Below are positions 1 through 64,000 of a DNA stretch of 64,000 bases, piece after piece (within the stretch, counting starts at the first letter, position 1; each line of letters begins with the position of its first letter). A program made the translations under genes and the position numbers. The stretch lies in contig NZ_QKLU01000005.1 in the NCBI RefSeq assembly GCF_003208655.1, positions 154,889-218,888 on the forward strand. The letters are read 5' to 3'. The stretch comes from Pedobacter nutrimenti. Lineage in GTDB: Bacteria; Bacteroidota; Bacteroidia; Sphingobacteriales; Sphingobacteriaceae. The notes beneath the pieces are model-generated. The model did no database searches and was not told the DNA's origin. It saw only the letters and a list, made by a program, of their open reading frames with translations.

Positions 1-1
1 C

Positions 2-763
2 AGGGACACCAGAATTCTGGAGTCCATAGCTGGATGGAATAAAAAGAATAGTGAAAGTATATATAAGGCCTCTAAAACTCCTTTGCCTTTGCAAAGCTGG
101 GGGGTAACGACCCTGGGAGAAAATAAACTCTATCTACATGTATTCAACTGGCCCGCTAACGGCCAGCTTGCTGTTGGAGGAATCGTCAGTGGTGTGGGAA
201 AACCTTATTTTCTTTCGGATCCATCAAAAAAAGAACTTTCCGTTCAACAGAATGGATCCCAGGTGCTTGTTCGTTTGCCTTCTGTAATGCCGGATAGTTT
301 GAACACTGTAATTGTATTGCCTTTAAAAGAGAAGCTTAAAGTAGACTCCATGAGGTTGGTCGCCTATGCAGGTTTAAGTACGCGTTTGCTTGCTTTTGAT
401 GCAGTGCTGGAGGGACAGGGTTTTAAATTTGGGGATGGTAAAACCAATAAGTATTATGTAGACGGCTGGAAAACAACTGCCCAAAGCATCTCCTGGAATT
501 TTAAAACATCTGCTGCGGCGGAATATCAGGTGTTTATCAAATACATTCCAACTGAGAATAGCAGTAAATACGTTTTTCAGGCAGATCAGTCCAATGCTCA
601 AAAAGAAACCTTAAGCCTACCAAAAAGCACAGAACCAGTGCGGGAAGGTTTGGGTAAAATCAAACTGGATGCCGGATTACATCATTTGAGTTTAAAAGCT
701 GTTGAGAAACCGAAAACAGAGGTGATGAAGTTACTGGAGCTGGAACTGGTTCCTGTGCCTTGA
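2..763 (+). CDS. GH29 alpha-L-fucosidase, C-terminal part (5' end outside window)
   Basis: The reading frame is open from the left edge, so only the last ~253 residues are visible and the true start lies upstream. The first residues (GWNKKNSESIY) match the end of the GH29 catalytic barrel, where a W-x-x-x-N-G-E-S-I-Y stretch is usual, and the following LHVFNWP segment matches the first strands of the GH29 beta-sandwich. After about residue 95 there is an additional ~130-residue beta-rich domain, comparable in place and size to the C-terminal domain of the GH29 protein at 4890-6680. The catalytic nucleophile is not in the window. It is the first visible gene of a same-strand glycosidase operon. 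Family call is good; substrate specificity cannot be read. Confidence 0.85.
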   Translation, partial: RDTRILESIAGWNKKNSESIYKASKTPLPLQSWGVTTLGENKLYLHVFNWPANGQLAVGGIVSGVGKPYFLSDPSKKELSVQQNGSQVLVRLPSVMPDSLNTVIVLPLKEKLKVDSMRLVAYAGLSTRLLAFDAVLEGQGFKFGDGKTNKYYVDGWKTTAQSISWNFKTSAAAEYQVFIKYIPTENSSKYVFQADQSNAQKETLSLPKSTEPVREGLGKIKLDAGLHHLSLKAVEKPKTEVMKLLELELVPVP

Positions 764-836
764 TTTTATGTACATATTGTTTAATAATAAGCCAAGGGAC
801 TAAAACCTTGCAGACTTAAATAAAGTAAATTTATAG

Positions 837-2273
837 ATGATCAATTCTGAACAAATGAAAAGAACCACAATAACCATAATGATTTTGCTGCTGACCTGTA
901 GTCAGATGCTGTTTGCCCAGGGAAAACTGTCTAAAGACGAAAGAATGAAATGGTGGCGTGAAGCCCGTTTTGGAATGTTCATCCATTGGGGGGTATATGC
1001 ACAATGGGCCGGTGTTTATCATGGTCATGAACAAACCAGAGGTGGGGCAGAGTGGATTATGAACCGTTCTAAAATTCCGGTGGCCGAATATCAGGCTAAA
1101 GCCAAGGAATTTAACCCGACCAGTTATAACCCTGATCTTTGGGTAAAAATGGCTAAAGATGCAGGAATGAAATACATTGTCATTACTGCGAAACATCATG
1201 ACGGTTTTGCTTTATTTAAATCCGATGCCAGTAAATGGAACATTGCTGATGCAACAGCTTATGGTAGAGATTTGTTGAAACCTCTGGCAGCAGCCTGCAA
1301 AAAATATGGAATAAAACTGGGTTTTTATTATTCACATGCCCAAGACTGGAACAATCCAGGGGGAGCTGCCGCCAGAAAATTGATGAGAGAAGGCTGGGCA
1401 AATCCCGATTCTACTCAGATAGATGCTTATACGCAAGCGCATAATGGACATTGGGACCCAGCGCAGGAAACAGCAACCTTTGATCAGTATATAGACAAGG
1501 TTTCAGTTCCCCAGGTAAAGGAATTACTAAGTAATTATGGAGATATCGCCGTATTATGGTGGGATACGCCTACAAATATGACCGATCAGGCTGCCCAGAA
1601 ACTTCAGGATGTTTTAAAACTCCAGCCTGGTATCATTACAAATGATCGTTTAAAAAGACCAAATTTTCCAGGGGATACCAAAACTCCGGAACAAAAAATA
1701 CCAAGTAGAAAAGACCTTGACGGAAAAGACTGGGAAACCTGCATGACCATGAATGGGACCTGGGGGTACAGGACCAAAGATACCAATTGGAAAAGCACCG
1801 AAACACTGATCCGTAACCTTGCCGATATTGCTTCAAAAGGAGGTAATTACTTGTTAAATGTCGGGCCAAAACCAGATGGGACTTTTCCTCAGGAAAGTAT
1901 CGACCGTCTTGGCGAGATTGGCAAGTGGATGAAAACTAACGGGGAGGCCATTTATGCAACAAAGGCCAATCCATTAGAAGAAGTGAGTTGGGGCCGGATC
2001 ACCAGTAAAGAAGGACCGACAGGCACAGTATTATACTTAACGGTATTCAATTGGCCAAAAGACGGTAAACTGGAGATTTCTGGTCTGGAAAATAAAATTC
2101 AATCGGCTACAGTGATTGCGAATAAGCAAAAATTGAAATTTGAAGGAAATACAATTGTTGTGCCTTCACAGGCACCGGACGCAATTGCATCGGTGATCAA
2201 AATAGAAGTTACAGGCAAAATTAAGGCTAAAGCACTGGAAGGCGGGAATATGAAAAGCGGGGCATTGGATTAA
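837..2273 (+). CDS. GH29 alpha-L-fucosidase, secreted (short form)
   Basis: Retaining alpha-L-fucosidase releasing terminal L-fucose from glycans, probably periplasmic. A signal peptide ends near FAQ (residue ~27); the ATG at 855 is an alternative start that gives a tidier signal peptide. Motifs in order: FGMFIHWG (~residue 46), TAKHHDGFALF (~120), and VLWWDTP, whose Asp (residue 243 counted from 837) is the expected nucleophile. SKGGNYLLNVGPKPDG closes the barrel and a short beta-sandwich follows. At 478 residues it lacks the extra C-terminal domain found in the fucosidases on either side. It sits 73 bp after the first fucosidase and 18 bp before the next gene, so co-transcription is likely. 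L-galactosidase activity is possible, as in other GH29 members. Confidence 0.93.
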   Translation: MINSEQMKRTTITIMILLLTCSQMLFAQGKLSKDERMKWWREARFGMFIHWGVYAQWAGVYHGHEQTRGGAEWIMNRSKIPVAEYQAKAKEFNPTSYNPDLWVKMAKDAGMKYIVITAKHHDGFALFKSDASKWNIADATAYGRDLLKPLAAACKKYGIKLGFYYSHAQDWNNPGGAAARKLMREGWANPDSTQIDAYTQAHNGHWDPAQETATFDQYIDKVSVPQVKELLSNYGDIAVLWWDTPTNMTDQAAQKLQDVLKLQPGIITNDRLKRPNFPGDTKTPEQKIPSRKDLDGKDWETCMTMNGTWGYRTKDTNWKSTETLIRNLADIASKGGNYLLNVGPKPDGTFPQESIDRLGEIGKWMKTNGEAIYATKANPLEEVSWGRITSKEGPTGTVLYLTVFNWPKDGKLEISGLENKIQSATVIANKQKLKFEGNTIVVPSQAPDAIASVIKIEVTGKIKAKALEGGNMKSGALD

Positions 2274-2291
2274 ATGTTGTTCCAATAGCTG

Positions 2292-3467
2292 ATGAGACGT
2301 AAATATATCTTGCTGCTGTTCTTTAATGTCCTGCTGACAACTTCGGCTATAGCGCAACTGGATAGTAAGGATTACATCTGTAGTTATGGTAACCTTAACC
2401 ATTCTATGGAGCTCATTAAAAACAAAAAAGCCATTTGTGTGGCTTTTTTGGGTGGTTCTATTACGGATATGAAAGGATGGCGGGCTTTGATTATGGACTA
2501 CCTGCGAGAGCAGTACCCTGAAACTTCTTTTAATTTTATCAATGCAGGTATCCCTTCATTAGGCAGCCTGCCACATGCATTCCGTTTAAAACATGATGTT
2601 CTGGAAATGAATGTTCCCGATTTGATGTTTGTTGAATCGGCTGTAAACGATAGCGGTAACGGGACCCCGGAAAAAGTGCAAAGAAGGGCTCTGGAGGGGA
2701 TTATAAGGCATTCCAGAAGTATTAATCCAGATATGGATCTGGTTATGATGGCATTTGCCGATCCTGATAAAATGAAAGATTACCAGCAAGGGAAAATTCC
2801 GTTGGAGGTAAGGGTACATCAGGAAATGGCCCGGCATTACCATTTGACTTTTATAAACCTTGCCAGAGAAGTCAGCGACCGGATTGCCGCTGGAGAATTT
2901 AGCTGGGAGAAAGATTTTAAGAACCTGCACCCATCTCCCTTTGGCCAGGAGTTGTACGCACATACCATGAAAATTTTATTTCAGCAAACCGGGTATGATC
3001 ATGATATAAAATCTGAGGGGCTACTTGAAGTGATGGATAAAGGAAATTACAGCAGGGCAGACTATCTTTCTCCAGGTAAAGCGGTTCAGTTGAATGGCTT
3101 TGTATTAAATAAAAACTGGTCCCCCTCAGATAGCGCCCGAACCAGGAGTGGTTTTGTGCACGTGCCTGTTTTGGAAGGCAAAACTCCAGGGGCCTCATTT
3201 GTACTGGATTTTAAAGGAGCAGTAATTGGTCTGGCCATGCTTGCGGGACCCGATACAGGGATGTTGGAATACTGGATTGATGGAAAACAATATCCTGTCA
3301 TAGACTTTTATACGCGTTGGAGTAAAAACCTGCACCTTCCCTGGTATGTCCTTCTTGCGGATGATCTTGGAGAGGGTACTCATCGGCTGGAAGGGAAAAT
3401 CAGTAAAGCCAGAAATCCCGATTCAAAAGGGCATGCACTAAGAGTAGTTAATTTTCTAGTGAATTAA
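2292..3467 (+). CDS. secreted SGNH/GDSL-type hydrolase (probable carbohydrate esterase)
   Basis: The 391-residue protein begins with a signal peptide ending at SAIAQ. The N-terminal half has an SGNH layout: block I FLGGSIT with the presumed nucleophile Ser56, a Gly in block II (INAGIPS), Asn-Asp in ESAVNDSG (block III), and His213 in LHPSPFG (block V). The residue three before that His, normally Asp in the D-x-x-H motif, is Lys here, so the triad may be altered or the acid supplied from elsewhere. The C-terminal ~150 residues form a beta-rich domain seen in some acetyl-xylan-type esterases. Position between fucosidase genes suggests removal of acetyl or other acyl groups from the same glycan. 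Exact family and substrate are not determinable. Confidence 0.75.
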   Translation: MRRKYILLLFFNVLLTTSAIAQLDSKDYICSYGNLNHSMELIKNKKAICVAFLGGSITDMKGWRALIMDYLREQYPETSFNFINAGIPSLGSLPHAFRLKHDVLEMNVPDLMFVESAVNDSGNGTPEKVQRRALEGIIRHSRSINPDMDLVMMAFADPDKMKDYQQGKIPLEVRVHQEMARHYHLTFINLAREVSDRIAAGEFSWEKDFKNLHPSPFGQELYAHTMKILFQQTGYDHDIKSEGLLEVMDKGNYSRADYLSPGKAVQLNGFVLNKNWSPSDSARTRSGFVHVPVLEGKTPGASFVLDFKGAVIGLAMLAGPDTGMLEYWIDGKQYPVIDFYTRWSKNLHLPWYVLLADDLGEGTHRLEGKISKARNPDSKGHALRVVNFLVN

Positions 3468-3468
3468 A

Positions 3469-4893
3469 ATGAACGTCTTAAAATATCAGCTTTTGACTTT
3501 TTTGATGCTGCTGTGCCTGGTGCAGAAGCTTCGGGCACAAATACGGATTGCCTGTATTGGGAACAGCATTACCTATGGTTCTAAATTGCCGGACCGGTTG
3601 GTACAATCTTATCCTGCTCAATTGCAAAAAATGCTGGGACCAGCTTACCAGGTTATGAATTTTGGGGTAAGTGGCGCAACCTTGCTTAAAAATGGAAATA
3701 AACCTTACTGGAAAACACCAGCGTACCAGGAAGCTTTAAACAGTGAACCCGCAATTGTACTGATCAAACTGGGAACCAATGACAGCAAATTGATCAACCG
3801 TAGTTTTTATCCGGAATTGAAAATCAATTGTAAAGAAATGATAAGGTCCTTTGGGGACCTTAAATCAAAGCCTAGAATCATTTTGCTTACACCTATAGCT
3901 GCTTTTACTACAGACAGCAGTCAGATATGGGACATTGCCATCAAAAAATCAATTATTCCGGCCTTACAACTGGCGGCCTATGAAGAAGGTGTGGAAATCA
4001 TAGACCTGCATTCCCTTTTTCTGGATAAGGAAAATTTATTGCCAGATAAAATACATCCCAATGTAACCGGGGCAGGGGTTATTGCCGGAAGGTTAAAGGA
4101 ACAGATTTTGAATGTACAGCGTTCAGATTTCAATTTGTCCGGAAAACTCAAAGGGCAAGTTATAACAGGTTCTTTTTATGGCTTTAAGGATAACGAATTT
4201 TTATTTAAGGGGCATAAGGCACATCTAGTTCAGCCTAAGTTTTCAGCCAAAGGGCAGCCCTGGGTCTGGCGTTCCCGCTTTTGGGGACATGAGCCCCAAA
4301 CCGATATTGCTTTGTTGGAAAGAGGGTATCACCTGGTGTATTGTGATGTTTCAGAATTGTTTGGCAATGCCCAGGCCTGTTTGGTGTGGAATGATTTTTA
4401 CAAATACCTTAGGAAATTAGGTCTGGGTCCTAAGGCCGTATTAGAGGCAATGAGCCGGGGAGCAGTATATGCGTATAATTGGGCTGCGGTCAATCCGGAA
4501 AAAGTAGCTTGTGTCTATGCGGACAATCCGGTATTGGACATGAACAGCTGGCCGGGTGGTTTTGGAAAAGGCCCGGGAAGTAAAAAAGAATGGGAAATTT
4601 TTAAAAGGGACTATGGCTATGCTACCGATGAGCTGGCAAAAGCTTCTCTGGAAAGTCCCATCCATAAAACCAGTCTGATTGTGAAAGGTGGTTATCCTTT
4701 GTTGCATGTTTGTGCAGATGCAGATGAACTGGTTCCATTTGAAGAGAATACGGCTGTCTTTGAAAAACTCATTTTGAAGGCCGGTGGAAAGATTACCCTG
4801 ATTCATAAACCGGGAGGAAAACATCATCCCCATAGCCTTCCCAATCCGGAGCCTATTATAAGTTTTATCCTTAAGTCAAATTCATCTTTATGA
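3469..4893 (+). CDS. fusion of an SGNH hydrolase and an alpha/beta-hydrolase
   Basis: Signal peptide to LRAQ (residue 24). Residues ~25-220 are a sialate-O-acetylesterase-like SGNH domain: CIGNSIT with Ser33, GTND in block III, and DKIHP with Asp193 and His196. Residues ~225-474 look like an alpha/beta-hydrolase: Ser329 in AMSRGA as the elbow nucleophile, Asp in ADADELVPF, and a histidine-rich GGKHHPHS near the end. Two esterase-like active sites on one chain suggest removal of two acyl groups from one glycan. The gene starts one base after the preceding stop and overlaps the next start by 4 bp. The function of the second domain is inferred; such domains occur in Bacteroidota glycan loci but are poorly characterised. 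Confidence 0.75.
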   Translation: MNVLKYQLLTFLMLLCLVQKLRAQIRIACIGNSITYGSKLPDRLVQSYPAQLQKMLGPAYQVMNFGVSGATLLKNGNKPYWKTPAYQEALNSEPAIVLIKLGTNDSKLINRSFYPELKINCKEMIRSFGDLKSKPRIILLTPIAAFTTDSSQIWDIAIKKSIIPALQLAAYEEGVEIIDLHSLFLDKENLLPDKIHPNVTGAGVIAGRLKEQILNVQRSDFNLSGKLKGQVITGSFYGFKDNEFLFKGHKAHLVQPKFSAKGQPWVWRSRFWGHEPQTDIALLERGYHLVYCDVSELFGNAQACLVWNDFYKYLRKLGLGPKAVLEAMSRGAVYAYNWAAVNPEKVACVYADNPVLDMNSWPGGFGKGPGSKKEWEIFKRDYGYATDELAKASLESPIHKTSLIVKGGYPLLHVCADADELVPFEENTAVFEKLILKAGGKITLIHKPGGKHHPHSLPNPEPIISFILKSNSSL

Positions 4894-6680
4894 ACCGAAA
4901 AATAAAAATTGTACTGGCCTTATCTGTACTTTTAACCGGGCAGTTGTACGCCCAGGAGCAGGATCCTGCGATGTGGGATAAAAGGGTCAGCGGAAAAGAA
5001 AATCCCAATTTGAAGTGGTTTAAGGAAGCGAAATTTGGCATGTTTATTCACTGGGGGCTATATTCTAAACTGGCAGGAGAGTGGAAGGGAAAAAGATATT
5101 ATGGCAGTGGGGAGTGGATTATGAACCAGGCTAAAATACCTGCTGCTGAATATGCAAAGGAAGCAGAGCGTTTTAATCCGGTTAATTTTAATGCAGATCA
5201 ATGGGCAAAACTGGCAAAAGATGCCGGCATTAAATACATGGTGATTACCGCAAAACATCATGAAGGCTTTGCGATGTACGATTCAAAGGTAAGTGATTTC
5301 AATATTGTAAAAGCGACGCCCTATAAAAAGGATCCTATGAAAGCGTTGGCAGAAGCCAGCAAAAAAGAACATATTCCCTTTGGTTTCTATTATTCCCAGT
5401 TTATTGACTGGCATGAGCCCGACGGAGGAAAGAACAGCTGGGATTTTGAAGAATCGAAAAAGGACTATCAAAAATACTACAGGCAAAAAGCCATACCACA
5501 ACTGAAAGAGTTGCTGAGTAATTACGGACCATTAGGCATCGTTTGGTTTGATATGCCTGGAGGGCTTAGCAAAGCGCAGACCCAGCAATTGGTGGACAGC
5601 CTGCACCAGTTGCAGCCAGGAAGTTTATTCAGCAGCAGGGTAGGACAGGGCCTGGGTGATTACCGGGACTTTGGAGATTCTGAAATTCCGGATGTCCCTG
5701 TGAAGGATATGGTATGGGAATCTATTTATACTCATAATGATTCCTGGGGTTATATAAAGCATGACATGAACTTTAAATCTCCGAAAGAACTTATTCAGCT
5801 TCTGGCCAGGGTTGCTTCAAAAGGAGGAAATCTTATGCTCAACGTAGGACCTGATGGTACCGGAAATATACCTGTTTACTCCGTTAAGTACCTTTTGGAA
5901 ACCGGGGCCTGGTTGAAAAAAAATGGAGAAAGTATCTATGCCACTAGCTATGGTCTGGTGCCGGCACAGCCCTGGGGCGTGACCACAAGTAAAGCAGGTA
6001 AACAATTTCTTCATGTACTGAACCGGCCTGACAATGGCCAGTTGCTGGTGCCTGGTTTTAACGCAATGGTGAAAACTGTTTATGCCCTGGATGGAGGAGC
6101 TAAGGTAAAATGGATAAAAAAAGGATCAGACCTGCTGATCAACCTGTCGGAATTCCAGGTCATAAGCCCAGACCGGGTATTTGTTGTGGAATACCAGGGA
6201 AAGATGACAGATCGTTCAGAGGATCAGACCAGCACCGTGTCTCCGGAGTTTGAACAGAACAGCCTGAATGCCGTTTCCGCTAAAGTAAATGGATCAGCGG
6301 AAGTAAAGAGTTTGACCTATAGCCATTACTATGGGGACTGGAAGCATACCACCTGTATTACGGGGTTGAAAACAACCAATGATAGTGCGGTCTTTAAAAT
6401 AAGGGTTACGGCGCCCGGAGATTACAAGGTGGAACTCGAGTATGCTTGTCCTCAAGAAAGTTCCAGACAGGAGGGGAAAATGGCTTTTAACGGAAAAGAA
6501 TATCTGTTCAGGACCCTTCGTACTTCAGAATTTGAAAAAAGCGCTCCACTGTTTATTCCCCATGCCATTGCAATCATTTCTGTGGAACGGGCTGGAGAAT
6601 ATAGCTTATCGATAAGCCCAGTCCAAAACGGAAAGGAGTTATTTAAATTGAAGTCTGTTTTATTAGTACCCATTAAATAA
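4890..6680 (+). CDS. GH29 alpha-L-fucosidase, secreted (long form with C-terminal domain)
   Basis: 596 residues with a signal peptide ending at LYAQ. Barrel motifs: FGMFIHWG, TAKHHEGFAMY, and IVWFDMP with the presumed nucleophile Asp221; SKGGNLMLNVGPDG follows. After the GH29 sandwich, residues ~450-596 form an extra beta-rich domain that may bind carbohydrate. It overlaps the preceding gene by 4 bp, and its stop overlaps the next start by 1 bp, so the genes are translationally coupled. Sequence differences from the fucosidase at 837-2273 in the loops after the conserved HH motif suggest the paralogues act on different fucosyl linkages; that part is inference. Confidence 0.93.
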   Translation: MNRKIKIVLALSVLLTGQLYAQEQDPAMWDKRVSGKENPNLKWFKEAKFGMFIHWGLYSKLAGEWKGKRYYGSGEWIMNQAKIPAAEYAKEAERFNPVNFNADQWAKLAKDAGIKYMVITAKHHEGFAMYDSKVSDFNIVKATPYKKDPMKALAEASKKEHIPFGFYYSQFIDWHEPDGGKNSWDFEESKKDYQKYYRQKAIPQLKELLSNYGPLGIVWFDMPGGLSKAQTQQLVDSLHQLQPGSLFSSRVGQGLGDYRDFGDSEIPDVPVKDMVWESIYTHNDSWGYIKHDMNFKSPKELIQLLARVASKGGNLMLNVGPDGTGNIPVYSVKYLLETGAWLKKNGESIYATSYGLVPAQPWGVTTSKAGKQFLHVLNRPDNGQLLVPGFNAMVKTVYALDGGAKVKWIKKGSDLLINLSEFQVISPDRVFVVEYQGKMTDRSEDQTSTVSPEFEQNSLNAVSAKVNGSAEVKSLTYSHYYGDWKHTTCITGLKTTNDSAVFKIRVTAPGDYKVELEYACPQESSRQEGKMAFNGKEYLFRTLRTSEFEKSAPLFIPHAIAIISVERAGEYSLSISPVQNGKELFKLKSVLLVPIK

Positions 6681-8419
6681 TGCCAAGGAGTCTGTTTTTA
6701 GTTTGTCTTATTGCCTTCTGTTTGTTTGGTGTCAAAGGCACAGCCCAGGTAGCAAAACCCTTTTTTATCCTGGATATGGTGCATCACAATCCGGGAGAGC
6801 CGCTGACCAAAACCCTCTTTTCAAATCCATCCTATTTAAAGAGTTATGGTTTCAATGGTCAGGTGCTTAACGATTTTGTTTTTGCCCACGCTGCCCTGAC
6901 TTTTGACAAGCTGAACCCTGAAATTTTTCCTGAAGGATCAAAGCAGAGGGTTTGGGTAATGGAAGCTGCAAGGCGTATCCGTGAAAATATTAAAGCAGCA
7001 CACCAGGCAGGTCTTAAAGCTTATTATTTTACAGATATTATTGTGTTGCCCAAGAGGTTGGTGGAATTATATAAAGATGAAATTTGCGATGAGAAAGGGA
7101 AGATTTCATTTGAACGGCCTAAAACGATAGAAATTCATAAAATAATGCTGGAGGAATTGTTTGAGACTTTTCCGGAACTCGACGGACTGGTGATCCGCAC
7201 GGGTGAAACCTATTTGAATAATGTACCTTATCATACAGGAAATAACCCCATTACAAAAGGAATTGAAAGTCATTTGAAACTCATTCGTCTGTTGCGTGAA
7301 GAAGTTTGTGTAAAGCACCATAAAATGATTTTTTACCGGACCTGGTTGTCTGCAGGGATGCATGAAAAACCAGATGTTTATCTGAAAGTGACCAGTCAGA
7401 TTGAGCCTCATCCGGATTTGGTGTTCTCCATTAAACATACATCTGGTGATTACCAAAGAACTTTAGATTTTAACCGTACTTTAGGTATAGGAGACCATTC
7501 TCAAATTGTTGAAGTACAATGCCAACGGGAATATGAAGGTAAAGGCGCTTATCCAAATTATATTGCTCAGGGTGTGATTGATGGTTTTGAGGAATACAGT
7601 ACAAATAAACCTCAGTCAGGTTATAAATCTTTGAATGATCTGAAGGATAATCCCAATTTCAGGGGAGTGTGGACCTGGTCCAGAGGAGGTGGATGGCTGG
7701 GACCTTATGTCAGTAATGAATTTTGGATGAAACTCAATACTTATGTGTTGAGCCACTGGGCAAAAAACACCAGACAAACAGAACTGGAGGTGTTCAATCA
7801 ATTTATGGATGAAAATGGCATACTGGGGACAGACCGGAAAAAATTCAGGAAACTTTGCTTGCTTTCCGCAGGAGCGGTTTTAAGGGGGCACAATAGCGCC
7901 GTTTTAAACTGGGATAACAATTGGGTTTGGTGGATGCGCGACGAATTCCTGAGCGGTACAGATGCAGGTCGTTTGGTTACAGCATTTAAAACATTGTATC
8001 AGCGGGGAGAACTTGATAAAGCTGTTTCAGAAAAACATGAAGCAGTCCGGTTATGGGAACAGATCAGTAAGCTGAGCCGGGAGATAAAGTTGAAAAATAG
8101 AGCAGATCAATCCTATCTTTCCGTATCTTCTGATTATGGGTTATTGTTGCACCAGATCATTGCAGAAGGCTGGAGCATTATGGCTTTGGGCTATGTCGGG
8201 GACCAGACAGGAACATACGATAAAAGAGCATTACGAAACGCTGTTCTGCGGTATGATGAAGCCTGGAAAATGTACCGTCAGTTAAAAAAAGACCATGCGG
8301 ATTGTGCTACTTTATACCAGCCTTACGCTTTTGATTTTAAGTCTCCGGGCTATCACAATTCAGTTGGGATGGAAGCGGCAGTAAATAAATACAGACTAAT
8401 TAGTAATTTAGTTGATTGA
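6680..8419 (+). CDS. secreted glycoside-hydrolase-like protein, tentatively GH67-like TIM barrel
   Basis: 579 residues with a signal peptide ending near GTAQ. I do not recognise the family with certainty. The centre contains LDGLVIRTGETY (Glu as a possible acid/base), FYRTW, then VEVQCQREYEGKGAYPNYI and GVWTWSRGGGWLGPY, followed by a helical tail with LNTYVLSHWAKN. The V-E-x-Q-x-x-x-E-Y-x-G pattern and the later W/G-rich loop recall GH67 alpha-glucuronidases, but the N-terminal domain of those enzymes is not obvious. Start overlaps the previous stop by one base. A role in glycan cleavage is inferred from the signal peptide, barrel-like motif order and operon. Alternatives are a related uncharacterised GH family or a non-catalytic barrel. 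Confidence 0.5.
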   Translation: MPRSLFLVCLIAFCLFGVKGTAQVAKPFFILDMVHHNPGEPLTKTLFSNPSYLKSYGFNGQVLNDFVFAHAALTFDKLNPEIFPEGSKQRVWVMEAARRIRENIKAAHQAGLKAYYFTDIIVLPKRLVELYKDEICDEKGKISFERPKTIEIHKIMLEELFETFPELDGLVIRTGETYLNNVPYHTGNNPITKGIESHLKLIRLLREEVCVKHHKMIFYRTWLSAGMHEKPDVYLKVTSQIEPHPDLVFSIKHTSGDYQRTLDFNRTLGIGDHSQIVEVQCQREYEGKGAYPNYIAQGVIDGFEEYSTNKPQSGYKSLNDLKDNPNFRGVWTWSRGGGWLGPYVSNEFWMKLNTYVLSHWAKNTRQTELEVFNQFMDENGILGTDRKKFRKLCLLSAGAVLRGHNSAVLNWDNNWVWWMRDEFLSGTDAGRLVTAFKTLYQRGELDKAVSEKHEAVRLWEQISKLSREIKLKNRADQSYLSVSSDYGLLLHQIIAEGWSIMALGYVGDQTGTYDKRALRNAVLRYDEAWKMYRQLKKDHADCATLYQPYAFDFKSPGYHNSVGMEAAVNKYRLISNLVD

Positions 8420-8445
8420 TTTAAATATTTGATTTTTAAATATAT

Positions 8446-10881
8446 ATGATTTTTTGTAAAAAAACATTTCTCCTTGCCTGTATGGCACTGACTACAAGCC
8501 AAATATTATTTGGTCAGCAAAAAAATATCTACCATAAAGGTTGGGTAGACTTTAATAAGAATGGAAAAATGGATGTTTTTGAAGATCCTTCCAAGGCGGT
8601 CGAGTTGAGGATAAAAGATTTGTTAAGTCAGATGACACTTGATGAAAAAACCTGCCAAACGGCAACACTTTATGGTTACGGACGATTTCTGAAAGATGAA
8701 ATGCCTACTGCAGAATGGAAGACAAAAATATGGAAAGATGGTATTGCGAACATAGACGAAGAACTCAATAGTCTTGCGTATAACAAAAAAGCGGTAACAA
8801 CTTATTCTTATCCTTTCAGCAAGCATGCCAATGCCATTAATACCATACAAAAATGGTTTGTTGAAGAAACCAGATTGGGTATTCCGGTGGATTTTACCAA
8901 TGAAGGAATTCATGGTTTATGTCATGATCGTGCCACTCCTCTTCCTGCGCCGATTAACATAGGTTGTACCTGGAACAGGGAGCTGGTTTATAAGGCAGGA
9001 AGCATTGTAGGGCGGGAAGCCAGGGCACTGGGCTATACCAATGTATATGCACCTATTCTTGATGTAGCCAGAGACCAGCGTTGGGGCAGGGTGGTGGAAT
9101 GTTATGCTGAAGATCCTTTTTTGATTGCAGAGCTGGGCAAACAAATGACCATGGGGATCCAGGACCAGGGGGCTGCAGCTACCTTAAAACATTATGCCGT
9201 TTATAGTGTTCCAAAGGGTGGAAGAGACGGAAATGCCCGTACGGACCCGCATGTGGCACCAAGGGAACTACATCAGATGTTTCTTTATCCTTTTAGAAGG
9301 GTGATCCAGGAAGCACATCCAATGGGCGTAATGAGCAGTTATAACGACTGGGACGGGGAACCTGTTAGTGGAAGTTATTATTTTCTGACAGAATTGCTGC
9401 GTAAACAGTACGGTTTTAATGGTTATGTGGTTTCGGATAGTGAAGCTGTGGAATTTCTTTCCAGCAAACATCATGTGGCCGGAGATTATAAGGAAGCAGT
9501 GAGGCAGGTTATTGAAGCAGGCCTGAATGTAAGGACACAGTTTAATATGCCAGATACTTTTATTATGCCGCTACGGGCACTTGTTAAAGAGGGTGCAGTA
9601 TCCATGAAGACACTGGATGAACGGGTTGGGGATGTATTGAGGGTAAAGTTTAAGCTCGGGCTGTTTGACCGGCCTTATGTAGAGGATCCGGGTTCGGCAG
9701 ACCGGAAGGTACATACCAAAGCGGATGAAGAAATCGCCCTGCAACTGAACAGAGAGTCTATGGTGCTACTGAAAAATGATAAAGGTCTCCTTCCTTTAGA
9801 TATAAGCCGTTATAAAAACATTTTGGTGACGGGCCCTTTAGCCGAAGAAGTGAATTATACAACAAGTCGTTACGGACCTTCCAACAATCCTGTAACTTCT
9901 ATCCTGGAGGGACTTAAGACCTATGCGAAAGACAAGGCCATCATTAGTTATGAAAAGGGATGTGAAGTCATTGATGCCAAATGGCCGGAATCGGAAATTA
10001 TTCCGGCCGAACTGACAAAGGCAGAGCAAGAGCAAATTCAAGCTGCGGTTGTCAAAGCCCGAAATGCCGATGTTATTATTGCAGTAGTTGGTGAAAGTGA
10101 TCAGCAGGTTGGCGAAAGCAAATCCAGAACAGGTTTAAACTTACCAGGGCATCAGCTTTTATTACTGCAAGCTTTGTATGCGACTGGTAAACCTGTAGTA
10201 ATGGTTATGGTCAATGGAAGGCCACTGACCATTAACTGGGAAAACAGGTATTTACCCGCTATACTTCAGGCTGGTTTCCCCGGCCCCTCTGCAGGAAAGA
10301 TAGTTGCGGAAACTTTGTTTGGAGATTACAACCCTGGCGGAAAACTCTCTATGACCTTTCCAAAATCTATCGGTCAGATTGAATTGAACTTTCCTTTTAA
10401 ACCAGGTTCACAGGCCGGACAAAGTAAAAAGGACGACCCCAATGGCACTGGAAAAACAAGGGTTCTTGGGGCGCTATACCCATTTGGTTATGGGCTGAGT
10501 TATACTACTTTTGAATTTAGCAACCTTCAGGTGGGACCCCAGCAAGTTCATGCGCAGGGCGATGTTCAGGTGAGCGTGGAAGTGAAAAACACGGGACAGA
10601 GAAAGGGAGATGAAGTGGTGCAGCTGTATTTAAAAGATGAGGTTAGTAGCGTAACCACCTATGAGTCGGTATTGAGGGGATTTGAAAGGGTGAGCCTCGA
10701 ACCAGGTGAAAGTAAAACACTTAAGTTTATCCTGCATCCGGATGATCTTGCCTTATTGGACAAGAATATGAACTGGACAGTAGAGCCTGGAAGATTTCAG
10801 GTCATGATTGGGAATTCATCTGAGGATATCCGGTTAAAAAAAGAGTTTACTGTAGTTGAGCCCGGAGTGATCCTGAAGTAG
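8446..10881 (+). CDS. GH3 beta-glycosidase, secreted
   Basis: 811 residues; signal peptide ends at ILFGQ. The mature N-terminus has a calcium-loop-like DFNKNGKMDVFED just before the GH3 barrel, common in Bacteroidota GH3 proteins. Barrel motifs: KHYAVYS with the conserved Lys-His, and VVSDSEAVEFL, where Asp331 is the expected nucleophile. The alpha/beta sandwich domain follows (VGESDQQVGE, with Glu residues as acid/base candidates), then YPFGYGLSYTTF and a C-terminal fibronectin-III-like domain. GH3 activity may be beta-glucosidase or beta-xylosidase; the sequence does not separate these. It lies 26 bp after the previous gene and ends the glycosidase operon. Confidence 0.93.
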   Translation: MIFCKKTFLLACMALTTSQILFGQQKNIYHKGWVDFNKNGKMDVFEDPSKAVELRIKDLLSQMTLDEKTCQTATLYGYGRFLKDEMPTAEWKTKIWKDGIANIDEELNSLAYNKKAVTTYSYPFSKHANAINTIQKWFVEETRLGIPVDFTNEGIHGLCHDRATPLPAPINIGCTWNRELVYKAGSIVGREARALGYTNVYAPILDVARDQRWGRVVECYAEDPFLIAELGKQMTMGIQDQGAAATLKHYAVYSVPKGGRDGNARTDPHVAPRELHQMFLYPFRRVIQEAHPMGVMSSYNDWDGEPVSGSYYFLTELLRKQYGFNGYVVSDSEAVEFLSSKHHVAGDYKEAVRQVIEAGLNVRTQFNMPDTFIMPLRALVKEGAVSMKTLDERVGDVLRVKFKLGLFDRPYVEDPGSADRKVHTKADEEIALQLNRESMVLLKNDKGLLPLDISRYKNILVTGPLAEEVNYTTSRYGPSNNPVTSILEGLKTYAKDKAIISYEKGCEVIDAKWPESEIIPAELTKAEQEQIQAAVVKARNADVIIAVVGESDQQVGESKSRTGLNLPGHQLLLLQALYATGKPVVMVMVNGRPLTINWENRYLPAILQAGFPGPSAGKIVAETLFGDYNPGGKLSMTFPKSIGQIELNFPFKPGSQAGQSKKDDPNGTGKTRVLGALYPFGYGLSYTTFEFSNLQVGPQQVHAQGDVQVSVEVKNTGQRKGDEVVQLYLKDEVSSVTTYESVLRGFERVSLEPGESKTLKFILHPDDLALLDKNMNWTVEPGRFQVMIGNSSEDIRLKKEFTVVEPGVILK

Positions 10882-10928
10882 TTTTTGTAATGCTAAAGTC
10901 ATAGTATTGAATAGTTTAGTGTGAAGAA

Positions 10929-10957
10929 TTTGTTTTCAATTGAATACCTTAAATTTG
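10929..10957 (+). promoter_or_regulatory. candidate promoter for the superoxide dismutase gene
   Basis: A TTTG at 10929-10932 and a TAAATTTG (TAnnTTTG form) at 10950-10957 are 17 bp apart, slightly shorter than the usual 19-21 bp in Bacteroidota. They lie ~70 bp before the start at 11026. Confidence 0.35.
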
Positions 10958-11025
10958 AGTAGAAGCCGGTGTTTGGATGATCCATGGTTCCGGCGAACAG
11001 AAGGAACATTCATAAATATCGATAG

Positions 11026-11763
11026 ATGAAAACAAATAATCGACGGAAATTTTTGGAAGACACTTTTAAGTTGTCCATTGGAGCGGCTGTTTTACCAATG
11101 TTAAAGCCTTTTGATGTCTTTGCAGACGAAACTCCAAAAACAAAAACAGAGAAAAAAAATGCACTTGCATTTGCACAGGTTCCTTTAACTTATGGTTATA
11201 ATGGCCTCGAACCCTACATTGATGCAAAGACCATGGAAATCCATTATACCAAACACCATGCGGCCTATGTGAAAAATGTAAATGAGGCCATAGTGGCCGA
11301 GCATCTTAATTTTAAAAATGAGGGCGAATTTTTTGCGCAGGCTTCCAGCCTTTCAGCAAAAGCCAGAAATAATGGAGGAGGGGCCTGGAACCATAATTTT
11401 TTCTGGGAATCCATGAAGGGGGGTGGGGCAGCTGCGCCATCGGGTTTACTTAAACAGGCGATCGATAAATCCTTTGGCTCTTTTGATCAGTTTAAAGACC
11501 AGTTTAGCCAGGCTGCAATGGGCCGTTTTGGTTCTGGTTGGGCCTGGTTAATTAGCGATCAGAATAAAAATCTTAAAATTACCTCTACCCCAAATCAGGA
11601 TAATCCTCTTATGGATGATGTTCCCGTTAAAGGGCTACCATTACTTGGGCTTGATGTTTGGGAGCATGCTTATTATCTCAAGTATCAAAACAAACGAAAT
11701 GAATATGTTGCAGGCTGGTGGAATGTCGTAAACTGGGATGCGGTTTCCAAACGTTTCGTTTAA
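11026..11763 (+). CDS. sodA: exported Fe/Mn-family superoxide dismutase, Mn-type residues
   Basis: Converts superoxide to oxygen and hydrogen peroxide. The first ~35 residues contain RRKFL followed by a hydrophobic stretch and DVFADE, which looks like a Tat signal peptide, so the enzyme is probably exported folded. Metal ligands are all visible: His in MEIHYTKHH, His in GGAWNHNFFW, and Asp and His in GLDVWEHAYY. The residue before AWNH is Gly rather than the Gln typical of Fe enzymes, and STPNQDNPL carries the Gln typical of Mn enzymes, so Mn or cambialistic use is predicted. It is monocistronic, with its own promoter-like site and a strong terminator. Confidence 0.93.
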   Translation: MKTNNRRKFLEDTFKLSIGAAVLPMLKPFDVFADETPKTKTEKKNALAFAQVPLTYGYNGLEPYIDAKTMEIHYTKHHAAYVKNVNEAIVAEHLNFKNEGEFFAQASSLSAKARNNGGGAWNHNFFWESMKGGGAAAPSGLLKQAIDKSFGSFDQFKDQFSQAAMGRFGSGWAWLISDQNKNLKITSTPNQDNPLMDDVPVKGLPLLGLDVWEHAYYLKYQNKRNEYVAGWWNVVNWDAVSKRFV

Positions 11764-11791
11764 AGTCTCTTTTAAGATAAATACCATTAAC

Positions 11792-11835
11792 AACAGGTAT
11801 TGGCCACTTTAAGGTCAATACCTGTTTTGTTTTTA
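11792..11835. terminator. bidirectional terminator hairpin
   Basis: AACAGGTATTG (11792-11802) pairs exactly with CAATACCTGTT (11816-11826); three more pairs extend the stem inward (one G-T). A T-rich run follows on the plus strand. It sits between the converging superoxide dismutase and lipoprotein genes. Confidence 0.8.
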
Positions 11836-11836
11836 C

Positions 11837-12238
11837 TTAATTGCCATATTTGATAAAGGTGGCAATCATTCTTTTCTCTGTATGATTGCTGACCTGGGTT
11901 TGGGAATTGTGTTTATTTTCCCGATCGCCCTTTTTTGTTGTTCCTGAAGTGGTTTCGGTAGAACCAGTTACTTTCTCTATTACCTTTATAATCATACCGT
12001 CAGCACCCTTTTGCTGGGCCATTTGCATTAAACGGGATTGAGACTTTTCCATAGATTCCGGGCCGATGTCATTATCCGCCGTTCCCATTGTTGTGTATGG
12101 CTTTTTCACATCGGCGGCATCCATGTAAACATCCACATTTTGGGTGGGCGCATAGGTTTTTCCGTAATAAGTCGGGGCACAGGAGGTGATGGCCAGGGAC
12201 AGTACTCCAAATAGCTGGATTAACGTTGTTTTTCTCAT
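11837..12238 (-). CDS. small lipoprotein of unknown function
   Basis: Starting at the ATG whose first base is 12238, the product (133 residues) begins MRKTTLIQLFG and has a lipobox ending LAITSC, so it should be lipidated. An in-frame ATG seven codons upstream gives a worse signal peptide. The remainder contains a segment with KGADGMIIKVIEK, then a Thr/Gly/Lys-rich linker and a basic C-terminus. The KGADGMI stretch resembles the core of small YbjQ/RcnB-like envelope proteins, but I would not assign a family. Monocistronic with a good promoter upstream. Confidence 0.75.
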   Translation of the reverse strand: MRKTTLIQLFGVLSLAITSCAPTYYGKTYAPTQNVDVYMDAADVKKPYTTMGTADNDIGPESMEKSQSRLMQMAQQKGADGMIIKVIEKVTGSTETTSGTTKKGDRENKHNSQTQVSNHTEKRMIATFIKYGN

Positions 12239-12316
12239 TTTTTTTAGTTTAATAAGCATACTCCATTAATGGCCGGGGAGCATAAATTGAGAATAACTTT
12301 GTTTTTATTTAAATTG

Positions 12317-12332
12317 TTAAATAATTATTTAA
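12317..12332. repeat. perfect 16-bp palindrome
   Basis: TTAAATAATTATTTAA is self-complementary over all 16 bases. It lies immediately downstream of the lipoprotein -7 element, close to the predicted transcription start, a position suitable for an operator. In such AT-rich DNA it may also be chance. Confidence 0.4.
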
Positions 12333-12337
12333 TAAGT

Positions 12338-12369
12338 CAAATGTAGTGATTAATAATTTCATTTTCAAA
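12338..12369 (-). promoter_or_regulatory. Bacteroidota-type promoter for the lipoprotein gene
   Basis: On the minus strand TTTG (12369-12366) is followed after 20 bp by TACATTTG (12345-12338), matching TAnnTTTG and normal spacing. This gives a leader of ~95 nt before the start at 12238. Confidence 0.55.
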
Positions 12370-12584
12370 GTATTGGTTTGTTAAGAAAATGTTAAATGTT
12401 GGTAGATTGGCTTATTTCAATTAAACTGAATTGTTTAAACATATACTGTTTTACTGAGTTTGTCATTTAAAATATAGGGTTTTCTCTGTTTGAAATAGTG
12501 TTTCGTATAAATTACAGTTTTAGATCGTTCATTTAAACAGGATTTCCATTAAAATTGCGGCTCACCAGTAAATCTTAGGGCCTT

Positions 12585-14930
12585 ATGTTAAAGCATTTTT
12601 TCAGTTTAGCTGTTTTTCTTCTTCTGGTTTTTTTTGTTAAAACAGGCTTTGCTCAGACAATTTCTTCCAAAAAGCACCGGCCAAACCTATTTGCCGAAAA
12701 GGATACCTTAAGTTATAATGACTATTTGTTGTCTATTGAAAGAATCAGCGAATTGTTGGATGCCTCCTATACGGAAGCTGAATTCGGGGCCGGGACTTTC
12801 CTCTTATTTGGAGAAATGGAGGAAACTCAAAAAAGTCTCCATCTAATTGTCGGCAACTTAAGAGAAACAAGCAACAATGTACGTAATCAGCAGATGTACA
12901 GGAAAGTCTTACAGGAACTCCAAACACAGATTGAAGGACAGAATAAAACACTCAATTCAATAACGGGAAATTTGGAAAAGGTTATGGACAAGGTTACTGC
13001 CATAGGGAAAGACGCGGTTTTTATCAAATTAATTCAAGATAGTCTCATCCGTGGGCAATTTGCGAACGAACTGAATGGTTTGAAGCTTAAATACAAAAGC
13101 ACGGATAGCCTATTTAAAAATAACATGAGGACTTTGAATTTGAAGAAAAGAGAAACTGTACGTCGAAAAATGACGGTTTCAAAAGCCCAGATGCAGGTGA
13201 AAGATAAACTAGGCAAGTCTGGTATTACCCTTTTCGGAGATGAGTATCCATCCATATGGGATACCGGAACTGGTTTACAGAAGTCTTTGAGTGCATCTAA
13301 TATAAGAGGTAAATTTGAATTGGAGCAGGCTGCTTTTTCCTATTACTTTTCCTATACTTCTGGTAATTTGTTTTTTTTGTTGCTTGTGCTGGCCCTTTTT
13401 TATGTCTGGATAAGACGAAATATGCGCCATTTAGACAAAAGAGAAAAACTAAAATCTTTGGAAATGTTTCATTTTTCCTATCTCGATAAAGGAATTTTAC
13501 TTCCTCTATTTGCATTTGGTTTGAACTTGTTGATTGTTAGTAATTTATATGCACCAGCAATTTATATAGATTTTTTACATCTGGTTTTATTAATAGTGAT
13601 TTTCTTTTTATTTAAAAAGGAAGGTAAATCTTTGCTGGCACGGAATTGGGCAATTTTAAGTTTGTTGTTTCTCCTGATCTGCTTTCTGGATCTTTTTGTA
13701 AAAGTGAGTTTCTGGCAACGTAGCCTACTTTTGCTTATTAATCTCTTTTGTTTGTTTTATGGACGGCTGCAATTGAAAAAATCTCTTAAAGAAGAAGTTG
13801 GGTTACCTGTCTTGTTCAGGTTGGCCAACTGGATTTTTATTGTATTCAATTTCCTTGCTCTGGTCTTTAATCTTTTTGGAAGAGTTTCATTGGCAAATAC
13901 ACTTAGCCTGACAGCAATGATTACATTAACTCAAATCATTATCTTGTCTGTTTTTCTTAAAATTACCATTGAAATAATTTTGCTTCAAATCTATTCCATA
14001 AGGATAAAAAGAGGAATAGAAAACATTTTTGATTTCGAAAGCCTGTCCCGGAATTTAAGAAAACCATTTTTATTGTTGATCATCAGTATGTGGGTTATTG
14101 TAATAGCCGCAAATCTGAATACATGGGAGGCACTTAGAGGGGCGCTTTCTGATCTTTTGGGTAAAGCCATTACCATTGGTAACATTACTTTTAGCATGGG
14201 GAGTGTGCTGCTCTTTTTTATCATTGTATGGATTGCACACCTGCTTCAAAAGTATGTCGCTTATTTTTTTGGAGAAGTAGATGATCAAGATGCAGAAAAT
14301 GTCAATAAACGTCAGCATTCAAAACTTCTTGTAACCCGGTTGATTGTTCTTGTGTCAGGTTATCTTTTAGCCATAGCCGCTTCAGGCATGCCTCTGGATA
14401 AACTCAGCATTGTGATAGGTGCGTTAGGAGTTGGGGTGGGGCTAGGACTTCAAAACATAGTAAACAATTTCGTCTCAGGAGTGATTCTTATTTTTGACAG
14501 GGAAATACACGTGGGAGATGTGATTGAAGTGAGCTCACAATCCGGGAGGGTCAAATCAATGGGCCTTCGAACCACCAAAATAGATGCGGCCAATGGGGCT
14601 GAGATTATTATTCCTAATGGCAATATACTTTCTCAGAATATCACAAACTGGACCTATTCTAATAATTTTAAAATGGTGGAGTTAAGGTTCAAGCTTAACG
14701 GGCTGATTCTGGCAGAAAGTATTTCTGAAGTTATTAAACAAAGCCTCGGAGAAGTTCCAATGGTTTATTCAGAAAAAGAGCCACAGATTTTTTATCATGC
14801 TGTTGCAGAAGACAACTATGAAATTGGTTTGAAATTCTGGTGTAACATTTATAGAACAGAAGAGGGGATCAGTAATGTTCGTCTTGCGCTCTATAGGAAT
14901 TTTAAGTTAAGTAATGTTGTTTTAACTTAA
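12585..14930 (+). CDS. MscS-family mechanosensitive channel with large N-terminal domain
   Basis: 781 residues. A signal peptide ends near GFAQ; a ~230-residue helical periplasmic domain with coiled-coil character follows; then multiple hydrophobic segments between residues ~260 and ~620. The MscS core is clear: a Gly/Ala-rich pore helix (IGALGVGVGLGLQNIVNNFVSG, split over ~615-637) and the beta domain DREIHVGDVIEV, IIPNGNILSQNITNW. This layout matches the larger MscK/YbdG-like channels of Bacteroidota, which release solutes on osmotic downshock from the inner membrane. It stands alone, converging on the VOC gene with a 27-bp gap. Confidence 0.92.
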   Translation: MLKHFFSLAVFLLLVFFVKTGFAQTISSKKHRPNLFAEKDTLSYNDYLLSIERISELLDASYTEAEFGAGTFLLFGEMEETQKSLHLIVGNLRETSNNVRNQQMYRKVLQELQTQIEGQNKTLNSITGNLEKVMDKVTAIGKDAVFIKLIQDSLIRGQFANELNGLKLKYKSTDSLFKNNMRTLNLKKRETVRRKMTVSKAQMQVKDKLGKSGITLFGDEYPSIWDTGTGLQKSLSASNIRGKFELEQAAFSYYFSYTSGNLFFLLLVLALFYVWIRRNMRHLDKREKLKSLEMFHFSYLDKGILLPLFAFGLNLLIVSNLYAPAIYIDFLHLVLLIVIFFLFKKEGKSLLARNWAILSLLFLLICFLDLFVKVSFWQRSLLLLINLFCLFYGRLQLKKSLKEEVGLPVLFRLANWIFIVFNFLALVFNLFGRVSLANTLSLTAMITLTQIIILSVFLKITIEIILLQIYSIRIKRGIENIFDFESLSRNLRKPFLLLIISMWVIVIAANLNTWEALRGALSDLLGKAITIGNITFSMGSVLLFFIIVWIAHLLQKYVAYFFGEVDDQDAENVNKRQHSKLLVTRLIVLVSGYLLAIAASGMPLDKLSIVIGALGVGVGLGLQNIVNNFVSGVILIFDREIHVGDVIEVSSQSGRVKSMGLRTTKIDAANGAEIIIPNGNILSQNITNWTYSNNFKMVELRFKLNGLILAESISEVIKQSLGEVPMVYSEKEPQIFYHAVAEDNYEIGLKFWCNIYRTEEGISNVRLALYRNFKLSNVVLT

Positions 14931-14957
14931 GGGCCATTCAGCGGGCCAGAGAAAACT

Positions 14958-15323
14958 TTAATAACCGGTTTGCAGTTCGGTGCCAAAAACGAGGGTATTC
15001 CCATCTGGATCATGGACAGCAAAATCGCGCATTCCATAGTAACGGTCTTCAAGTGGAACATCTATAATTGCACCATTTTTTGAGATTTCATTAAAATAAG
15101 TGTCAACTTCATCACAGTTTATGCAAAAATGGGCCTGGCCAATTGTTTTTTTTCTACCTGGATTTGTCGGGCCGCTTAAATGGATACAGACCTCATCCAT
15201 AACCAGACCGGCATAGGTTTCCAATTTGAAATCTTCCTTAAAACCTAAAACAGATTTGTAATACTGTAAGGAGGTATTCAAATCAGAAACATGAACGACA
15301 ATTGCGGTACTTAAAGCTTTCAT
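14958..15323 (-). CDS. VOC-superfamily protein (glyoxalase/bleomycin-resistance fold)
   Basis: 121 residues with the two beta-alpha-beta-beta-beta units of the VOC fold: HVSDLNTSLQYYKSVLGF in the first unit and HDPDGNTLVFGTEL at the end, where the last Glu and a His are typical metal ligands. No substrate can be assigned. Single gene, convergent with the MscS channel gene. Confidence 0.85.
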   Translation of the reverse strand: MKALSTAIVVHVSDLNTSLQYYKSVLGFKEDFKLETYAGLVMDEVCIHLSGPTNPGRKKTIGQAHFCINCDEVDTYFNEISKNGAIIDVPLEDRYYGMRDFAVHDPDGNTLVFGTELQTGY

Positions 15324-15572
15324 AAAAAAATGATCATAAACTTAACAAATAAAATTTTTAAATGCGTTATTATGACGATCTCTTCTTGATTTTTTCAAAG
15401 CATTATATTTAAGATTTTATTGTGTCAGGCACTTGTATTTGTTTATCTGTTGAACACATTAAAACGTTTCATTTGTTTAATAAAAAATGAAAACAAGATG
15501 TCTCTGCGGGATATGGATGGAGATATAAGATTTTTGGGATTGTCTTTTCAAAGAAAACAATAAAGGAAAAGT

Positions 15573-16274
15573 ATGATGGTACATAATTATAGTTTAAGTA
15601 ATGAAGAAATAGTAATCAGATTACTTGTTGCAGCAACACTTGGTGGACTGATCGGTTGGGATAGGGAAAGAAAAGATGGTGTAGCAGGGTTGAGAACGCA
15701 CATGCTCGTTTGTGTTGGGGCTTCTTTGATGATGATCGTGTCTGCATTTGGATTTAAGGATATTCTCGGACAACCTTCAGTTGTCTTGGATCCATCCCGT
15801 ATTGCCGCTCAGGTAATTAGTGGAATAGGTTTCCTCGGAGCGGGCACTATCTTATTTCTCAGGCCACAAATCATAAGAGGGTTGACTACTGCAGCTGGAT
15901 TATGGAGTGTTGCCGGTATAGGACTGGCAGTGGGTGGAGGATTGTATGTCGCCGCTATTATTGCCACTGCGTTAATATTTGTCATATTGGCATTGATAAA
16001 ACCATTTGAGAAGAGATTTTTAAAAAGTATAAAGGGGAGAACATTGGTCGTTCTGTACAATTCAAAGATCATAAAATTGGCACAAATAGAAGGAATTATG
16101 GTCAAAAATGAGTTGGTTGCCAGTGAAATTCTGATTCATTGCAGCAATGAAAATGCCACAGATGAGTTAACCCTGACTTTTGATCATAAAACTCCAATAT
16201 CTAAAATCCTGCAGGCTATCGATGAATTAAAAATAACGACGGGAATAAATGAAATAACCTCAAAAATGCGGTAA
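15573..16274 (+). CDS. MgtC/SapB-family membrane protein
   Basis: 233 residues. The N-terminal MgtC core is distinct: LGGLIGWDRERK, AGLRTHMLVCVGA, DPSRIAAQVISGIGFLGAGTI and RGLTTAAGLWSVAGIG, spanning about five membrane segments to residue ~150. A ~80-residue cytoplasmic domain follows, with an ACT-like alternation (LVASEILIHCSNENATDEL). MgtC proteins are linked to growth at low magnesium and ATP synthase inhibition in pathogens; in environmental Bacteroidota the role is unknown. Monocistronic. Confidence 0.9.
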   Translation: MMVHNYSLSNEEIVIRLLVAATLGGLIGWDRERKDGVAGLRTHMLVCVGASLMMIVSAFGFKDILGQPSVVLDPSRIAAQVISGIGFLGAGTILFLRPQIIRGLTTAAGLWSVAGIGLAVGGGLYVAAIIATALIFVILALIKPFEKRFLKSIKGRTLVVLYNSKIIKLAQIEGIMVKNELVASEILIHCSNENATDELTLTFDHKTPISKILQAIDELKITTGINEITSKMR

Positions 16275-16350
16275 GTAAAATGCAACAAAATGTTTAAGAC
16301 GGTGTCCTATAGGAACATCGATAATTTACACGTATTTATCCTTTAAAAAT

Positions 16351-17742
16351 ATGATAAACTTCAAGCTCACTGTTTGTATAGTTCTGATCAGCTTATGTGC
16401 CGAAGCTCAGCAAAATCTCAAAAATCTCCTGAAAAATACAAACTGGATCCAAGAGGGTTATGGAAGATACCTGAAAATTGATGATTCTACCTATACCTAT
16501 TACAATACGAACCAGACGGAGTGTAAAAAGCTGGTAGAAGGGAAATTCAGTGGAAGATTTAAAGTCGTTTCTTTAAATAAAGACAAACTTATTCTTAATC
16601 CAGGTGGAATTGTAAATTATCATTTTAAAAGGATTGATTCATTGCCGTCCACGTGCAGGACTGTTGTCAAAATGCCTACTTCGTATGAGGAGAATTTTAA
16701 GGTCTTCTGGGAAACCTTTCACGATAATTATGCCTTTTTCCGGGAGAGAAATTTGAACTGGAAGCAAGTTTATAAAAATTACTTGCCAAGGGTAAGAAAA
16801 ATAAGAACAGAAAAAGAATTCGCAGATATATTGCTTGAAATTGTCAAAAAAATAGGTGATGGTCATATCAGAATGGAAATTCCGGATTCCCTGAAAACGA
16901 AAATAGTTGTAAAAAATCCTGGAATGCTAAGGAAGAAGGATAATATCATCATGGATATACAGGATAGGTATCTAACAAACGTACAATCCTATAATGACGG
17001 GGTTATCAAATGGGGGAAAATAAAAAACAGTAAGATCGGTTATGTGCTTATTAAGGATATGAACAATTTTTCTGACTACATTTCTTCTGTTGAACAGCAT
17101 CATTCCACTTTTACAGAAAACTATGATAGGGTCAGGGCATCCAAAGAAGCGCTTGTCCAATTTGATGACGAGTGTGCCGGGGTGGATAAGATTATGGAGA
17201 AGGTCTTGAATGATATAGGGCAATCTGATTCCATGGTTATAGATCTTCGGTTTAATGGGGGTGGCTTAGAGACGGTGGCTTTGAAGCTTTTGAGTTATTT
17301 TGTTAATGAAAATAAACCTGTTCTTTCCATAAAGGCTAAAACTCCTTTTGGTTATACCACACAGCAGGAATATATACTGCAAAAAGCTAACAAAAATTAT
17401 AAAGGCAAAGTTTATCTGCTTTTAAGTGCCGGAACAGCAAGTGCTGCAGAAATTTTTGCTTTAGGTGCACATGGCTATCCCAATATTATAACAATAGGCT
17501 CAAGTACAGCAGGCATTTTCTCAGAAATATTGTGGAAAAAACTTCCCAATGGATGGGAATTTAGTTTGTCGAATGAAATTTACACTGACCCAAATGGAAA
17601 AACTTATGAAGGAATAGGTCTTCCGGTAAACTACGAGTTGAATTATCCGAGAAACCGAACGGAGTTTTATAATAGTTTTTATGTTGGAGGTTATTTTACT
17701 GACCTTGCACTTGATAAAATCTCTGGTAAAGTGAGCAGATAA
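16351..17742 (+). CDS. secreted S41-family (C-terminal processing) peptidase
   Basis: 463 residues, signal peptide ending at CAEAQ. Residues ~20-95 are a lipocalin-like beta domain. The S41 core follows: IGDGHIRME, MVIDLRFNGGG, and LLLSAGTASAAEIFAL with the expected catalytic Ser in T-A-S-A-A-E, then IGSSTAG and a C-terminal EGIGLPVNYEL. No PDZ domain is evident, as in many Bacteroidota tricorn-like S41 proteins. It likely degrades peptides in the periplasm. Convergent with the response-regulator gene, 18 bp apart. Confidence 0.88.
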   Translation: MINFKLTVCIVLISLCAEAQQNLKNLLKNTNWIQEGYGRYLKIDDSTYTYYNTNQTECKKLVEGKFSGRFKVVSLNKDKLILNPGGIVNYHFKRIDSLPSTCRTVVKMPTSYEENFKVFWETFHDNYAFFRERNLNWKQVYKNYLPRVRKIRTEKEFADILLEIVKKIGDGHIRMEIPDSLKTKIVVKNPGMLRKKDNIIMDIQDRYLTNVQSYNDGVIKWGKIKNSKIGYVLIKDMNNFSDYISSVEQHHSTFTENYDRVRASKEALVQFDDECAGVDKIMEKVLNDIGQSDSMVIDLRFNGGGLETVALKLLSYFVNENKPVLSIKAKTPFGYTTQQEYILQKANKNYKGKVYLLLSAGTASAAEIFALGAHGYPNIITIGSSTAGIFSEILWKKLPNGWEFSLSNEIYTDPNGKTYEGIGLPVNYELNYPRNRTEFYNSFYVGGYFTDLALDKISGKVSR

Positions 17743-17760
17743 AAATAAAACCATCTTAAA

Positions 17761-18528
17761 CTAATAATCTAACCACGTTTTAAACAAAGGTGCTTTTGTT
17801 CTACTGACTATAACTTCTGTATCCGGACAATTTTTTACCGTTAGTTTTAATTTTCCATTAAAAAAGTTGTGAACTTTTTCAATGGAATTTACATGTAGGA
17901 TATACTGGCGGTTTACCCGGAAGAAGTTTTTAGGTTCCAATTCCTGTTCAAGGGTTTCCAATGTTTGAGGGACGACAATTTTTTCTCCATTGGCCAGATT
18001 TGCATATGTAATGGTCATTTGCGACGAAAAAAAAGCAATATCCTGTACATTGATCTTTCTATAGCCATCTCTGTAGGGCAGAAAAAAACGGGATCTGTAT
18101 TCTTTTGTTTGGATGCGGCTCAGTAATTCTTCGATCAGAGAGGACTGAGGGCCCGATGTCTTGGTAGAATTTTCAAATTTTGTAAACGCAGCTTCCAGTT
18201 CATCCTTTTCAACTGGTTTGAGGAGGTAGTCCAGGCTATTATACTTAAATGCCTGGACAGCGTATTCGTTATATGCGGTTGTAAAGATAACCGGGCATTT
18301 GACTTCTGCCAGATGGAATATTTCAAAACTTATACCATCCGCCAATTGAATATCCATCATGATCAGATCAGGACAGCTATTTTCTGTGAGCCAGTTTATT
18401 GTCTTCTGAATACTTGTTAAAACACCAACGATTTCTAAGTCTGGCCTTATTTCGGAAATTAGTCTTTTTATACGATCGGAATTGGGTTTCTCATCTTCCA
18501 GGATCAATACCTTATTTAGTATATTCAT
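17761..18528 (-). CDS. LytTR-family response regulator
   Basis: 255 residues: CheY-like receiver with acidic residues near the start (LILEDEKP) and phosphoacceptor Asp59 in LIMMDIQLADG, then KPVEKDEL marking the receiver end, and a LytTR DNA-binding domain from ~145 (FFLPYRDGYRKINVQDI; FFRVNRQYILHVNSI). Its start codon shares a base with the stop of the kinase gene upstream, so the two are translationally coupled. Target genes cannot be read. Confidence 0.94.
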   Translation of the reverse strand: MNILNKVLILEDEKPNSDRIKRLISEIRPDLEIVGVLTSIQKTINWLTENSCPDLIMMDIQLADGISFEIFHLAEVKCPVIFTTAYNEYAVQAFKYNSLDYLLKPVEKDELEAAFTKFENSTKTSGPQSSLIEELLSRIQTKEYRSRFFLPYRDGYRKINVQDIAFFSSQMTITYANLANGEKIVVPQTLETLEQELEPKNFFRVNRQYILHVNSIEKVHNFFNGKLKLTVKNCPDTEVIVSRTKAPLFKTWLDY

Positions 18529-19598
18529 TAGATAAGGGGTACTTTTATAGTGAAAGTTTTGTCGGTTTTCTCTACTGTTGGCTTTATGTTACTTAATAGA
18601 GCGTAACGATCGGCGATATTTTTTAGACCTAAGCCAGTAGAGTGGGGCTTTTTAATCAAAGGTAGCAAAGTATTTGATACAACCAATTCATCATAATCAT
18701 TAGAATAGATATCTACAACCAAAGGATTTTCTTCTTCGGTCCTATTGTATTTGATGGCATTTTCAATGAAAAGTTGAAGTGTGACAGGGGGGATCAGTCT
18801 ATCCAGTTTGGATTCATCGATATTAATCCGGAAAATGCTTCCTCCTCCCATCCGGTTGTTAATCAGAAAAAGATAGGCATTTAGAAATTTGAGTTCTTCA
18901 CGTAAAGAGATCAGCTGTTTTTTTGAATTGATCAACAGGTACCGGTAAACTTTTGCGAAATTTTCGGTATACTCATATCCCAACTGCTGATCCTTCAGTA
19001 TGAGCTCAGAAAGTACGCTTAGATTATTGAAAACAAAATGGGGATCAAGTTGAAGTTTAAGGGCCAGCAATTCTGTTTCTGCAGCAAGTTGTTTGTTTTG
19101 GGCAGCCTTTATTTCAAAATCCGCTGCTTTTTTAGTAGCCGTTTTCCAGTTGGTCAGCAAATAATCTCCGGTATTAAAGGCACTAATCATCAAAGCCCAT
19201 ACAATGATAGAAATAAGCGTGTATAATCCTTGCCTTAAGCTAACATGAGGTTGATGAGTGTTTTGGGGGTTAACAAATAGAAAATAAATACATGTCAGAC
19301 AAATGATGAGGAAGAGTACACCTAGAATTTGGAAAAAGGTTTGGGTGAATAAACGTTTTAAGGGCTTCACCGTCCAGGGGATTTTTTTGTTTAACCTCTT
19401 ATCTATCCACAAACTTAATTCCAGAACAATAATACAAAACAACAGATTGATCGTAATATCCATGACGATATAGCGAACAGGCAAAGCAGCAAATTCTTTC
19501 CAATAGGAATAAGGCAATGTAATGAAGGTTGTTAGGTACGAACTTATAAAAGTGAATACAATCATTAGTAAACGCTTTTGTCTGGTCTTTTTCATCAA
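18528..19598 (-). CDS. LytS-like sensor histidine kinase
   Basis: 356 residues. Four hydrophobic segments in residues 1-142, a short coiled coil (KKAADFEIKAAQ), then the His-kinase domain with phosphoacceptor His187 in LQLDPHFVFNNL and an HATPase module (FIENAIKYN; GLGLKNIADRY). Partner of the LytTR regulator encoded directly downstream. Such pairs in Bacteroidota often control envelope functions; the signal is unknown. Confidence 0.94.
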   Translation of the reverse strand: MMKKTRQKRLLMIVFTFISSYLTTFITLPYSYWKEFAALPVRYIVMDITINLLFCIIVLELSLWIDKRLNKKIPWTVKPLKRLFTQTFFQILGVLFLIICLTCIYFLFVNPQNTHQPHVSLRQGLYTLISIIVWALMISAFNTGDYLLTNWKTATKKAADFEIKAAQNKQLAAETELLALKLQLDPHFVFNNLSVLSELILKDQQLGYEYTENFAKVYRYLLINSKKQLISLREELKFLNAYLFLINNRMGGGSIFRINIDESKLDRLIPPVTLQLFIENAIKYNRTEEENPLVVDIYSNDYDELVVSNTLLPLIKKPHSTGLGLKNIADRYALLSNIKPTVEKTDKTFTIKVPLI

Positions 19599-19964
19599 TA
19601 CATAATTTGTTTTTTGTGTAGTCTATTGTTTTCTTTAGCTTTTCCAAAGTCAAAGCCCTTTAATGATAGCTCTGCTTTATTTTAAGATTTTACATATGTA
19701 AAGTCTTGATGTTTGATCGTGTCCGCTATTCTCGGGCTTGAAAGACCAAAATTATGCTCTATTTGTCTTCTTTTTAAATTTTTTATTAGATAACTGTAGT
19801 TAAAAGACATCTGGCTTATAAAGTAGAATATCTTCAAAGAATCGACCATCAGTTCAATTCCTTCGATCAACGATTCACTAAAGATTTTTGCTGTTTCATT
19901 CAAAAAATAAAGTCAATTGGTTTTAACCCGATCTAGTTTTGCAGCACAATAAATAACATAAAAA
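19599..19964. other. intergenic region without a convincing gene
   Basis: 366 bp between divergent genes. A 73-codon minus-strand frame at 19682-19903 exists but has no recognisable homology or signal and I do not call it. A TAGTTTTG -7-like element at 19934-19941 probably serves the gene at 19965. Confidence 0.5.
19934..19941 (+). promoter_or_regulatory. candidate -7 element for the gene at 19965
   Basis: TAGTTTTG matches TAnnTTTG and is followed by GC, as is common. The nearest TTG (19917-19919) is only 14 bp upstream, so the -33 element is uncertain. Confidence 0.4.
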
Positions 19965-20711
19965 ATGAAAAACAAAAACGTAATTACAATGACGAAAATG
20001 GAGTTTGGATTACCCGATGGTCTACGTAAAACATTAATAGCTCTTTTTCTTTTAGTGATTTCTGCACCTACTGTGTCTGCTCAGAAATCGGTGGTACTGG
20101 ATGCTTTTTCTAAACACGGTATTGATGCGGGGATGCTCAATACGGGTAATCTTCAGCCACCGGAAGACTATGCTTTCGATTTTAGGCAAACGACCACGGC
20201 AGCAGGAAAACAAACCACTACTGTAGCCAGATTTGATCCATCCGGTGCCGGGGAAGAGCAATGGAATGTGGTTTCTGTTGATGGGAAATCACCCTCAAAA
20301 TCAGACATCAAGACCTTTAGAAAAAATCAAAGTAAACCCAGTGGATCTGAACAGGCAGATGAGTCAAGCTACAAGATTGAGAAAGAATCATCAGATTATC
20401 TGGTGATCAGCTATAAACAAGATGCAAATACTGTTTCCAAAGACGCTGCTTTTATGAAAGACTGTAGGCTATATATGACAATAAATCTTAGGACAAAGAA
20501 GCTAGAGCAAGTTCAGGCCATTAATGAAAGACCAATAAAAATTAAAATTCTAAATGCAGAAAAATTTGATCTTATTATAAAATATACAAGGAATGAACAG
20601 GCGAAACGTTATTTTCCAATAAGCCAGGACCTTAATATACAAGCTAAGTTTATTGGACAGGCTGTCAACGTACAGACAACTTCTGAGTATTCTAATTATA
20701 CCAAAAAGTAA
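19965..20711 (+). CDS. secreted protein of unknown function
   Basis: 248 residues. A hydrophobic stretch at ~22-40 ending TVSAQ is a signal peptide with a long basic n-region. The rest alternates charged and beta-forming segments (SDYLVISYKQD; CRLYMTINLRTKKLEQVQ) and ends with STEYSNYTKK-like polar residues. I recognise no domain. It has its own promoter-like element and a strong terminator, so it is probably monocistronic. Confidence 0.7.
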   Translation: MKNKNVITMTKMEFGLPDGLRKTLIALFLLVISAPTVSAQKSVVLDAFSKHGIDAGMLNTGNLQPPEDYAFDFRQTTTAAGKQTTTVARFDPSGAGEEQWNVVSVDGKSPSKSDIKTFRKNQSKPSGSEQADESSYKIEKESSDYLVISYKQDANTVSKDAAFMKDCRLYMTINLRTKKLEQVQAINERPIKIKILNAEKFDLIIKYTRNEQAKRYFPISQDLNIQAKFIGQAVNVQTTSEYSNYTKK

Positions 20712-20733
20712 CAACTACCATTGGGTTTGAAAT

Positions 20734-20768
20734 AAAAAGCCTTTAAACCCATGGTTTAAAGGCTTTTT
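20734..20768. terminator. bidirectional intrinsic terminator
   Basis: AAAAAGCCTTTAAACC (20734-20749) and GGTTTAAAGGCTTTTT (20753-20768) are perfectly complementary around a 3-base loop. The A and T tails let it act on both strands, between converging genes. Confidence 0.85.
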
Positions 20769-20851
20769 ATAAGCCAAAAAGACAGAGGAGGGAGCTCAGA
20801 AATCAGAATGAATTGAAAAGATATGGCTTGTACTTGTTTCCAAATAGGCTT

Positions 20852-22144
20852 CTATTTCTTAATCAGTTTATAATTACCACTGGTTTCATCTTTTTTAGCA
20901 GTATAACGATCATTCAGTTCAAGGGTCCAACCGTCACCTGTTATTTTTTTTTCTTCTATTTTGACTGGATTTGTTAGGGAGATTTTATTCCAGTTTGCAC
21001 TCATTAAGGCTCCATTTCCAACGGTCAGAATACCCCATAAGTCAGTAACCCTAATACTGGGATAAACGGTTCCTTTATCTTCTATTGGCATAATGTTCCT
21101 TGGATCGAACGAAACATTCATTTTCTCGAATTGTATTTCAAAATGAGGTTGTTCAATAAATTTGAATTTATACTCAGCAATTAGCTTTTTTGTTTTTTCT
21201 TCCCTTGCTGTCTCTTGTTGAATGATCATTTTTCCATCATCGCTGTTGGATAATCTTTCTACGGACTCTTTTAAGTTGCTGGGTAGGGTAATATTGAAGG
21301 CCTTAATAAAATAATCGGTTAAATTTGTTTTAATTGTGATTTCTTTATTCCAGTTCTTGTTTTTACCGAAAAGCAAATAACCATAAATAGGGACTGTCTG
21401 GTATGCAAAAGAACGAACAAAAGTCGCGTTGTTTAAAAAAGTACTTAAACCATTTACAAAGTGTTCTGTTTGCTCTTTTTTAGTTCTTGCGCTAACAATT
21501 ACTCCTGTAAATTCCGCAATTCCTTCATTTATTTCTAATAGGTTTTCTGTGGTGTCCGATCCGGGGTACTGTAGATGTCTGTACTTTCTAAAGGTCAGGG
21601 CGTTGGTCAAATATTGCTGTACTTCTTTTTTTGTAAAGCATTGGACAGCCTTTTTAAGTGCTTCTAATTCTAAACGTAGGTATATTCTCCCATTTTTTTG
21701 GTCAAGATGATTGTTTTCGGGATTGTAAAGAACAAAGCCCAAGGAAGGTTGTGCAGTATGGAATAGTTCATGGGCAAGTAAATTGATTCTATCTTTTTTG
21801 TTTTGAGAAAGTGGTAGCATGAGCATTGCCCATCTTTTTCCACTAAAATTTACAGCGGTATTCGCAATATTGATGTTGGGAGGTAATACCCCTGAAAAGG
21901 TACCCCCATGGTATTTTAAAAGACCAGCTGTATCGGGTTCGTTTGCAAACACTTCCCGGGTTTTAGGATCAACCAAAAGTATAGGACCGTATAAATTTTT
22001 GTTCCAGAGACCATAACCCCTTTTTGTTTCGACTTTTATCTCGTTAAATAAAATGGGGATATTCTTTTGTAAAGATTGCTTTTCTTGTCCACTTGCGCTT
22101 TGTATAAGTAAAAAGGACAGACCTGTTAAAATTGTCTGCTTCAT
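20852..22144 (-). CDS. secreted HExxH protein, putative zinc metallopeptidase
   Basis: The start at 22144 gives MKQTILTGLS and a signal peptide ending SASGQ; eight more codons are open upstream. Length 430. LLAHELFHTAQPS places HExxH at residues ~125-129, and further on INEGIAEFTGV supplies a Glu in the right kind of position for a third zinc ligand (gluzincin pattern). The rest includes a C-terminal beta domain of ~120 residues. Peptidase activity is inferred from these motifs; the family is not known to me. It is 33 bp after the small membrane protein gene and likely in the same transcript. Confidence 0.7.
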   Translation of the reverse strand: MKQTILTGLSFLLIQSASGQEKQSLQKNIPILFNEIKVETKRGYGLWNKNLYGPILLVDPKTREVFANEPDTAGLLKYHGGTFSGVLPPNINIANTAVNFSGKRWAMLMLPLSQNKKDRINLLAHELFHTAQPSLGFVLYNPENNHLDQKNGRIYLRLELEALKKAVQCFTKKEVQQYLTNALTFRKYRHLQYPGSDTTENLLEINEGIAEFTGVIVSARTKKEQTEHFVNGLSTFLNNATFVRSFAYQTVPIYGYLLFGKNKNWNKEITIKTNLTDYFIKAFNITLPSNLKESVERLSNSDDGKMIIQQETAREEKTKKLIAEYKFKFIEQPHFEIQFEKMNVSFDPRNIMPIEDKGTVYPSIRVTDLWGILTVGNGALMSANWNKISLTNPVKIEEKKITGDGWTLELNDRYTAKKDETSGNYKLIKK

Positions 22145-22177
22145 TGTTGAATTGTTTGTTTTTACCATGGGTGCTTA

Positions 22178-22579
22178 TTACTTTTTTTCAGTCTCCAGAT
22201 CATTGAAAATAGGTCCGGATTTAAATTTCGAACCTATTAAGTAACCTATAAAAGCGCCAAAAAGTGAAGCAAAAATATCTTTATAGTCAAAGAAATTATG
22301 TTTAAAAATGCTTCCTTGAATGAGTTCATAGCCAACAAGCCCTACAACGGTAAATATTGCGTGCTTTTTTAAGGTTAACTTTTGGTATTGAGTGAAATAG
22401 AAGAATACAATAATCAGTCCTGCAAAAAAATTGGGTGAAGAATCTGCAATTCCATAATCGTTAATCTTATTTGCGTAGATATATTGTCTGTAAGCGGATT
22501 TAAATGCTATTGCAATAATGGAAAGGACAATTATGGTAATCCATAAATATTTAGTTTGCAGGAGAGGTTTAAATTTCAT
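22178..22579 (-). CDS. small membrane protein, VanZ-like
   Basis: 133 residues with four hydrophobic segments. The third and fourth contain YELIQGSIFKHNFFDYKDI and LFGAFIGYLIG, the E-x-x-Q ... D-x-x-D ... G-x-x-x-G pattern seen in VanZ-like proteins. Function unknown; it precedes the HExxH gene by 33 bp on the same strand. Confidence 0.6.
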   Translation of the reverse strand: MKFKPLLQTKYLWITIIVLSIIAIAFKSAYRQYIYANKINDYGIADSSPNFFAGLIIVFFYFTQYQKLTLKKHAIFTVVGLVGYELIQGSIFKHNFFDYKDIFASLFGAFIGYLIGSKFKSGPIFNDLETEKK

Positions 22580-22713
22580 TTTTTATTCTTGTTTTGTTCG
22601 TTTTTGGTTTTCGCAACATCACGGGCGGCATAGTGAATTCACAAGTGTTATTTTCTCTAAAAATACTAAACAAAGGGGGAATTCAGTATTGACCATTGTG
22701 AATGGCAAACTTA

Positions 22714-24228
22714 TTAATTTCCGTCAAAGTGAACTCGCACTGTATCATTTATGGCCTGAGTCCCTTCTTTAATCGTTACCTGATTCTCTTCATGTTTTAA
22801 TATGAAATTAATTGTATAGTTATTAATTTTTGTTAACGTATTAAAATCTATTACGAAGTCATCTTGCGATTTCCAATAACCTCTAATTGCATAGATATGG
22901 TTCGAAGAAGGATCCTTAAAATAACGATATTTTGTTCCTATACCTAATGGATAATTGACAACTTTCCCTGCTGAGTTGGTGATCCTGAATAGCGTATCAG
23001 TATAACCAGAGGTGATGATCCGGGCCGTCGAAATATTCAGGCTGTTTTTTTCAAAAATCAGCGTACGGTTGAATAAGCTATCCTGACGAGTGTTTGTTAA
23101 ACTTTCAACGGGCAGAACGCCGCTCATTTTTGCTGCATAGGCAACAGCTACTTTTAAACTATCGTAGGCAAGCTGATTTTTACTTAAAGCATCCAAGTGA
23201 ATTGAATTTCCAATAAGATCACTTAATCCTCCTTTTTCATCCCAGTTATAACCACCTCCGGTAGCAATGACAATGGCATTATATAGTCTATCTATGTGAA
23301 TTTTTTGCCCGCCCCGGCCCTCGGCATTGAAGGAATGGTCATTATCAACCCAAAATCCATAGCCATAGCCTTTATGGTTACTAAATTGGATTTGTATGCT
23401 GGTTGCTTTCTTGATATAATTCGCTGAAATAAGCTGGGCGCTATTCCATTTCCCATTATTCAATAATAAACGTCCTATTTTAGCCATATCATATGGCTTG
23501 AGGGCCAGATCTCCCCACCCGTAATTAACACCCTTATTATTTTTCGTCCAATAGAAATTCTTAATCCCCATTTGTTTAAACAGGTATTTATCTGCAAATT
23601 TTTCCGGAGATAACTTTGTAGAACGGTATAGGATCTCGGCAAGCAGGTAGAAATTACAACTGCAATAAGAGAAATGCTTCCCAGGTGTGTTGGTGCTTGG
23701 AATGTTAAAAATATATGCCGGCCAATCGGATGCTTTAAAAAGCCCGGATAATACAGTTTCCTCATTGTCAGATCCGCAATCCAAACCGGAGGTCATGGTA
23801 AGTAAGTCTTTTATGGTTAAAGTTTGGAAGTTCTTGCTGTAGGACTTAATTTCCGGAAAATAATTTTTGACTAATTCATTTTCGTTAGGGATAAACCTCT
23901 TATCTATGGCAATGCCTACTAATAAAGAGGTGATTGATTTTGTACAGGATGCGATATCATGTTGCAAACTTTTAGTAAAAGGATAAAAGTAGGCATCAAA
24001 GATTATCTTATCATTCCTTATGATCATAAGGCTGTGAACATTTACCTGTTGTGTCCTGACATAGGGGAATATCTCGTTTAATTTAAGAGAGGAAAAACCT
24101 TCTTCTTCAGGTTCCCCTGTTTTAAAATCAGAAAACTCATTGCTGTTTTTAATATTTTGTGACTGTGAAAAAACGTGTTCCGAGTAAACGAAAACTAAGA
24201 TAAGACATAGTAAAAGCTTCTTTTTCAT
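22714..24228 (-). CDS. secreted serine hydrolase, beta-lactamase (class C) fold
   Basis: 504 residues, signal peptide ending HVFSQ. Catalytic motifs of the AmpC-like superfamily: Ser94-x-x-Lys97 in ASCTKS, Tyr188-x-Ser190 in FSYCSCN, and GRGGQKIHID standing in for the KTG motif. The C-terminal ~130 residues form a separate beta-rich domain. Such proteins are usually esterases or D-aminopeptidases rather than true beta-lactamases. Single gene with a 21-bp inverted repeat 47-67 bp upstream. Confidence 0.88.
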   Translation of the reverse strand: MKKKLLLCLILVFVYSEHVFSQSQNIKNSNEFSDFKTGEPEEEGFSSLKLNEIFPYVRTQQVNVHSLMIIRNDKIIFDAYFYPFTKSLQHDIASCTKSITSLLVGIAIDKRFIPNENELVKNYFPEIKSYSKNFQTLTIKDLLTMTSGLDCGSDNEETVLSGLFKASDWPAYIFNIPSTNTPGKHFSYCSCNFYLLAEILYRSTKLSPEKFADKYLFKQMGIKNFYWTKNNKGVNYGWGDLALKPYDMAKIGRLLLNNGKWNSAQLISANYIKKATSIQIQFSNHKGYGYGFWVDNDHSFNAEGRGGQKIHIDRLYNAIVIATGGGYNWDEKGGLSDLIGNSIHLDALSKNQLAYDSLKVAVAYAAKMSGVLPVESLTNTRQDSLFNRTLIFEKNSLNISTARIITSGYTDTLFRITNSAGKVVNYPLGIGTKYRYFKDPSSNHIYAIRGYWKSQDDFVIDFNTLTKINNYTINFILKHEENQVTIKEGTQAINDTVRVHFDGN

Positions 24229-24274
24229 TATCGTTTTTGATCGTTAAATTAACTATACCTATTTATAAACTAGT

Positions 24275-24295
24275 TTCCATTATGTTCTAATGGAA
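24275..24295. repeat. inverted repeat upstream of the serine hydrolase gene
   Basis: TTCCATTA (24275-24282) and TAATGGAA (24288-24295) are perfectly complementary with a 5-bp spacer, 47 bp upstream of the start at 24228. Operator-like; no matching regulator is identifiable. Confidence 0.4.
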
Positions 24296-24417
24296 TAGAC
24301 CTTGATTTTGAATATGGTATGCTCAGCTTAGGTTTCAGCCTTTTTATTCTACTACCTTTTCCGTCCTTACGTGTTTTTTTTATCTATGAGAATTTGAGAC
24401 CATAATCTGTCAAAACA

Positions 24418-24452
24418 AAAAAACCTTAAAATCATTGATTTTAAGGTTTTTT
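24418..24452 (-). terminator. terminator downstream of tRNA-Pro
   Basis: CCTTAAAATC (24424-24433) pairs with GATTTTAAGG (24437-24446) around a 3-base loop, and six flanking A-T pairs extend it. On the minus strand this is a hairpin followed by a T run, ~24 nt after the tRNA. Confidence 0.75.
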
Positions 24453-24475
24453 GATGCTTGTTAGCATTTTTTAAG

Positions 24476-24549
24476 TCGGGGTGGCAGGATTCGAACCTAC
24501 GACCTCCACATCCCAAATGTGGCGCGATACCGGGCTACGCTACACCCCG
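24476..24549 (-). tRNA. tRNA-Pro (anticodon TGG)
   Basis: 74 nt. The acceptor stem CGGGGTG pairs with CACCCCG, followed by discriminator A. The anticodon arm CCACA-TTTGGGA-TGTGG places TGG as anticodon, and GGTTCGAATCC forms the T arm. No CCA is encoded at the 3' end. Confidence 0.95.
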
Positions 24550-24550
24550 A

Positions 24551-24994
24551 ACTTGTTTTACAACTTGTTTTTTAAATTACTTCGTTGTTGGGATTGCAAA
24601 AGTAGAACTTTTACTTTAATAAAAAAATATTTTTTAAAATATTTTTGAGGTTTAGAAAATCTGATGATTTACATTACTCACTGGTATTTCAAAATAGAAT
24701 AAATGTTTAGTTTATTCCTGCATATCTTTCCCGATGTTGCGATGCAAAGGTAAATAAAAAAGGGACATATTTATACCTAAACGCATTTTTTGAAGGGATG
24801 AATTGCTAATTCATTCTTTTTCAAGGAGAAAATTTTTATTATAAATTTAGCGTTCCTGAAAACCAGAGTTTATTTTAGGATAAAAGAGGTTCTAAACATT
24901 AATTTAATGTTGAGGTTAAGTTTAATTTATGTAAAGGTAACATAGGATTACTTCTTTTGCAGGAGTTGTCCGATCTAAATTCAAATCCATTCTT
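24551..24994. other. intergenic region between tRNA-Pro and the TPR regulator
   Basis: 444 bp, AT-rich, no gene. It contains minus-strand TAnnTTTG elements at 24597-24604 (next to the tRNA) and 24745-24752, and an imperfect plus-strand element TTCTTTTG at ~24952-24959 close to the next gene. Confidence 0.5.
24597..24604 (-). promoter_or_regulatory. candidate -7 element of tRNA-Pro
   Basis: On the minus strand TACTTTTG (TAnnTTTG) followed by C lies 47 bp before the tRNA 5' end. No clear TTG is found at normal spacing upstream. Confidence 0.4.
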
Positions 24995-26638
24995 ATGGCG
25001 AACCGTTACCCCTGGCTGCTTCTTTTTATATGGGCTGCTCTGGTACAATTCTGTACACTAAAGAGTGCAGCACAATCTGCAAATGGTTCTATTTTAAAAA
25101 TAACAGAACAACTTGGGCGGCAGTATCCCGATTCTGCTTTCCTGCTGCTCCGGAAACTTTATGCAACAGCGGAAAATAATAAGGACAGCCACAATGCAGG
25201 CGTATGTCTTCAGCAAATGGGACAGGTTTGTTTTAACCAGGGGCATTATGCCCAGTCACTTGATTTTTATCAGAGGGCCGAAAAGAATTTCAGACAGTAC
25301 AAAGACATGCAGCAACTGGCCTCTGTTTTGAACAATATGGGGCTGCTTTTTTATTATAATAAACAAAATGACCAGGCCTGGAAACATTATCAGCAAGCCT
25401 TAATACTTTACAAGCAGGTAAACAACAGGATTGGAATAGCTGAATCTTTAGGGAACCTGGGGCATTTATTTGAAAAACGTCAGCAATATGACAGTGCCCA
25501 GTACTATCAGCACCAGGCCCTTTCTGAATATCAGAAAGCAGGAAGCAAAAATGGGACCGCTAAAATTTATGAGAACCTGGGCAGTATTTATGAAGATCTC
25601 GCTAAATATGACTCTGCACATTACTGTTTTAATAAAGCGATAAATCTTTATCAGAGAGATCATAATGAAGTAGCCAGTATAGAGGTTATCAATAACCTGG
25701 GGGATATTTTAAGAAAAACGGGCAGATACGCAGAAGGGATGAAAGAGACCCGAAGGGCACTGAATTTAGCAGTAAAGACAAATAATTTGTATCAGATTGG
25801 TGCCGCTTACAGGGATATTGCAAAAACATTCAGGCTCATGCACCAGCTGGACAGTGCTTACGATTATCTGGAGCTCAGCAGAAAATATGCCCTGGAAGTT
25901 TATTCCAAGGAGGGTACCCAGCAAACCTCTTTTTTACAAGTTCTGTACGATACCGATAAAAAGAACGATGAGATCATCCGTTTACAGAACATCCGAAAAA
26001 CCAATCGCATCATTTCCATTTCTGTAGGTATTGTACTGGTGCTTCTGGTAACATTGGGCTTGGTCATTTTCAGCAGGCAAAAACTTAAAATCAGAGATGA
26101 GAAGCTGATCGCAAAAAAAAGCAGGGATGTTTATGAAGCGCAAAAAGTCCTGATGCAGGTTGAACTGCGCAACAAACAACTGGAAGAAGATAACCTCAAG
26201 CAGCAACTAGAACTTAAAACCAAAGAATTGACCTCACATACTTTAAACTTGATTCAGAATAACCAATTGCTGGAAGAGCTCAGGGAAAAACTCCAGAAAT
26301 TGGTTAAAGAAGATAAAAGAGATCAGAAAAAACAACTCCAGCAAATGGTCCAGCAAATTACGCAGAGCTTTAATAACGACCAGCACTGGAAAGAATTTGC
26401 CAATATATTTGAACAGGTGCATCAAAGTTTTTATGACAATCTTAAAAAATACAGTGAAGAGCTCACTGCTAACGATAGGAGGCTACTGGCTTTGCTTAAA
26501 ATGAACCTGGCCTCCAGGGACATCGCCCTTCTTCTTGGGATTTCTCCGGATAGTTTGCGTATTGCAAGGTACCGGCTTCGCAAAAAACTCAATATTCCAA
26601 CAGGGGAGAACCTGAGTTCCTTCGTAGAGACCATTTGA
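24995..26638 (+). CDS. TPR-repeat membrane regulator with C-terminal HTH
   Basis: 547 residues. Signal peptide to ~residue 27 (LKSAAQS), then about six tetratricopeptide repeats (for example LNNMGLLFYYNKQNDQAWKHYQQAL-type units) through ~320, one membrane helix (~338-360), a long coiled coil (~365-470) and a C-terminal LuxR-like helix-turn-helix (NLASRDIALLLGISPDSLR; YRLRKKLN). The layout means a periplasmic sensor part and a cytoplasmic DNA-binding end. It lies directly upstream of the TonB receptor/phytase genes on the same strand and may control them; that is inference from position. Confidence 0.9.
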   Translation: MANRYPWLLLFIWAALVQFCTLKSAAQSANGSILKITEQLGRQYPDSAFLLLRKLYATAENNKDSHNAGVCLQQMGQVCFNQGHYAQSLDFYQRAEKNFRQYKDMQQLASVLNNMGLLFYYNKQNDQAWKHYQQALILYKQVNNRIGIAESLGNLGHLFEKRQQYDSAQYYQHQALSEYQKAGSKNGTAKIYENLGSIYEDLAKYDSAHYCFNKAINLYQRDHNEVASIEVINNLGDILRKTGRYAEGMKETRRALNLAVKTNNLYQIGAAYRDIAKTFRLMHQLDSAYDYLELSRKYALEVYSKEGTQQTSFLQVLYDTDKKNDEIIRLQNIRKTNRIISISVGIVLVLLVTLGLVIFSRQKLKIRDEKLIAKKSRDVYEAQKVLMQVELRNKQLEEDNLKQQLELKTKELTSHTLNLIQNNQLLEELREKLQKLVKEDKRDQKKQLQQMVQQITQSFNNDQHWKEFANIFEQVHQSFYDNLKKYSEELTANDRRLLALLKMNLASRDIALLLGISPDSLRIARYRLRKKLNIPTGENLSSFVETI

Positions 26639-26873
26639 TCAAAAGCAACTTAACATTTGTTTAACACCCTCTTAATTAAATGGTAATGGCGTTTTTTGTT
26701 TTTGTAATGATTTGATTTTCAGTTTTTTATGATGTTTTTTTTACTAATGTTGCCTTCCCATATATCCCATTTCAGAAGTGTATCTTTTTTGTATACGGTG
26801 CTTTTTTCAAAGCACTCTTTCTGCTTCCCACCTTTGTCCACGTCAAAATAAACGGCAATCAATTATTCAAAAA

Positions 26874-29636
26874 ATGAATCGACTTTTACAAACAGTATTT
26901 TTTTTGTTTATGGGGCTCACAGCTGCCCATGCAACGACCATTAAAGGCCGGGTTTACGACCGGAAAACAGGAGAGACCTTAATCGGGGCGACTGTCCAAC
27001 TGGATAAAACAGGTCTGGTAACTTCTACAGGGCTTGATGGCTCTTTTGAATTAAAACATGTACCACTTGGTGCCCAGCTACTCAGGGTTTCTTACCTGAG
27101 GTACAAGACGGTGGTTATGGAACTGAACATTCAGAAAGAAGACAATGACAAATTGAAGATCTATCTGGAAGAACAAAATGGCAAAGATTTAAATGAAGTG
27201 GTTATTCAGGCCAAACATGACGGTTCTGCAGAAAAAACCGCTAGGAGGTTAGAGCAGCAATCTGTGCCAATGGTCAATATGGTGTCGGGAAAAGCAATGG
27301 AAATTTCACCGGATCTGACTGTTGCCAATGTAATTCAGCGGGTTTCCGGAGTTTCCATTGAAAGAAACAGTAACGGTGACGGACAGTATGCGATTTTAAG
27401 GGGTATGGACAAACGCTATAATTACACCCTTGTCAATGGCGTTAAAATTCCCAGTCCGGATAATAAATACCGTTATGTTCCGCTGGATATTTTTCCTTCA
27501 GAATTGTTGGAAAGGTTAGAAGTATATAAGACCTTAACCCCAAATATGGAGGCTGATGCGGTGGGGGGTGTTGTGAATATGGTGATGAAAGATGCGCCTG
27601 AACGTTTGCAGGTCAATGCAAATTTTGCAGCGGGTTATAGCCAGATGTTTTTGGACCGTAACTTTATGAGTTACGATGCTTCAGGGATTAATTATAAATC
27701 CCCTTATGAGATTAATGGTAAAAATTACAATGCAACACAAAATGACTTTCCAAAAGGAGTAAGGGATTATAAATGGAAAAGCCCTGCACCAAACCTGATT
27801 GGAGGATTATCCGTTGGTCAACGTTTTTTAAATCATAAACTGGGTGTTATTGTTGCAGGAAGTTATCAGAATACCTATCGTGGCTCAAACAGTACTTTTT
27901 ACAATTCCGCTGTTGTGGATGCGTCAAACAAATACGCCAGAGTTACCGGTCTGAGTGAAAGGCAATATTCAGAACAGCAAAAACGCTATGGATTGAATGC
28001 TAAAGTTGATTATGTTTTTAATCAAAACCATAAAATTAGCCTGTACAATGTTTATCTGAATTTAGTCAATCAGCAGGTAAGAGATGTGTTGTCTACCGAT
28101 TTCTCCTCTGATTATGATCCGGTTAAAGGAAATGCCCAGTTAAGCTATACCACACGTTCTAGGTTAACAGAGCAGCAAATTTACAACAGTACCCTTCATG
28201 GTGACCATAAATTGCTGGATGGCCGTTTAAAAATTCAGTGGTCTGGTGTGTATTCCTCAGCAAAAAATGATGTTCCGGACAATACTATTATTGGTTTAAG
28301 CGGTGAGCGTGTTAATTTTCAGGACCGCAGGACAGTGGCTAAAACCAATGCAAGCAGCAGCAGATGGGAACGTAATACCGACGAGGATAAGGCCGCTTAT
28401 CTTGATGTGACTTATACAGCAGATATTGCAGGAACGAAAGTAGATTTCTCTGCAGGCGGATTATACCGGGATAAGCAGAGAAGCAGTTTTTACAACAACT
28501 ATACACTAACGCCGGTAAATACAGCTGCAAAGTATGGTGTTGATTTTAACAATTACACCCAAATTGATTTCAAGGTTCAAAATCCGACAGGGGGTGTAAG
28601 TAATCCATTAACGAATAATGCTTCAGAGCAGACAAGTGCGGTATATGGTATGTTTAAATTTACAGTTAAAGATTTACAGGTTGTTGGAGGTCTGAGGGCA
28701 GAGCACACCAATCAGGGTTATGATCTTCTTTTTCCTGCAGGAGAAAAATTTCCAAAAGGGAGCCAGGTGTACACGGATTATTTGCCAAGTCTGAATTTAA
28801 AATATGAATTAAACAAGCACCAAAACCTTAGGGCATCCTATTTTCGTTCTTTAAACCGTCCGGGTTTTTATGAAATCATTCCGGGAAAGGTGGTCAACGA
28901 AGAATATCAGGAAAGAGGAAACCCGGATTTGAAAAGGGCCCTTGCCGACAATTTGGATATCCGTTATGAACTTTTTCCAAATGCCGGGGACCAGCTCCTG
29001 GTGGGTGCTTTTTACAAAAAGATAAAAGACCCTATTGAATATATATTTAAACCTGATGAAACCCGCGGACAGGATACCTATTATAGTCCGGGTAATTTCG
29101 GTGTGGCGCGTAATTATGGATTAGAAATTGACTACATCAAGTTCATTCATAAATTCGGAATCAAGGCGAATTACACCTACACCCATTCCAGTATTACCAC
29201 GCCAAAGAGCAAAAAGATTATAGATGAAAACCAAATGCCAAAAAACATTCTGGTGGATCAAACAAGACCACTTTATGGACAATCAGCGCATGTGGCCAAT
29301 CTGTCTTTCCTTTATAAAAGCGCTAAGAAAAAATGGGATGCACAAATTGCAGCCTCTTATACGGGCCCAAGGATAAACACAGTATCACAATTTTTAGATA
29401 ATGATTTATGGCAGGAAGGGTTTATACAACTGGATGCTTCTGTCGAAAAAGGTTTTAAAAATGGCTTGAGTGTCTTTATAAAAGGCGGGAACCTATTGAA
29501 CACTCCGTCAAGACTTTTTATTAAAGGAATTAATCCCACAGATGCCGGAATAGCCAGACAAGAAGAGGGAAGAACCATTATTCGTGATGACCAGTATAAA
29601 CAAACTTATTTGCTGGGAATACGCTATAAACTGTAA
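26874..29636 (+). CDS. TonB-dependent outer-membrane receptor
   Basis: 920 residues from the ATG at 26874, which gives signal peptide MNRLLQTVFFLF...AHA; the frame is open 32 codons further up but that part lacks signal features. Domains: carboxypeptidase-regulatory-like beta domain (~22-110, IKGRVYDRKTGETLIGATV), plug domain (~130-260, ISPDLTVANVIQRVSGVS; EADAVGGVVNMVMK), then a ~650-residue beta barrel ending LLGIRYKL with the terminal aromatic/hydrophobic strand. It is not SusC-type. Followed after 51 bp by a lipoprotein and a phytase, so phytate or an inositol phosphate product is a plausible ligand. Confidence 0.92.
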   Translation: MNRLLQTVFFLFMGLTAAHATTIKGRVYDRKTGETLIGATVQLDKTGLVTSTGLDGSFELKHVPLGAQLLRVSYLRYKTVVMELNIQKEDNDKLKIYLEEQNGKDLNEVVIQAKHDGSAEKTARRLEQQSVPMVNMVSGKAMEISPDLTVANVIQRVSGVSIERNSNGDGQYAILRGMDKRYNYTLVNGVKIPSPDNKYRYVPLDIFPSELLERLEVYKTLTPNMEADAVGGVVNMVMKDAPERLQVNANFAAGYSQMFLDRNFMSYDASGINYKSPYEINGKNYNATQNDFPKGVRDYKWKSPAPNLIGGLSVGQRFLNHKLGVIVAGSYQNTYRGSNSTFYNSAVVDASNKYARVTGLSERQYSEQQKRYGLNAKVDYVFNQNHKISLYNVYLNLVNQQVRDVLSTDFSSDYDPVKGNAQLSYTTRSRLTEQQIYNSTLHGDHKLLDGRLKIQWSGVYSSAKNDVPDNTIIGLSGERVNFQDRRTVAKTNASSSRWERNTDEDKAAYLDVTYTADIAGTKVDFSAGGLYRDKQRSSFYNNYTLTPVNTAAKYGVDFNNYTQIDFKVQNPTGGVSNPLTNNASEQTSAVYGMFKFTVKDLQVVGGLRAEHTNQGYDLLFPAGEKFPKGSQVYTDYLPSLNLKYELNKHQNLRASYFRSLNRPGFYEIIPGKVVNEEYQERGNPDLKRALADNLDIRYELFPNAGDQLLVGAFYKKIKDPIEYIFKPDETRGQDTYYSPGNFGVARNYGLEIDYIKFIHKFGIKANYTYTHSSITTPKSKKIIDENQMPKNILVDQTRPLYGQSAHVANLSFLYKSAKKKWDAQIAASYTGPRINTVSQFLDNDLWQEGFIQLDASVEKGFKNGLSVFIKGGNLLNTPSRLFIKGINPTDAGIARQEEGRTIIRDDQYKQTYLLGIRYKL

Positions 29637-29687
29637 TAATCAAGGAGAGCGCTTAAAACTCCACTGAAATTAACAAAAAAAGAACAG

Positions 29688-30941
29688 ATGAAATTTAAAC
29701 AGATAATAATAGGTGCCGCTCTTGTGATCATGGGCGCCACTGGCTGTAAAAAAGCAAATAGTGATGTAGACCCAGATACAGGGAATGGTACAGTAACCGG
29801 GGAAATCTCCGGGGTATGGCAAAAAGGAAGTACTCAGGTAATTAAAGGGGACATTATTGTTCCGGAAGGAAAATCTCTGATTATTGAAGAAGGCGTAACT
29901 GTGCTGATGGATACGGTTGCCAAACCAGAGATTATTATAAAAGGTAATTTGTATGTACAGGGTACTGCCGAACTTCCGGTGAGGTTTACCGTGGACCCTG
30001 CCTTTAGAACAGATGCAAAGAAATTTGGTAAATTATGGGGCGGAATTTTAGCGGCACCAAGTTGTTCAGAACTGCTTTTAGATCATGCTATTATAGAATA
30101 TGGTGGCTCAACAACTTCCGATGCATCGACCTCGGTGAAACAGGGTTTATATAAAGCCATTGCCGGCGAAAATCTACCAGCTTTATGGTTTTCCAATGTA
30201 AAAGGCAAGCTGGTTGTCACCAATAGCATTTTTAGAAATATGCAGGAGGATTGTACTTATATTGACGGAGGGCGGGTCCTTTTTGCAAACAATACTTTTT
30301 ACACAACAGGTTTAACTGGAGGAGAAGCCATTAACCTTAAGTCGGGATGTGTAGCCGATGTAGCCTATAATTTAATATACAGTGCAAATACCAATGCTTT
30401 AAAATTATCCAATGCTGGAGACCGTACACCACAAGCTTATGTTATTGCCTATAACAATACCATGGTTAATACCGGCTGGAGAAGACCAACAGCAAAAGGT
30501 GGTTCTATTTGGGTAGAAGCAACTGTCAGAGTGGAGGTTTATAATAACATGTTTGTAAATACCCGTTTTGGAGTGAAAAGAGATACCAAGAAACCAGAAG
30601 ATTCCAGGTCCCTGTTTAGCAACAACTATTATTATGGTTACGACCAGACTACAGTTAACCAGTTTCAGCCCTCGGCAGATATCATTGGAGGAACAAATGA
30701 TGTAATTGGAAAGAAAGCCGGGGATAATGACCCTAAGTTTGCAAATTTCCCTTTGGATAACCCGGTAAGCAGTCCAAATTTTAATACGGCCTGGGATTTT
30801 CATCTAAATGCGGGCTCACCTGCTTTGGCGAAAGGGAAAACGAATTTTACCCGCAACCACGCTGCTGGTATGGAAATGAACGGAACGGTTTACAAATCTC
30901 CTGAACCTTCCACCTATATTGGCGCTTTCGGAACAAAATAA
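29688..30941 (+). CDS. lipoprotein with right-handed parallel beta-helix
   Basis: 417 residues; lipobox GATGC at residues ~16-20 predicts surface or periplasmic lipidation. From ~residue 45 the sequence has repeating short hydrophobic strands with Asn/Gly turns (VIKGDIIVPEGKSLIIEEGV; AEVAYN-like NNTFYTTGLTGG), typical of a parallel beta-helix; LGGILAAPSC-like segments occur in related Bacteroidota proteins. It lies between the receptor and the phytase gene and may be a ligand-binding partner of the receptor. No catalytic residues can be assigned. Confidence 0.75.
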   Translation: MKFKQIIIGAALVIMGATGCKKANSDVDPDTGNGTVTGEISGVWQKGSTQVIKGDIIVPEGKSLIIEEGVTVLMDTVAKPEIIIKGNLYVQGTAELPVRFTVDPAFRTDAKKFGKLWGGILAAPSCSELLLDHAIIEYGGSTTSDASTSVKQGLYKAIAGENLPALWFSNVKGKLVVTNSIFRNMQEDCTYIDGGRVLFANNTFYTTGLTGGEAINLKSGCVADVAYNLIYSANTNALKLSNAGDRTPQAYVIAYNNTMVNTGWRRPTAKGGSIWVEATVRVEVYNNMFVNTRFGVKRDTKKPEDSRSLFSNNYYYGYDQTTVNQFQPSADIIGGTNDVIGKKAGDNDPKFANFPLDNPVSSPNFNTAWDFHLNAGSPALAKGKTNFTRNHAAGMEMNGTVYKSPEPSTYIGAFGTK

Positions 30942-30965
30942 TCATATCTACATCAACTAAAATCA

Positions 30966-32018
30966 ATGAATAAATTAATCATAACCGGGGCCATTTTACT
31001 TTTCCATTTAAATATGGCCTGCGCACAAAATAATACCAGCATTAAACCCGTAATCATCACTGAGCCTGTTCAGTTCGATTCAGATGACCCTGCCATATGG
31101 GTAAATCCGGCCGATCCTTCAAAAAGCCTGGTGGTTGGTACCGACAAATCGGAGCAAGGGGCACTTTATGTTTATGATCTTCAGGGAAAAATTGTGCAGG
31201 TTGTCAAAGATTTGAAACGGCCGAATAATGTTGACATTGCTTATGGCTTACAATTGGGGGGAAAACCTGTGGATATAGCCATTACCACTGAACGCATTAC
31301 CCATAAACTGCGTATTTTTTCACTTCCTGATATGAAACCTGTAGACAATGGCGGTATCCCAGCTTTTGAAGGAGAAGAAGGAAAAGGTTTCAGGGATTTA
31401 ATGGGGATTGCCATTTACACCGCAAAAAACGGTAAAATGTATGCGATTGCCGGACGCAAAACAGGTCCGACTACAGGAGGATATTTATGGCAATACCTGC
31501 TTGAAGATGACGGTACAGGTCATGTTAAGGCTAGTCTGGTCCGAAAATTTGGTAAATACAGTGGTAAAAAAGAAATTGAAGCCATTGCGGTGGATAATGA
31601 GTTGGGCTATATTTATTATTCCGATGAGCAGACCGGTGTACGCCAGTACTATGCGGATCCTGAAAAAGGAAATGATGAACTTTCCATGTTCGGGACCAGC
31701 GGTTTTGCAGAAGACCATGAAGGGATTTCCATTTACAAATTGACAGATACAACCGGGTATATTCTGGTTTCCGATCAGGGGGCCAACCGCTTTCAGATTT
31801 TCAGAAGGGAAGGAAGTCCCGGAAAACCATTTGAGCATAGCCTTCTTAAAACGGTAAATGTAAATGCTTCCCACAGCGATGGTTCTGATGTGGTGGCAGT
31901 ACCACTGAACGAAACCTTTAAACATGGTTTGTTTGTGGTGATGAGTGACGATAAAACTTTTCATTATTACCGCTGGGAAGATATTGCCGGTAAAGATTTA
32001 GGCATAAAAGGAAAATAA
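30966..32018 (+). CDS. beta-propeller phytase (3-phytase), secreted
   Basis: Hydrolyses phytate (inositol hexakisphosphate) in a calcium-dependent manner. 350 residues with signal peptide ending ACAQ. Conserved beta-propeller phytase motifs in order: DSDDPAIWVNPADPSKS, GTDKSEQGALYVYDL, RPNNVDIAYG, KEIEAIAVDNELGYIYYSDE, EDHEGISIYK and SDQGANRFQIF. Last gene of the receptor-lipoprotein-phytase unit, ended by a strong hairpin. Family call is firm. Confidence 0.93.
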   Translation: MNKLIITGAILLFHLNMACAQNNTSIKPVIITEPVQFDSDDPAIWVNPADPSKSLVVGTDKSEQGALYVYDLQGKIVQVVKDLKRPNNVDIAYGLQLGGKPVDIAITTERITHKLRIFSLPDMKPVDNGGIPAFEGEEGKGFRDLMGIAIYTAKNGKMYAIAGRKTGPTTGGYLWQYLLEDDGTGHVKASLVRKFGKYSGKKEIEAIAVDNELGYIYYSDEQTGVRQYYADPEKGNDELSMFGTSGFAEDHEGISIYKLTDTTGYILVSDQGANRFQIFRREGSPGKPFEHSLLKTVNVNASHSDGSDVVAVPLNETFKHGLFVVMSDDKTFHYYRWEDIAGKDLGIKGK

Positions 32019-32025
32019 GTTTTCT

Positions 32026-32073
32026 CCCCACAAAAAAGCCTGCCTTCCATAGAAGGCAGGCTTTTTTGTGGGG
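32026..32073 (+). terminator. terminator after the phytase operon
   Basis: Positions 32026-32047 pair perfectly with 32052-32073 around a 4-base loop, a 22-bp stem that includes GCCTGCCTTC and an A/T outer part. The U tract is inside the stem arm, as is common in this window. Confidence 0.85.
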
Positions 32074-32113
32074 AATATCAGAGAAATTGTTTTCAAAGAA
32101 GGATCTAAATGCT

Positions 32114-32121
32114 TAGTTTTG
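32114..32121 (+). promoter_or_regulatory. candidate -7 element for the PAS histidine kinase gene
   Basis: TAGTTTTG matches TAnnTTTG 16 bp before the ATG at 32138. The nearest TTG is 24 bp upstream, longer than usual. Confidence 0.35.
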
Positions 32122-32137
32122 ATTTATATGGTCGTTG

Positions 32138-33487
32138 ATGATCAGATATTTAATTGCGTTCCCTACAAATAACAGAATGATTAATTTAGTATTGGCTGGA
32201 TTCTTAGGCACTTTGCTGGGCAATGGCTATGCCGTATTTCTGAGCAGTCTTTTTTTCTTTTTTGCCGGAATTTTGTTAACCACCATTCTGAGAAAAAGAA
32301 AATGGCTGGAAGATGCAGAAAGACTCCAGACAGAGCAGGTTCTGAAACATATGCAACAGGAACTGCATGATCTGAAACAACAAAGGATTGAAAATCTAAA
32401 ACAGGGAAGTGAAAACTTTACAAAAATTTTTAATTCCAATCCGGTCGGTATCGCTATTAGTAAAAGCGATACCGGGGTTTATGTTGATGTAAACCAGGCC
32501 CTTCTGGATATTCTGGGTTATTTTCCGGAAGACATTATTGACAGGCGCTCTTCTGAACTGGAAATTATAGAGGAAAAAGACTTGAAAGACATTGCCAATC
32601 AGGTCAACCTTCATGGGGCCATCAGAAACAAAGAACTGACCATCAAAGGCCGGGATAATAATTTTAAATATTGTCTGGTTTCCCTTGAAACTGTAAAACT
32701 CGATGGGGAAGACCACCTGATGTCCTTTGTTTACGACATTACCGAAAGAAAATCTTCTGAGGACCGTTTAAATCAAGGTAAAAAAAGACTGGAAATCCTG
32801 ACAGACCAGTTAACCAATCAGAATAAACAATTACTGAATTTTGCCCATGTGATTTCCCATAACCTCCGTTCACCGGTAGGCAACCTGAACATTTTACTTC
32901 AGTTTTACCAAAGCACAGAGGATAAGGAAGAAAAAGAAGTCATCTGGGCAAACTTTAAAAAAGTGATTTCTCACCTTAATGTGACCCTGGACCAGCTGAT
33001 AGAAAGCCTTAAAATCCAGGAAGACTCCGGAAAAACCCTTGAACTTTTAAGTTTCGAGCAGGTATTGGGAAATGCCAAAGACATTCTGATTGGACAGATT
33101 ATGGAAACCAATGCCATTATCCAGGGAGATTTTTCTAAAGCGCCGGAATTCCTGTATCCTAAAATGTACCTCGAGAGCATTATGCTTAACCTGATTTCCA
33201 ATGCTTTGAAATATAGAGCCGAAGACAGAAGACCAGTTATTGAATTAGAATCCAGTAGGAATGAACAGCATGTGATACTTAGGGTAAAGGATAACGGGAT
33301 AGGAATAGACCTCAACCTGCATAAAGATAAGGTGTTTGGTCTTCGCCAGACTTTTCATCCACATGCCCAGGCCAAAGGCCTGGGGCTGTTCATCACCAAA
33401 ACCCAGATAGAGGCAATGGGAGGGCAGATTTCAGTGAGCAGTGAACCTGGAAAAGGTACTGAATTTACCATCTGTTTTAATAGATAA
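32138..33487 (+). CDS. PAS-domain sensor histidine kinase
   Basis: About 449 residues from ATG 32138 (ATG 32177 also possible). One or two membrane helices in residues ~14-50, coiled coil (~55-90), PAS domain (~88-200, IFNSNPVGIAIS; DVNQALLDILGY), then HisKA with His in HVISHNLRSPVG and HATPase (NLISNALKYR; DNGIGIDL; GLGLFITK; GKGTEF). No receiver or adjacent response regulator, so it is an orphan kinase. Not obviously linked to the TetR gene that follows 80 bp later. Confidence 0.92.
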   Translation: MIRYLIAFPTNNRMINLVLAGFLGTLLGNGYAVFLSSLFFFFAGILLTTILRKRKWLEDAERLQTEQVLKHMQQELHDLKQQRIENLKQGSENFTKIFNSNPVGIAISKSDTGVYVDVNQALLDILGYFPEDIIDRRSSELEIIEEKDLKDIANQVNLHGAIRNKELTIKGRDNNFKYCLVSLETVKLDGEDHLMSFVYDITERKSSEDRLNQGKKRLEILTDQLTNQNKQLLNFAHVISHNLRSPVGNLNILLQFYQSTEDKEEKEVIWANFKKVISHLNVTLDQLIESLKIQEDSGKTLELLSFEQVLGNAKDILIGQIMETNAIIQGDFSKAPEFLYPKMYLESIMLNLISNALKYRAEDRRPVIELESSRNEQHVILRVKDNGIGIDLNLHKDKVFGLRQTFHPHAQAKGLGLFITKTQIEAMGGQISVSSEPGKGTEFTICFNR

Positions 33488-33518
33488 TAAGGCCAATTTA
33501 CACCAGTTGGATATTTTA

Positions 33519-33551
33519 TTTGCATTTTATGAACAGTGTTCAGTATATTTG
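33519..33551 (+). promoter_or_regulatory. promoter of the tetR gene, overlapping its operator
   Basis: TTTG at 33519-33522, 21-bp spacer, TATATTTG at 33544-33551, both in consensus. The operator palindrome (33530-33542) fills the spacer, so bound repressor should block the polymerase. It also shows that the translation start is the ATG at 33568, not an upstream one. Confidence 0.68.
33530..33542. promoter_or_regulatory. TetR operator copy 1 (autoregulatory)
   Basis: TGAACAGTGTTCA, a perfect 6-bp inverted repeat around one base, between the -33 and -7 elements of the tetR promoter. Confidence 0.65.
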
Positions 33552-33567
33552 CAGTGTTATTATAGTT

Positions 33568-34182
33568 ATGGCAATTAAAGACAGAAAAGAAAGGGATAAA
33601 CTTGACAGAAGAAAACTGATCATTGAATCAGCTACGCGTCTTTTTCTGGAACAGGGCTATGATAAAACCTCTATTCGTAATATTGCCGATGATATTGAGT
33701 ACAGCCCCGCCACGATCTATCTGTACTTTAAAGAAAAAGACGAGATTTTTTACGTCATACACGAGCATGGTTTTGAGTTGTTGGGTAAAGAATTTACAAC
33801 CCTTAATGACATCATTAACCCGCTTGACCGCCTGTTGGAAATGGGAAAAACCTACCTTAAGTTTGGAATGGAAAACCCGGATTATTATGACCTGATGTTT
33901 ATTATGCGTGCTCCACTGGCTGAAATCGAATGCCATTCCAAATGGGATGCCGGCGACAATGCTTTTCAATATCTGGTCAATACCATAACAGAATGTCTGG
34001 ATCAGCAACTGATTAAACCGGGAGATCCAAAAGTGATCTCCATGTCTGTATGGTCATTTGTTCATGGTTTGGCTTCTTTACATATCCGTGAGCGGTTTAA
34101 GTCCCTGGATATTGACGATGAGCAAAGTAAAATCTTATTGTCCCAAAGTCTGGAATATTTGATTGCAAATTTAAGAATCTAA
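33568..34182 (+). CDS. TetR/AcrR-family transcriptional regulator
   Basis: 204 residues from ATG 33568. N-terminal HTH: RRKLIIESATRLFLEQGYDKTSIRNIA followed by SPATIYLYFKEKDEIFY, split here over residues ~12-60, a standard TetR DNA-binding domain. The C-terminal part is helical and contains a DUF-type dimer/ligand region (NPDYYDLMFIMRAPL; SVWSFVHGLASLHI). The gene is flanked on both sides by copies of the same palindrome and is followed by an RND efflux operon, so it most likely represses itself and the pump until an inducing compound binds. Confidence 0.93.
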   Translation: MAIKDRKERDKLDRRKLIIESATRLFLEQGYDKTSIRNIADDIEYSPATIYLYFKEKDEIFYVIHEHGFELLGKEFTTLNDIINPLDRLLEMGKTYLKFGMENPDYYDLMFIMRAPLAEIECHSKWDAGDNAFQYLVNTITECLDQQLIKPGDPKVISMSVWSFVHGLASLHIRERFKSLDIDDEQSKILLSQSLEYLIANLRI

Positions 34183-34198
34183 AAAATTTGTAATCAAA

Positions 34199-34211
34199 TG
34201 AACAGTGTTCA
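34199..34211. promoter_or_regulatory. TetR operator copy 2
   Basis: TGAACAGTGTTCA, identical to the copy in the tetR promoter, 17 bp after the tetR stop and ~100 bp before the efflux operon. Confidence 0.62.
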
Positions 34212-34276
34212 CTAAATAACCATCGATTATTTTTTTTGAATTTTACCGTAACAACTGAAAAAAATACAACTCTAAA

Positions 34277-34289
34277 TAAACAGTGTTCA
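34277..34289. promoter_or_regulatory. TetR operator copy 3 (one mismatch)
   Basis: TAAACAGTGTTCA differs from the other two copies at one base and lies 22 bp before the TolC gene start, 65 bp from copy 2. Two sites suggest looping or cooperative repression of the pump. Confidence 0.55.
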
Positions 34290-34311
34290 TTTTATAAACA
34301 ATGATAAAATC

Positions 34312-35655
34312 ATGATAAAACAAATCAATATTAAGGCTATACTGCTGTGTATTTGCCTTTATTGTTTTCCTGCCGTGGGTTTTGCACAACATGTTCTTCA
34401 GGGCTATATTGAGCAGGCCCTGAAAAATAATATTGGCCTGCAAAAACAGGATTTTGCAGTAGAAAAGAGCTTGTTTGCCCTAAAAGAGGCGAAGGGTTTG
34501 TTTCTGCCAGAGGTAGAATTCAATACTTCTTACCTGACTTCCGGTGGGGGACGTAAAATCCAGATTCCTATAGGTGATCTGCTTAATCCTGTCTATAATT
34601 CTTTAAATGCGTTAACCGGTACAGGGAAATTTCCACAGGTTGAAAATGTAAGTCAGACTTTTAACCCAAACAACTATTACGATGCGAAGCTGCACACCAC
34701 TTTGCCCCTTTACAATGCAGAAATTATTTACAACAGTCGCATTCGAAAAGAGCAGATCAGTTTGCGCCAGGCAGAGCTTGCTGTATATAAAAGAGAACTT
34801 ATAAAAAATGTTAAACTGGCCTATTATGGTTATCTGCAAAGCCTGGAGGCCTTAAAGGTGCTGGAAAACGGATTGTCTCTTGCCGCGGAGAACCTGAGGA
34901 TCAATCAAACCCTGGTTAAAAACGGAAAAGCCATCCGTACTGTAATTAGCAGAGCAGAGAACGAACTGACCGGCTTACAGGCTCAACTCGAGGATGCCAA
35001 AGCACAGTCTTTAAATGCTGCCGCCTATTTCAATTTTTTACTGAACCGGCCATTAAATGTGGCAATTGAAGTAGAAGCTGCAGGAAAGGCGGCGGGACAA
35101 GATTCCGCTACGGGGAAAAGGGAAGAATTGGTGGCACTGGAATCCGTCAGTCAAATTAATGATTTATCCTTGCGGCTAAACAAATCTTTTATACGCCCAA
35201 AGCTTTCCACTTTCCTGGACCTGGGTGCTCAGGGTGATTTTCTGAAAGTAAACCGAGATGTTCCATATTATCTGTTTGGAATCAACCTTTCCTGGCCAAT
35301 CTTTTCAGGCAACAGAAATAAAAACAAAATCAAACAAGCTGAACTGGAACTCAGATCTTCACGGGCTGAAAAAGACATGGCAGAACAACAACTGGAGTTA
35401 GAAGTTGAAACTGCCAGAAACAAACTCAGGGCCGCATTGCAAAGCTATAAAGCGGCAAAAAGTCAAAGTCTGCTGTCCGGACAATATTTTAAAGATGAGC
35501 AAAGGTTGTATAAAGAGGGGCAGGCCCTTTATCTTGAATTACTGGATGCCCAGACCCGGCTGATCAATGACCAGCTTAAAGAAAGTATTGCCTACTTCAA
35601 TGTACAGACCCGTGAAACGGAGCTGGAAAGGGCAAACGCAAGTTACAAACTTTAA
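34312..35655 (+). CDS. TolC-family outer-membrane efflux protein
   Basis: 447 residues, signal peptide ending VGFAQ. Two repeats of long helices and beta strands typical of the outer-membrane factor family: YGYLQSLEALKVLENGLSLA-type helices and FGINLSWPIFSGNRNKNKI in the second half, with YLELLDAQTRLINDQL near the end. Forms the outer-membrane channel of the tripartite pump with the next two genes (6 bp and adjacent). Confidence 0.93.
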   Translation: MIKQINIKAILLCICLYCFPAVGFAQHVLQGYIEQALKNNIGLQKQDFAVEKSLFALKEAKGLFLPEVEFNTSYLTSGGGRKIQIPIGDLLNPVYNSLNALTGTGKFPQVENVSQTFNPNNYYDAKLHTTLPLYNAEIIYNSRIRKEQISLRQAELAVYKRELIKNVKLAYYGYLQSLEALKVLENGLSLAAENLRINQTLVKNGKAIRTVISRAENELTGLQAQLEDAKAQSLNAAAYFNFLLNRPLNVAIEVEAAGKAAGQDSATGKREELVALESVSQINDLSLRLNKSFIRPKLSTFLDLGAQGDFLKVNRDVPYYLFGINLSWPIFSGNRNKNKIKQAELELRSSRAEKDMAEQQLELEVETARNKLRAALQSYKAAKSQSLLSGQYFKDEQRLYKEGQALYLELLDAQTRLINDQLKESIAYFNVQTRETELERANASYKL

Positions 35656-35670
35656 ATATTAATGATAATC

Positions 35671-36705
35671 ATGAAAAAGAATAACTACATCCTCCTGATA
35701 TTAATTAGCGGAGTGCTATTTGCCGCCTGCCGCCCGGCTAAACCGGTTGAAAAAACAAACCAGGCCATTTCAGTAAGGGTCATATCGGCGGCAGCCCTTC
35801 ATGAAAGTGAAGCGCTGGAGAGTTCTGGTTTACTTTCTTCCGAGCAGCAAAGCAATCTTTCCTTTAAGGTCGGGGGGATTATTCAGAAAATTCTTGTCAA
35901 GGAAGGGGACCATATTAAAAAAGGACAATTGTTGGCTTTGTTGAACAGAACAGAAGTGGATGCCCAGCTTAATCAGGCAGAAGAAAATTATGCAAAAGCA
36001 AATAGAGATGCAAAGCGGACAGCGAACCTCTTTAGGGACAGTGTAAGTACAAGGGAACAATTGGAAAATACACAAACTGCATTGAACATTGCAAAAAAGC
36101 AATTGGATATTGCCCGTTTCAACAGCAGCCAATCGAACATTATTTCCAATACCGATGGGGTGGTCCTTAAAAAACTGGCAAATGAAGGTGAACAGGTTGC
36201 AGGTGGGGCACCTGTTGTGTATGTCAGCAGCATAGCCAGTAAAGATTGGGTCATCAAATGCGGTATTACAGATAAAGACCGGGCCAGGCTCCAGGGGAAT
36301 GAACGTGCAGAAGTGAGTTTTGATGCCTTTGATCAGAACTTTTCCGGCAAAGTGAAATCTATTGCACAAGGTAGTGACGGCAGTTCAGGTTTATACCAGG
36401 TAGAGATCAGGCTCGAGCCATCTTCAGCTAAATTACTTTCAGGCCTGTTTGCCAAAGTAAAAATCTATCCTTCAGGAAAAACGGACCTATTGTCCCTCCC
36501 TGTGGATGCGCTTGTGGAAGGAAAAAACGATAGTGCGTTCGTCTATACGGCTGTAAGCAATAAAGCCTTTAAAAAAGCAGTTAAAATAGCTTATTTGAAA
36601 GGAGATAAAGCTTTTATATCCGGGGGACTGCTTCCAAACGACCAGGTGATCCGGGAAGGCTCAGCTTACCTGACTGAAGGATCAGCCCTAAAAATTGTTC
36701 AATAA
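35671..36705 (+). CDS. RND efflux periplasmic adaptor (HlyD/MFP family), lipoprotein
   Basis: The ATG at 35671 gives signal MKKNNYILLILISG with lipobox FAAC, so the adaptor is lipid-anchored; an ATG nine bases upstream is also in frame. Segments: barrel-sandwich/lipoyl half (KVGGIIQKILVKEGDHIKKGQ), helical hairpin (LNQAEENYAKANRDAKRTA), second lipoyl half (ISNTDGVVLKKLANEGEQV) and beta-barrel domain. Links TolC to the RND pump. Confidence 0.93.
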   Translation: MKKNNYILLILISGVLFAACRPAKPVEKTNQAISVRVISAAALHESEALESSGLLSSEQQSNLSFKVGGIIQKILVKEGDHIKKGQLLALLNRTEVDAQLNQAEENYAKANRDAKRTANLFRDSVSTREQLENTQTALNIAKKQLDIARFNSSQSNIISNTDGVVLKKLANEGEQVAGGAPVVYVSSIASKDWVIKCGITDKDRARLQGNERAEVSFDAFDQNFSGKVKSIAQGSDGSSGLYQVEIRLEPSSAKLLSGLFAKVKIYPSGKTDLLSLPVDALVEGKNDSAFVYTAVSNKAFKKAVKIAYLKGDKAFISGGLLPNDQVIREGSAYLTEGSALKIVQ

Positions 36706-36721
36706 CCTAAAGATTTCAAAA

Positions 36722-39700
36722 ATGAAATTACCAGAATTTTCTGTCAAAAATTATCAGTTTACCCTTATTGTTTTCATTGCGGTACTGGCTCTTGGGATCT
36801 ATTCTTTACTGACCATGCCAAGGAGTGAGGACCCTGAGGTCCATGCCCCACAGTTTTCAGTAATTGTCGTTTATCCGGGTACCAATCCAAAAGATATTGA
36901 ACAACTGGTGGTTGATCCTATGGAAAAAAAGATCCACGAGCTCGACGACATCAAACATGTGACCACCGACATCAGCAACGGGCTTGCTGTGATGCAGGTC
37001 ATCTATAAATACGGAACCAATCCTGATGATAAATACCAGGAAGTTGTCCGGGAGATCAATAGTCTCAGGGGAGATCTTCCGGCGGATATTTCTGCAATCC
37101 GTATAGAAAAACAAACGCCATCTGATGTGAGTATTTATCAGTATGCCCTGGTTAGTGAAAATGCTTCTAATGCCAGTTTAAAAAAATATGCCAAGGACCT
37201 TAAAGAGCGCCTGGAAAAAATACAGGCTTTAAAAAAAGTCGCTTATGCCGGTGTTCCCGAACATCAGGTAAACGTAAAACTGAACCTGCAAAAAATAGCC
37301 CAGGAAAAACTAACTCAAAATACTATAATTGCGGCCCTGCAAAGTGAAAATGTAAATATCCCGGGAGGAAGCGTAAGCATTGCAGACCGTAAACTGAACA
37401 TTAAAACCAGTGGTAATTACAGCAATCTGGATGAAATTAAAAATACGGTAGTTTATACTGCAAACGGCAAAATTGTTTACCTGAAAGATGTAGCGGATGT
37501 TAGCCTGGGTTATCAGGATGAAACACACCTGACCAGACTCAATGGCTACAGATGTGCTTTTGTAAATGCCAGTCTGAAGGATAAGGAAAACATTATAAGT
37601 GTGCAGGATAAAGTAGAACCTGTAATGGCGAGCTTTAAAAAGACTTTGCCCCATAACATTGATCTGATTAAGGTATTTGACCAGGCAAAAAGTGTGGATG
37701 TGCGGCTTTCCCATTTTACAAGGGATTTTACCATTGCGATTCTGTTGGTGCTGCTCACCCTGCTGCCCCTTGGAACCAGGGCCTCTGTAGTGGTGATGAT
37801 CTCTATTCCACTTTCACTGGCCATAGGACTGACCCTGATGAACCTTCTGGGCTATAACATTAACCAGTTAAGTATTGTAGGGATGATTGTTGCACTGGGT
37901 ATCCTGGTGGACGACAGCATTGTGGTCGTAGAGAATATAGAGCGTTACCTTCGGATGGGATATGGTAAGGTGGAAGCCTCCGTTAAAGCGACTTCACAAA
38001 TCGGTATTGCTGTAGTCGGATGTACGGTATTGCTTATTTTTGCCTTCCTGCCAATAGTATTTCTTCCCGAAGGTGCAGGGGATTTTATCAGGAGCCTGCC
38101 ATTGTCGGTGATTACGACCATTTTGGCCTCCATGATCGTATCTTTAACGGTAGTCCCTTTTCTAGCCAGTATTATCCTTAAGCCTCATGCAAGTGAAGAA
38201 GGAAATTTTTTACTCAGGGCCATGAAAAAAGGAATACACACGACTTATGGAAGAGTGCTTTCCATTGCACTGAATAAACCTTTACCTACCTTACTGATTA
38301 TCGGGGCTATTTTTATAGGCTCCCTGGCTCTTGTGCCCATTATTGGCAGCAGTTTATTTCCAAAGTCAGAAAAACCGATGTTTATGGTCCAGATTGAAAC
38401 CCCGGAGGGCACCAATCTGAAAGCCACCGATAAGGTCACCAGATATGCAGAATCTGTTTTAAAGCAAATCCCGGAAATCAGCTCTTTTGCCTCAAACGTT
38501 GGAAAGGGAAATCCCCGGATCTATTACAATGTAGGCCAGCATAATGAAAGCGAAAATTATGCAGAGATCTTTGTGCAAGTAGAGGGTTTGCATACCAGGG
38601 AAAAAGTAGCTGTAATTGAAAAGCTGAGAAAGAAACTGGAAAATTATCCGGGAGCAAAAATAAAAGTGAAAGATTTTGAACAGGGCCCCCCACAGGAGGC
38701 ACCATTGGCCTACCGGATTTATTCCGATGACCTGACCGCCCTTCGCAAAACCGCATTTGAAATTGCTGCACTGATCAGCAAAGTAGATGGTACCATCTAT
38801 GTAAATAATCCTTTGCTGGTGAAACCAACGGATCTTAAGGTGAGCATCAATAAAGAAAAAGCCGGAGTGCTTGGCGTTGCCTCAGCAGATATAGACCGGA
38901 CAGTCAGGTTGGGTGCTGCAGGACTGAATGTGGCCACTTACCGGGAAGATGCCGGTAAAGCCGATAATTATAATGTGAATGTGTCTATCCCCAGAAATGC
39001 AGAAATACAGGACGTAGGGATGTTTGACCGTTTATATGTTCCTTCGGCTTCAGGGACGAACATCCCTTTCAAAAATGTAGCCTCAGTTGGTTTTGAAAGT
39101 TCACCCAATCAGATCAGGCATTATGATAAGGACCGTTATGTAACCATTTCTGCCTTTGTAAAGCCCGGGTATAATGTACAGCAGCTGGACAAACAGATCA
39201 CAGCGCAGCTGGAAGCATTTAAATTCCCTAAAGGTTTCAGTTTTAAGGTGGCAGGAGAAAAGGAAAGCAAAGAAGAAAGTTTTGGAAATCTGGGCGTGAT
39301 CCTTATTGTTACGGTATTTGGTTTTCTGGGTGTACTGATCCTGGAGTTCAAAACATTTAAAAGCATTCTCATTGTTTTGTCTGTTATTCCTTTGGGGATT
39401 GTGGGCGGATTGATTATGCTCTACTTTGCCGGGGAGACCCTATCCTTCACTGCTACCATTGGTTTTATTGCACTGGTGGGCATAGAAGTGAAAAATTCCC
39501 TGCTGGTGGTCGATTTTACCAACCAGCTGCGTGCCCAGGGCAGGAGCATAGAAGAAGCTATTGTCGAGGCGGGAGAGGTACGTTTTGTACCCATTCTGCT
39601 CACTTCATTAACTGCTATTGGCGGCTTGTTGCCATTGGTTATAGAATATAGTGAACTGTATTCCCCTTTGGCCCTGGTACTTATTGGAGGACTAATCAGT

Positions 39701-39772
39701 TCCACCTTATTGTCCAGACTGGTTACTCCGGTCATGTATAAATTACTGCCGCCCGCTGTTGTGCAGGAATAA
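36722..39772 (+). CDS. RND-family efflux transporter permease
   Basis: About 1016 residues from ATG 36722 (an upstream in-frame ATG at 36695 overlaps the adaptor gene). Twelve membrane segments with two large periplasmic loops. TM4 contains GILVDDSIVVVENIE with the paired Asp residues used for proton translocation in the HAE/multidrug group. Heavy-metal (CzcA) proteins differ there, so drugs or other small organic molecules are the likelier substrate. Third gene of the TetR-controlled operon. Confidence 0.94.
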   Translation: MKLPEFSVKNYQFTLIVFIAVLALGIYSLLTMPRSEDPEVHAPQFSVIVVYPGTNPKDIEQLVVDPMEKKIHELDDIKHVTTDISNGLAVMQVIYKYGTNPDDKYQEVVREINSLRGDLPADISAIRIEKQTPSDVSIYQYALVSENASNASLKKYAKDLKERLEKIQALKKVAYAGVPEHQVNVKLNLQKIAQEKLTQNTIIAALQSENVNIPGGSVSIADRKLNIKTSGNYSNLDEIKNTVVYTANGKIVYLKDVADVSLGYQDETHLTRLNGYRCAFVNASLKDKENIISVQDKVEPVMASFKKTLPHNIDLIKVFDQAKSVDVRLSHFTRDFTIAILLVLLTLLPLGTRASVVVMISIPLSLAIGLTLMNLLGYNINQLSIVGMIVALGILVDDSIVVVENIERYLRMGYGKVEASVKATSQIGIAVVGCTVLLIFAFLPIVFLPEGAGDFIRSLPLSVITTILASMIVSLTVVPFLASIILKPHASEEGNFLLRAMKKGIHTTYGRVLSIALNKPLPTLLIIGAIFIGSLALVPIIGSSLFPKSEKPMFMVQIETPEGTNLKATDKVTRYAESVLKQIPEISSFASNVGKGNPRIYYNVGQHNESENYAEIFVQVEGLHTREKVAVIEKLRKKLENYPGAKIKVKDFEQGPPQEAPLAYRIYSDDLTALRKTAFEIAALISKVDGTIYVNNPLLVKPTDLKVSINKEKAGVLGVASADIDRTVRLGAAGLNVATYREDAGKADNYNVNVSIPRNAEIQDVGMFDRLYVPSASGTNIPFKNVASVGFESSPNQIRHYDKDRYVTISAFVKPGYNVQQLDKQITAQLEAFKFPKGFSFKVAGEKESKEESFGNLGVILIVTVFGFLGVLILEFKTFKSILIVLSVIPLGIVGGLIMLYFAGETLSFTATIGFIALVGIEVKNSLLVVDFTNQLRAQGRSIEEAIVEAGEVRFVPILLTSLTAIGGLLPLVIEYSELYSPLALVLIGGLISSTLLSRLVTPVMYKLLPPAVVQE

Positions 39773-39792
39773 ACAGCCGGCTTTAAAAGAAG

Positions 39793-39827
39793 AAAACCGC
39801 TTTCTGGGTTGCAGAAAGCGGTTTTTT
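39793..39827. terminator. terminator between the efflux operon and the GH18 gene
   Basis: AAAACCGCTTTCT (39793-39805) pairs with AGAAAGCGGTTTT (39813-39825), 7-base loop, T run on the plus strand and A run upstream. Serves converging transcripts. Confidence 0.82.
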
Positions 39828-39846
39828 GTTTTCAACAGGGATAGAT

Positions 39847-40815
39847 CTAGGGTGTATAAGTAGTGGCACTGCCATGCAGGGCCTGTGATATTCCGGAAAG
39901 ATAGGTGTGGCTGTCGTTATTGGTGAGGTTGTAATACAAATAAATGCCATAATTATTGCTGACAGTCTGGGTAGCCAGTGAATTTGCTGTAGATGAACTG
40001 GTGCTCGCAATGTCAATGGCAGCCGGTCCTAAATTACTTTTGGCCAGTCCGGGTACATTGGGTACCGAATAAGTACCGTAATTGGCATTCCAACTGTAAT
40101 CTACTTTAGAACCAACTGTTACCCCATTATAGGAAAGTCGTGAAGCCGCAGGACCATAATAATAAAAAGAAATAATCTTGCCCGGCATGAGTTGTCTTAA
40201 TGCAGTGACCAGATAGACAAATGAACTTGAATTTGGTTGTCCGGTACCATTGGTGCCGTAATCTGCATATTCGTCATCAAAATCAATTCCGTCCAGACCA
40301 TAAGTGGTCACTGCATCGCTTAATTGCTGGGCAAATGCCTGCGCAGCAGCCTGATTCGGGAAGTTAGAAATTCCTGCACCCTGGTGATTTCCCAGAATAG
40401 ACAATAAAACCTTAATCCCCTTGCTTTGCAGCGATTGAATATAGGTTGCTTTATTGTTTAAAACATTGGTCACCTGTGGATTAAAAAACAAAACGGCTTT
40501 TTTGGTACTGGTGTTGTAATTGATATTGGCTGCAAAGATAATTGCAATATCAAATAGTTGTTGTCCACCTGTGCTTAGGGTATACTTGCCGACATTGCGC
40601 AGGTCATTGCTGTTGACCTCTACATAGCAAACTCCTTTAGGGCCTGTTTTTGCAATGAGCAGGGCATTGGGGACCGCTTGGCCTGTGGCAGCACTGCCCG
40701 GCGCAATTGCTGTGGCGTTTTGACTGCTTTCTTTTTTACAGGAAGAAAGCAACATTAAAACGATCGCTGTGGTTGAAACAGCAACCATTTTAAGGGATGA
40801 TTTTGTGTTTTTCAT
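39847..40815 (-). CDS. GH18 endo-beta-N-acetylglucosaminidase-like lipoprotein
   Basis: 322 residues from the ATG at 40815. Signal with lipobox LLSSC at ~22-26. GH18 barrel: LLSILGNHQGAG as the conserved strand 3 and LDGIDFDDEYADYG in which Glu182 is the expected acid and the Asp residues activate the N-acetyl group. Similarity in motif layout is to Endo H/F-type enzymes, which cut between the two core GlcNAc units of N-glycans. Last gene of the minus-strand locus after GH92, consistent with high-mannose N-glycan removal from glycoproteins. A chitinase is the main alternative. Confidence 0.85.
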   Translation of the reverse strand: MKNTKSSLKMVAVSTTAIVLMLLSSCKKESSQNATAIAPGSAATGQAVPNALLIAKTGPKGVCYVEVNSNDLRNVGKYTLSTGGQQLFDIAIIFAANINYNTSTKKAVLFFNPQVTNVLNNKATYIQSLQSKGIKVLLSILGNHQGAGISNFPNQAAAQAFAQQLSDAVTTYGLDGIDFDDEYADYGTNGTGQPNSSSFVYLVTALRQLMPGKIISFYYYGPAASRLSYNGVTVGSKVDYSWNANYGTYSVPNVPGLAKSNLGPAAIDIASTSSSTANSLATQTVSNNYGIYLYYNLTNNDSHTYLSGISQALHGSATTYTP

Positions 40816-40843
40816 GTTGTTCATTTTAGGTATAAGGATTTGG

Positions 40844-43036
40844 TTATTTCAGTTTTGGCTGTGGTCCCATGGTAAATTCGAGCAAACCTCCCTTCATCAG
40901 TTCCTGGTGGGTGATAGAATGGGCTTTATAAGCTTTTCCATTTAACTTTACCTGCTGGATATAGATGTTTTTTTTACTATTGTTTAATGCCCTGATGACA
41001 AACTTTCCTGAAGGTATCCTAATGCGGACTTCATCTGCAGAAGGACTGCCAAACTCATAAACGCCACTTGCCGGGTTCATGGGATACAGGCCTGCCATGC
41101 TCCACACCGCCCAGGCGCTCATCTGTCCACAATCTTCATTGCCAGCGTAACCATCAGGCGCATCATGATACATGGAATCTACGATCATTCTAACCCTTTG
41201 TTGCGTTTTCCAGGGCTGGCCAGCTTCATTGTACATATAGGCAATGTGATGGCTGGGCTCATTTCCATGTGCATATTGCCCAATCATTCCACTGACATCA
41301 GGCGACTGATTTGACCCAGTCATTTTTGAACTGACACTAAACAAGGAGTCTAGTTTTTTTACAAAATTTTCAGTACTGCCATACATCACGGCAAGGCCTT
41401 TGACATCCTGAGGAACAAAAAAAGTATGCTGCCAGGCATTTCCTTCAGTAAACATGGCTTTATCCGGATCATGTTCTGAATAATAGGGATCAAAAGGAAT
41501 CACCCAGGAACCATCAGAATTTTTAGCCCTGGCAAAGCCAGTTTTGGTATCAAAAAGTGGTTTCCAGTAGGCAGAACGTTTCATAAACAGTTCATAGTCT
41601 TTTGGGAAACCCAGTTTTTTGGCGACCTGGGCAATACACCAGTCGTCATAGGCATATTCTAATGTGATCGTTACACTGCTGCCATACTTATCCTGGGGCA
41701 GATAACCATAGGTTCTGTAGAAATTACTGCCCCTGATGTTTTGCATGGCACTTTTTTTCATGGCCTGATAAGCCAGTTGCGGGTCAATTCCTCTGATGTC
41801 TTTTAAAATTGCATCTGCCAGTACGGGTACTGCGTGGTAACCGGTCATGGTATTGGTCTCGTCCGAACTCAGGTCCCATACAGGCAACAAGCCATTTTCT
41901 TTATAAAAAGCCAGCATGGTATTCAACATTCCGGCATAACGTTCTTTTTGGGTAATGGTAAATAAAGGGTTCAGGGCACGAAAAGTATCCCATAAGGAAT
42001 AGACGGTATAGCGTTGTTGTCCGGCTGGCATTTGGTGAATTTCCCCTTTAGCGTTCTGATAGGTCCCGTCTGCATCTGAATAAAGGGTAGGAGCAATACA
42101 GGTATGGTACAAGGCGGTGTAGAAAACACGTTTTAGTTTAAGGTCATTGCTGAGGATCTGTACTTTAGAGAGTTCCTTTTCCCATTTGGCTTCTGCCTGT
42201 TGTTTTGCTTTTTCAAAATTCCACCCTTTAATTTCTGCCAAAGCCAAAAGGGCCTTGTCTGTATTTACAGTTGATAAGGCAACTTTCATCCGGATGTCTT
42301 TTTGCGTTGCAAAAACGAGCTGGGCTAAAACCGAACTGCCTTTAACTTCTATTGCAGCAGGTAGTCCATCGGCCTGTAAAACCAGCTTTTTAAAAGCAAC
42401 AGAAGTTCTCAGTGCAAAATAAACCCTTTGTGTTTTTGCCCAGCCTGTTGAATAGCGGTAACCAATCAGGGTACTGTCATTGAGCTGCCTGACAAAAGCT
42501 TCAGTTGGTTTGTCCCAATTGATGTGGTAGCCCAGATCGATTTTAATTACAGGATTTGTTTTTGCCGGGAAACTATAATGGTGCAAGCCACAACGTTCTG
42601 AGGCCGTCAGACTTACCTGGATACCATTGTCCAGTTTAACCTGGTAATAGCCTGGACTGGCCTTTTCATTTTTATGGTCAAAGCTCACCAGCCCGTAATC
42701 ACTGGTGTCCCTGGTCAGCCTGGTTTGGGGCATTACAGAAATATCATACCAGTCACCAATACCTGTGCCGCTTAAATGCATATGGCTAAAACCCGTAATA
42801 TTGTGGTCGCTGTAATGATAACCACTGGTCCAGTCCCATGCTGAGGTTCCTTTTTTGGGGTTGTCGGGGCTAAGCTGTACCATCCCAAAAGGCACCGTTG
42901 CCCCTGGAAAGGTATGGCCATGACCACCAGTTCCAATAAAAGGGTCTACGTATTGGGTCAGTTTAGTTTGCGCATGCAAAGCCAAAGCAGGCAAGAGGGC
43001 AGCAAAGAATAAAAGATGTTTATAGATTTTTTTCAT
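40844..43036 (-). CDS. GH92 exo-alpha-mannosidase, secreted
   Basis: 730 residues, signal peptide ending ALHAQ. GH92 signatures: VDPFIGTGGHGHTFPGA, ITGFSHMHLSGTG, ETNTMTGYHAVPVL, EGNAWQHTFFVPQD and GNEDCGQMSAWAVWSMAGLYP. These calcium-dependent enzymes remove alpha-1,2- or other alpha-linked mannose from N-glycans by inversion. Downstream of SusC/SusD and upstream (28 bp) of the GH18 gene, in a probable high-mannose N-glycan operon. Confidence 0.94.
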   Translation of the reverse strand: MKKIYKHLLFFAALLPALALHAQTKLTQYVDPFIGTGGHGHTFPGATVPFGMVQLSPDNPKKGTSAWDWTSGYHYSDHNITGFSHMHLSGTGIGDWYDISVMPQTRLTRDTSDYGLVSFDHKNEKASPGYYQVKLDNGIQVSLTASERCGLHHYSFPAKTNPVIKIDLGYHINWDKPTEAFVRQLNDSTLIGYRYSTGWAKTQRVYFALRTSVAFKKLVLQADGLPAAIEVKGSSVLAQLVFATQKDIRMKVALSTVNTDKALLALAEIKGWNFEKAKQQAEAKWEKELSKVQILSNDLKLKRVFYTALYHTCIAPTLYSDADGTYQNAKGEIHQMPAGQQRYTVYSLWDTFRALNPLFTITQKERYAGMLNTMLAFYKENGLLPVWDLSSDETNTMTGYHAVPVLADAILKDIRGIDPQLAYQAMKKSAMQNIRGSNFYRTYGYLPQDKYGSSVTITLEYAYDDWCIAQVAKKLGFPKDYELFMKRSAYWKPLFDTKTGFARAKNSDGSWVIPFDPYYSEHDPDKAMFTEGNAWQHTFFVPQDVKGLAVMYGSTENFVKKLDSLFSVSSKMTGSNQSPDVSGMIGQYAHGNEPSHHIAYMYNEAGQPWKTQQRVRMIVDSMYHDAPDGYAGNEDCGQMSAWAVWSMAGLYPMNPASGVYEFGSPSADEVRIRIPSGKFVIRALNNSKKNIYIQQVKLNGKAYKAHSITHQELMKGGLLEFTMGPQPKLK

Positions 43037-43070
43037 GAAGGCCGGTTTAGGTTTTTATAGGGCTTCTAAC

Positions 43071-43103
43071 ACAAAAAGCGGTCTGTTTAGGACCGCTTTT
43101 TGT
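43071..43103 (-). terminator. hairpin between SusD and GH92, probable partial terminator
   Basis: ACAAAAAGCGGTC (43071-43083) and GACCGCTTTTTGT (43091-43103) pair perfectly with a 7-base loop. On the minus strand the 3' arm is U-rich. Such hairpins after susD often reduce enzyme transcript relative to susCD. Confidence 0.7.
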
Positions 43104-43109
43104 ATCTGT

Positions 43110-44741
43110 TTATAGATTTTTATTTGGTACGTCCCACCAAAGTCTGGTGCCTCCGTTATCTGCGCCACCACCGAGTAAAGCAATTGCTTTTTGAACTTCG
43201 GCAGTATTGCTTTTGTATTCATCATCAGAAAAAGGTAATCTTCTGATCTGCGTTTGAGTACTGATCAGCCCACCACTGGCATTGTTGACCACCGGGAATA
43301 TTTTAGGAAAACCTGTACGTCTGAATTCAGACCAGGCTTCTTGTCCATCAGGGTAAATGGCAATCCATTTTTGTGTGATGATTTTTTCTAATTTAACCTG
43401 CTTGGAAGCCGCTTCGTCCCATTTTATGGTCGTTGTACTTAATAATGGAGAACCCGCGGCAACGTTATTTGCTGTAACACCTGTTGGATCGGTATAGCTG
43501 GCCTGTGTACTGCTGTTGTCGGCAATATAGGCATCCACACCGTTTAGTCCGTATTGTCCAAAGGACAATCTGATTCCCTGTTCGTAAAAAGATTGAGCAG
43601 AACCACCCATGTTCCAGTTCCTTAACGCACCTTCTGCCCGTAAAAAGGCAACCTCCGCTGCACACATGTACTGTACAGGGGTGTTTTCATTTAGATTAAC
43701 AGAATAAGTCCTGGTTTCATAGGTTTTATTGTTCATCACAATACCGGTCCTGAGGCCTTTGAAATCACCTACAACTCCATCGTATTTAAAGCCCGCACTC
43801 GGATTGATCTGAAAATATTTTGGTAAGCGGGGGTCATTAAAGCCTTTAAGGATGGATTCGATAGAGGCGTTCATACGGGAATTGTTGTAATCAATATCTG
43901 CAACCCTTAAACCATTATTGGTCACCACACCTTTTCCACCGACTACCAGGGCATTATCTGCCTGGGTGGTTAAAAGACCATATGGATTTTTTACTGCCTC
44001 TTCTGCTTTGGTTTGGGCCAAGCCCGGATTAATGTAAGCAATACGGATGGCCAGGCGTAGTTTTAATGAATTTGCAAACTTAATCCATTGTTTGTAATCG
44101 CCATTGTATACCAAATCAAATTTAGCCAAAGTATTGTCTGAAGGGTTTTTAACCACATAATCGCTCAGGACTTTAATCGCATTGTCCAGTTCCTGAAAAA
44201 AGGTATTGTAAACGGTTTCCTGGCTGTCATAAGGAGTAACCAAAGCATTAACACCAAATTTACTGTAAGGAATAGGGCCATAAATATCGGTCACCCGGTG
44301 CATGCCTTCTACTTTTATAATATCCGATACGGCGATAACCTGGGCGCCTGAGGCAAAGCTTTTTAAAGCTTTCCAGTTTCCCATAATTCCTTCATAAGCC
44401 ACTTTAAATGGCCAGGTATTCCAGCCTACATTTAAATTGTAATTGGCATTACTCTGGTCCCCGAATCCAACAGGTGCAAAATATCCTGAAAATGCATCTG
44501 CATTTAGGTTTTGTTGGACCTGATACTTCCAGTCGTCTTTTTTAAAGTTATAAAATACATTGACCTGCATGGTCGGAATAAATGTACCGGCCCCCAGATT
44601 GTCCTTTTTCAGGTCGTCAGGACTTAATGCGTTTGGATTTGTATTGTACAAATCATAGTTTTTTCTACAAGCGCTAAATAGCACTACAAGCATCAACGCA
44701 AAAATTGCGGTTGGCTTACTGAATATATTTAAGTGTTTCAT
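43110..44741 (-). CDS. SusD/RagB-family surface glycan-binding lipoprotein
   Basis: 543 residues, signal with lipobox LFSAC at ~20-24 and N-terminal DLYNTNPNALSPDDL. Helical TPR-like SusD fold: MHRVTDIYGPIPYSKFG, FANSLKLRLAIRIAYINP, AEVAFLRAEGALRNWN and a C-terminal LWWDVPNKNL. It caps the SusC channel encoded 17 bp upstream and binds the glycan at the cell surface; belongs to the SusD-like-2 group by motif layout. Confidence 0.94.
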   Translation of the reverse strand: MKHLNIFSKPTAIFALMLVVLFSACRKNYDLYNTNPNALSPDDLKKDNLGAGTFIPTMQVNVFYNFKKDDWKYQVQQNLNADAFSGYFAPVGFGDQSNANYNLNVGWNTWPFKVAYEGIMGNWKALKSFASGAQVIAVSDIIKVEGMHRVTDIYGPIPYSKFGVNALVTPYDSQETVYNTFFQELDNAIKVLSDYVVKNPSDNTLAKFDLVYNGDYKQWIKFANSLKLRLAIRIAYINPGLAQTKAEEAVKNPYGLLTTQADNALVVGGKGVVTNNGLRVADIDYNNSRMNASIESILKGFNDPRLPKYFQINPSAGFKYDGVVGDFKGLRTGIVMNNKTYETRTYSVNLNENTPVQYMCAAEVAFLRAEGALRNWNMGGSAQSFYEQGIRLSFGQYGLNGVDAYIADNSSTQASYTDPTGVTANNVAAGSPLLSTTTIKWDEAASKQVKLEKIITQKWIAIYPDGQEAWSEFRRTGFPKIFPVVNNASGGLISTQTQIRRLPFSDDEYKSNTAEVQKAIALLGGGADNGGTRLWWDVPNKNL

Positions 44742-44758
44742 CTGTTTGTCTTTAGGTA

Positions 44759-47700
44759 TTATAAAGTAACTTTTAAGCTGAAACCAAAGCTGCGAAGACT
44801 AGGTGAAGAGAAGTTTTCGAAACCCTGGAAGGCATTTCCTGTCAAAGTAATGACCTCAGGATCAAATGGTGCTTTATTGTAAATCATCCATAAGTTTCTG
44901 CCGATAACTGACAATTGAAGGGCCTGGATTTTGTTGTTAAACACTTTAGCGGGGAAGGTATAACCCAGCGATAACTCACGCAGACGTACATTGGTTGCAC
45001 TATAAATATAGGTAGGGGACAACTGGCTGGAAATGCGGTTGTAATAAGCCTGCGTAATGTCATTACCATTATATTTTAAGGTACCATTGGTACGGGCATC
45101 AGCAGTTCTCTGTGATATACCATATTGATCCAGTTTCATTTCTGTATTGGAAACAACCTGACCGCCAAAACGGCCATCCACTAAAAAGCTCAACTTAAAG
45201 TTTTTATAATTAAAACCGTTATTGAAACTTAACTGATATTTAGGGTTAACATTACCTACCGTAATCAGGTTATTCGAAAAAGTAGGAAGGCCAGCCTGGT
45301 CCAGGACAATATTGCCGTTTGCATCACGGTTGTAGTCGTTCAATTTGATGTCTCCATAAGCACCACCTTCTTCAATAAAAGTATTGCCTCCCAATTTAAA
45401 AGAAGTATAATTTACCAGCTGTCCGGTCGTTGGATCTATTTTGTGCAGCAACTCAATAACTTTGTTGCGGTTAAAAGAGAAATTGACGGTTGGCGTCCAG
45501 ATCAGTTCACCAAAATTCACATTGGAACTTACAGAGGTTTCCATACCCTGGTTTCTAACTTTTCCGGCGTTGAAATCAACATAGGTGTAACCCGTTGAAG
45601 GAGGGGCTGGTAAACGGAAAAACTGATTGGTTGTATTTGTGGTATAGTATGTGGCCGTTACGTTCAGTTTATTACTGAAAAATTTCAAGTCGGCCCCAAC
45701 CTCAAAAGAGTTCGTTTTCTCGGGTTTTAATTGCCCTTCCAATTGTTTTCCGCTGCTTAGGCTTATGGCGCCGCCAGAAATCGGGTAGGTTGCAGGTGCT
45801 GCGGCATAAGCATATTGAGGAGGAATGGCATTACCTACCTGGGCATAGGATAATCTTAATTTGGCAAAGGAAATGGCTTCCGGTAATTTAACCATGTCAC
45901 TAACAACAGCACTTAAACCAACCGAAGGGTAAAAAAATGATTTTGGCAAAGAAGAGTTCCAGTCATTACGGGCAGTCATATCCAAAAACAGGTAATTATG
46001 GTAACCTAAAGTTGCGGTCATAAAAGCAGCTTTATTTTGCTCGCGGTATTCTGGGCGTGGGTCAAATCCAAAAGGCGGGTTGTTGATCTGCAGTTTGGTT
46101 TGATCGAGGGCATAAAGACTGAAAAAATTTGGAGTTTTATAGATATCTATAGGGCCGCCAATATTTGTAGTTCTTTGTTTGCTGTTCAGAATGCTGGTAC
46201 CTAAAGTGGCTGTTAAACTGAACTGATCAAATGTTTTATTAAAGTTTAACAATAAATCGGCATAGGTCTGACTGTTTAAATCGTTAATTTCCCTGTAAAA
46301 ACCATTTGGACTTGCGCCCGCTAAAGTACCAATTGTACTGGCATAGATTTTATTGGTTCCAAAATCATTTGTTTTGTCCATCTTAATCCGGCCTTGTAAA
46401 TTCAAATAGCTGGTGAATTTATATTTTGCAGTCATGGAGCCCATTACTCTGTTTCGCTCATTTGCAAAAAGATTCCTGTTGGCCACCCAGTATGGATTTT
46501 GAAGGGATAAGTCATTGTTGGCATATGGCCAGTTCTGGACATTAATGTTTCTGACCGCGTCAAAAGTTTCGAAATTTTTATATTGGTTAAAATCTGCTGA
46601 AGCACCAGGGAAGAGGTATACACCAACCAGAGGGTTGTAATATGTACCTTGTCCGGGCATGTTTAGCATATTTTGGTAGGTATAATCAATATTCGCATCC
46701 AGGGTAAGTTTGTCATTAAAAAATGAAGTTGTATTTCTGAAAGTGAAGTTATACCGGTCTAATTTGTTATTGGGTATTATTCCCGTCGCATTGGTTGCCG
46801 CAGCAGAAAAATAAGTCTGGTTTTTTTCTGTTCCACTGGAAATAGAAAGCGAGTTGGTATAGGTTTTACCCGTATTAAAAAATGTTTTAGGGTCATAGCT
46901 GCCCGGGGTACTTACTTTTGAGCCCCATCCGTCAAAAGCTGCCGGAGCGGAAGCACCATAAGTGTTTTGGACTTTAGGCAATATAAACGGCTTGTCAAAA
47001 GTCACACTTGAATTGTAATTTACCGTCGTTTTACCTGCTTTACCTTTTTTTGTGGTAATCAGGATAACCCCGTTAGATGCCTGCCCACCGTATAAAGCTG
47101 CAGCCGAAGCACCACTCAGGACACTGATTTCATCAATGTCATCGGGATTAAGATTGGAGATACCGTCTCCATTGTCCGAAAGCTGGAACCCATCAGATAA
47201 AGCCGAACTGGAAAGGCTCGGCAAAGGTACACCATCCACAACATACAGGGCATTGTTGTTTCCCGTAATAGATTTGTTTCCTCTTAAAACTGCTTTGGTC
47301 GATCCGCCGGGTGCAGAGGAATGTGTTAAAGTCAAGCCGGCTACTTTACCGGTTAAACTGTTGACAAAACTAGGGTCTTTAACATCATTAACCGTGCTGG
47401 AACCTAGTGTCTGTACATTATAGGTCAAAGATTTGCTGGCTTTTTTGATACCCAGGGCAGTAACCACCACCTCATTGAGTACATTGTCATTGACGTTTAA
47501 AGTTACATTAATCGTTTTAGTAGTGCCTACAACGACTTCCTGGCTGGTGTATCCAAGATAACTAAAGACCAGAACATCGCCTGGTTTGGCCATCAGGGAA
47601 AACTTTCCGTTGGTGTCGGTCTGGGTACCATTTTTTGTGCCTTTCACAACAACGGTAACCCCTATAAGGGTTGTTCCGGTATTGTCTTTTACTGTTCCCT

Positions 47701-47854
47701 GAACTGCATCTTGTTTAAACTCCAAAGTGGAATTGGCAGCAATTTTTGCAGAGCGGTGCATGAAGGCCTTTGCTGATGCTTCCGTGGCAGTACCGGCAAA
47801 AGTACTTGCGGTCGCACAGAGCAGCAAAAAAGTACATTGTAATGTTTTTTTCAT
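44759..47854 (-). CDS. SusC/RagA-family TonB-dependent glycan transporter
   Basis: 1031 residues from the ATG at 47854 (38 further open codons upstream have no signal features). Signal peptide MKKTLQCTFLLLCATASTF; carboxypeptidase-regulatory-like domain (VQGTVKDNTGTTLIGVTV); plug with VVDGVPLPS, GISNLNPDDIDEISVLSGASAAALYG and VILITTKKG; barrel to FSLKVTL. First gene of SusC-SusD-GH92-GH18. Likely imports high-mannose oligosaccharides released at the surface. Confidence 0.95.
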   Translation of the reverse strand: MKKTLQCTFLLLCATASTFAGTATEASAKAFMHRSAKIAANSTLEFKQDAVQGTVKDNTGTTLIGVTVVVKGTKNGTQTDTNGKFSLMAKPGDVLVFSYLGYTSQEVVVGTTKTINVTLNVNDNVLNEVVVTALGIKKASKSLTYNVQTLGSSTVNDVKDPSFVNSLTGKVAGLTLTHSSAPGGSTKAVLRGNKSITGNNNALYVVDGVPLPSLSSSALSDGFQLSDNGDGISNLNPDDIDEISVLSGASAAALYGGQASNGVILITTKKGKAGKTTVNYNSSVTFDKPFILPKVQNTYGASAPAAFDGWGSKVSTPGSYDPKTFFNTGKTYTNSLSISSGTEKNQTYFSAAATNATGIIPNNKLDRYNFTFRNTTSFFNDKLTLDANIDYTYQNMLNMPGQGTYYNPLVGVYLFPGASADFNQYKNFETFDAVRNINVQNWPYANNDLSLQNPYWVANRNLFANERNRVMGSMTAKYKFTSYLNLQGRIKMDKTNDFGTNKIYASTIGTLAGASPNGFYREINDLNSQTYADLLLNFNKTFDQFSLTATLGTSILNSKQRTTNIGGPIDIYKTPNFFSLYALDQTKLQINNPPFGFDPRPEYREQNKAAFMTATLGYHNYLFLDMTARNDWNSSLPKSFFYPSVGLSAVVSDMVKLPEAISFAKLRLSYAQVGNAIPPQYAYAAAPATYPISGGAISLSSGKQLEGQLKPEKTNSFEVGADLKFFSNKLNVTATYYTTNTTNQFFRLPAPPSTGYTYVDFNAGKVRNQGMETSVSSNVNFGELIWTPTVNFSFNRNKVIELLHKIDPTTGQLVNYTSFKLGGNTFIEEGGAYGDIKLNDYNRDANGNIVLDQAGLPTFSNNLITVGNVNPKYQLSFNNGFNYKNFKLSFLVDGRFGGQVVSNTEMKLDQYGISQRTADARTNGTLKYNGNDITQAYYNRISSQLSPTYIYSATNVRLRELSLGYTFPAKVFNNKIQALQLSVIGRNLWMIYNKAPFDPEVITLTGNAFQGFENFSSPSLRSFGFSLKVTL

Positions 47855-48084
47855 ACTCGTAAGTTTATATTTGTTTTGTTGATAAGCCCGGGCGGCTGTC
47901 CGGGACGCAGCACGGGTGATAAAGTCATAGACCCACTTTAACTGGAAATTGCCTACAAGAAATTTCATTTTTTTTAAAATAATTTTAATTTACCGCTTAG
48001 TGCCTGAGGGGCAATCGTTTACATTGGAGTTTGTACATGAGCATATAATCTTGTACTTTGCACAAAAATAACCAGGTAATAAAA
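47855..48084. promoter_or_regulatory. divergent control region between two glycan loci
   Basis: Separates minus-strand SusC from the plus-strand ECF sigma gene. At 48054-48061 TACTTTGC resembles the -7 box, with TTG at 48031-48033 about 20 bp upstream, a plausible promoter for the sigma gene. A GC-rich inverted repeat (CCGGG ... CCGGG core) is at ~47887-47904 in the SusC leader. No TAnnTTTG is seen for SusC. Confidence 0.4.
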
Positions 48085-48729
48085 TTGAAAACGGACCTCA
48101 ATGGGCTTTGGCTAAAGGTTTGTACGCAGGATGATACAAAAGCTTTTGAGCAATTGTATTATGCCATGTTTGGCAAACTGATTAAGTTTTGTATGTATTA
48201 TACAAGGCACCGGGAGGCTGCAGAAGAAATTGTTTCGGAGATTTTTGTCAAATGCTGGAACAACCGTAAATCACTGGAACATATTACTTACCCGGAAACT
48301 TATCTTTTTGTTGCGGTTAAAAACCAGTCCTTAAAATACAATAAAAAATATTCCAGTTTGCAGGTGGTGGAAATTGAGGATGCGACAGACCAGCGTCTGG
48401 TGGATGTTGCTGATCCTTCTGCTATCCTGGAACGCAAAGAACTACACCACCGTTTGGACCAGGCCATAGAAACCCTGCCTATGCAGGCCCGAATGGTTTT
48501 CCGGCTGATTAAGGAAAATGGCCTTAAATATAAGGAAGTGGCTGACATCCTTGGAATTTCTCCCAGAACAGTGCAGACCCAATTGTTCCGGGCAATAGAT
48601 AAACTGAGGCTTGTACTTCAGCATCTAAGCCCGGGCCATGAAAAAGAAAGTAACAGAAATAAAACAATAAGTTTATTGCCCCTGGTATGTATGCTGCATA
48701 TTTTTTTTGAGCTTTGTAGGCATTTTTAG
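48085..48729 (+). CDS. ECF sigma factor, Bacteroides-expansion type
   Basis: No ATG is available near the N-terminus; I choose the TTG at 48085 because a promoter-like element overlaps the alternative TTG at 48058. About 214 residues. Region 2: DDTKAFEQLYYAMFGKLIKF and AEEIVSEIFVKCWNNR; region 4: ALETLPMQARMVFRLIKENG-like helix and YKEVADILGISPRTVQTQL. The C-terminus has an unusual hydrophobic, Cys-containing tail. With the FecR-type protein next door it should respond to a signal from the SusC barrel through the STN domain. Confidence 0.88.
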   Translation: MKTDLNGLWLKVCTQDDTKAFEQLYYAMFGKLIKFCMYYTRHREAAEEIVSEIFVKCWNNRKSLEHITYPETYLFVAVKNQSLKYNKKYSSLQVVEIEDATDQRLVDVADPSAILERKELHHRLDQAIETLPMQARMVFRLIKENGLKYKEVADILGISPRTVQTQLFRAIDKLRLVLQHLSPGHEKESNRNKTISLLPLVCMLHIFFELCRHF

Positions 48730-48791
48730 ATAAAAAAGGTATTCATACTAAAAAGGCTTTTTAATATTGGATTAAAAAGCATAAAAACAGA

Positions 48792-49814
48792 ATGACAGAA
48801 GAAAGATTTACAGAATTGTTAAGCAGGAAGCTCGCAGGAGAAATATCACCATCAGAATTGACAGAATTCAAGGGTTATATCTCCGCAAATGCGTCTTACG
48901 GTAAGCAATACGAATCTTTAAAAAGCTACTGGAAGCAGAATGAGGAGTCCTATGAGGATATAGGGAAGGTTTTTGAAAAAATCAAAAGTCAAACAGACAT
49001 CCCCAGGAGAGAAGCAGAAGGGCAACAACAAATTAAAATTCCAAGGTTTAATTTTTCCTGGATCACTAAAGTTGCTGCCGTATTTCTGGTATTTGGTGTG
49101 CTGGCCGTATTGTATCATTTTACGTTGTCCAGGTTCTTTTCTGCGGAAGACACCGTATACAGTTGGAAACAAATCCAGGTGCCCAACCGCCTGATTTCTT
49201 CAATAACGCTTCCGGATGGAACAAAAGTAACCCTGAACTCTGCATCGAAACTGAAATATCCCGAAAGTTTTAAAGGCAGCAACCGGGAGGTTTATCTAAG
49301 CGGAGAGGCCTTTTTTGATGTGGTATCCGATCATCAGCATCCTTTTATTGTACATACTGAAAAGATGAAAATCAAGGTGCTGGGTACGGCATTTAATATC
49401 CGTTCTTATGCAAACGACCGGGAAAAACAGACGACCCTGCTCCGGGGAAGTATACAGGTAACCTTTCCGGACAACCCGGCTACGGTCATGCTGAAACCCA
49501 AAGACAAGATCCTGATTAAGGACGGGACCTATGAACTGGGGACCCAAACCTATTACAATGAAGCAGAAGGCAGTTTAATGGAAACCTTATGGATGAGTAA
49601 TAAACTGGCTTTCAGAAATGAAAGCTTCGAATCCCTGGCCAATGATCTGGAAAGAAAGTATGGTGTAAAAATCATTTTCAATAAAAATTCTATCCGGGAC
49701 TTTAAATTCAGCGGGGAGTTTGAAAAAGAAAACCTCGAACAGGCGTTGTTGTCCCTGAAGATCGTCACACCTTTTAATTATAAGATAAAAGGCAATAGTG
49801 TTTATTTGTATTAA
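48792..49814 (+). CDS. FecR-type anti-sigma factor
   Basis: 340 residues. N-terminal cytoplasmic anti-sigma segment (LLSRKLAGEISPSELTEF), one membrane helix (~92-112, ITKVAAVFLVFGVLAVLYHF), periplasmic FecR domain (LPDGTKVTLNSASKLKYPESF; VYLSGEAFFDV; VLGTAFNIRSY) and C-terminal DUF4974-like domain (FESLANDLERKYGVKIIF; GEFEKENLEQALLSL). Holds the sigma factor inactive until signalled by the STN domain of the neighbouring SusC protein. Confidence 0.94.
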   Translation: MTEERFTELLSRKLAGEISPSELTEFKGYISANASYGKQYESLKSYWKQNEESYEDIGKVFEKIKSQTDIPRREAEGQQQIKIPRFNFSWITKVAAVFLVFGVLAVLYHFTLSRFFSAEDTVYSWKQIQVPNRLISSITLPDGTKVTLNSASKLKYPESFKGSNREVYLSGEAFFDVVSDHQHPFIVHTEKMKIKVLGTAFNIRSYANDREKQTTLLRGSIQVTFPDNPATVMLKPKDKILIKDGTYELGTQTYYNEAEGSLMETLWMSNKLAFRNESFESLANDLERKYGVKIIFNKNSIRDFKFSGEFEKENLEQALLSLKIVTPFNYKIKGNSVYLY

Positions 49815-49885
49815 AAATTTTCTTTAGCGGAATTCATTCTTATTGTTGAAATTAGGCAGGAATTCTAACCTGTAAAAATTCCTCA

Positions 49886-52800
49886 ATGAGGCTGAGCAAA
49901 ATCCTGCTTCTTGTTTTTGTGCTTTCGTTTTCTTTTGATGGTGCTTATGCACAGACAAAGGTAACACTAAACTTGCACGGCAGCGATTTTGAAAAGGTCA
50001 TTTACGCCATTAAAAAACAAACGCTATATCATTTCGTATACAACCAGGACCATTTGCCTAAAAAGAGGATCAATCTGCAGGTGAAAAATGAAGAAGCCCT
50101 GAAAGTGCTGGACGATTTACTGGAAAATACCGGATTTACCTCTACACTTTTGCAGAATAATCTCATTGTAATTAGTGAAGCCCACGAAAAACTGGTCGAA
50201 AACACCGTTTCCGGAAAAGTACTGGATGAATACCGGAACGCGCTGCCAAATGCGACCATCCGGATTATCGGGAGCCCTTACGGAACCCGTTCAGATGCGG
50301 AAGGCAAATTCAGCATTAACCTGGAAAGTACCCAGCTGCTTAAAATATCCCACGTCGGTTACATCAGCCGGGACTGTTCTTTTAAACAACTGGAACAGCA
50401 GCCGGAAGTGGTTTTAAAAACAGATTCCAACCGCTTGCATGAAGTTGTGGTGACTGCACTGGACATCACCAAAGAAGAAAAGAAAATTGGTTATGCTGTG
50501 GCCACCATAAAGGGCGAAGAACTGACAAAAGCACGGGAAGCCAATTTTGTGCTCGGCCTGGAGGGAAGGGTTGCAGGTCTGAATACCAGCGGGACCTTTG
50601 CAGGACCTTCCCCTTCTTCCCGTTTGCTGCTTCGCGGAGCCGCCAGTATGAGTGCCGGATCTCCTTTGTTTGTCCTTAATGGCATCCCGGTAGACAATAC
50701 CCAAAGGGGAAGCCCAACTGAATATGGCGGATCCGATTACGGCGATGGGATCAGTAACCTTAATCCGGATGACATTCAATCGATCACCATACTTAAAGGC
50801 TCTGCAGCTTCCGCACTTTATGGGGCAAGGGCAGCAAATGGCGTTATTCTGATCAGCAGTAAAACTGGCAGTAAGCATTCACCTTTATCTGTTGAGTACA
50901 ATTTTAATCTTTCTTTTGATCACGCAGTGAACAATACCGACTTCCAGGAGGTGTACGGACAGGGGGCCCAGAATAAAAGACCCTCCGACCTGGGGACGGC
51001 CATTTCTTCAGGTTTGCTCAGCTGGGGAGAGAAAATGGATGGAAAACCAGTGATCCAGTCTGATGGGAAATTTTATCCTTATTCACCTGTTAAAGACAAT
51101 GCAGACAGATTTTACCGCAATGCACCAGCAGTGACCAACACCCTTTCTGCCTCGGGTGGAGGGGCCAGCACCACTTACCGTTTATCAGTTTCTGATCTGA
51201 ATTATGCTTCTATTCTTCCAAATAGCGGTTTAAACCGCAAAACCCTTAACCTGAACCTTTCTTATGATCTTAGCCCCAGGTTAAGTTTTAACCTGAACGG
51301 CAATTATATTTATGAGCGGACAAAAAACAGGTCTTACCTTAGCGACGGGCCTTTGAATGCCAATTACGGTATAGAATTTCTTCCCGTTAGTGCCAATCAG
51401 GCGAGTCTGGCCCCGGGCTATGACCCCAAAACAGGTAAAGAAACCCCCTGGAACAATGATGAATATAAGACCAATCCTTATTTTGCCATTAATAAGCAGG
51501 TGAATGAAACCAAAAGAAACCGTTTCATCACTTCTGCAACGGCAAAATATAAATTTTCGGAACAACTGTCTGTACAAGGCCGATTTGGATTTGACAACAG
51601 TGATGATTTTTTATTAAATGTAGTGCCAACAGGTACTGCCTTTACGGTGAATCAGCAGGGGGCTTTAAACGGACAAAAGCAGGCAACTACAACAGAATTG
51701 AATGCCGATTTTTTGCTGGCCCTGAACAAAAGTTTATCCGGGGATCTGAAGCTGGATGTTTTTGCCGGAGGCAGTTTCCGCAAAAGAAGGGCAGAGGTAC
51801 TGAGTTACATTGGCTCACAGTTTATTATTCCGTATCTCTACATTCCTTCTAACCTGCAAAGTGTTAATTCCACGCTTGAAATTCCAAAACTGGTTACTCA
51901 ATCTGTTTATTATACTGCTGACCTTTCTTACAAACACTTTTTAAATTTTTCAACAACTGGCAGATACGATATTTATTCCACGCTGCCCTCCAGCAACCGT
52001 GGAATTTTTGTGCCGGGTGTTTCAGGCAGTTTAGTCTTTTCAGAACTTTTAAAATGGTCTGTTTTGAGCTATGGGAAACTGCGCATGAGTTTTGCCAAAA
52101 CCAGTGGAGAGCCATCACTGCCCTATACTACCCAGACTTATTATTCTACCGATTTTAGTATTAATGGCATACCAGTAGGGAATTTTTCCAGGTCTATGCC
52201 TAATTTTGACCTGAAACCCTTCGTACTCAACGAATATGAAGCGGGCGTCAATCTTATTTTTTTTAACAATCGCCTGGGCCTGGATTTTACGTATTTCAAC
52301 CGCATTACCAAAAATGAAATTACCAATGTAGAGCAGTCGGTGACCACAGGTTTTACCTCTTCTTTTGTCAATCTGGGCAAAACCCGGAATACCGGTGTAG
52401 AAGTTATGCTGAGCGGCAGCCCGGTCAGAAATAAAAACCTAAGCTGGGACCTGGCTTTTAATTTTAGCCATGTCCATAATAAGCTGGTTTCCATCGATGG
52501 GTCCAGTCAGTATATACTGACAGGAAAATACAGACCCCTGAATGCAAATACGGCCATGGTGGTGGGAAAGTCTATTACCCAGATTATGGCCTATGACTAT
52601 AAAAGGGATGCTGAGGGCAATATTATTATTGACAATACCGGTATCCCCGAACGTGGGGAATTTAAACCCATGGGCGGTACACTGCCCACATTTTTTGGTG
52701 GCCTGAGCAATACCTTTCGTTACCGGAATTTTAGCCTGTCCTTTCTGGCAGATTTTAAATTCGGGAATAAGGTGCTTTCCGCTAGTGAAAATTATTCTTA

Positions 52801-53200
52801 TACCTATGGCCTGAACAAAGCCACGCTTGAAGGACGGGAAAATGGCGTGGTGGCCAAAGGTGTGCGGGAAGATGGCACTGTCAACACGATTAATGTACCG
52901 GCCTATACGTATTATCCGCAACTGGCCAGTAACATTTCGGCCCTGTCGGTGTTAAACGGGAGTTTCATTAAGTTTCGTCAACTGACCCTTGGCTATACAT
53001 TTATCCCTAAGCAGGCCAGGATCTTTAAAACAATTGCTGTTGACCTGGTTGGGCGCAACCTTTTTACTTTATTAAAATATACCCACAATATTGACCCGGA
53101 ATCGCAGTTTTCACCTATTTTAAATTATGCGGGAATTGAAGGGGCTTCTCTTCCGGTGACCAGGACGATAGGAATTAATGTGAATTTTAAATTTAAATAA
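49886..53200 (+). CDS. SusC-family TonB-dependent transporter with STN signalling domain
   Basis: 1104 residues, signal peptide to DGAYAQ. Residues ~25-95 are an STN (secretin/TonB short N-terminal) domain: VIYAIKKQTLYHFVYNQDHL and LDDLLENTGFTSTLLQNN. Then carboxypeptidase-regulatory-like domain (VSGKVLDEYRNALPNATI), plug (FVLNGIPVD; GISNLNPDDIQSITILKGSAASALYG) and barrel to INVNFKFK. The STN domain contacts the FecR protein and couples uptake to sigma-factor release. No hydrolase gene follows, so the substrate is unknown. Confidence 0.95.
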   Translation: MRLSKILLLVFVLSFSFDGAYAQTKVTLNLHGSDFEKVIYAIKKQTLYHFVYNQDHLPKKRINLQVKNEEALKVLDDLLENTGFTSTLLQNNLIVISEAHEKLVENTVSGKVLDEYRNALPNATIRIIGSPYGTRSDAEGKFSINLESTQLLKISHVGYISRDCSFKQLEQQPEVVLKTDSNRLHEVVVTALDITKEEKKIGYAVATIKGEELTKAREANFVLGLEGRVAGLNTSGTFAGPSPSSRLLLRGAASMSAGSPLFVLNGIPVDNTQRGSPTEYGGSDYGDGISNLNPDDIQSITILKGSAASALYGARAANGVILISSKTGSKHSPLSVEYNFNLSFDHAVNNTDFQEVYGQGAQNKRPSDLGTAISSGLLSWGEKMDGKPVIQSDGKFYPYSPVKDNADRFYRNAPAVTNTLSASGGGASTTYRLSVSDLNYASILPNSGLNRKTLNLNLSYDLSPRLSFNLNGNYIYERTKNRSYLSDGPLNANYGIEFLPVSANQASLAPGYDPKTGKETPWNNDEYKTNPYFAINKQVNETKRNRFITSATAKYKFSEQLSVQGRFGFDNSDDFLLNVVPTGTAFTVNQQGALNGQKQATTTELNADFLLALNKSLSGDLKLDVFAGGSFRKRRAEVLSYIGSQFIIPYLYIPSNLQSVNSTLEIPKLVTQSVYYTADLSYKHFLNFSTTGRYDIYSTLPSSNRGIFVPGVSGSLVFSELLKWSVLSYGKLRMSFAKTSGEPSLPYTTQTYYSTDFSINGIPVGNFSRSMPNFDLKPFVLNEYEAGVNLIFFNNRLGLDFTYFNRITKNEITNVEQSVTTGFTSSFVNLGKTRNTGVEVMLSGSPVRNKNLSWDLAFNFSHVHNKLVSIDGSSQYILTGKYRPLNANTAMVVGKSITQIMAYDYKRDAEGNIIIDNTGIPERGEFKPMGGTLPTFFGGLSNTFRYRNFSLSFLADFKFGNKVLSASENYSYTYGLNKATLEGRENGVVAKGVREDGTVNTINVPAYTYYPQLASNISALSVLNGSFIKFRQLTLGYTFIPKQARIFKTIAVDLVGRNLFTLLKYTHNIDPESQFSPILNYAGIEGASLPVTRTIGINVNFKFK

Positions 53201-53207
53201 GCAGACG

Positions 53208-54803
53208 ATGAAACCATTTTTAACCCTTTTGTTTTTTGCTTGTATCTGGTCCGGCTGTACAAAAAGCCAGCTGGATAAAATCAATACAGATCCGACCAAA
53301 TCGACCTCCGATCAGTATGATCCAAATAATTTATTGTCCACCGCCCAGTTTAACTATGCCAATATTGGTTATTACCAATTGCTCTACCAAAGTACAATGA
53401 TGCAGGTCCTGGCTTCTACCTATAACTATTATAACAATGGTGACAAATACATCAATGCAGCCAATTTTACAGATTATCAGGGGAGAATATTTGATCAGGG
53501 ATTTACACAGTCTTCAACCATCCGGCAAATGCAGCGTCTGGCGCTGCAAAAAAGCACCGATGCTTATTCCAATCTGATCAGTATCGGAGACATCATGGTG
53601 GTTTTAATTCTGCACCGGGTAACCGATATGTATGGTGATATTCCATATTTACAAGCCAATCAGGCACAGATTGGCGTTAAATATCCGGTATATGACATGC
53701 AGAAAGTGGTTTATGACGCGATGTTTAATGATCTTGACAATGCCATAAAGCAACTGGATGCTACAAAACCGAAAGCCACTGCCGATTTGATTTATGGGGG
53801 CGATGTGGTTAAATGGAAAAAATTCGGCTATTCCCTGATGCTCAGGATGGCCATGCGTTTAACTAAAATTGATGCAGCTACTGCGCAGAAATGGGCAGAA
53901 AAAGCCAGTGCCGGCGGTACGCTTGAAAACATCGGGGACAATGCCATTGTACCTACAGATGCTTCCAACTACAATAGCCAAAATGGAACTTCCCTGGCGT
54001 TAAGAACTTTATCCGATTACAGGGAAGTTCGCTGGAGTAAAACTTTTATTGATGGCCTGCGAAATACAGGTGACCCCCGTCTTGGGGTTATTGCGGAGGT
54101 TTCCCAGCCCGGCCTGGCCAATAACATTAATGAAAACCTTGCTGGAGACCGGGATCCGGCCCTTCAAACAGGGCTACCCAATGGCTATGACCTGCTGGGT
54201 GGGGCAACCGACATCCGCAACAGTCCGGGATATCCAGGAGGAAGCGGGACCGGAGCAGATGTGGCACCCCTTGGAAAATATTCCCGTCCGGTGACTTCGG
54301 TGTATCTGAAGTTGGGCGGACCTAATTTTGTCATGACTTACGCAGAAACAGAATTTTTGCTGGCAGAAGCAAAAGAAAGGGGCTGGAACATTTCTGGGAC
54401 GGCGGCACAGCATTATGCAAAGGGGCTTTCAGCCGCCCTGCAAACCATGTCACAGCTGGACAGCCAGGCGGCGATCAGTCCTTCGGTCATTACCGATTAT
54501 GTAAACGGACATCCGCTGGACGAAAGTACTCCGGAAAAAGCATTTGAAATGATCAACACCCAGTATTGGCTGTTGACCGGATCGACCTTTAACTTTATTG
54601 AAAACTGGTTCAACTGGAAACGTTCGGGGTATCCGGCTTTAGTTCCGGTTAACTATCCGGGAAATGTGACAGGGGGGACTATTCCCCGCAGGATGATTTA
54701 TCTTTCTACAGAGATCCTGAACAATCCGGATAATTATAAAGCAGCGGTGGCACGTTTGCCTGGAGGGGATGTGCTGACCTCCAGGGTATGGTGGGACAAA
54801 TAA
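53208..54803 (+). CDS. SusD-like surface lipoprotein
   Basis: 531 residues; lipobox WSGC at residues ~14-17. SusD-like-2 layout: LHRVTDMYGDIPYLQAN, FGYSLMLRMAMRLTKID, YAETEFLLAEAKERGWN, and C-terminal SRVWWDK. Partner of the SusC protein 7 bp upstream. Its ligand is not predictable. Confidence 0.94.
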   Translation: MKPFLTLLFFACIWSGCTKSQLDKINTDPTKSTSDQYDPNNLLSTAQFNYANIGYYQLLYQSTMMQVLASTYNYYNNGDKYINAANFTDYQGRIFDQGFTQSSTIRQMQRLALQKSTDAYSNLISIGDIMVVLILHRVTDMYGDIPYLQANQAQIGVKYPVYDMQKVVYDAMFNDLDNAIKQLDATKPKATADLIYGGDVVKWKKFGYSLMLRMAMRLTKIDAATAQKWAEKASAGGTLENIGDNAIVPTDASNYNSQNGTSLALRTLSDYREVRWSKTFIDGLRNTGDPRLGVIAEVSQPGLANNINENLAGDRDPALQTGLPNGYDLLGGATDIRNSPGYPGGSGTGADVAPLGKYSRPVTSVYLKLGGPNFVMTYAETEFLLAEAKERGWNISGTAAQHYAKGLSAALQTMSQLDSQAAISPSVITDYVNGHPLDESTPEKAFEMINTQYWLLTGSTFNFIENWFNWKRSGYPALVPVNYPGNVTGGTIPRRMIYLSTEILNNPDNYKAAVARLPGGDVLTSRVWWDK

Positions 54804-54814
54804 TCCGGATTGAT

Positions 54815-54822
54815 TAATTTTG
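54815..54822 (+). promoter_or_regulatory. candidate -7 element, nearly adjacent to a start codon
   Basis: TAATTTTG matches TAnnTTTG and ends 5 nt before the ATG at 54828. No clear TTG at normal spacing upstream. If used, the transcript would be leaderless or nearly so. Confidence 0.35.
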
Positions 54823-54827
54823 TACAA

Positions 54828-55268
54828 ATGAACTTATCCTTTACTGCAGAAATTGATGGAAAACCCAGTTTTTTTAAGGAAAAAATCCTTCTTTCCCTGG
54901 GCACTGTGGGGCTGCCTGATTTAAAGCCTAAACTCCATACCATCCGAAGAACCAGGGCGGAGGCCACAGGCGACCCCAGGGCCCCGGAGTGGCAGCAAGG
55001 AATGGTCATTGATTTTTGTATTTCAACTGCGGCAGGTCAGGAAATTCCTTTCGGACCGAAAATCCGCTGTACCGGCATACAGAACATCTGTATTTGTGCT
55101 ATAGGAAATTCACTACCTGAAATTCACATAGACGGGCATGAACTAGACGTAGTACAGATCCGGGAACTGGCCGTTAACGATGGTTTTGAGAACCTCGAAG
55201 ACTTTTTGAACTATTTTCAAGGAAATTTTAGCGGACTGCTTATCCATTGGACAAAGAAGCGTTACTGA
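54828..55268 (+). CDS. ASCH-like (PUA-related) domain protein
   Basis: 146 residues from ATG 54828. The pattern KLHTIRRTR near residue 38, a central beta region, and the C-terminal LAVNDGFENLEDFLNYF match the usual features of ASCH proteins (K-x-x-T-I-R and a D-G-F-x-x-x-x-D-F helix). ASCH domains bind RNA or modified nucleosides; a role here is not readable. No partner is obvious, though two small genes follow. Confidence 0.6.
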   Translation: MNLSFTAEIDGKPSFFKEKILLSLGTVGLPDLKPKLHTIRRTRAEATGDPRAPEWQQGMVIDFCISTAAGQEIPFGPKIRCTGIQNICICAIGNSLPEIHIDGHELDVVQIRELAVNDGFENLEDFLNYFQGNFSGLLIHWTKKRY

Positions 55269-55330
55269 GCTTTTTATTTTAAAAATTGGTAAAACATAGA
55301 TTTCCTTTTCGGGTTCGGAAATTTTAATTC

Positions 55331-55345
55331 GTATCTTGTAGATAC
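55331..55345. repeat. short palindrome near the start of a small gene
   Basis: GTATCT TGT AGATAC is a perfect 6-bp inverted repeat with a 3-bp spacer, 36 bp before the ATG at 55381. It overlaps TATCTTG, a near match to the -7 box. Confidence 0.35.
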
Positions 55346-55380
55346 AATTAATCATCATAAAAACCTTAAAAAACAAAGAC

Positions 55381-55572
55381 ATGAACCAGAAAGAAATCAA
55401 TGATGAATACATTCAGGCCGTCAACAAGATCGAAACCATTCTTAAATTCGACAAGAGTGCTTATCCGAGTGCGACGGATTTTATCAAAGCCCTTTTGAAA
55501 TTGGCCAAAGCCAATCACTTTGAGGTACTAACTAAAGATGGTTCCAGCCTTGAAGACGCCATTAATGATTAA
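55381..55572 (+). CDS. small hypothetical protein (63 residues)
   Basis: 63 residues beginning MNQKEINDEY, mostly helical and mildly acidic (IQAVNKIETILKFD; DFIKALLKLAKANHF). No signal, no membrane segment, no recognised domain. The ATG has an A-rich upstream region (AAAACAAAGAC) usual for Bacteroidota. Helical content, composition and spacing support it as real; function unknown. Confidence 0.6.
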   Translation: MNQKEINDEYIQAVNKIETILKFDKSAYPSATDFIKALLKLAKANHFEVLTKDGSSLEDAIND

Positions 55573-55701
55573 AAAATAGCTCTGCTGCAGAAAGAACACC
55601 TGAATTTCTGATCACAGGAGGGCCGTTTGCTTATTTTTTAAACACTTTTAAAACCTGTGGGAAAGCCATTTGTTTTTATGTTGTATGTAAATCGGAATGC
55701 C

Positions 55702-55905
55702 ATGAAAAATCTGTCAATTGAACTTAATTTCCCGGGGCCGCGCCGGGACAGTGATCCGGACGAAGATCTGGATGGAAAAAACGGAAATTCACGAAGCCCG
55801 GGCAGGGACGAAGATGAAGAAGAGGATAGCCTTTATCCCGATGATCTGGATGCAGATGACGATTGGGATGAGGATGATGATTTTGATGATGACGATATTT
55901 ACTGA
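55702..55905 (+). CDS. small highly acidic protein
   Basis: 67 residues from ATG 55702; the frame also opens at GTG 55657 and ATG 55678. After MKNLSIELNFPGPRR the sequence is dominated by Asp and Glu, ending DDDFDDDDIY. Low complexity and no fold prediction possible. Possible roles (cation binding, nucleic-acid mimicry) are speculation. Followed by a strong terminator, which supports a transcribed unit. Confidence 0.5.
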   Translation: MKNLSIELNFPGPRRDSDPDEDLDGKNGNSRSPGRDEDEEEDSLYPDDLDADDDWDEDDDFDDDDIY

Positions 55906-55908
55906 TTA

Positions 55909-55937
55909 AAAAGGCCTTCCTGGACAGAAGGCCTTTT
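55909..55937. terminator. bidirectional terminator
   Basis: AAAAGGCCTTC (55909-55919) pairs with GAAGGCCTTTT (55927-55937), 7-base loop, between the small acidic gene and the antitoxin gene. Confidence 0.8.
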
Positions 55938-55947
55938 GTACAGCATA

Positions 55948-56334
55948 TTAAACATTTTCCAATAAAAAATCACCACTGATACCCAATTTGGTATGGACTG
56001 CCTTTAGAAAAGATACATCTGGTTCACGTTTCCCATTAAGGATCTGGGATAATTTTGAAGCACCCAGGCCAAGCAAATCAGCAAGTTTTGCCTGGGTAAG
56101 GTTAAGTTCTTTAATTTTATGTTGCACCACTACATTTATGCTCAGAGGAATGGGCATAATTTTAAGAATGTGATCTTCATATTGCTCTGCAAGAAGACTT
56201 AGCGCTGCAAGTTCAGCGGATTCAATCTTAGAAAGTGAATGAAAACCATTTCCCTCTGTCGCCTTTTCAATGTAACGCTCTATAATGGCTAGTATCTGAT
56301 GGTATTGGGCTTCAGTTCTTATTTTTGTAATCAT
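55948..56334 (-). CDS. higA: HigA-type antitoxin with XRE HTH
   Basis: 128 residues. N-terminal helical part (AIIERYIEKATE) and a C-terminal HTH (LNLTQAKLADLLGLGASKLSQILNGKREP), the usual HigA order. It neutralises the toxin encoded 10 bp upstream in the same transcript and represses the shared promoter. The toxin-first gene order is typical of hig. Confidence 0.9.
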   Translation of the reverse strand: MITKIRTEAQYHQILAIIERYIEKATEGNGFHSLSKIESAELAALSLLAEQYEDHILKIMPIPLSINVVVQHKIKELNLTQAKLADLLGLGASKLSQILNGKREPDVSFLKAVHTKLGISGDFLLENV

Positions 56335-56344
56335 ACTTACGAAG

Positions 56345-56638
56345 TTAAATGGTTGAACAATCTATCTTGCTATATTCTTCATGCGTCCCGATAAACCGTA
56401 TAAATAATGTGCGCTTATCAAAAAAAATCATAGCGATTAACCTGAACTCGTTTCCTTTAATGTTAAATACATATCTGTCATTACCTGTATAATCCACATG
56501 ATTATACGTTCTTTTTATATCAGCCGGTTTGCTCCAATCTGCTTCTTTAACGAGTTTGTACCAGTTGTTTAGTGCTTTTTCAGATTCAGGATGCTGCTCT
56601 GCAAAGCTGCTGACTTTTCTTTTAAATAGTATAACCAT
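56345..56638 (-). CDS. higB: HigB-type mRNA interferase toxin
   Basis: 97 residues. HigB_toxin-family features: KRKVSSFAEQHPESEKALNNWYKLV, DIKRTYNHVDYTGNDRYVFNIKGNEFRL (split at residues ~40-67) and RFIGTHEEYSKID at the end. Cleaves ribosome-associated mRNA when free of HigA. The start ATG follows a -7-like element by 2 nt, so the message may be leaderless. Confidence 0.9.
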   Translation of the reverse strand: MVILFKRKVSSFAEQHPESEKALNNWYKLVKEADWSKPADIKRTYNHVDYTGNDRYVFNIKGNEFRLIAMIFFDKRTLFIRFIGTHEEYSKIDCSTI

Positions 56639-56640
56639 AA

Positions 56641-56648
56641 CAAAGGTA
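56641..56648 (-). promoter_or_regulatory. candidate -7 element of the higBA operon
   Basis: On the minus strand TACCTTTG (TAnnTTTG) ends 2 nt before the higB ATG. A TTTG at 56664-56661 is only 12 bp upstream, so the -33 site is uncertain. Confidence 0.45.
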
Positions 56649-56670
56649 TAGGTATTTTTACAAATAAAAT

Positions 56671-56691
56671 AAATTTCATATTTTGAAATTT
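56671..56691. repeat. inverted repeat upstream of higB, operator-like
   Basis: AAATTTCA (56671-56678) and TGAAATTT (56684-56691) are perfectly complementary with a 5-bp spacer. The position, 33-53 bp upstream of higB, suits HigA binding. Confidence 0.5.
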
Positions 56692-56709
56692 ACACTTTGC
56701 AGTGATGCC

Positions 56710-56750
56710 GTAAATATCAGGCTATCAGAATTGATAGTCATTTTATTTAC
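56710..56750. repeat. nested inverted repeat between clpP-like and higB genes
   Basis: Inner arms CTATCA/TGATAG (56722-56727, 56732-56737) and outer arms GTAAATA/TATTTAC (56710-56716, 56744-56750). It follows the ClpP-like stop on the minus strand and may be a weak terminator or a second operator. Confidence 0.35.
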
Positions 56751-56762
56751 GTATAAAATCGT

Positions 56763-57458
56763 TTAGCCCTGACCCTGGCGCTGCAGAATTTCATCGATCA
56801 TTCCAAAATCCAGCGCCTGATTGGCGGTCATCCAGTAGTCCCTGCCGGAAGCTTCATGGATGGTATCATAAGATTGCCCGCTGTGCGTGGCCAGTACGGT
56901 GTATAATTCTTTCTGGAGTTTAAGGACCTCCCGGATGCTGATGTCCATGTCCGCAGCTGTGCCCTGGGCACCTCCGGAAGTCTGATGGATCATTACCCTG
57001 GCATGCTGCAAAGCACAGCGTTTACCTGCAGCGCCCGCACATAAAAGTACCGCGCTCATAGAAAGGGCTATACCTGTGCAAATGGTGGCCACATCAGGGC
57101 CGATGTACTGCATGGTGTCATAAATTCCAAGACCAGCATAAACCGAGCCCCCAGGGGAATTGATGTAAAGCTGTATGTCTTTTGTGGCATCCAGAGATTG
57201 TAGAAAAAGCAGTTGCGCCTGAATGACATTGGCATTTCTGTCGTCAACCGCTTCTCCTAAAAAAATAATACGGTCCATCATCAGCCTGGAAAAGACATCC
57301 ATTTGGGCTACATTCATTTGCCGTTCTTCGGTAATATAGGGGGTCATTGCCAAAACAGGGGCATAAGCACTGGTTTTGTTTATAAAATGGTCCACATAGG
57401 AACCATTTAAACGATGGTGTTTTACCGCATACAAGCGAAATTCTTTAGTATTGTTCAT
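56763..57458 (-). CDS. clpP: ClpP-like protease subunit, paralogue in a sigma-factor operon
   Basis: 231 residues. ClpP core with catalytic Ser133 in GIALSMSAVLL, His158 in RVMIHQ and Asp207 in ASGRDYWM; INSPGGSVYAGLGIYDTMQ and DMDISIREVLKLQKEL also match. The usual AASMGA context is ALSMSA here. A ~50-residue N-terminal extension precedes the core, and I see no Clp ATPase gene nearby. 80 bp after a small gene and sigma factor. Probably a second, specialised ClpP; the housekeeping clpP would be elsewhere. Confidence 0.85.
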   Translation of the reverse strand: MNNTKEFRLYAVKHHRLNGSYVDHFINKTSAYAPVLAMTPYITEERQMNVAQMDVFSRLMMDRIIFLGEAVDDRNANVIQAQLLFLQSLDATKDIQLYINSPGGSVYAGLGIYDTMQYIGPDVATICTGIALSMSAVLLCAGAAGKRCALQHARVMIHQTSGGAQGTAADMDISIREVLKLQKELYTVLATHSGQSYDTIHEASGRDYWMTANQALDFGMIDEILQRQGQG

Positions 57459-57538
57459 GTCAGATGGATTAAAATTTACACAAAGGGGATCCTGTTCCCC
57501 TATAGAGGGAATTAAAACAGGATAAAAAATTTGATTAA

Positions 57539-57808
57539 TTATTTTTGGAACAGACGTTTAATTTTTTGTCTGAAAGAGTAGTGCTCAGGTTCGCTAAACA
57601 ATTCCTGGGCCACCTGGGCAATTTCCTGCCTTATCTGCTGACGTCCGTAATCCCTGATCAGCTGATAGGTTTTTTGCTGCCATTGCACGCTTCCTTTTAG
57701 ATTTGGCTGCAGGAGCAGTTTAGCCTGGAACAGGAGCTTTTCTTCCGGTTTCGGATCACCCAGAAGCTGCTCCTCAATCCAGCTCAGTTCAATCCAGGAT
57801 GTCTTCAT
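57539..57808 (-). CDS. small anti-sigma-like protein
   Basis: 89 residues, no membrane helix. IEEQLLGDPKPEEKLLFQAKLLL resembles the N-terminal sigma-binding segment of Bacteroidota anti-sigma factors, but no zinc-binding Cys/His motif or periplasmic part follows. The remainder is basic and helical. Its start overlaps the sigma factor's end by 20 bp, indicating translational coupling. A cytoplasmic anti-sigma role is inferred. Confidence 0.55.
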   Translation of the reverse strand: MKTSWIELSWIEEQLLGDPKPEEKLLFQAKLLLQPNLKGSVQWQQKTYQLIRDYGRQQIRQEIAQVAQELFSEPEHYSFRQKIKRLFQK

Positions 57809-58355
57809 AACTTAATGATTTTTGTTTAACGGTTTGTTTTACCTTTTCAAGGCATTTGAATTTTTGGGCAGCAGCAGAACGTGCTCCAGAAAAACCAAAA
57901 CGTTCAGCAAGGCTGTTCATGTCCAGTTTTTCATAATAAAAAGCACTCAGCAAGGCCATGCATTTCTCCCCGGCCTTGCTGAGGAGCCGGAGTAATTTTT
58001 GGGAGGAAATTTCTGTTTCAGGCAGTTCATCAACATCAGATTCCAGAAAAGGTAAAAGCATCGGCTCAACAGAAGATTGCAGGTGGTTTTCTTTATACCT
58101 TTTGTTCCAGAGGTGTTTTGCGATACCAAACAAATAAGCCTTTTCACTATAATTGAGGTTTAATGTCGGTTCTGCTATTGTTTTTTCGTAATAGATGAGC
58201 AGGGCATCCTGAAAAATGTCCCTGGCCTGTTCAACGCAGCCACCCATTTTGCTGATGTACGCAGCCACCAGGGGGAAGGCCTTTTTGTAAAGCATTAAAA
58301 AAAGAGCGCCCCGCTCGGTCCTTTTTTCATTTGCTTTTATTTTTTTTGCAGTCAT
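57789..58355 (-). CDS. ECF-type sigma factor
   Basis: 188 residues from the ATG at 58355 (17 more codons are open upstream). Region 2: ARDIFQDALLIYYEK and AYLFGIAKHLWNKRYKE; region 4: LLSAFYYEKLDMNSLAERFGFSGARSAAAQKFKCLEKV. It precedes the anti-sigma-like and ClpP-like genes, so it may direct its own operon and be controlled by proteolysis. Confidence 0.85.
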   Translation of the reverse strand: MTAKKIKANEKRTERGALFLMLYKKAFPLVAAYISKMGGCVEQARDIFQDALLIYYEKTIAEPTLNLNYSEKAYLFGIAKHLWNKRYKENHLQSSVEPMLLPFLESDVDELPETEISSQKLLRLLSKAGEKCMALLSAFYYEKLDMNSLAERFGFSGARSAAAQKFKCLEKVKQTVKQKSLSYEDILD

Positions 58356-58461
58356 TATGAATTGCTTTTTATAATAAGTGCGCTTTAAAGACAAAAGATC
58401 ACCCAAATTTGCAAAATAATTAAAATTTGTTGCCCTTTACACCATGGACAAACCACAACAA

Positions 58462-59016
58462 TCAAAGAATTTTTGACAGAAAAAGGGCTTTTTCGAGTGT
58501 AGGGACTTCCGAGGGATCATAAAGAGAAAGGTGCAGGCCACTAAGCTCAAACCCGTTTTTAAAATAAAAATCTATAGCGGGCACATTCGTATTTTGTACT
58601 TCCAGTTCGATCAGCCGAAACTTATGCGTTTTGGCTGTTTGGGTCAGGTGATTTAAAAGTAAGGTTCCAATTCCTTTTTTTCTATAGCTATCTGCGATTT
58701 CCAGATAATCAAGCCAGAGGGAATTGTTCCAGCTTTTTTTTTCGGTAATGGCGACACCCACCAGAAGATCATTTTCGTAGGCCCCAAAAGAAAGCCCCTG
58801 CGAAATGAGTTCCTGATAATGGAGGCTGTCTTGCCTGGTATAAGTCCATTGTTTGGTGTAGGCTTCTTTTAAAGCCGTTCTGCCAAGCTCAAACCTAAAG
58901 CCATTTGGAGTGACAGACCTGGAAAGTTCATAAATTTCTGTGGAATGGTAACCATTGAAACCAAAGGATAGCTGTTTTTGGCGGCTGAAACTGTTTAATA
59001 CTTTAATGCTGATCAT
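58462..59016 (-). CDS. GNAT-family acetyltransferase
   Basis: 184 residues; N-terminal half unclassified, C-terminal GNAT fold with LLVGVAITEKK, the acetyl-CoA motif SYRKKGIGTLLLNHL and LEVQNTNVPAIDFYFKNGFE. Acceptor unknown. No signal or partner gene. Confidence 0.85.
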   Translation of the reverse strand: MISIKVLNSFSRQKQLSFGFNGYHSTEIYELSRSVTPNGFRFELGRTALKEAYTKQWTYTRQDSLHYQELISQGLSFGAYENDLLVGVAITEKKSWNNSLWLDYLEIADSYRKKGIGTLLLNHLTQTAKTHKFRLIELEVQNTNVPAIDFYFKNGFELSGLHLSLYDPSEVPTLEKALFLSKIL

Positions 59017-59383
59017 AACAATATGGGTAAATCAATTTGTAAAAAGCCCTAGTGGTCCTCCTTTTGAAAACTGTCATTTTAGGTTTTTGAGATGAAATTT
59101 TAATCAAATAGAAAGTATAAAACGAGCTTCATATTAAACTTTATTTAAAATATATCCAGGTTTGTGCTTTAGGAAGCAATAATTTTTATTTTAGTGAAAC
59201 CAGAGATGCTCTTAACAAAGTAATTGAATATACTTTGTATGAAGATACGAATTTAAACGCTGCTTAAAACACCACAGGATTATCCCTGCTTTCTTTCAGA
59301 ACAACAAGGCATTTTGTTGCCATGGGAAAGCTGTGATTGCCTTTTTAACGCTAAATCATTTCTATTTTTATATATAAACCACT
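59017..59383. other. intergenic region
   Basis: 367 bp. On the plus strand 59121-59267 is an open frame of 48 codons without a start (it ends TNLNAA), which may be a gene remnant or chance. No promoter or RNA gene is recognisable. Confidence 0.45.
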
Positions 59384-59860
59384 ATGAACTCTCTTTTCCT
59401 CGGAGATGAAACCCCTGATTATAATCATGAGGTTTTACAAAAATTTAAACAATTTAAGCACCCGGGACGTCAATTAACTGAAGAAGAACGGTTGATTTTT
59501 TTTGTCCAGACCATTCGGTCAGATCCGTTTGATCCGGACCAGGACCGGCTCGATCTGTATTACAGGGAAAAACTGTTGAGGCTTAAAGAAATTTTTGACC
59601 TGCAACTAAAGCTTTTTGGCAATCTGGAATTGCCCGCCAAAGGATTAAGTGTTTGGGTCCGCCTGCTCAAAGCCAGAAATTTTTCCACCTGTATCCCCGG
59701 ATTAAAGGACCTGGGTGTATACAACCCTTCAAAGAACTGTGCTTTTGATCAAAAAAAAGTAGTGACCAGAATGCGGCTTGGTTTTGGACAAACAACCCTT
59801 GACACTTACCAGCTTGTATTTTTGATTTTAAAAGAACACTTTAAAATCAATTCGGCCTGA
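59384..59860 (+). CDS. hypothetical protein (158 residues)
   Basis: No signal or membrane segment. Helical, with LTEEERLIFFVQTIRSDPFDPDQDRLDLYYREKL spread over residues ~31-64 and a conserved-looking GLGVYNPSKN-type turn later (KDLGVYNPSKNCAF). I recognise no family. It is followed by a strong hairpin terminator, and the start codon at 59384 sits after an AT-rich leader. Confidence 0.65.
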   Translation: MNSLFLGDETPDYNHEVLQKFKQFKHPGRQLTEEERLIFFVQTIRSDPFDPDQDRLDLYYREKLLRLKEIFDLQLKLFGNLELPAKGLSVWVRLLKARNFSTCIPGLKDLGVYNPSKNCAFDQKKVVTRMRLGFGQTTLDTYQLVFLILKEHFKINSA

Positions 59861-59871
59861 GCCGGATTAGG

Positions 59872-59905
59872 GCCTGCAGAAACAAAACTGCAGGCTTTAT
59901 TTTTT
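59872..59905 (+). terminator. intrinsic terminator
   Basis: GCCTGCAG (59872-59879) pairs with CTGCAGGC (59888-59895), 8-base loop, followed by a T-rich run. Confidence 0.75.
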
Positions 59906-59906
59906 A

Positions 59907-59936
59907 TTGCTGAAGGAATTCTATATTATATATTTG
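59907..59936 (+). promoter_or_regulatory. Bacteroidota-type promoter for the oxidoreductase operon
   Basis: TTG at 59907-59909, 19-bp spacer, TATATTTG at 59929-59936; both elements fit the consensus. About 50 nt of leader precede the ATG at 59993. Confidence 0.65.
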
Positions 59937-59992
59937 TCTGATGCCGGAGGGAGGTTAAATTTCCATCTGAAAATAGCATAAAATTAAAAAAA

Positions 59993-61015
59993 ATGAATCC
60001 AATTGTAACCGGTTTGATGGCCTATGGAATGTCGGGCCGGCTATTTCACGCACCATTTTTGGCTTCCAATACAGCTTTCAGGTTTAAAGCGGTATTGGAA
60101 CGTGGGCAGAAAAAGGCTACTCAGCATTATCCTGATGTCATCAGTTACAGCAGTGTTGAAGCCTTGCTAAATGATCCGGAAATCGAATTGATTGTTGTCA
60201 ACAGTCCAAATCATACCCATTTTGATCTGGCCAAAAGCGCATTAAAAGCGGGTAAGCATGTTCTGATTGAAAAACCTGCTGCCATCCATGTGGCAGAAGC
60301 AAAAACATTGTTTGAACTGGGGAAGAAACTGGACCTGAAAGTCCTGGTGTACCAGAACCGGCGCTATGACAGTAGTTTTTTATCCTTTAAAAAAGTTCTT
60401 GAAAGTGGCTGCTTGGGCAAACTTCTGGAAGTTCATTTGAGGCTGGACCGCTACAGAATGGCCATTGGGGCAAAACCCTTTAAAGAGAACCCGGAAATAC
60501 CGGGGAATGGCCTGCTCTATGATATTGGTCCGCATCTGCTGGACCATGCCATAGAACTGTTTGGCAAGCCCGTTGAATTTCATAAAACTACGGCAAAGCA
60601 CCGGCCGGCTACCAGGGTAGACGATTATTTTCACCTTCATTTAGTTTATCCGGAAGGTTTAAACGTGTACCTGAGTTCAGCGATGCTCATTGCAGATCCC
60701 CAGCCGGCTTTTGTAGCCCATGGCAGCCTGGGAAGTTTTGTGAAAATGTCTGCAGATGTACAACAAGCCCAGCTTGACGCAGGTATGATGCCCTCGGACG
60801 CGGTTTTTGGTCTGGAGCCTGCTGGCAGCGAAGGAAAGCTGGTGCAAATGGGTTTGGGCCAGGAAAAAAACACCACCTGGGTGCCTGCTGAAAAGGGCGA
60901 TTATAATGCCCTGTTTAATGCGGTTTACCAAACCATCAGGAACGATACATTGTTTCCTGTAAAGGAAGAAGAGATCTTATTGCAGCTGCGGTTACTGGAT
61001 TCAGAAAATACATAA
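59993..61015 (+). CDS. Gfo/Idh/MocA-family NAD(P)-dependent oxidoreductase
   Basis: 340 residues. N-terminal Rossmann region with GLMAYGMSGRLFHAPFL (a looser glycine motif than usual), NSPNHTHFDLAKSAL, and VLIEKPAAI containing the active-site EKP. The C-terminal dimerisation domain contains GLLYDIGPHLLDHAIELFG, with the catalytic Asp-His region. Substrate is a sugar or polyol; not determinable. First gene of a three-gene operon with a good promoter. Confidence 0.92.
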   Translation: MNPIVTGLMAYGMSGRLFHAPFLASNTAFRFKAVLERGQKKATQHYPDVISYSSVEALLNDPEIELIVVNSPNHTHFDLAKSALKAGKHVLIEKPAAIHVAEAKTLFELGKKLDLKVLVYQNRRYDSSFLSFKKVLESGCLGKLLEVHLRLDRYRMAIGAKPFKENPEIPGNGLLYDIGPHLLDHAIELFGKPVEFHKTTAKHRPATRVDDYFHLHLVYPEGLNVYLSSAMLIADPQPAFVAHGSLGSFVKMSADVQQAQLDAGMMPSDAVFGLEPAGSEGKLVQMGLGQEKNTTWVPAEKGDYNALFNAVYQTIRNDTLFPVKEEEILLQLRLLDSENT

Positions 61016-61025
61016 GCATACAGGT

Positions 61026-61463
61026 ATGAAAATTTTAATGGTTTGTTTAGGAAACATATGCCGTTCACCTCTGGCCCATGGAATACTCCAGCATATGGCA
61101 GATCAAAAAGGGTTAAACTGGGAAATTGACTCTGCCGGAACCGGAAACTGGCATGTGGGACAGCAACCCGACAAACGCTCGGTAAAAGTAGCCCGCTCAC
61201 ACCATATTGACATCAGTAACCAGCGGGCGCAGCATTTTAATGCCGGACTGTTCGATGCTTTTGACCGGATTTATGTCATGGATAAAAATAACCTGCGTGA
61301 TGTATTGCAGCAAGCCAGAACAGATGCAGAACGGGAAAAAGTACAGTTGTTTTTGCCGGGGGCAGAAGTGCCCGATCCTTATTGGGAAGATGATCAGTTT
61401 GAACCGGTGTTTTGTTTGATAGAAGAACGTTGCAGAACGATTGTTGAACAGGCCTCGGTTTAA
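61026..61463 (+). CDS. low-molecular-weight protein-tyrosine-phosphatase
   Basis: 145 residues. Signature C-x5-R at the N-terminus (CLGNICRS) and Asp-Pro in VPDPYWE supplying the general acid. Acts on phosphotyrosine or phosphoarginine; in bacteria often linked to capsule export, but no capsule genes are in the window. 10 bp after the oxidoreductase, 1 bp before the next gene. Confidence 0.93.
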   Translation: MKILMVCLGNICRSPLAHGILQHMADQKGLNWEIDSAGTGNWHVGQQPDKRSVKVARSHHIDISNQRAQHFNAGLFDAFDRIYVMDKNNLRDVLQQARTDAEREKVQLFLPGAEVPDPYWEDDQFEPVFCLIEERCRTIVEQASV

Positions 61464-61464
61464 A

Positions 61465-61986
61465 ATGATACAGAAACTTTATAAACGCAGCGATTTGATA
61501 TACATCCTGGAATGTATTACCGGTTTGTGCATTTGTTATGCATTGTATTATTATTTTCCCCGGCAGCAGTTTTTCTGGAGCATGGTTTCTGTGGTATTGG
61601 TCATTGCGCCAGGCGACAGCGATTCCAATCAGCTGGCCTTTGACCGGATGAAAGCCAATGTGCTGGGTTCTTCAGTTGGTTTGCTCTTGTTTCTGCTTCA
61701 TCGTCCAAATCTATTTCTGATTTGCGTGGGAATTGCCCTTACCCTTTTGATTGGGATCGGTTTTAAACTCAAAGGGGCTATGCGGTCTTCGCTGTCAGCA
61801 CTGGTCATTGTCATGGTGCATGAACAGCAGTTGCACAGTACCTGGCACATCGCCCTGGAACGCATGGGTTGTGTAATGGTTGGGTGTATGACCGGCTTGC
61901 TGGTGACGCTTGTTTTTAATAAATTAATGTCCTTTAACCGGAACAATGCGACCGGTCAGAAAAGAAAGCGGCAGTCCGATCATTAA
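61465..61986 (+). CDS. FUSC-like membrane protein
   Basis: 173 residues from ATG 61465 (one base after the preceding stop). Five or six hydrophobic segments in the arrangement of the FUSC/YccS family, with the conserved LAFDRMKANVLGSSVG between TM segments. Function unknown; some homologues are linked to aromatic acid efflux. Its 3' end overlaps the converging gene by 63 bp. Confidence 0.75.
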   Translation: MIQKLYKRSDLIYILECITGLCICYALYYYFPRQQFFWSMVSVVLVIAPGDSDSNQLAFDRMKANVLGSSVGLLLFLLHRPNLFLICVGIALTLLIGIGFKLKGAMRSSLSALVIVMVHEQQLHSTWHIALERMGCVMVGCMTGLLVTLVFNKLMSFNRNNATGQKRKRQSDH

Positions 61987-62415
61987 AATCAGGATCAGCA
62001 GTTCGGTTAGGGCATGAAGGACATTAAAAGGTCCTTTAGGAGTTTGGCTCAGTGGAACAACAATAAGGTTCATGACCGACCAGATAAAAAGGGCATAAAT
62101 CACTCCGGTAGGTATTTTATGTGCTGACATCCATTTTATGCGATAATAGAGCAGACAGAAGAGTATGGTAAAGGACATTGCAATGCCATAATGTAGTAAC
62201 AATCCCATCAAAATAACATTTGTACCCTGATCTGTAATTGCACCGGGGCCAGAAATCCCACTGCTGATGTATTTAAAAATGATAACCGGATTTTTTCCTG
62301 TGGAAATAAAATATTTGATCAGCTGGGTGGCAATGTCAAATGAACCAACCAGTAAACCTAAAGAAAGTACATTAAACAGGATGGTTGCTGAGAAGGAAGG
62401 TGTTTTTTTTTCCAT
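61924..62415 (-). CDS. four-helix membrane protein of unknown function
   Basis: 163 residues with four hydrophobic segments (ILFNVLSLGLLVGSFDIA; NVILMGLLLHYGIAMSFTIL; GVIYALFIWSVMNLIVVPL; LTELLILILMIGLPLSFL). Organisation resembles the DUF6789/YagU-like group but I would not assert it. Its last ~20 codons overlap the FUSC gene end on the other strand. Confidence 0.7.
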   Translation of the reverse strand: MEKKTPSFSATILFNVLSLGLLVGSFDIATQLIKYFISTGKNPVIIFKYISSGISGPGAITDQGTNVILMGLLLHYGIAMSFTILFCLLYYRIKWMSAHKIPTGVIYALFIWSVMNLIVVPLSQTPKGPFNVLHALTELLILILMIGLPLSFLTGRIVPVKGH

Positions 62416-62520
62416 AATGCAGATTTCCGGCTTTCAAATTTGCTTTAATTGAATTTACGATAAATCTTCAGATATACCTGCAGGGTTACTTTTTAATTCA
62501 TAAAATGAAAACAGTTTTTT

Positions 62521-62865
62521 TCAGGATCCGGAGTTTTCTTTTACTTTAAACCGGACCATATCGGCAATCAGGTCCAAAGGCATGGGCTGGTCAATTGGAA
62601 ATTGAACAGAACCTTTTCCCTTTTTATAATTTGACAAGGCGTCGGAAAAAGCCCGGTGTGCAGAAGGCGTCGCATACAAACCAATATGCTTTTTAAAAGC
62701 GGCAAAATAAATCAGCGGCCTGGTTTTAAGTTTATAAGCGGGCATCGCATAACTTATGCTTTCTTCTGCCTGAGGCGCATTTTTTTTTATGGTTTCCCTT
62801 ACCTGTGTTAAAATCAACTGGATGGGACCGGGAAAACTTTGTATATATTGATCTACACTATTCAT
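62521..62865 (-). CDS. DUF1801-family protein
   Basis: 114 residues. Features of the DUF1801/YdhG-like group: AEESISYAMPAYKL, YFAAFKKHIGLYATPSAH and KGKGSVQFPIDQPMP. Related proteins have been proposed as iron chaperones, without strong support. Single gene; no neighbour linkage. Confidence 0.85.
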   Translation of the reverse strand: MNSVDQYIQSFPGPIQLILTQVRETIKKNAPQAEESISYAMPAYKLKTRPLIYFAAFKKHIGLYATPSAHRAFSDALSNYKKGKGSVQFPIDQPMPLDLIADMVRFKVKENSGS

Positions 62866-62980
62866 TGATTTAGGTTCCTTTTCTTAAAATTAATCAAAAA
62901 ATTATTAGAACAGCTTTTAAATTTAACAGCTCCTTAACTTTTTTTAACTTTATTTAGCAAGCGGCCGGGCTGTCCGGGCT

Positions 62981-62988
62981 TAACTTTG
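62981..62988 (+). promoter_or_regulatory. candidate -7 element directly before the gene at 62994
   Basis: TAACTTTG matches TAnnTTTG and is followed by CC; the ATG is 5 nt later. Upstream at -33 only a weak TTTAG is present. It implies a leaderless transcript. Confidence 0.45.
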
Positions 62989-62993
62989 CCTCC

Positions 62994-63821
62994 ATGATAC
63001 CAAGCAAGAATACCTACCCGAAATTCATTGCCATTGGCTGGATCTCCATGTTTTTTTACCTGTCGGCACAGGGACAAATCAATGAAGTAAAGAGACCAAC
63101 AGATCCCTGCAAACAGATGAAAATAATGTCTGTTGTGCAGAATAATGAGGCGTTAAAATCTATAGCTGCACATATACTTACCCTTCAGGATGGTATAGAG
63201 TGGGGGGTAAACCACAATCTGGATGCTTTGCCGGGCAAAGACAATACAAATTTAAACTATAAACAGGCGAAGGTAAAGCAAGGCATAACAGATACCTGGG
63301 ACGCTGATTTTTACTGGAACCCTAAAGATGGTTATACCATTGGCCGGACTTATCTGCACCCGGGAGAAGGCGCACCCTCTCCGGATGACGTATTTATTCT
63401 GATAGATCAATTGAACAGGAGCCTCGATTTGGCAAAGAGCCCTAAACACATGATTGATTATTATAAAAGTAATGTCTCCACAACGGTGATTACCCAGCAT
63501 GCAACTTATGTCGTGATGGTAAGGGACTGGGATGAGCTTGAAAAGGCCTTTTTAACTTATAACAAAGACAGAAAAGCCTATTTAGATCTGTACAGACAAG
63601 CGGCAAGTACTTACAGCAGCGAGGAGGTGAACCCGCATGCCAGCATAGGAGAGGCCAGCTCCTTTGCTTTATTAATGCTGCTGAACAAAGCCATTGTTTT
63701 GTATATAGCCCCTCGGGTTCAATCCAATGTGCCTTTGGAGTTCAAATTTATAGAAGCTGGTTTTGATAGAGGAGAGCCCAGTGTAAGGTCAGTCAGTTGT
63801 TGGATCAGGCAGAGGAATTGA
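62994..63821 (+). CDS. secreted protein of unknown function
   Basis: 275 residues. A signal peptide covers ~residues 1-31 (FIAIGWISMFFYLSAQGQ). The body is helical and polar with FWNP- and W-rich turns (DTWDADFYWNPKDGYTIG) and no domain I recognise. The last ~8 residues (CWIRQRN) look unlike the rest, and other frames downstream stay open with plausible composition, so the end may be altered by a frameshift. Confidence 0.65.
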   Translation: MIPSKNTYPKFIAIGWISMFFYLSAQGQINEVKRPTDPCKQMKIMSVVQNNEALKSIAAHILTLQDGIEWGVNHNLDALPGKDNTNLNYKQAKVKQGITDTWDADFYWNPKDGYTIGRTYLHPGEGAPSPDDVFILIDQLNRSLDLAKSPKHMIDYYKSNVSTTVITQHATYVVMVRDWDELEKAFLTYNKDRKAYLDLYRQAASTYSSEEVNPHASIGEASSFALLMLLNKAIVLYIAPRVQSNVPLEFKFIEAGFDRGEPSVRSVSCWIRQRN

Positions 63822-64000
63822 TGGGTATTGCAATACTATCTTTTTTAAAGATGGATCTTATGGATTTAGTAATTTTTCAATACTTTTATTGCAGCAGAAA
63901 GAGGGTTTAAAAATGGTATGAAAGTACCGGTCCATTAAACGGTCTCTGTAGTTTTAACGCGATAGGTAAATAACAAACCAAAAATATTAATGAACAACTG

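Follow-up and report, generated by a model that had tools for sequence, protein, structure and literature searches.

Phytate is the main phosphorus store of plants and accounts for a large pool of locked phosphorus in soil. BPP-TBDR pairs were reportedly described by Lim et al. in 2007. In Flavobacterium johnsoniae the phytase Fjoh_1367 and the TBDT Fjoh_1368 are tabulated as induced by low Pi, and the phoBR operon contains a TBDT together with an FII lipoprotein (Lidbury et al., PMC8115612, excerpt). In Caulobacter the surface lipoprotein ElpS (CC0170) is made under phosphate starvation and paired with the TonB receptor CC0171 (PMC2996285, excerpt), and a TBDT lies beside a phytase in Citromicrobium (PMC3400609, excerpt). 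From Pedobacter nyackensis MJ11 the phytase PhyP (ACJ35482) is listed as experimentally validated (PMC12406696, Table 1, and PMC7137328, excerpts). Since a Flavobacterium phytase with a receptor induced at low phosphate and the receptor-lipoprotein pairs of the ElpS/FII kind are published, the kind of arrangement treated here is known.

The window analysed in this study, a stretch of 64,000 nucleotides of Pedobacter nutrimenti, contains four ORFs on the forward strand, which encode a TPR-HTH regulator (24995-26638), a TonB-dependent receptor (26874-29636), a beta-helix lipoprotein (29688-30941) and a beta-propeller phytase (30966-32018). This conserved Pedobacter gene set probably captures and degrades phytate under a phosphate-starvation signal and a dedicated regulator.

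Results and Discussion

A sequence-only reading of the window had proposed that the phytase closes a three-gene unit behind a non-SusC TonB receptor and a lipoprotein, with a membrane TPR-HTH regulator just upstream. The three-gene unit is borne out by ORFs, Pfam and NCBIfam, and the upstream ORF with its TPR_12 match (Pfam, 8.7e-29) agrees with the proposed regulator. The further claim that the genes serve the acquisition of phytate or organic phosphate as one unit is supported as well, the regulator belonging to that unit; two conserved control elements between regulator and receptor had been overlooked. Among the 80 named loci with the closest lipoproteins, from Pedobacter, Mucilaginibacter, Chitinophaga and Sphingobacterium, 79 keep the full four-gene cassette; being the best 80 of 432 relatives, these loci are near kin of the window.

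Loci were also collected from 82 family genomes with PF02333 (60 taken besides the window's own, 21 left out) and from 45 further genomes, 39 of which were taken, one with two sites; the six omitted had weak or partial matches. With simple longest-ORF gene calls, 97 of the 100 collected loci were counted: L153, L156 and L157 were dropped for having no phytase ORF above 250 aa, and L145 was counted as receptor-less, its upstream receptor-like ORF of 440 aa falling under the length limit. A TonB receptor stands no more than five genes upstream of the phytase on the same strand in 92 of the 97 loci, a grouping far beyond chance. The PAS kinase and TetR genes that come next (32135 and 33520) were rejected as members of the unit, because the genes after the phytase differ among loci.

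The phytase matches PF02333 with 1.2e-42 and 146.7 bits (cut-off 21) and is the sole match to this family in the 5.7 Mb genome. Its motifs MG, EAIAVD, DHEG and DG are of the Pedobacter type: DxEG and DG correspond to the general BPP form, and MG/EAIAVD, in place of YG/EGxxxD, is close to MG/ESIAVD of the validated Pedobacter form. Several Bacillus active-site residues are altered according to residue mapping; Y159 of the Bacillus phytase was rejected as a conserved position, as Met is found there in the window phytase and in the validated Pedobacter enzyme alike. From the family and the motif variant of a validated enzyme, release of phosphate from phytate is predicted. All 15 aligned phytases, that of the window included, have a cysteine at the lipobox position, and for this reason the phytase may itself be an outer-membrane lipoprotein.

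The receptor ORF spans 26778-29636, with a likely ATG start at 26874 giving 920 aa, and shows the plug, barrel and CarbopepD_reg_2 domains of Pfam. Its only NCBIfam match is TonB-Xanth-Caul (TIGR01782), at 279 bits below the cut-off of 310, and none of the SusC models of NCBIfam matched. A SusC/SusD-type system was rejected, there being no SusC/SusD model among the matches and a beta-helix protein encoded after the receptor. The receptor is 44% identical to that of a second receptor/lipoprotein pair in the genome. It represents type A of two distant receptor types (about 25% identical) that serve the same phytase, the window receptor being 25% identical to a type B phytase receptor; on a quick phytase tree at least three switches between the types are seen. 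In several type B units a metallophosphatase-like or lipoprotein gene was recognised, by reading only, between receptor and phytase.

The lipoprotein adjoins the TonB receptor in all 27 type A loci; its lipobox, GATGC, was assigned by reading. The Pfam match to Beta_helix lies just below the cut-off (25.0 against 25.9 bits), and the AlphaFold model is a right-handed beta-helix with a pLDDT of 88.6, for which VIA-align gave a Z score of 24.0 over 272 residues at an rmsd of 3.4. As Foldseek alone returned nothing below E 0.001 with this model, the assignment of the fold rests on the model and VIA-align. A search against plasmids with the lipoprotein as query gave no match, and its profile matched none of the sequences of solved structures. 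Identities amount to 36% with the paralog in the same genome and 34% with the lipoprotein of locus L114. Like ElpS and the FI/FII proteins, it has a lipoprotein signal and lies beside a TonB receptor, and its beta-helix is of the pectin-lyase/polygalacturonase-like form reported for FI-FIII.

The regulator is predicted to be a one-component protein with a signal/anchor helix, a TPR array (ca. 45-300), a single transmembrane stretch (ca. 337-359), a coiled coil and a C-terminal LuxR-like HTH (ca. 492-531). The transmembrane stretch was placed by reading and the TPR array is taken as periplasmic; the HTH comes from reading and the model, with no Pfam match. The AlphaFold model reaches a pLDDT of 80.5 and a pTM of 0.56, the alignments behind the models of this study having no more than 15 and 13 rows. 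The NCBIfam models SusR, BT3442 and FimS stay below their cut-offs (18.5/480, 62.2/940 and 51.6/600 bits), and no close paralog was found in the same genome, the next full-length match being 24% identical. The TPR-HTH gene occurs in 18 of 19 phytase-bearing genomes of the genus sample (17 of the 18 others, at E<=1e-40) and in none of 17 phytase-free ones. It accompanies 26 of the 27 type A loci and is adjacent in only 21 of the 65 type B operons; together with L143, a type A operon without it, this indicates that the regulator is dispensable for this kind of operon.

A search for a Pho box equivalent had been suggested by the sequence-only reading, and a candidate was found at 26650-26689 (+). 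It consists of four units at 11-bp spacing, TTAACAT-TTGT-TTAACAC-CCTC-TTAATTA-AATG-GTAATGG, and thus shows the upstream 11-bp direct repeats expected for PhoB-type control. Literature searches for such a box in Bacteroidota brought up nothing evidently on the subject. An array score of at least 14 of 18 is reached in 22/27 type A loci, 15/21 type B loci with adjacent TPR-HTH and 21/44 without, compared to 23/225 other upstream regions. Among family members scoring at least 13, the array starts at a median of 211 bp before the receptor ORF where TPR-HTH is present (36 loci) and 75 bp where it is not (15 loci); outside the family the distances are not clearly separate (64, 198 and 232 bp with TPR-HTH, 63-344 bp in five loci without). 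From its resemblance to a Pho box, the direct-repeat array makes the operon a predicted member of the Pho regulon.

In the genome itself the array pattern is only modestly enriched, with 22 matches against 15 for the reversed pattern, and this genome-wide search is weak by itself. One exact match precedes by 48 bp the gene that matches PhoB best in this genome. The product of that gene scores 224 bits, short of the two cut-offs (296, and 270 for the Bacteroides model), and no kinase gene adjoins it. Two of the four exact matches stand beside FecR/sigma genes. Matches with one mismatch precede ppk1 and occupy the promoter region from which the second receptor/lipoprotein pair and a purple acid phosphatase diverge; several are intragenic.

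The second element, termed motif 2 and predicted to be the operator of the TPR-HTH regulator, reads TGTATCT-N4-TGTATAC at 26779-26796 (+). Scored with a matrix built from other loci it reaches 15.7 bits, against a 99th percentile of 11.6 for the control regions, of which 17 in 598 attain 10 bits; 21 of 1100 letter shuffles attain this score as well. A pattern search with up to two mismatches did not recover the window's copy, since it departs from the genus form. Matrix scan and alignment also show a weaker upstream copy, TGTTGCC-N4-CATATAT, at 26748-26765 (+), with 5 mismatches to TGTTGCCNNNNTGTAACC. When the matrix is derived from type A loci only, 19 of the 22 type B loci whose genome encodes the regulator carry motif 2 at 10 bits or more and three score lower, compared to 1 of 43 type B loci without the regulator. 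L091, the exception when the regulator is called from adjacent genes, has a full-length TPR-HTH elsewhere in its genome and was moved by hand into the former group; such distant copies were searched for in the genomes of 20 of the 44 type B loci lacking an adjacent one. The -7 consensus of Bacteroidota is TAnnTTTG, and a possible element of this kind, CACCTTTG, is located at 26829-26836 (+); alignments of 28 and of 11 sequences give CAnnTTTG in their consensus at the 80% and the 90% level, respectively.

Taken together, we consider it rather likely that the unit is a phytate operon controlled by phosphate starvation, to which a dedicated regulator has been added. The surface-located beta-helix lipoprotein would capture phytate or phytate-bearing material and the TonB receptor would take up the ligand, whereas the lipid-anchored phytase would remove phosphates beside the outer membrane, the Pi passing to the cell. 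Expression would require low phosphate, with a PhoB-type activator acting at the TTAACA array. The TPR-HTH protein, spanning the inner membrane, would add a second layer of control by binding an operator of TGT repeats immediately before the promoter, its TPR domain reading a periplasmic cue such as an inositol phosphate or the state of an envelope machinery.

The order of uptake and hydrolysis could also be reversed. An exposed phytase may cut phytate outside, so that receptor and beta-helix protein import inositol phosphates that have lost part of their phosphate groups, or the lipoprotein merely concentrates the substrate; we regard this as a serious alternative, though we tend to doubt it. 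The lipobox cysteine, invariant in the 15 aligned phytases, is found by eye in most of the listed phytase N-termini, and several phytases of the g29 group continue with CKDDK, a stretch resembling a surface-export signal. Fjoh_1367 is predicted to be located at the outer membrane (PMC8115612, Table 1, excerpt), yet it was undetected in the exoproteome according to the same source. BPP are described to end at InsP3 (PMC12406696, excerpt), which would leave something to import. However, the window N-terminus LNMACAQNN is a poor lipobox that equally fits signal peptidase I, and type A phytases of the genus lack an acidic stretch after the cysteine. A receptor for a metal chelate such as iron- or calcium-phytate, with the gain of phosphorus secondary, appears quite improbable to us. 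Phytate is a strong metal binder and TIGR01782 names no substrate, but the array indicates phosphate control. Moreover, Fjoh_1368 is tabulated as low-Pi-inducible, and three TBDTs, not named there, were induced by Pi depletion only, with Fe depletion as control (PMC8115612, excerpt).

As for the control region, motif 2 might be a second site for PhoB or another activator, its link to the regulator reflecting shared ancestry. Inverted repeats are the usual targets of LuxR-type HTH proteins, and motif 2, with units repeated directly at 11 bp, has a geometry more typical of OmpR/PhoB-type proteins. The motif is also rare upstream of the TPR-HTH gene itself (3/45 at 10 bits or more), and an underpowered tree-aware test yielded few independent pairs: of the four with support, 2.8-3.2 agree with the link and none contradicts it (median p of 0.25). 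We nevertheless hold this explanation to be unlikely, because TPR-HTH-free operons often keep the array and seldom motif 2. This holds even within one genus, g4, where the motif is present in L079, L080 and L083, absent in L082 and L084, and found only inside the ORF in L081. In four loci of family f4 (L138, L140, L141, L144) the TPR-HTH is only 28-30% identical, yet sites of 20-24 bits are kept, and exact type A matches occur in 10 of 16 searched genus genomes, once each and only at the phytase operon.

With the operon read as above, a further and more tentative step is that the TPR-HTH protein is an organic-phosphate sensor of a new kind. It might recognise phytate or its product in the periplasm and act through its own operator, setting substrate control atop the phosphate-starvation signal, the receptor module being exchangeable beneath a sensor, operator and phytase that remain linked. 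No description of a regulator of this architecture sensing inositol phosphates was found in the open-licence literature; if the proposal is true, we would know of no earlier sensor of this kind.

Conclusion

With one operon, two DNA elements, a dedicated regulator and relatives with and without it, the unit offers a ready test of phytate uptake and detection in Bacteroidota. The sequence-only reading had known of no detailed description of the arrangement, which has to be narrowed: phytase/TBDT and TBDT/lipoprotein pairs are published (PMC8115612, PMC2996285 and PMC3400609, excerpts). Fjoh_1367/Fjoh_1368 likewise combine the beta-propeller phytase family with an adjoining low-Pi-induced TonB receptor; in contrast to the window, they are tabulated in the excerpt as a pair without a named beta-helix lipoprotein or TPR-HTH. 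Most sampled g29 loci, taken as Flavobacterium-like, carry receptor type B and no regulator, whereas the window combines type A with the regulator. The PUSIII/PUSIV clusters of F. johnsoniae resemble the window in a phosphate-controlled TonB receptor with a lipoprotein (FI/FII) modelled on polygalacturonase; no phytase is named for them in the excerpt (PMC8115612), and the unit of the window has a phytase in addition to such a pair. The likeness to ElpS/CC0171 is one of architecture, and that pair adjoins a type II secretion cluster, with no phytase mentioned in the excerpt (PMC2996285). The receptor-phytase neighbourhood of Citromicrobium is similar to that of the window, without a beta-helix lipoprotein or TPR-HTH mentioned in the excerpted text (PMC3400609). 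PhyP of P. nyackensis shares the motifs MG, E-x-I-A-V-D, D-x-E-G and DG and is cited in the excerpts as an enzyme, without operon description, whereas the window phytase sits in a four-gene unit. Three observations go beyond these published arrangements: in the genus sample the TPR-HTH gene goes with the phytase, two receptor types are exchanged over one phytase, and the control region consists of two separable elements, an array resembling a Pho box and a TGT motif nearly confined to operons from genomes with TPR-HTH.

Results and Discussion

On the most plausible reading, this locus is an operon for phytate that phosphate starvation would induce, with a dedicated regulator as a predicted second level of control. 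What the receptor takes up may be phytate itself or a product of it. The four open reading frames described in the sequence-only reading, all on the forward strand, were recovered with their domains: a TPR-HTH regulator (24995–26638, the HTH assigned by reading and from the model), a TonB receptor (26778–29636), a beta-helix lipoprotein (29688–30941) and a phytase (30966–32018). The receptor frame opens at a GTG at 26778 and its signal peptide starts at the ATG at 26874. A tRNA-Pro (TGG) gene is located immediately upstream of the regulator gene (24475–24549, reverse strand).

Judged by its sequence, the enzyme is a beta-propeller phytase. It is the sole PF02333 match in its 5.7 Mb genome; across two overlapping genome samples, the domain is present in 82 of 201 genomes (family) and 51 of 395 (phylum). 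With Bacillus phytase residue numbers assigned from the chain, equivalents of D55, D56, K76, R122, K179, E211, D216, E227, D258, E260, Q279, D314 and G315 are kept; E43 is changed to Ile, K77 to Ser, Y159 to Met, E180 to Thr, G212 to Ala, E229 to Thr, and E306 and D308 to Asn. Several of the changed positions belong to the active site of the Bacillus enzyme. The enzyme carries the motifs MG, EAIAVD, DHEG and DG, the first two close to MG/ESIAVD of the experimentally validated Pedobacter nyackensis phytase (PMC12406696), and the comparison of residues and motifs with the Bacillus and Pedobacter enzymes makes phytase activity likely. Kinetics of the P. nyackensis phytase are quoted in PMC7137328. 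A cysteine at the lipobox position, invariant in 15 aligned phytases and present, by eye, in most of the phytase N-termini listed, suggests that the phytase is a lipoprotein; the signal sequence of the window's own enzyme is ambiguous in this respect.

From 100 fetched loci, the 97 with a phytase frame longer than 250 aa were counted. Two distantly related receptor types serve the phytase. Type A, to which the window belongs, occurs in 27 loci with receptors 47–66% identical to the window's, accompanied by the beta-helix lipoprotein in all 27 and by the TPR-HTH gene in 26. Type B (65 loci) has receptors only about 22–32% identical to the window's, no beta-helix lipoprotein (0/65) and an adjacent TPR-HTH gene in 21. 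This gene accompanies both receptor modules; in five type B loci (L062, L092–L095) it sits between receptor and phytase. The remaining five loci have no upstream receptor longer than 500 aa. Type A gaps are short (median −12 bp between lipoprotein and phytase, 23 bp between receptor and lipoprotein), with a median of 260 bp from TPR-HTH gene to receptor. Among the best 80 of 432 relatives of the lipoprotein in named genomes, 79 loci contain all four genes, the 80th being a 3.9 kb contig that ends short of the regulator; the nearest belong to Pedobacter and Mucilaginibacter, on which ground the genome is assigned to the Pedobacter group. By reading, some type B units include a metallophosphatase-like or purple-acid-phosphatase-like gene.

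The genome holds a second receptor/beta-helix lipoprotein pair without phytase (L168, G000:C7:183500–203400, region 9284–17014), whose receptor is 44% identical to that of the window, against 25% for L114's type B phytase receptor. L114 itself combines a type B phytase unit with a nearby receptor/lipoprotein pair lacking phytase. The L168 pair shares its promoter region, which contains a TTAACA array, with two divergently oriented genes, one purple-acid-phosphatase-like and one for a MauG-like di-haem peroxidase; L168 is probably another organic-phosphate locus. Genes resembling these, purple-acid-phosphatase-like and MauG-like by reading, are found between receptor and phytase in the type B loci L086 and L087. 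Mapped on a quickly built tree of 93 phytases, receptor type requires five changes, at least three of them on supported branches; the phytase has therefore probably come together with the two receptor modules on more than one occasion.

Alignment of relatives revealed two conserved elements between TPR-HTH gene and receptor. The first (26650–26689) comprises four units in 11-bp steps, resembling the PhoP TTAACA repeats of B. subtilis and the geometry of the PhoB box. A score of at least 14 of 18 over three phased units on either strand was reached in 22/27 type A loci, in 15/21 type B loci with and 21/44 without adjacent TPR-HTH gene, and in 23/225 other upstream regions. In the own genome, 22 matches with at most one mismatch compare with 15 for the reversed pattern. 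Four are exact: one at the phytase operon, one located 48 bp upstream of the gene that gives the genome's best PhoB match (224 bits, the next at 200.5, cut-off 296) and two at FecR/sigma genes. One-mismatch matches include the ppk1 start and the promoter region that the L168 pair shares with its divergent neighbors; several others lie within genes or by genes without evident phosphate link. At L170, L171 and L178 of this genome, TTAACA-phased sites also lie between genes that by reading are sigma-factor-like and FecR-like. The Pho box equivalent sought after the sequence-only reading thus has a candidate in this array, supported by its distribution though not proven.

The second element, motif 2, lies at 26779–26796 with a weaker upstream copy. 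In many type A loci it has the form TGTTGCC-N4-TGTAACC, and an identical 18-mer is shared by 11 of the 27. A weight matrix built from type A loci, window excluded, was applied to type B control regions: 18/21 with adjacent regulator gene reached at least 10 bits versus 2/44 without, and 17/598 controls. The exceptions are L091, with the regulator gene about 8 kb away, and L081, where the site falls inside the receptor frame. L091 gave the only full-length TPR-HTH match (E 7.6e-122) among 20 searched genomes without the adjacent gene; the best match in the other 19 was about 1e-28. With L091 moved, the counts become 19/22 versus 1/43, and letter shuffles of the 22 regions gave 21/1100. The contrast recurs inside genus g4 and, in genus g16, between L114 and its TPR-less relatives. 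A tree-aware test yielded four supported independent pairs, of which 2.8–3.2 agree with the link and none runs against it (median p 0.25); with so few pairs the power of the test is low. Among family members with array score of at least 13, the array starts closer to the receptor frame in the 15 loci without the regulator (median 75 bp) than in the 36 with it (median 211 bp), where motif 2 occupies the promoter-proximal position; beyond the family, the small number of loci shows no clear separation.

In 16 genus genomes the exact 18-mer occurs ten times, once each in ten genomes and always at the phytase operon. Allowing two mismatches gave 20 matches (12 at phytase operons, 8 elsewhere) against 15 for a control pattern, and missed the window's own copy. 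Since motif 2 is rare upstream of the TPR-HTH gene (3/45), autoregulation is not indicated.

Leaving the window's own genome aside, 17 of the 18 genus-sample genomes with a phytase also have a TPR-HTH match at E≤1e-40 (exception G050; 18/19 with the window's own), against 0/17 phytase-less genus-sample genomes and 0/6 further family genomes. The search of phytase-bearing genomes covered 23, five of them from other genera and picked as known bearers of the gene; the fair comparison is therefore that within the genus. This co-occurrence marks the regulator as dedicated to the phytase. It scores under the cut-offs of the NCBIfam models for SusR, BT3442 and FimS; its predicted structure consists of a TPR solenoid, one long helix with a hydrophobic stretch, assigned as transmembrane by reading, and a C-terminal HTH.

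Elsewhere in the window, a co-directed run (837–10881, forward) includes an alpha-L-fucosidase and a GH3 enzyme. At 33520–39772 (forward), a TetR regulator gene precedes a gene read as outer-membrane efflux-type and one for an AcrB-type pump, together a typical efflux unit. Two polysaccharide-utilisation-type clusters contain a plug-domain receptor with a GH92 enzyme (40844–47968, reverse) or a SusD-like protein (49886–54803, forward).

A literature search, mostly without subscription papers, returned no report of the two modules joined, of repeated receptor exchange, or of a dedicated TPR-HTH regulator or its predicted operator. The earlier view that the arrangement is not known in detail may hold for module joining, regulator and operator, but not for the receptor pairings: phytase with TonB receptor and receptor with ElpS-like lipoprotein are already known. 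The lipoprotein is modelled with confidence as a right-handed beta-helix (pLDDT 88.6). Structural alignment groups it with polysaccharide lyases, epimerases, NosD and further proteins of beta-helix fold (Z 20–24, 9–15% identity among the 50 matches listed), which tells its fold, not its function. Its nearest described relatives, likened by architecture only, are ElpS, presented in PMC2996285 as a phosphate-starvation surface lipoprotein adjoining a TonB receptor, and FI/FII of F. johnsoniae (PMC8115612).
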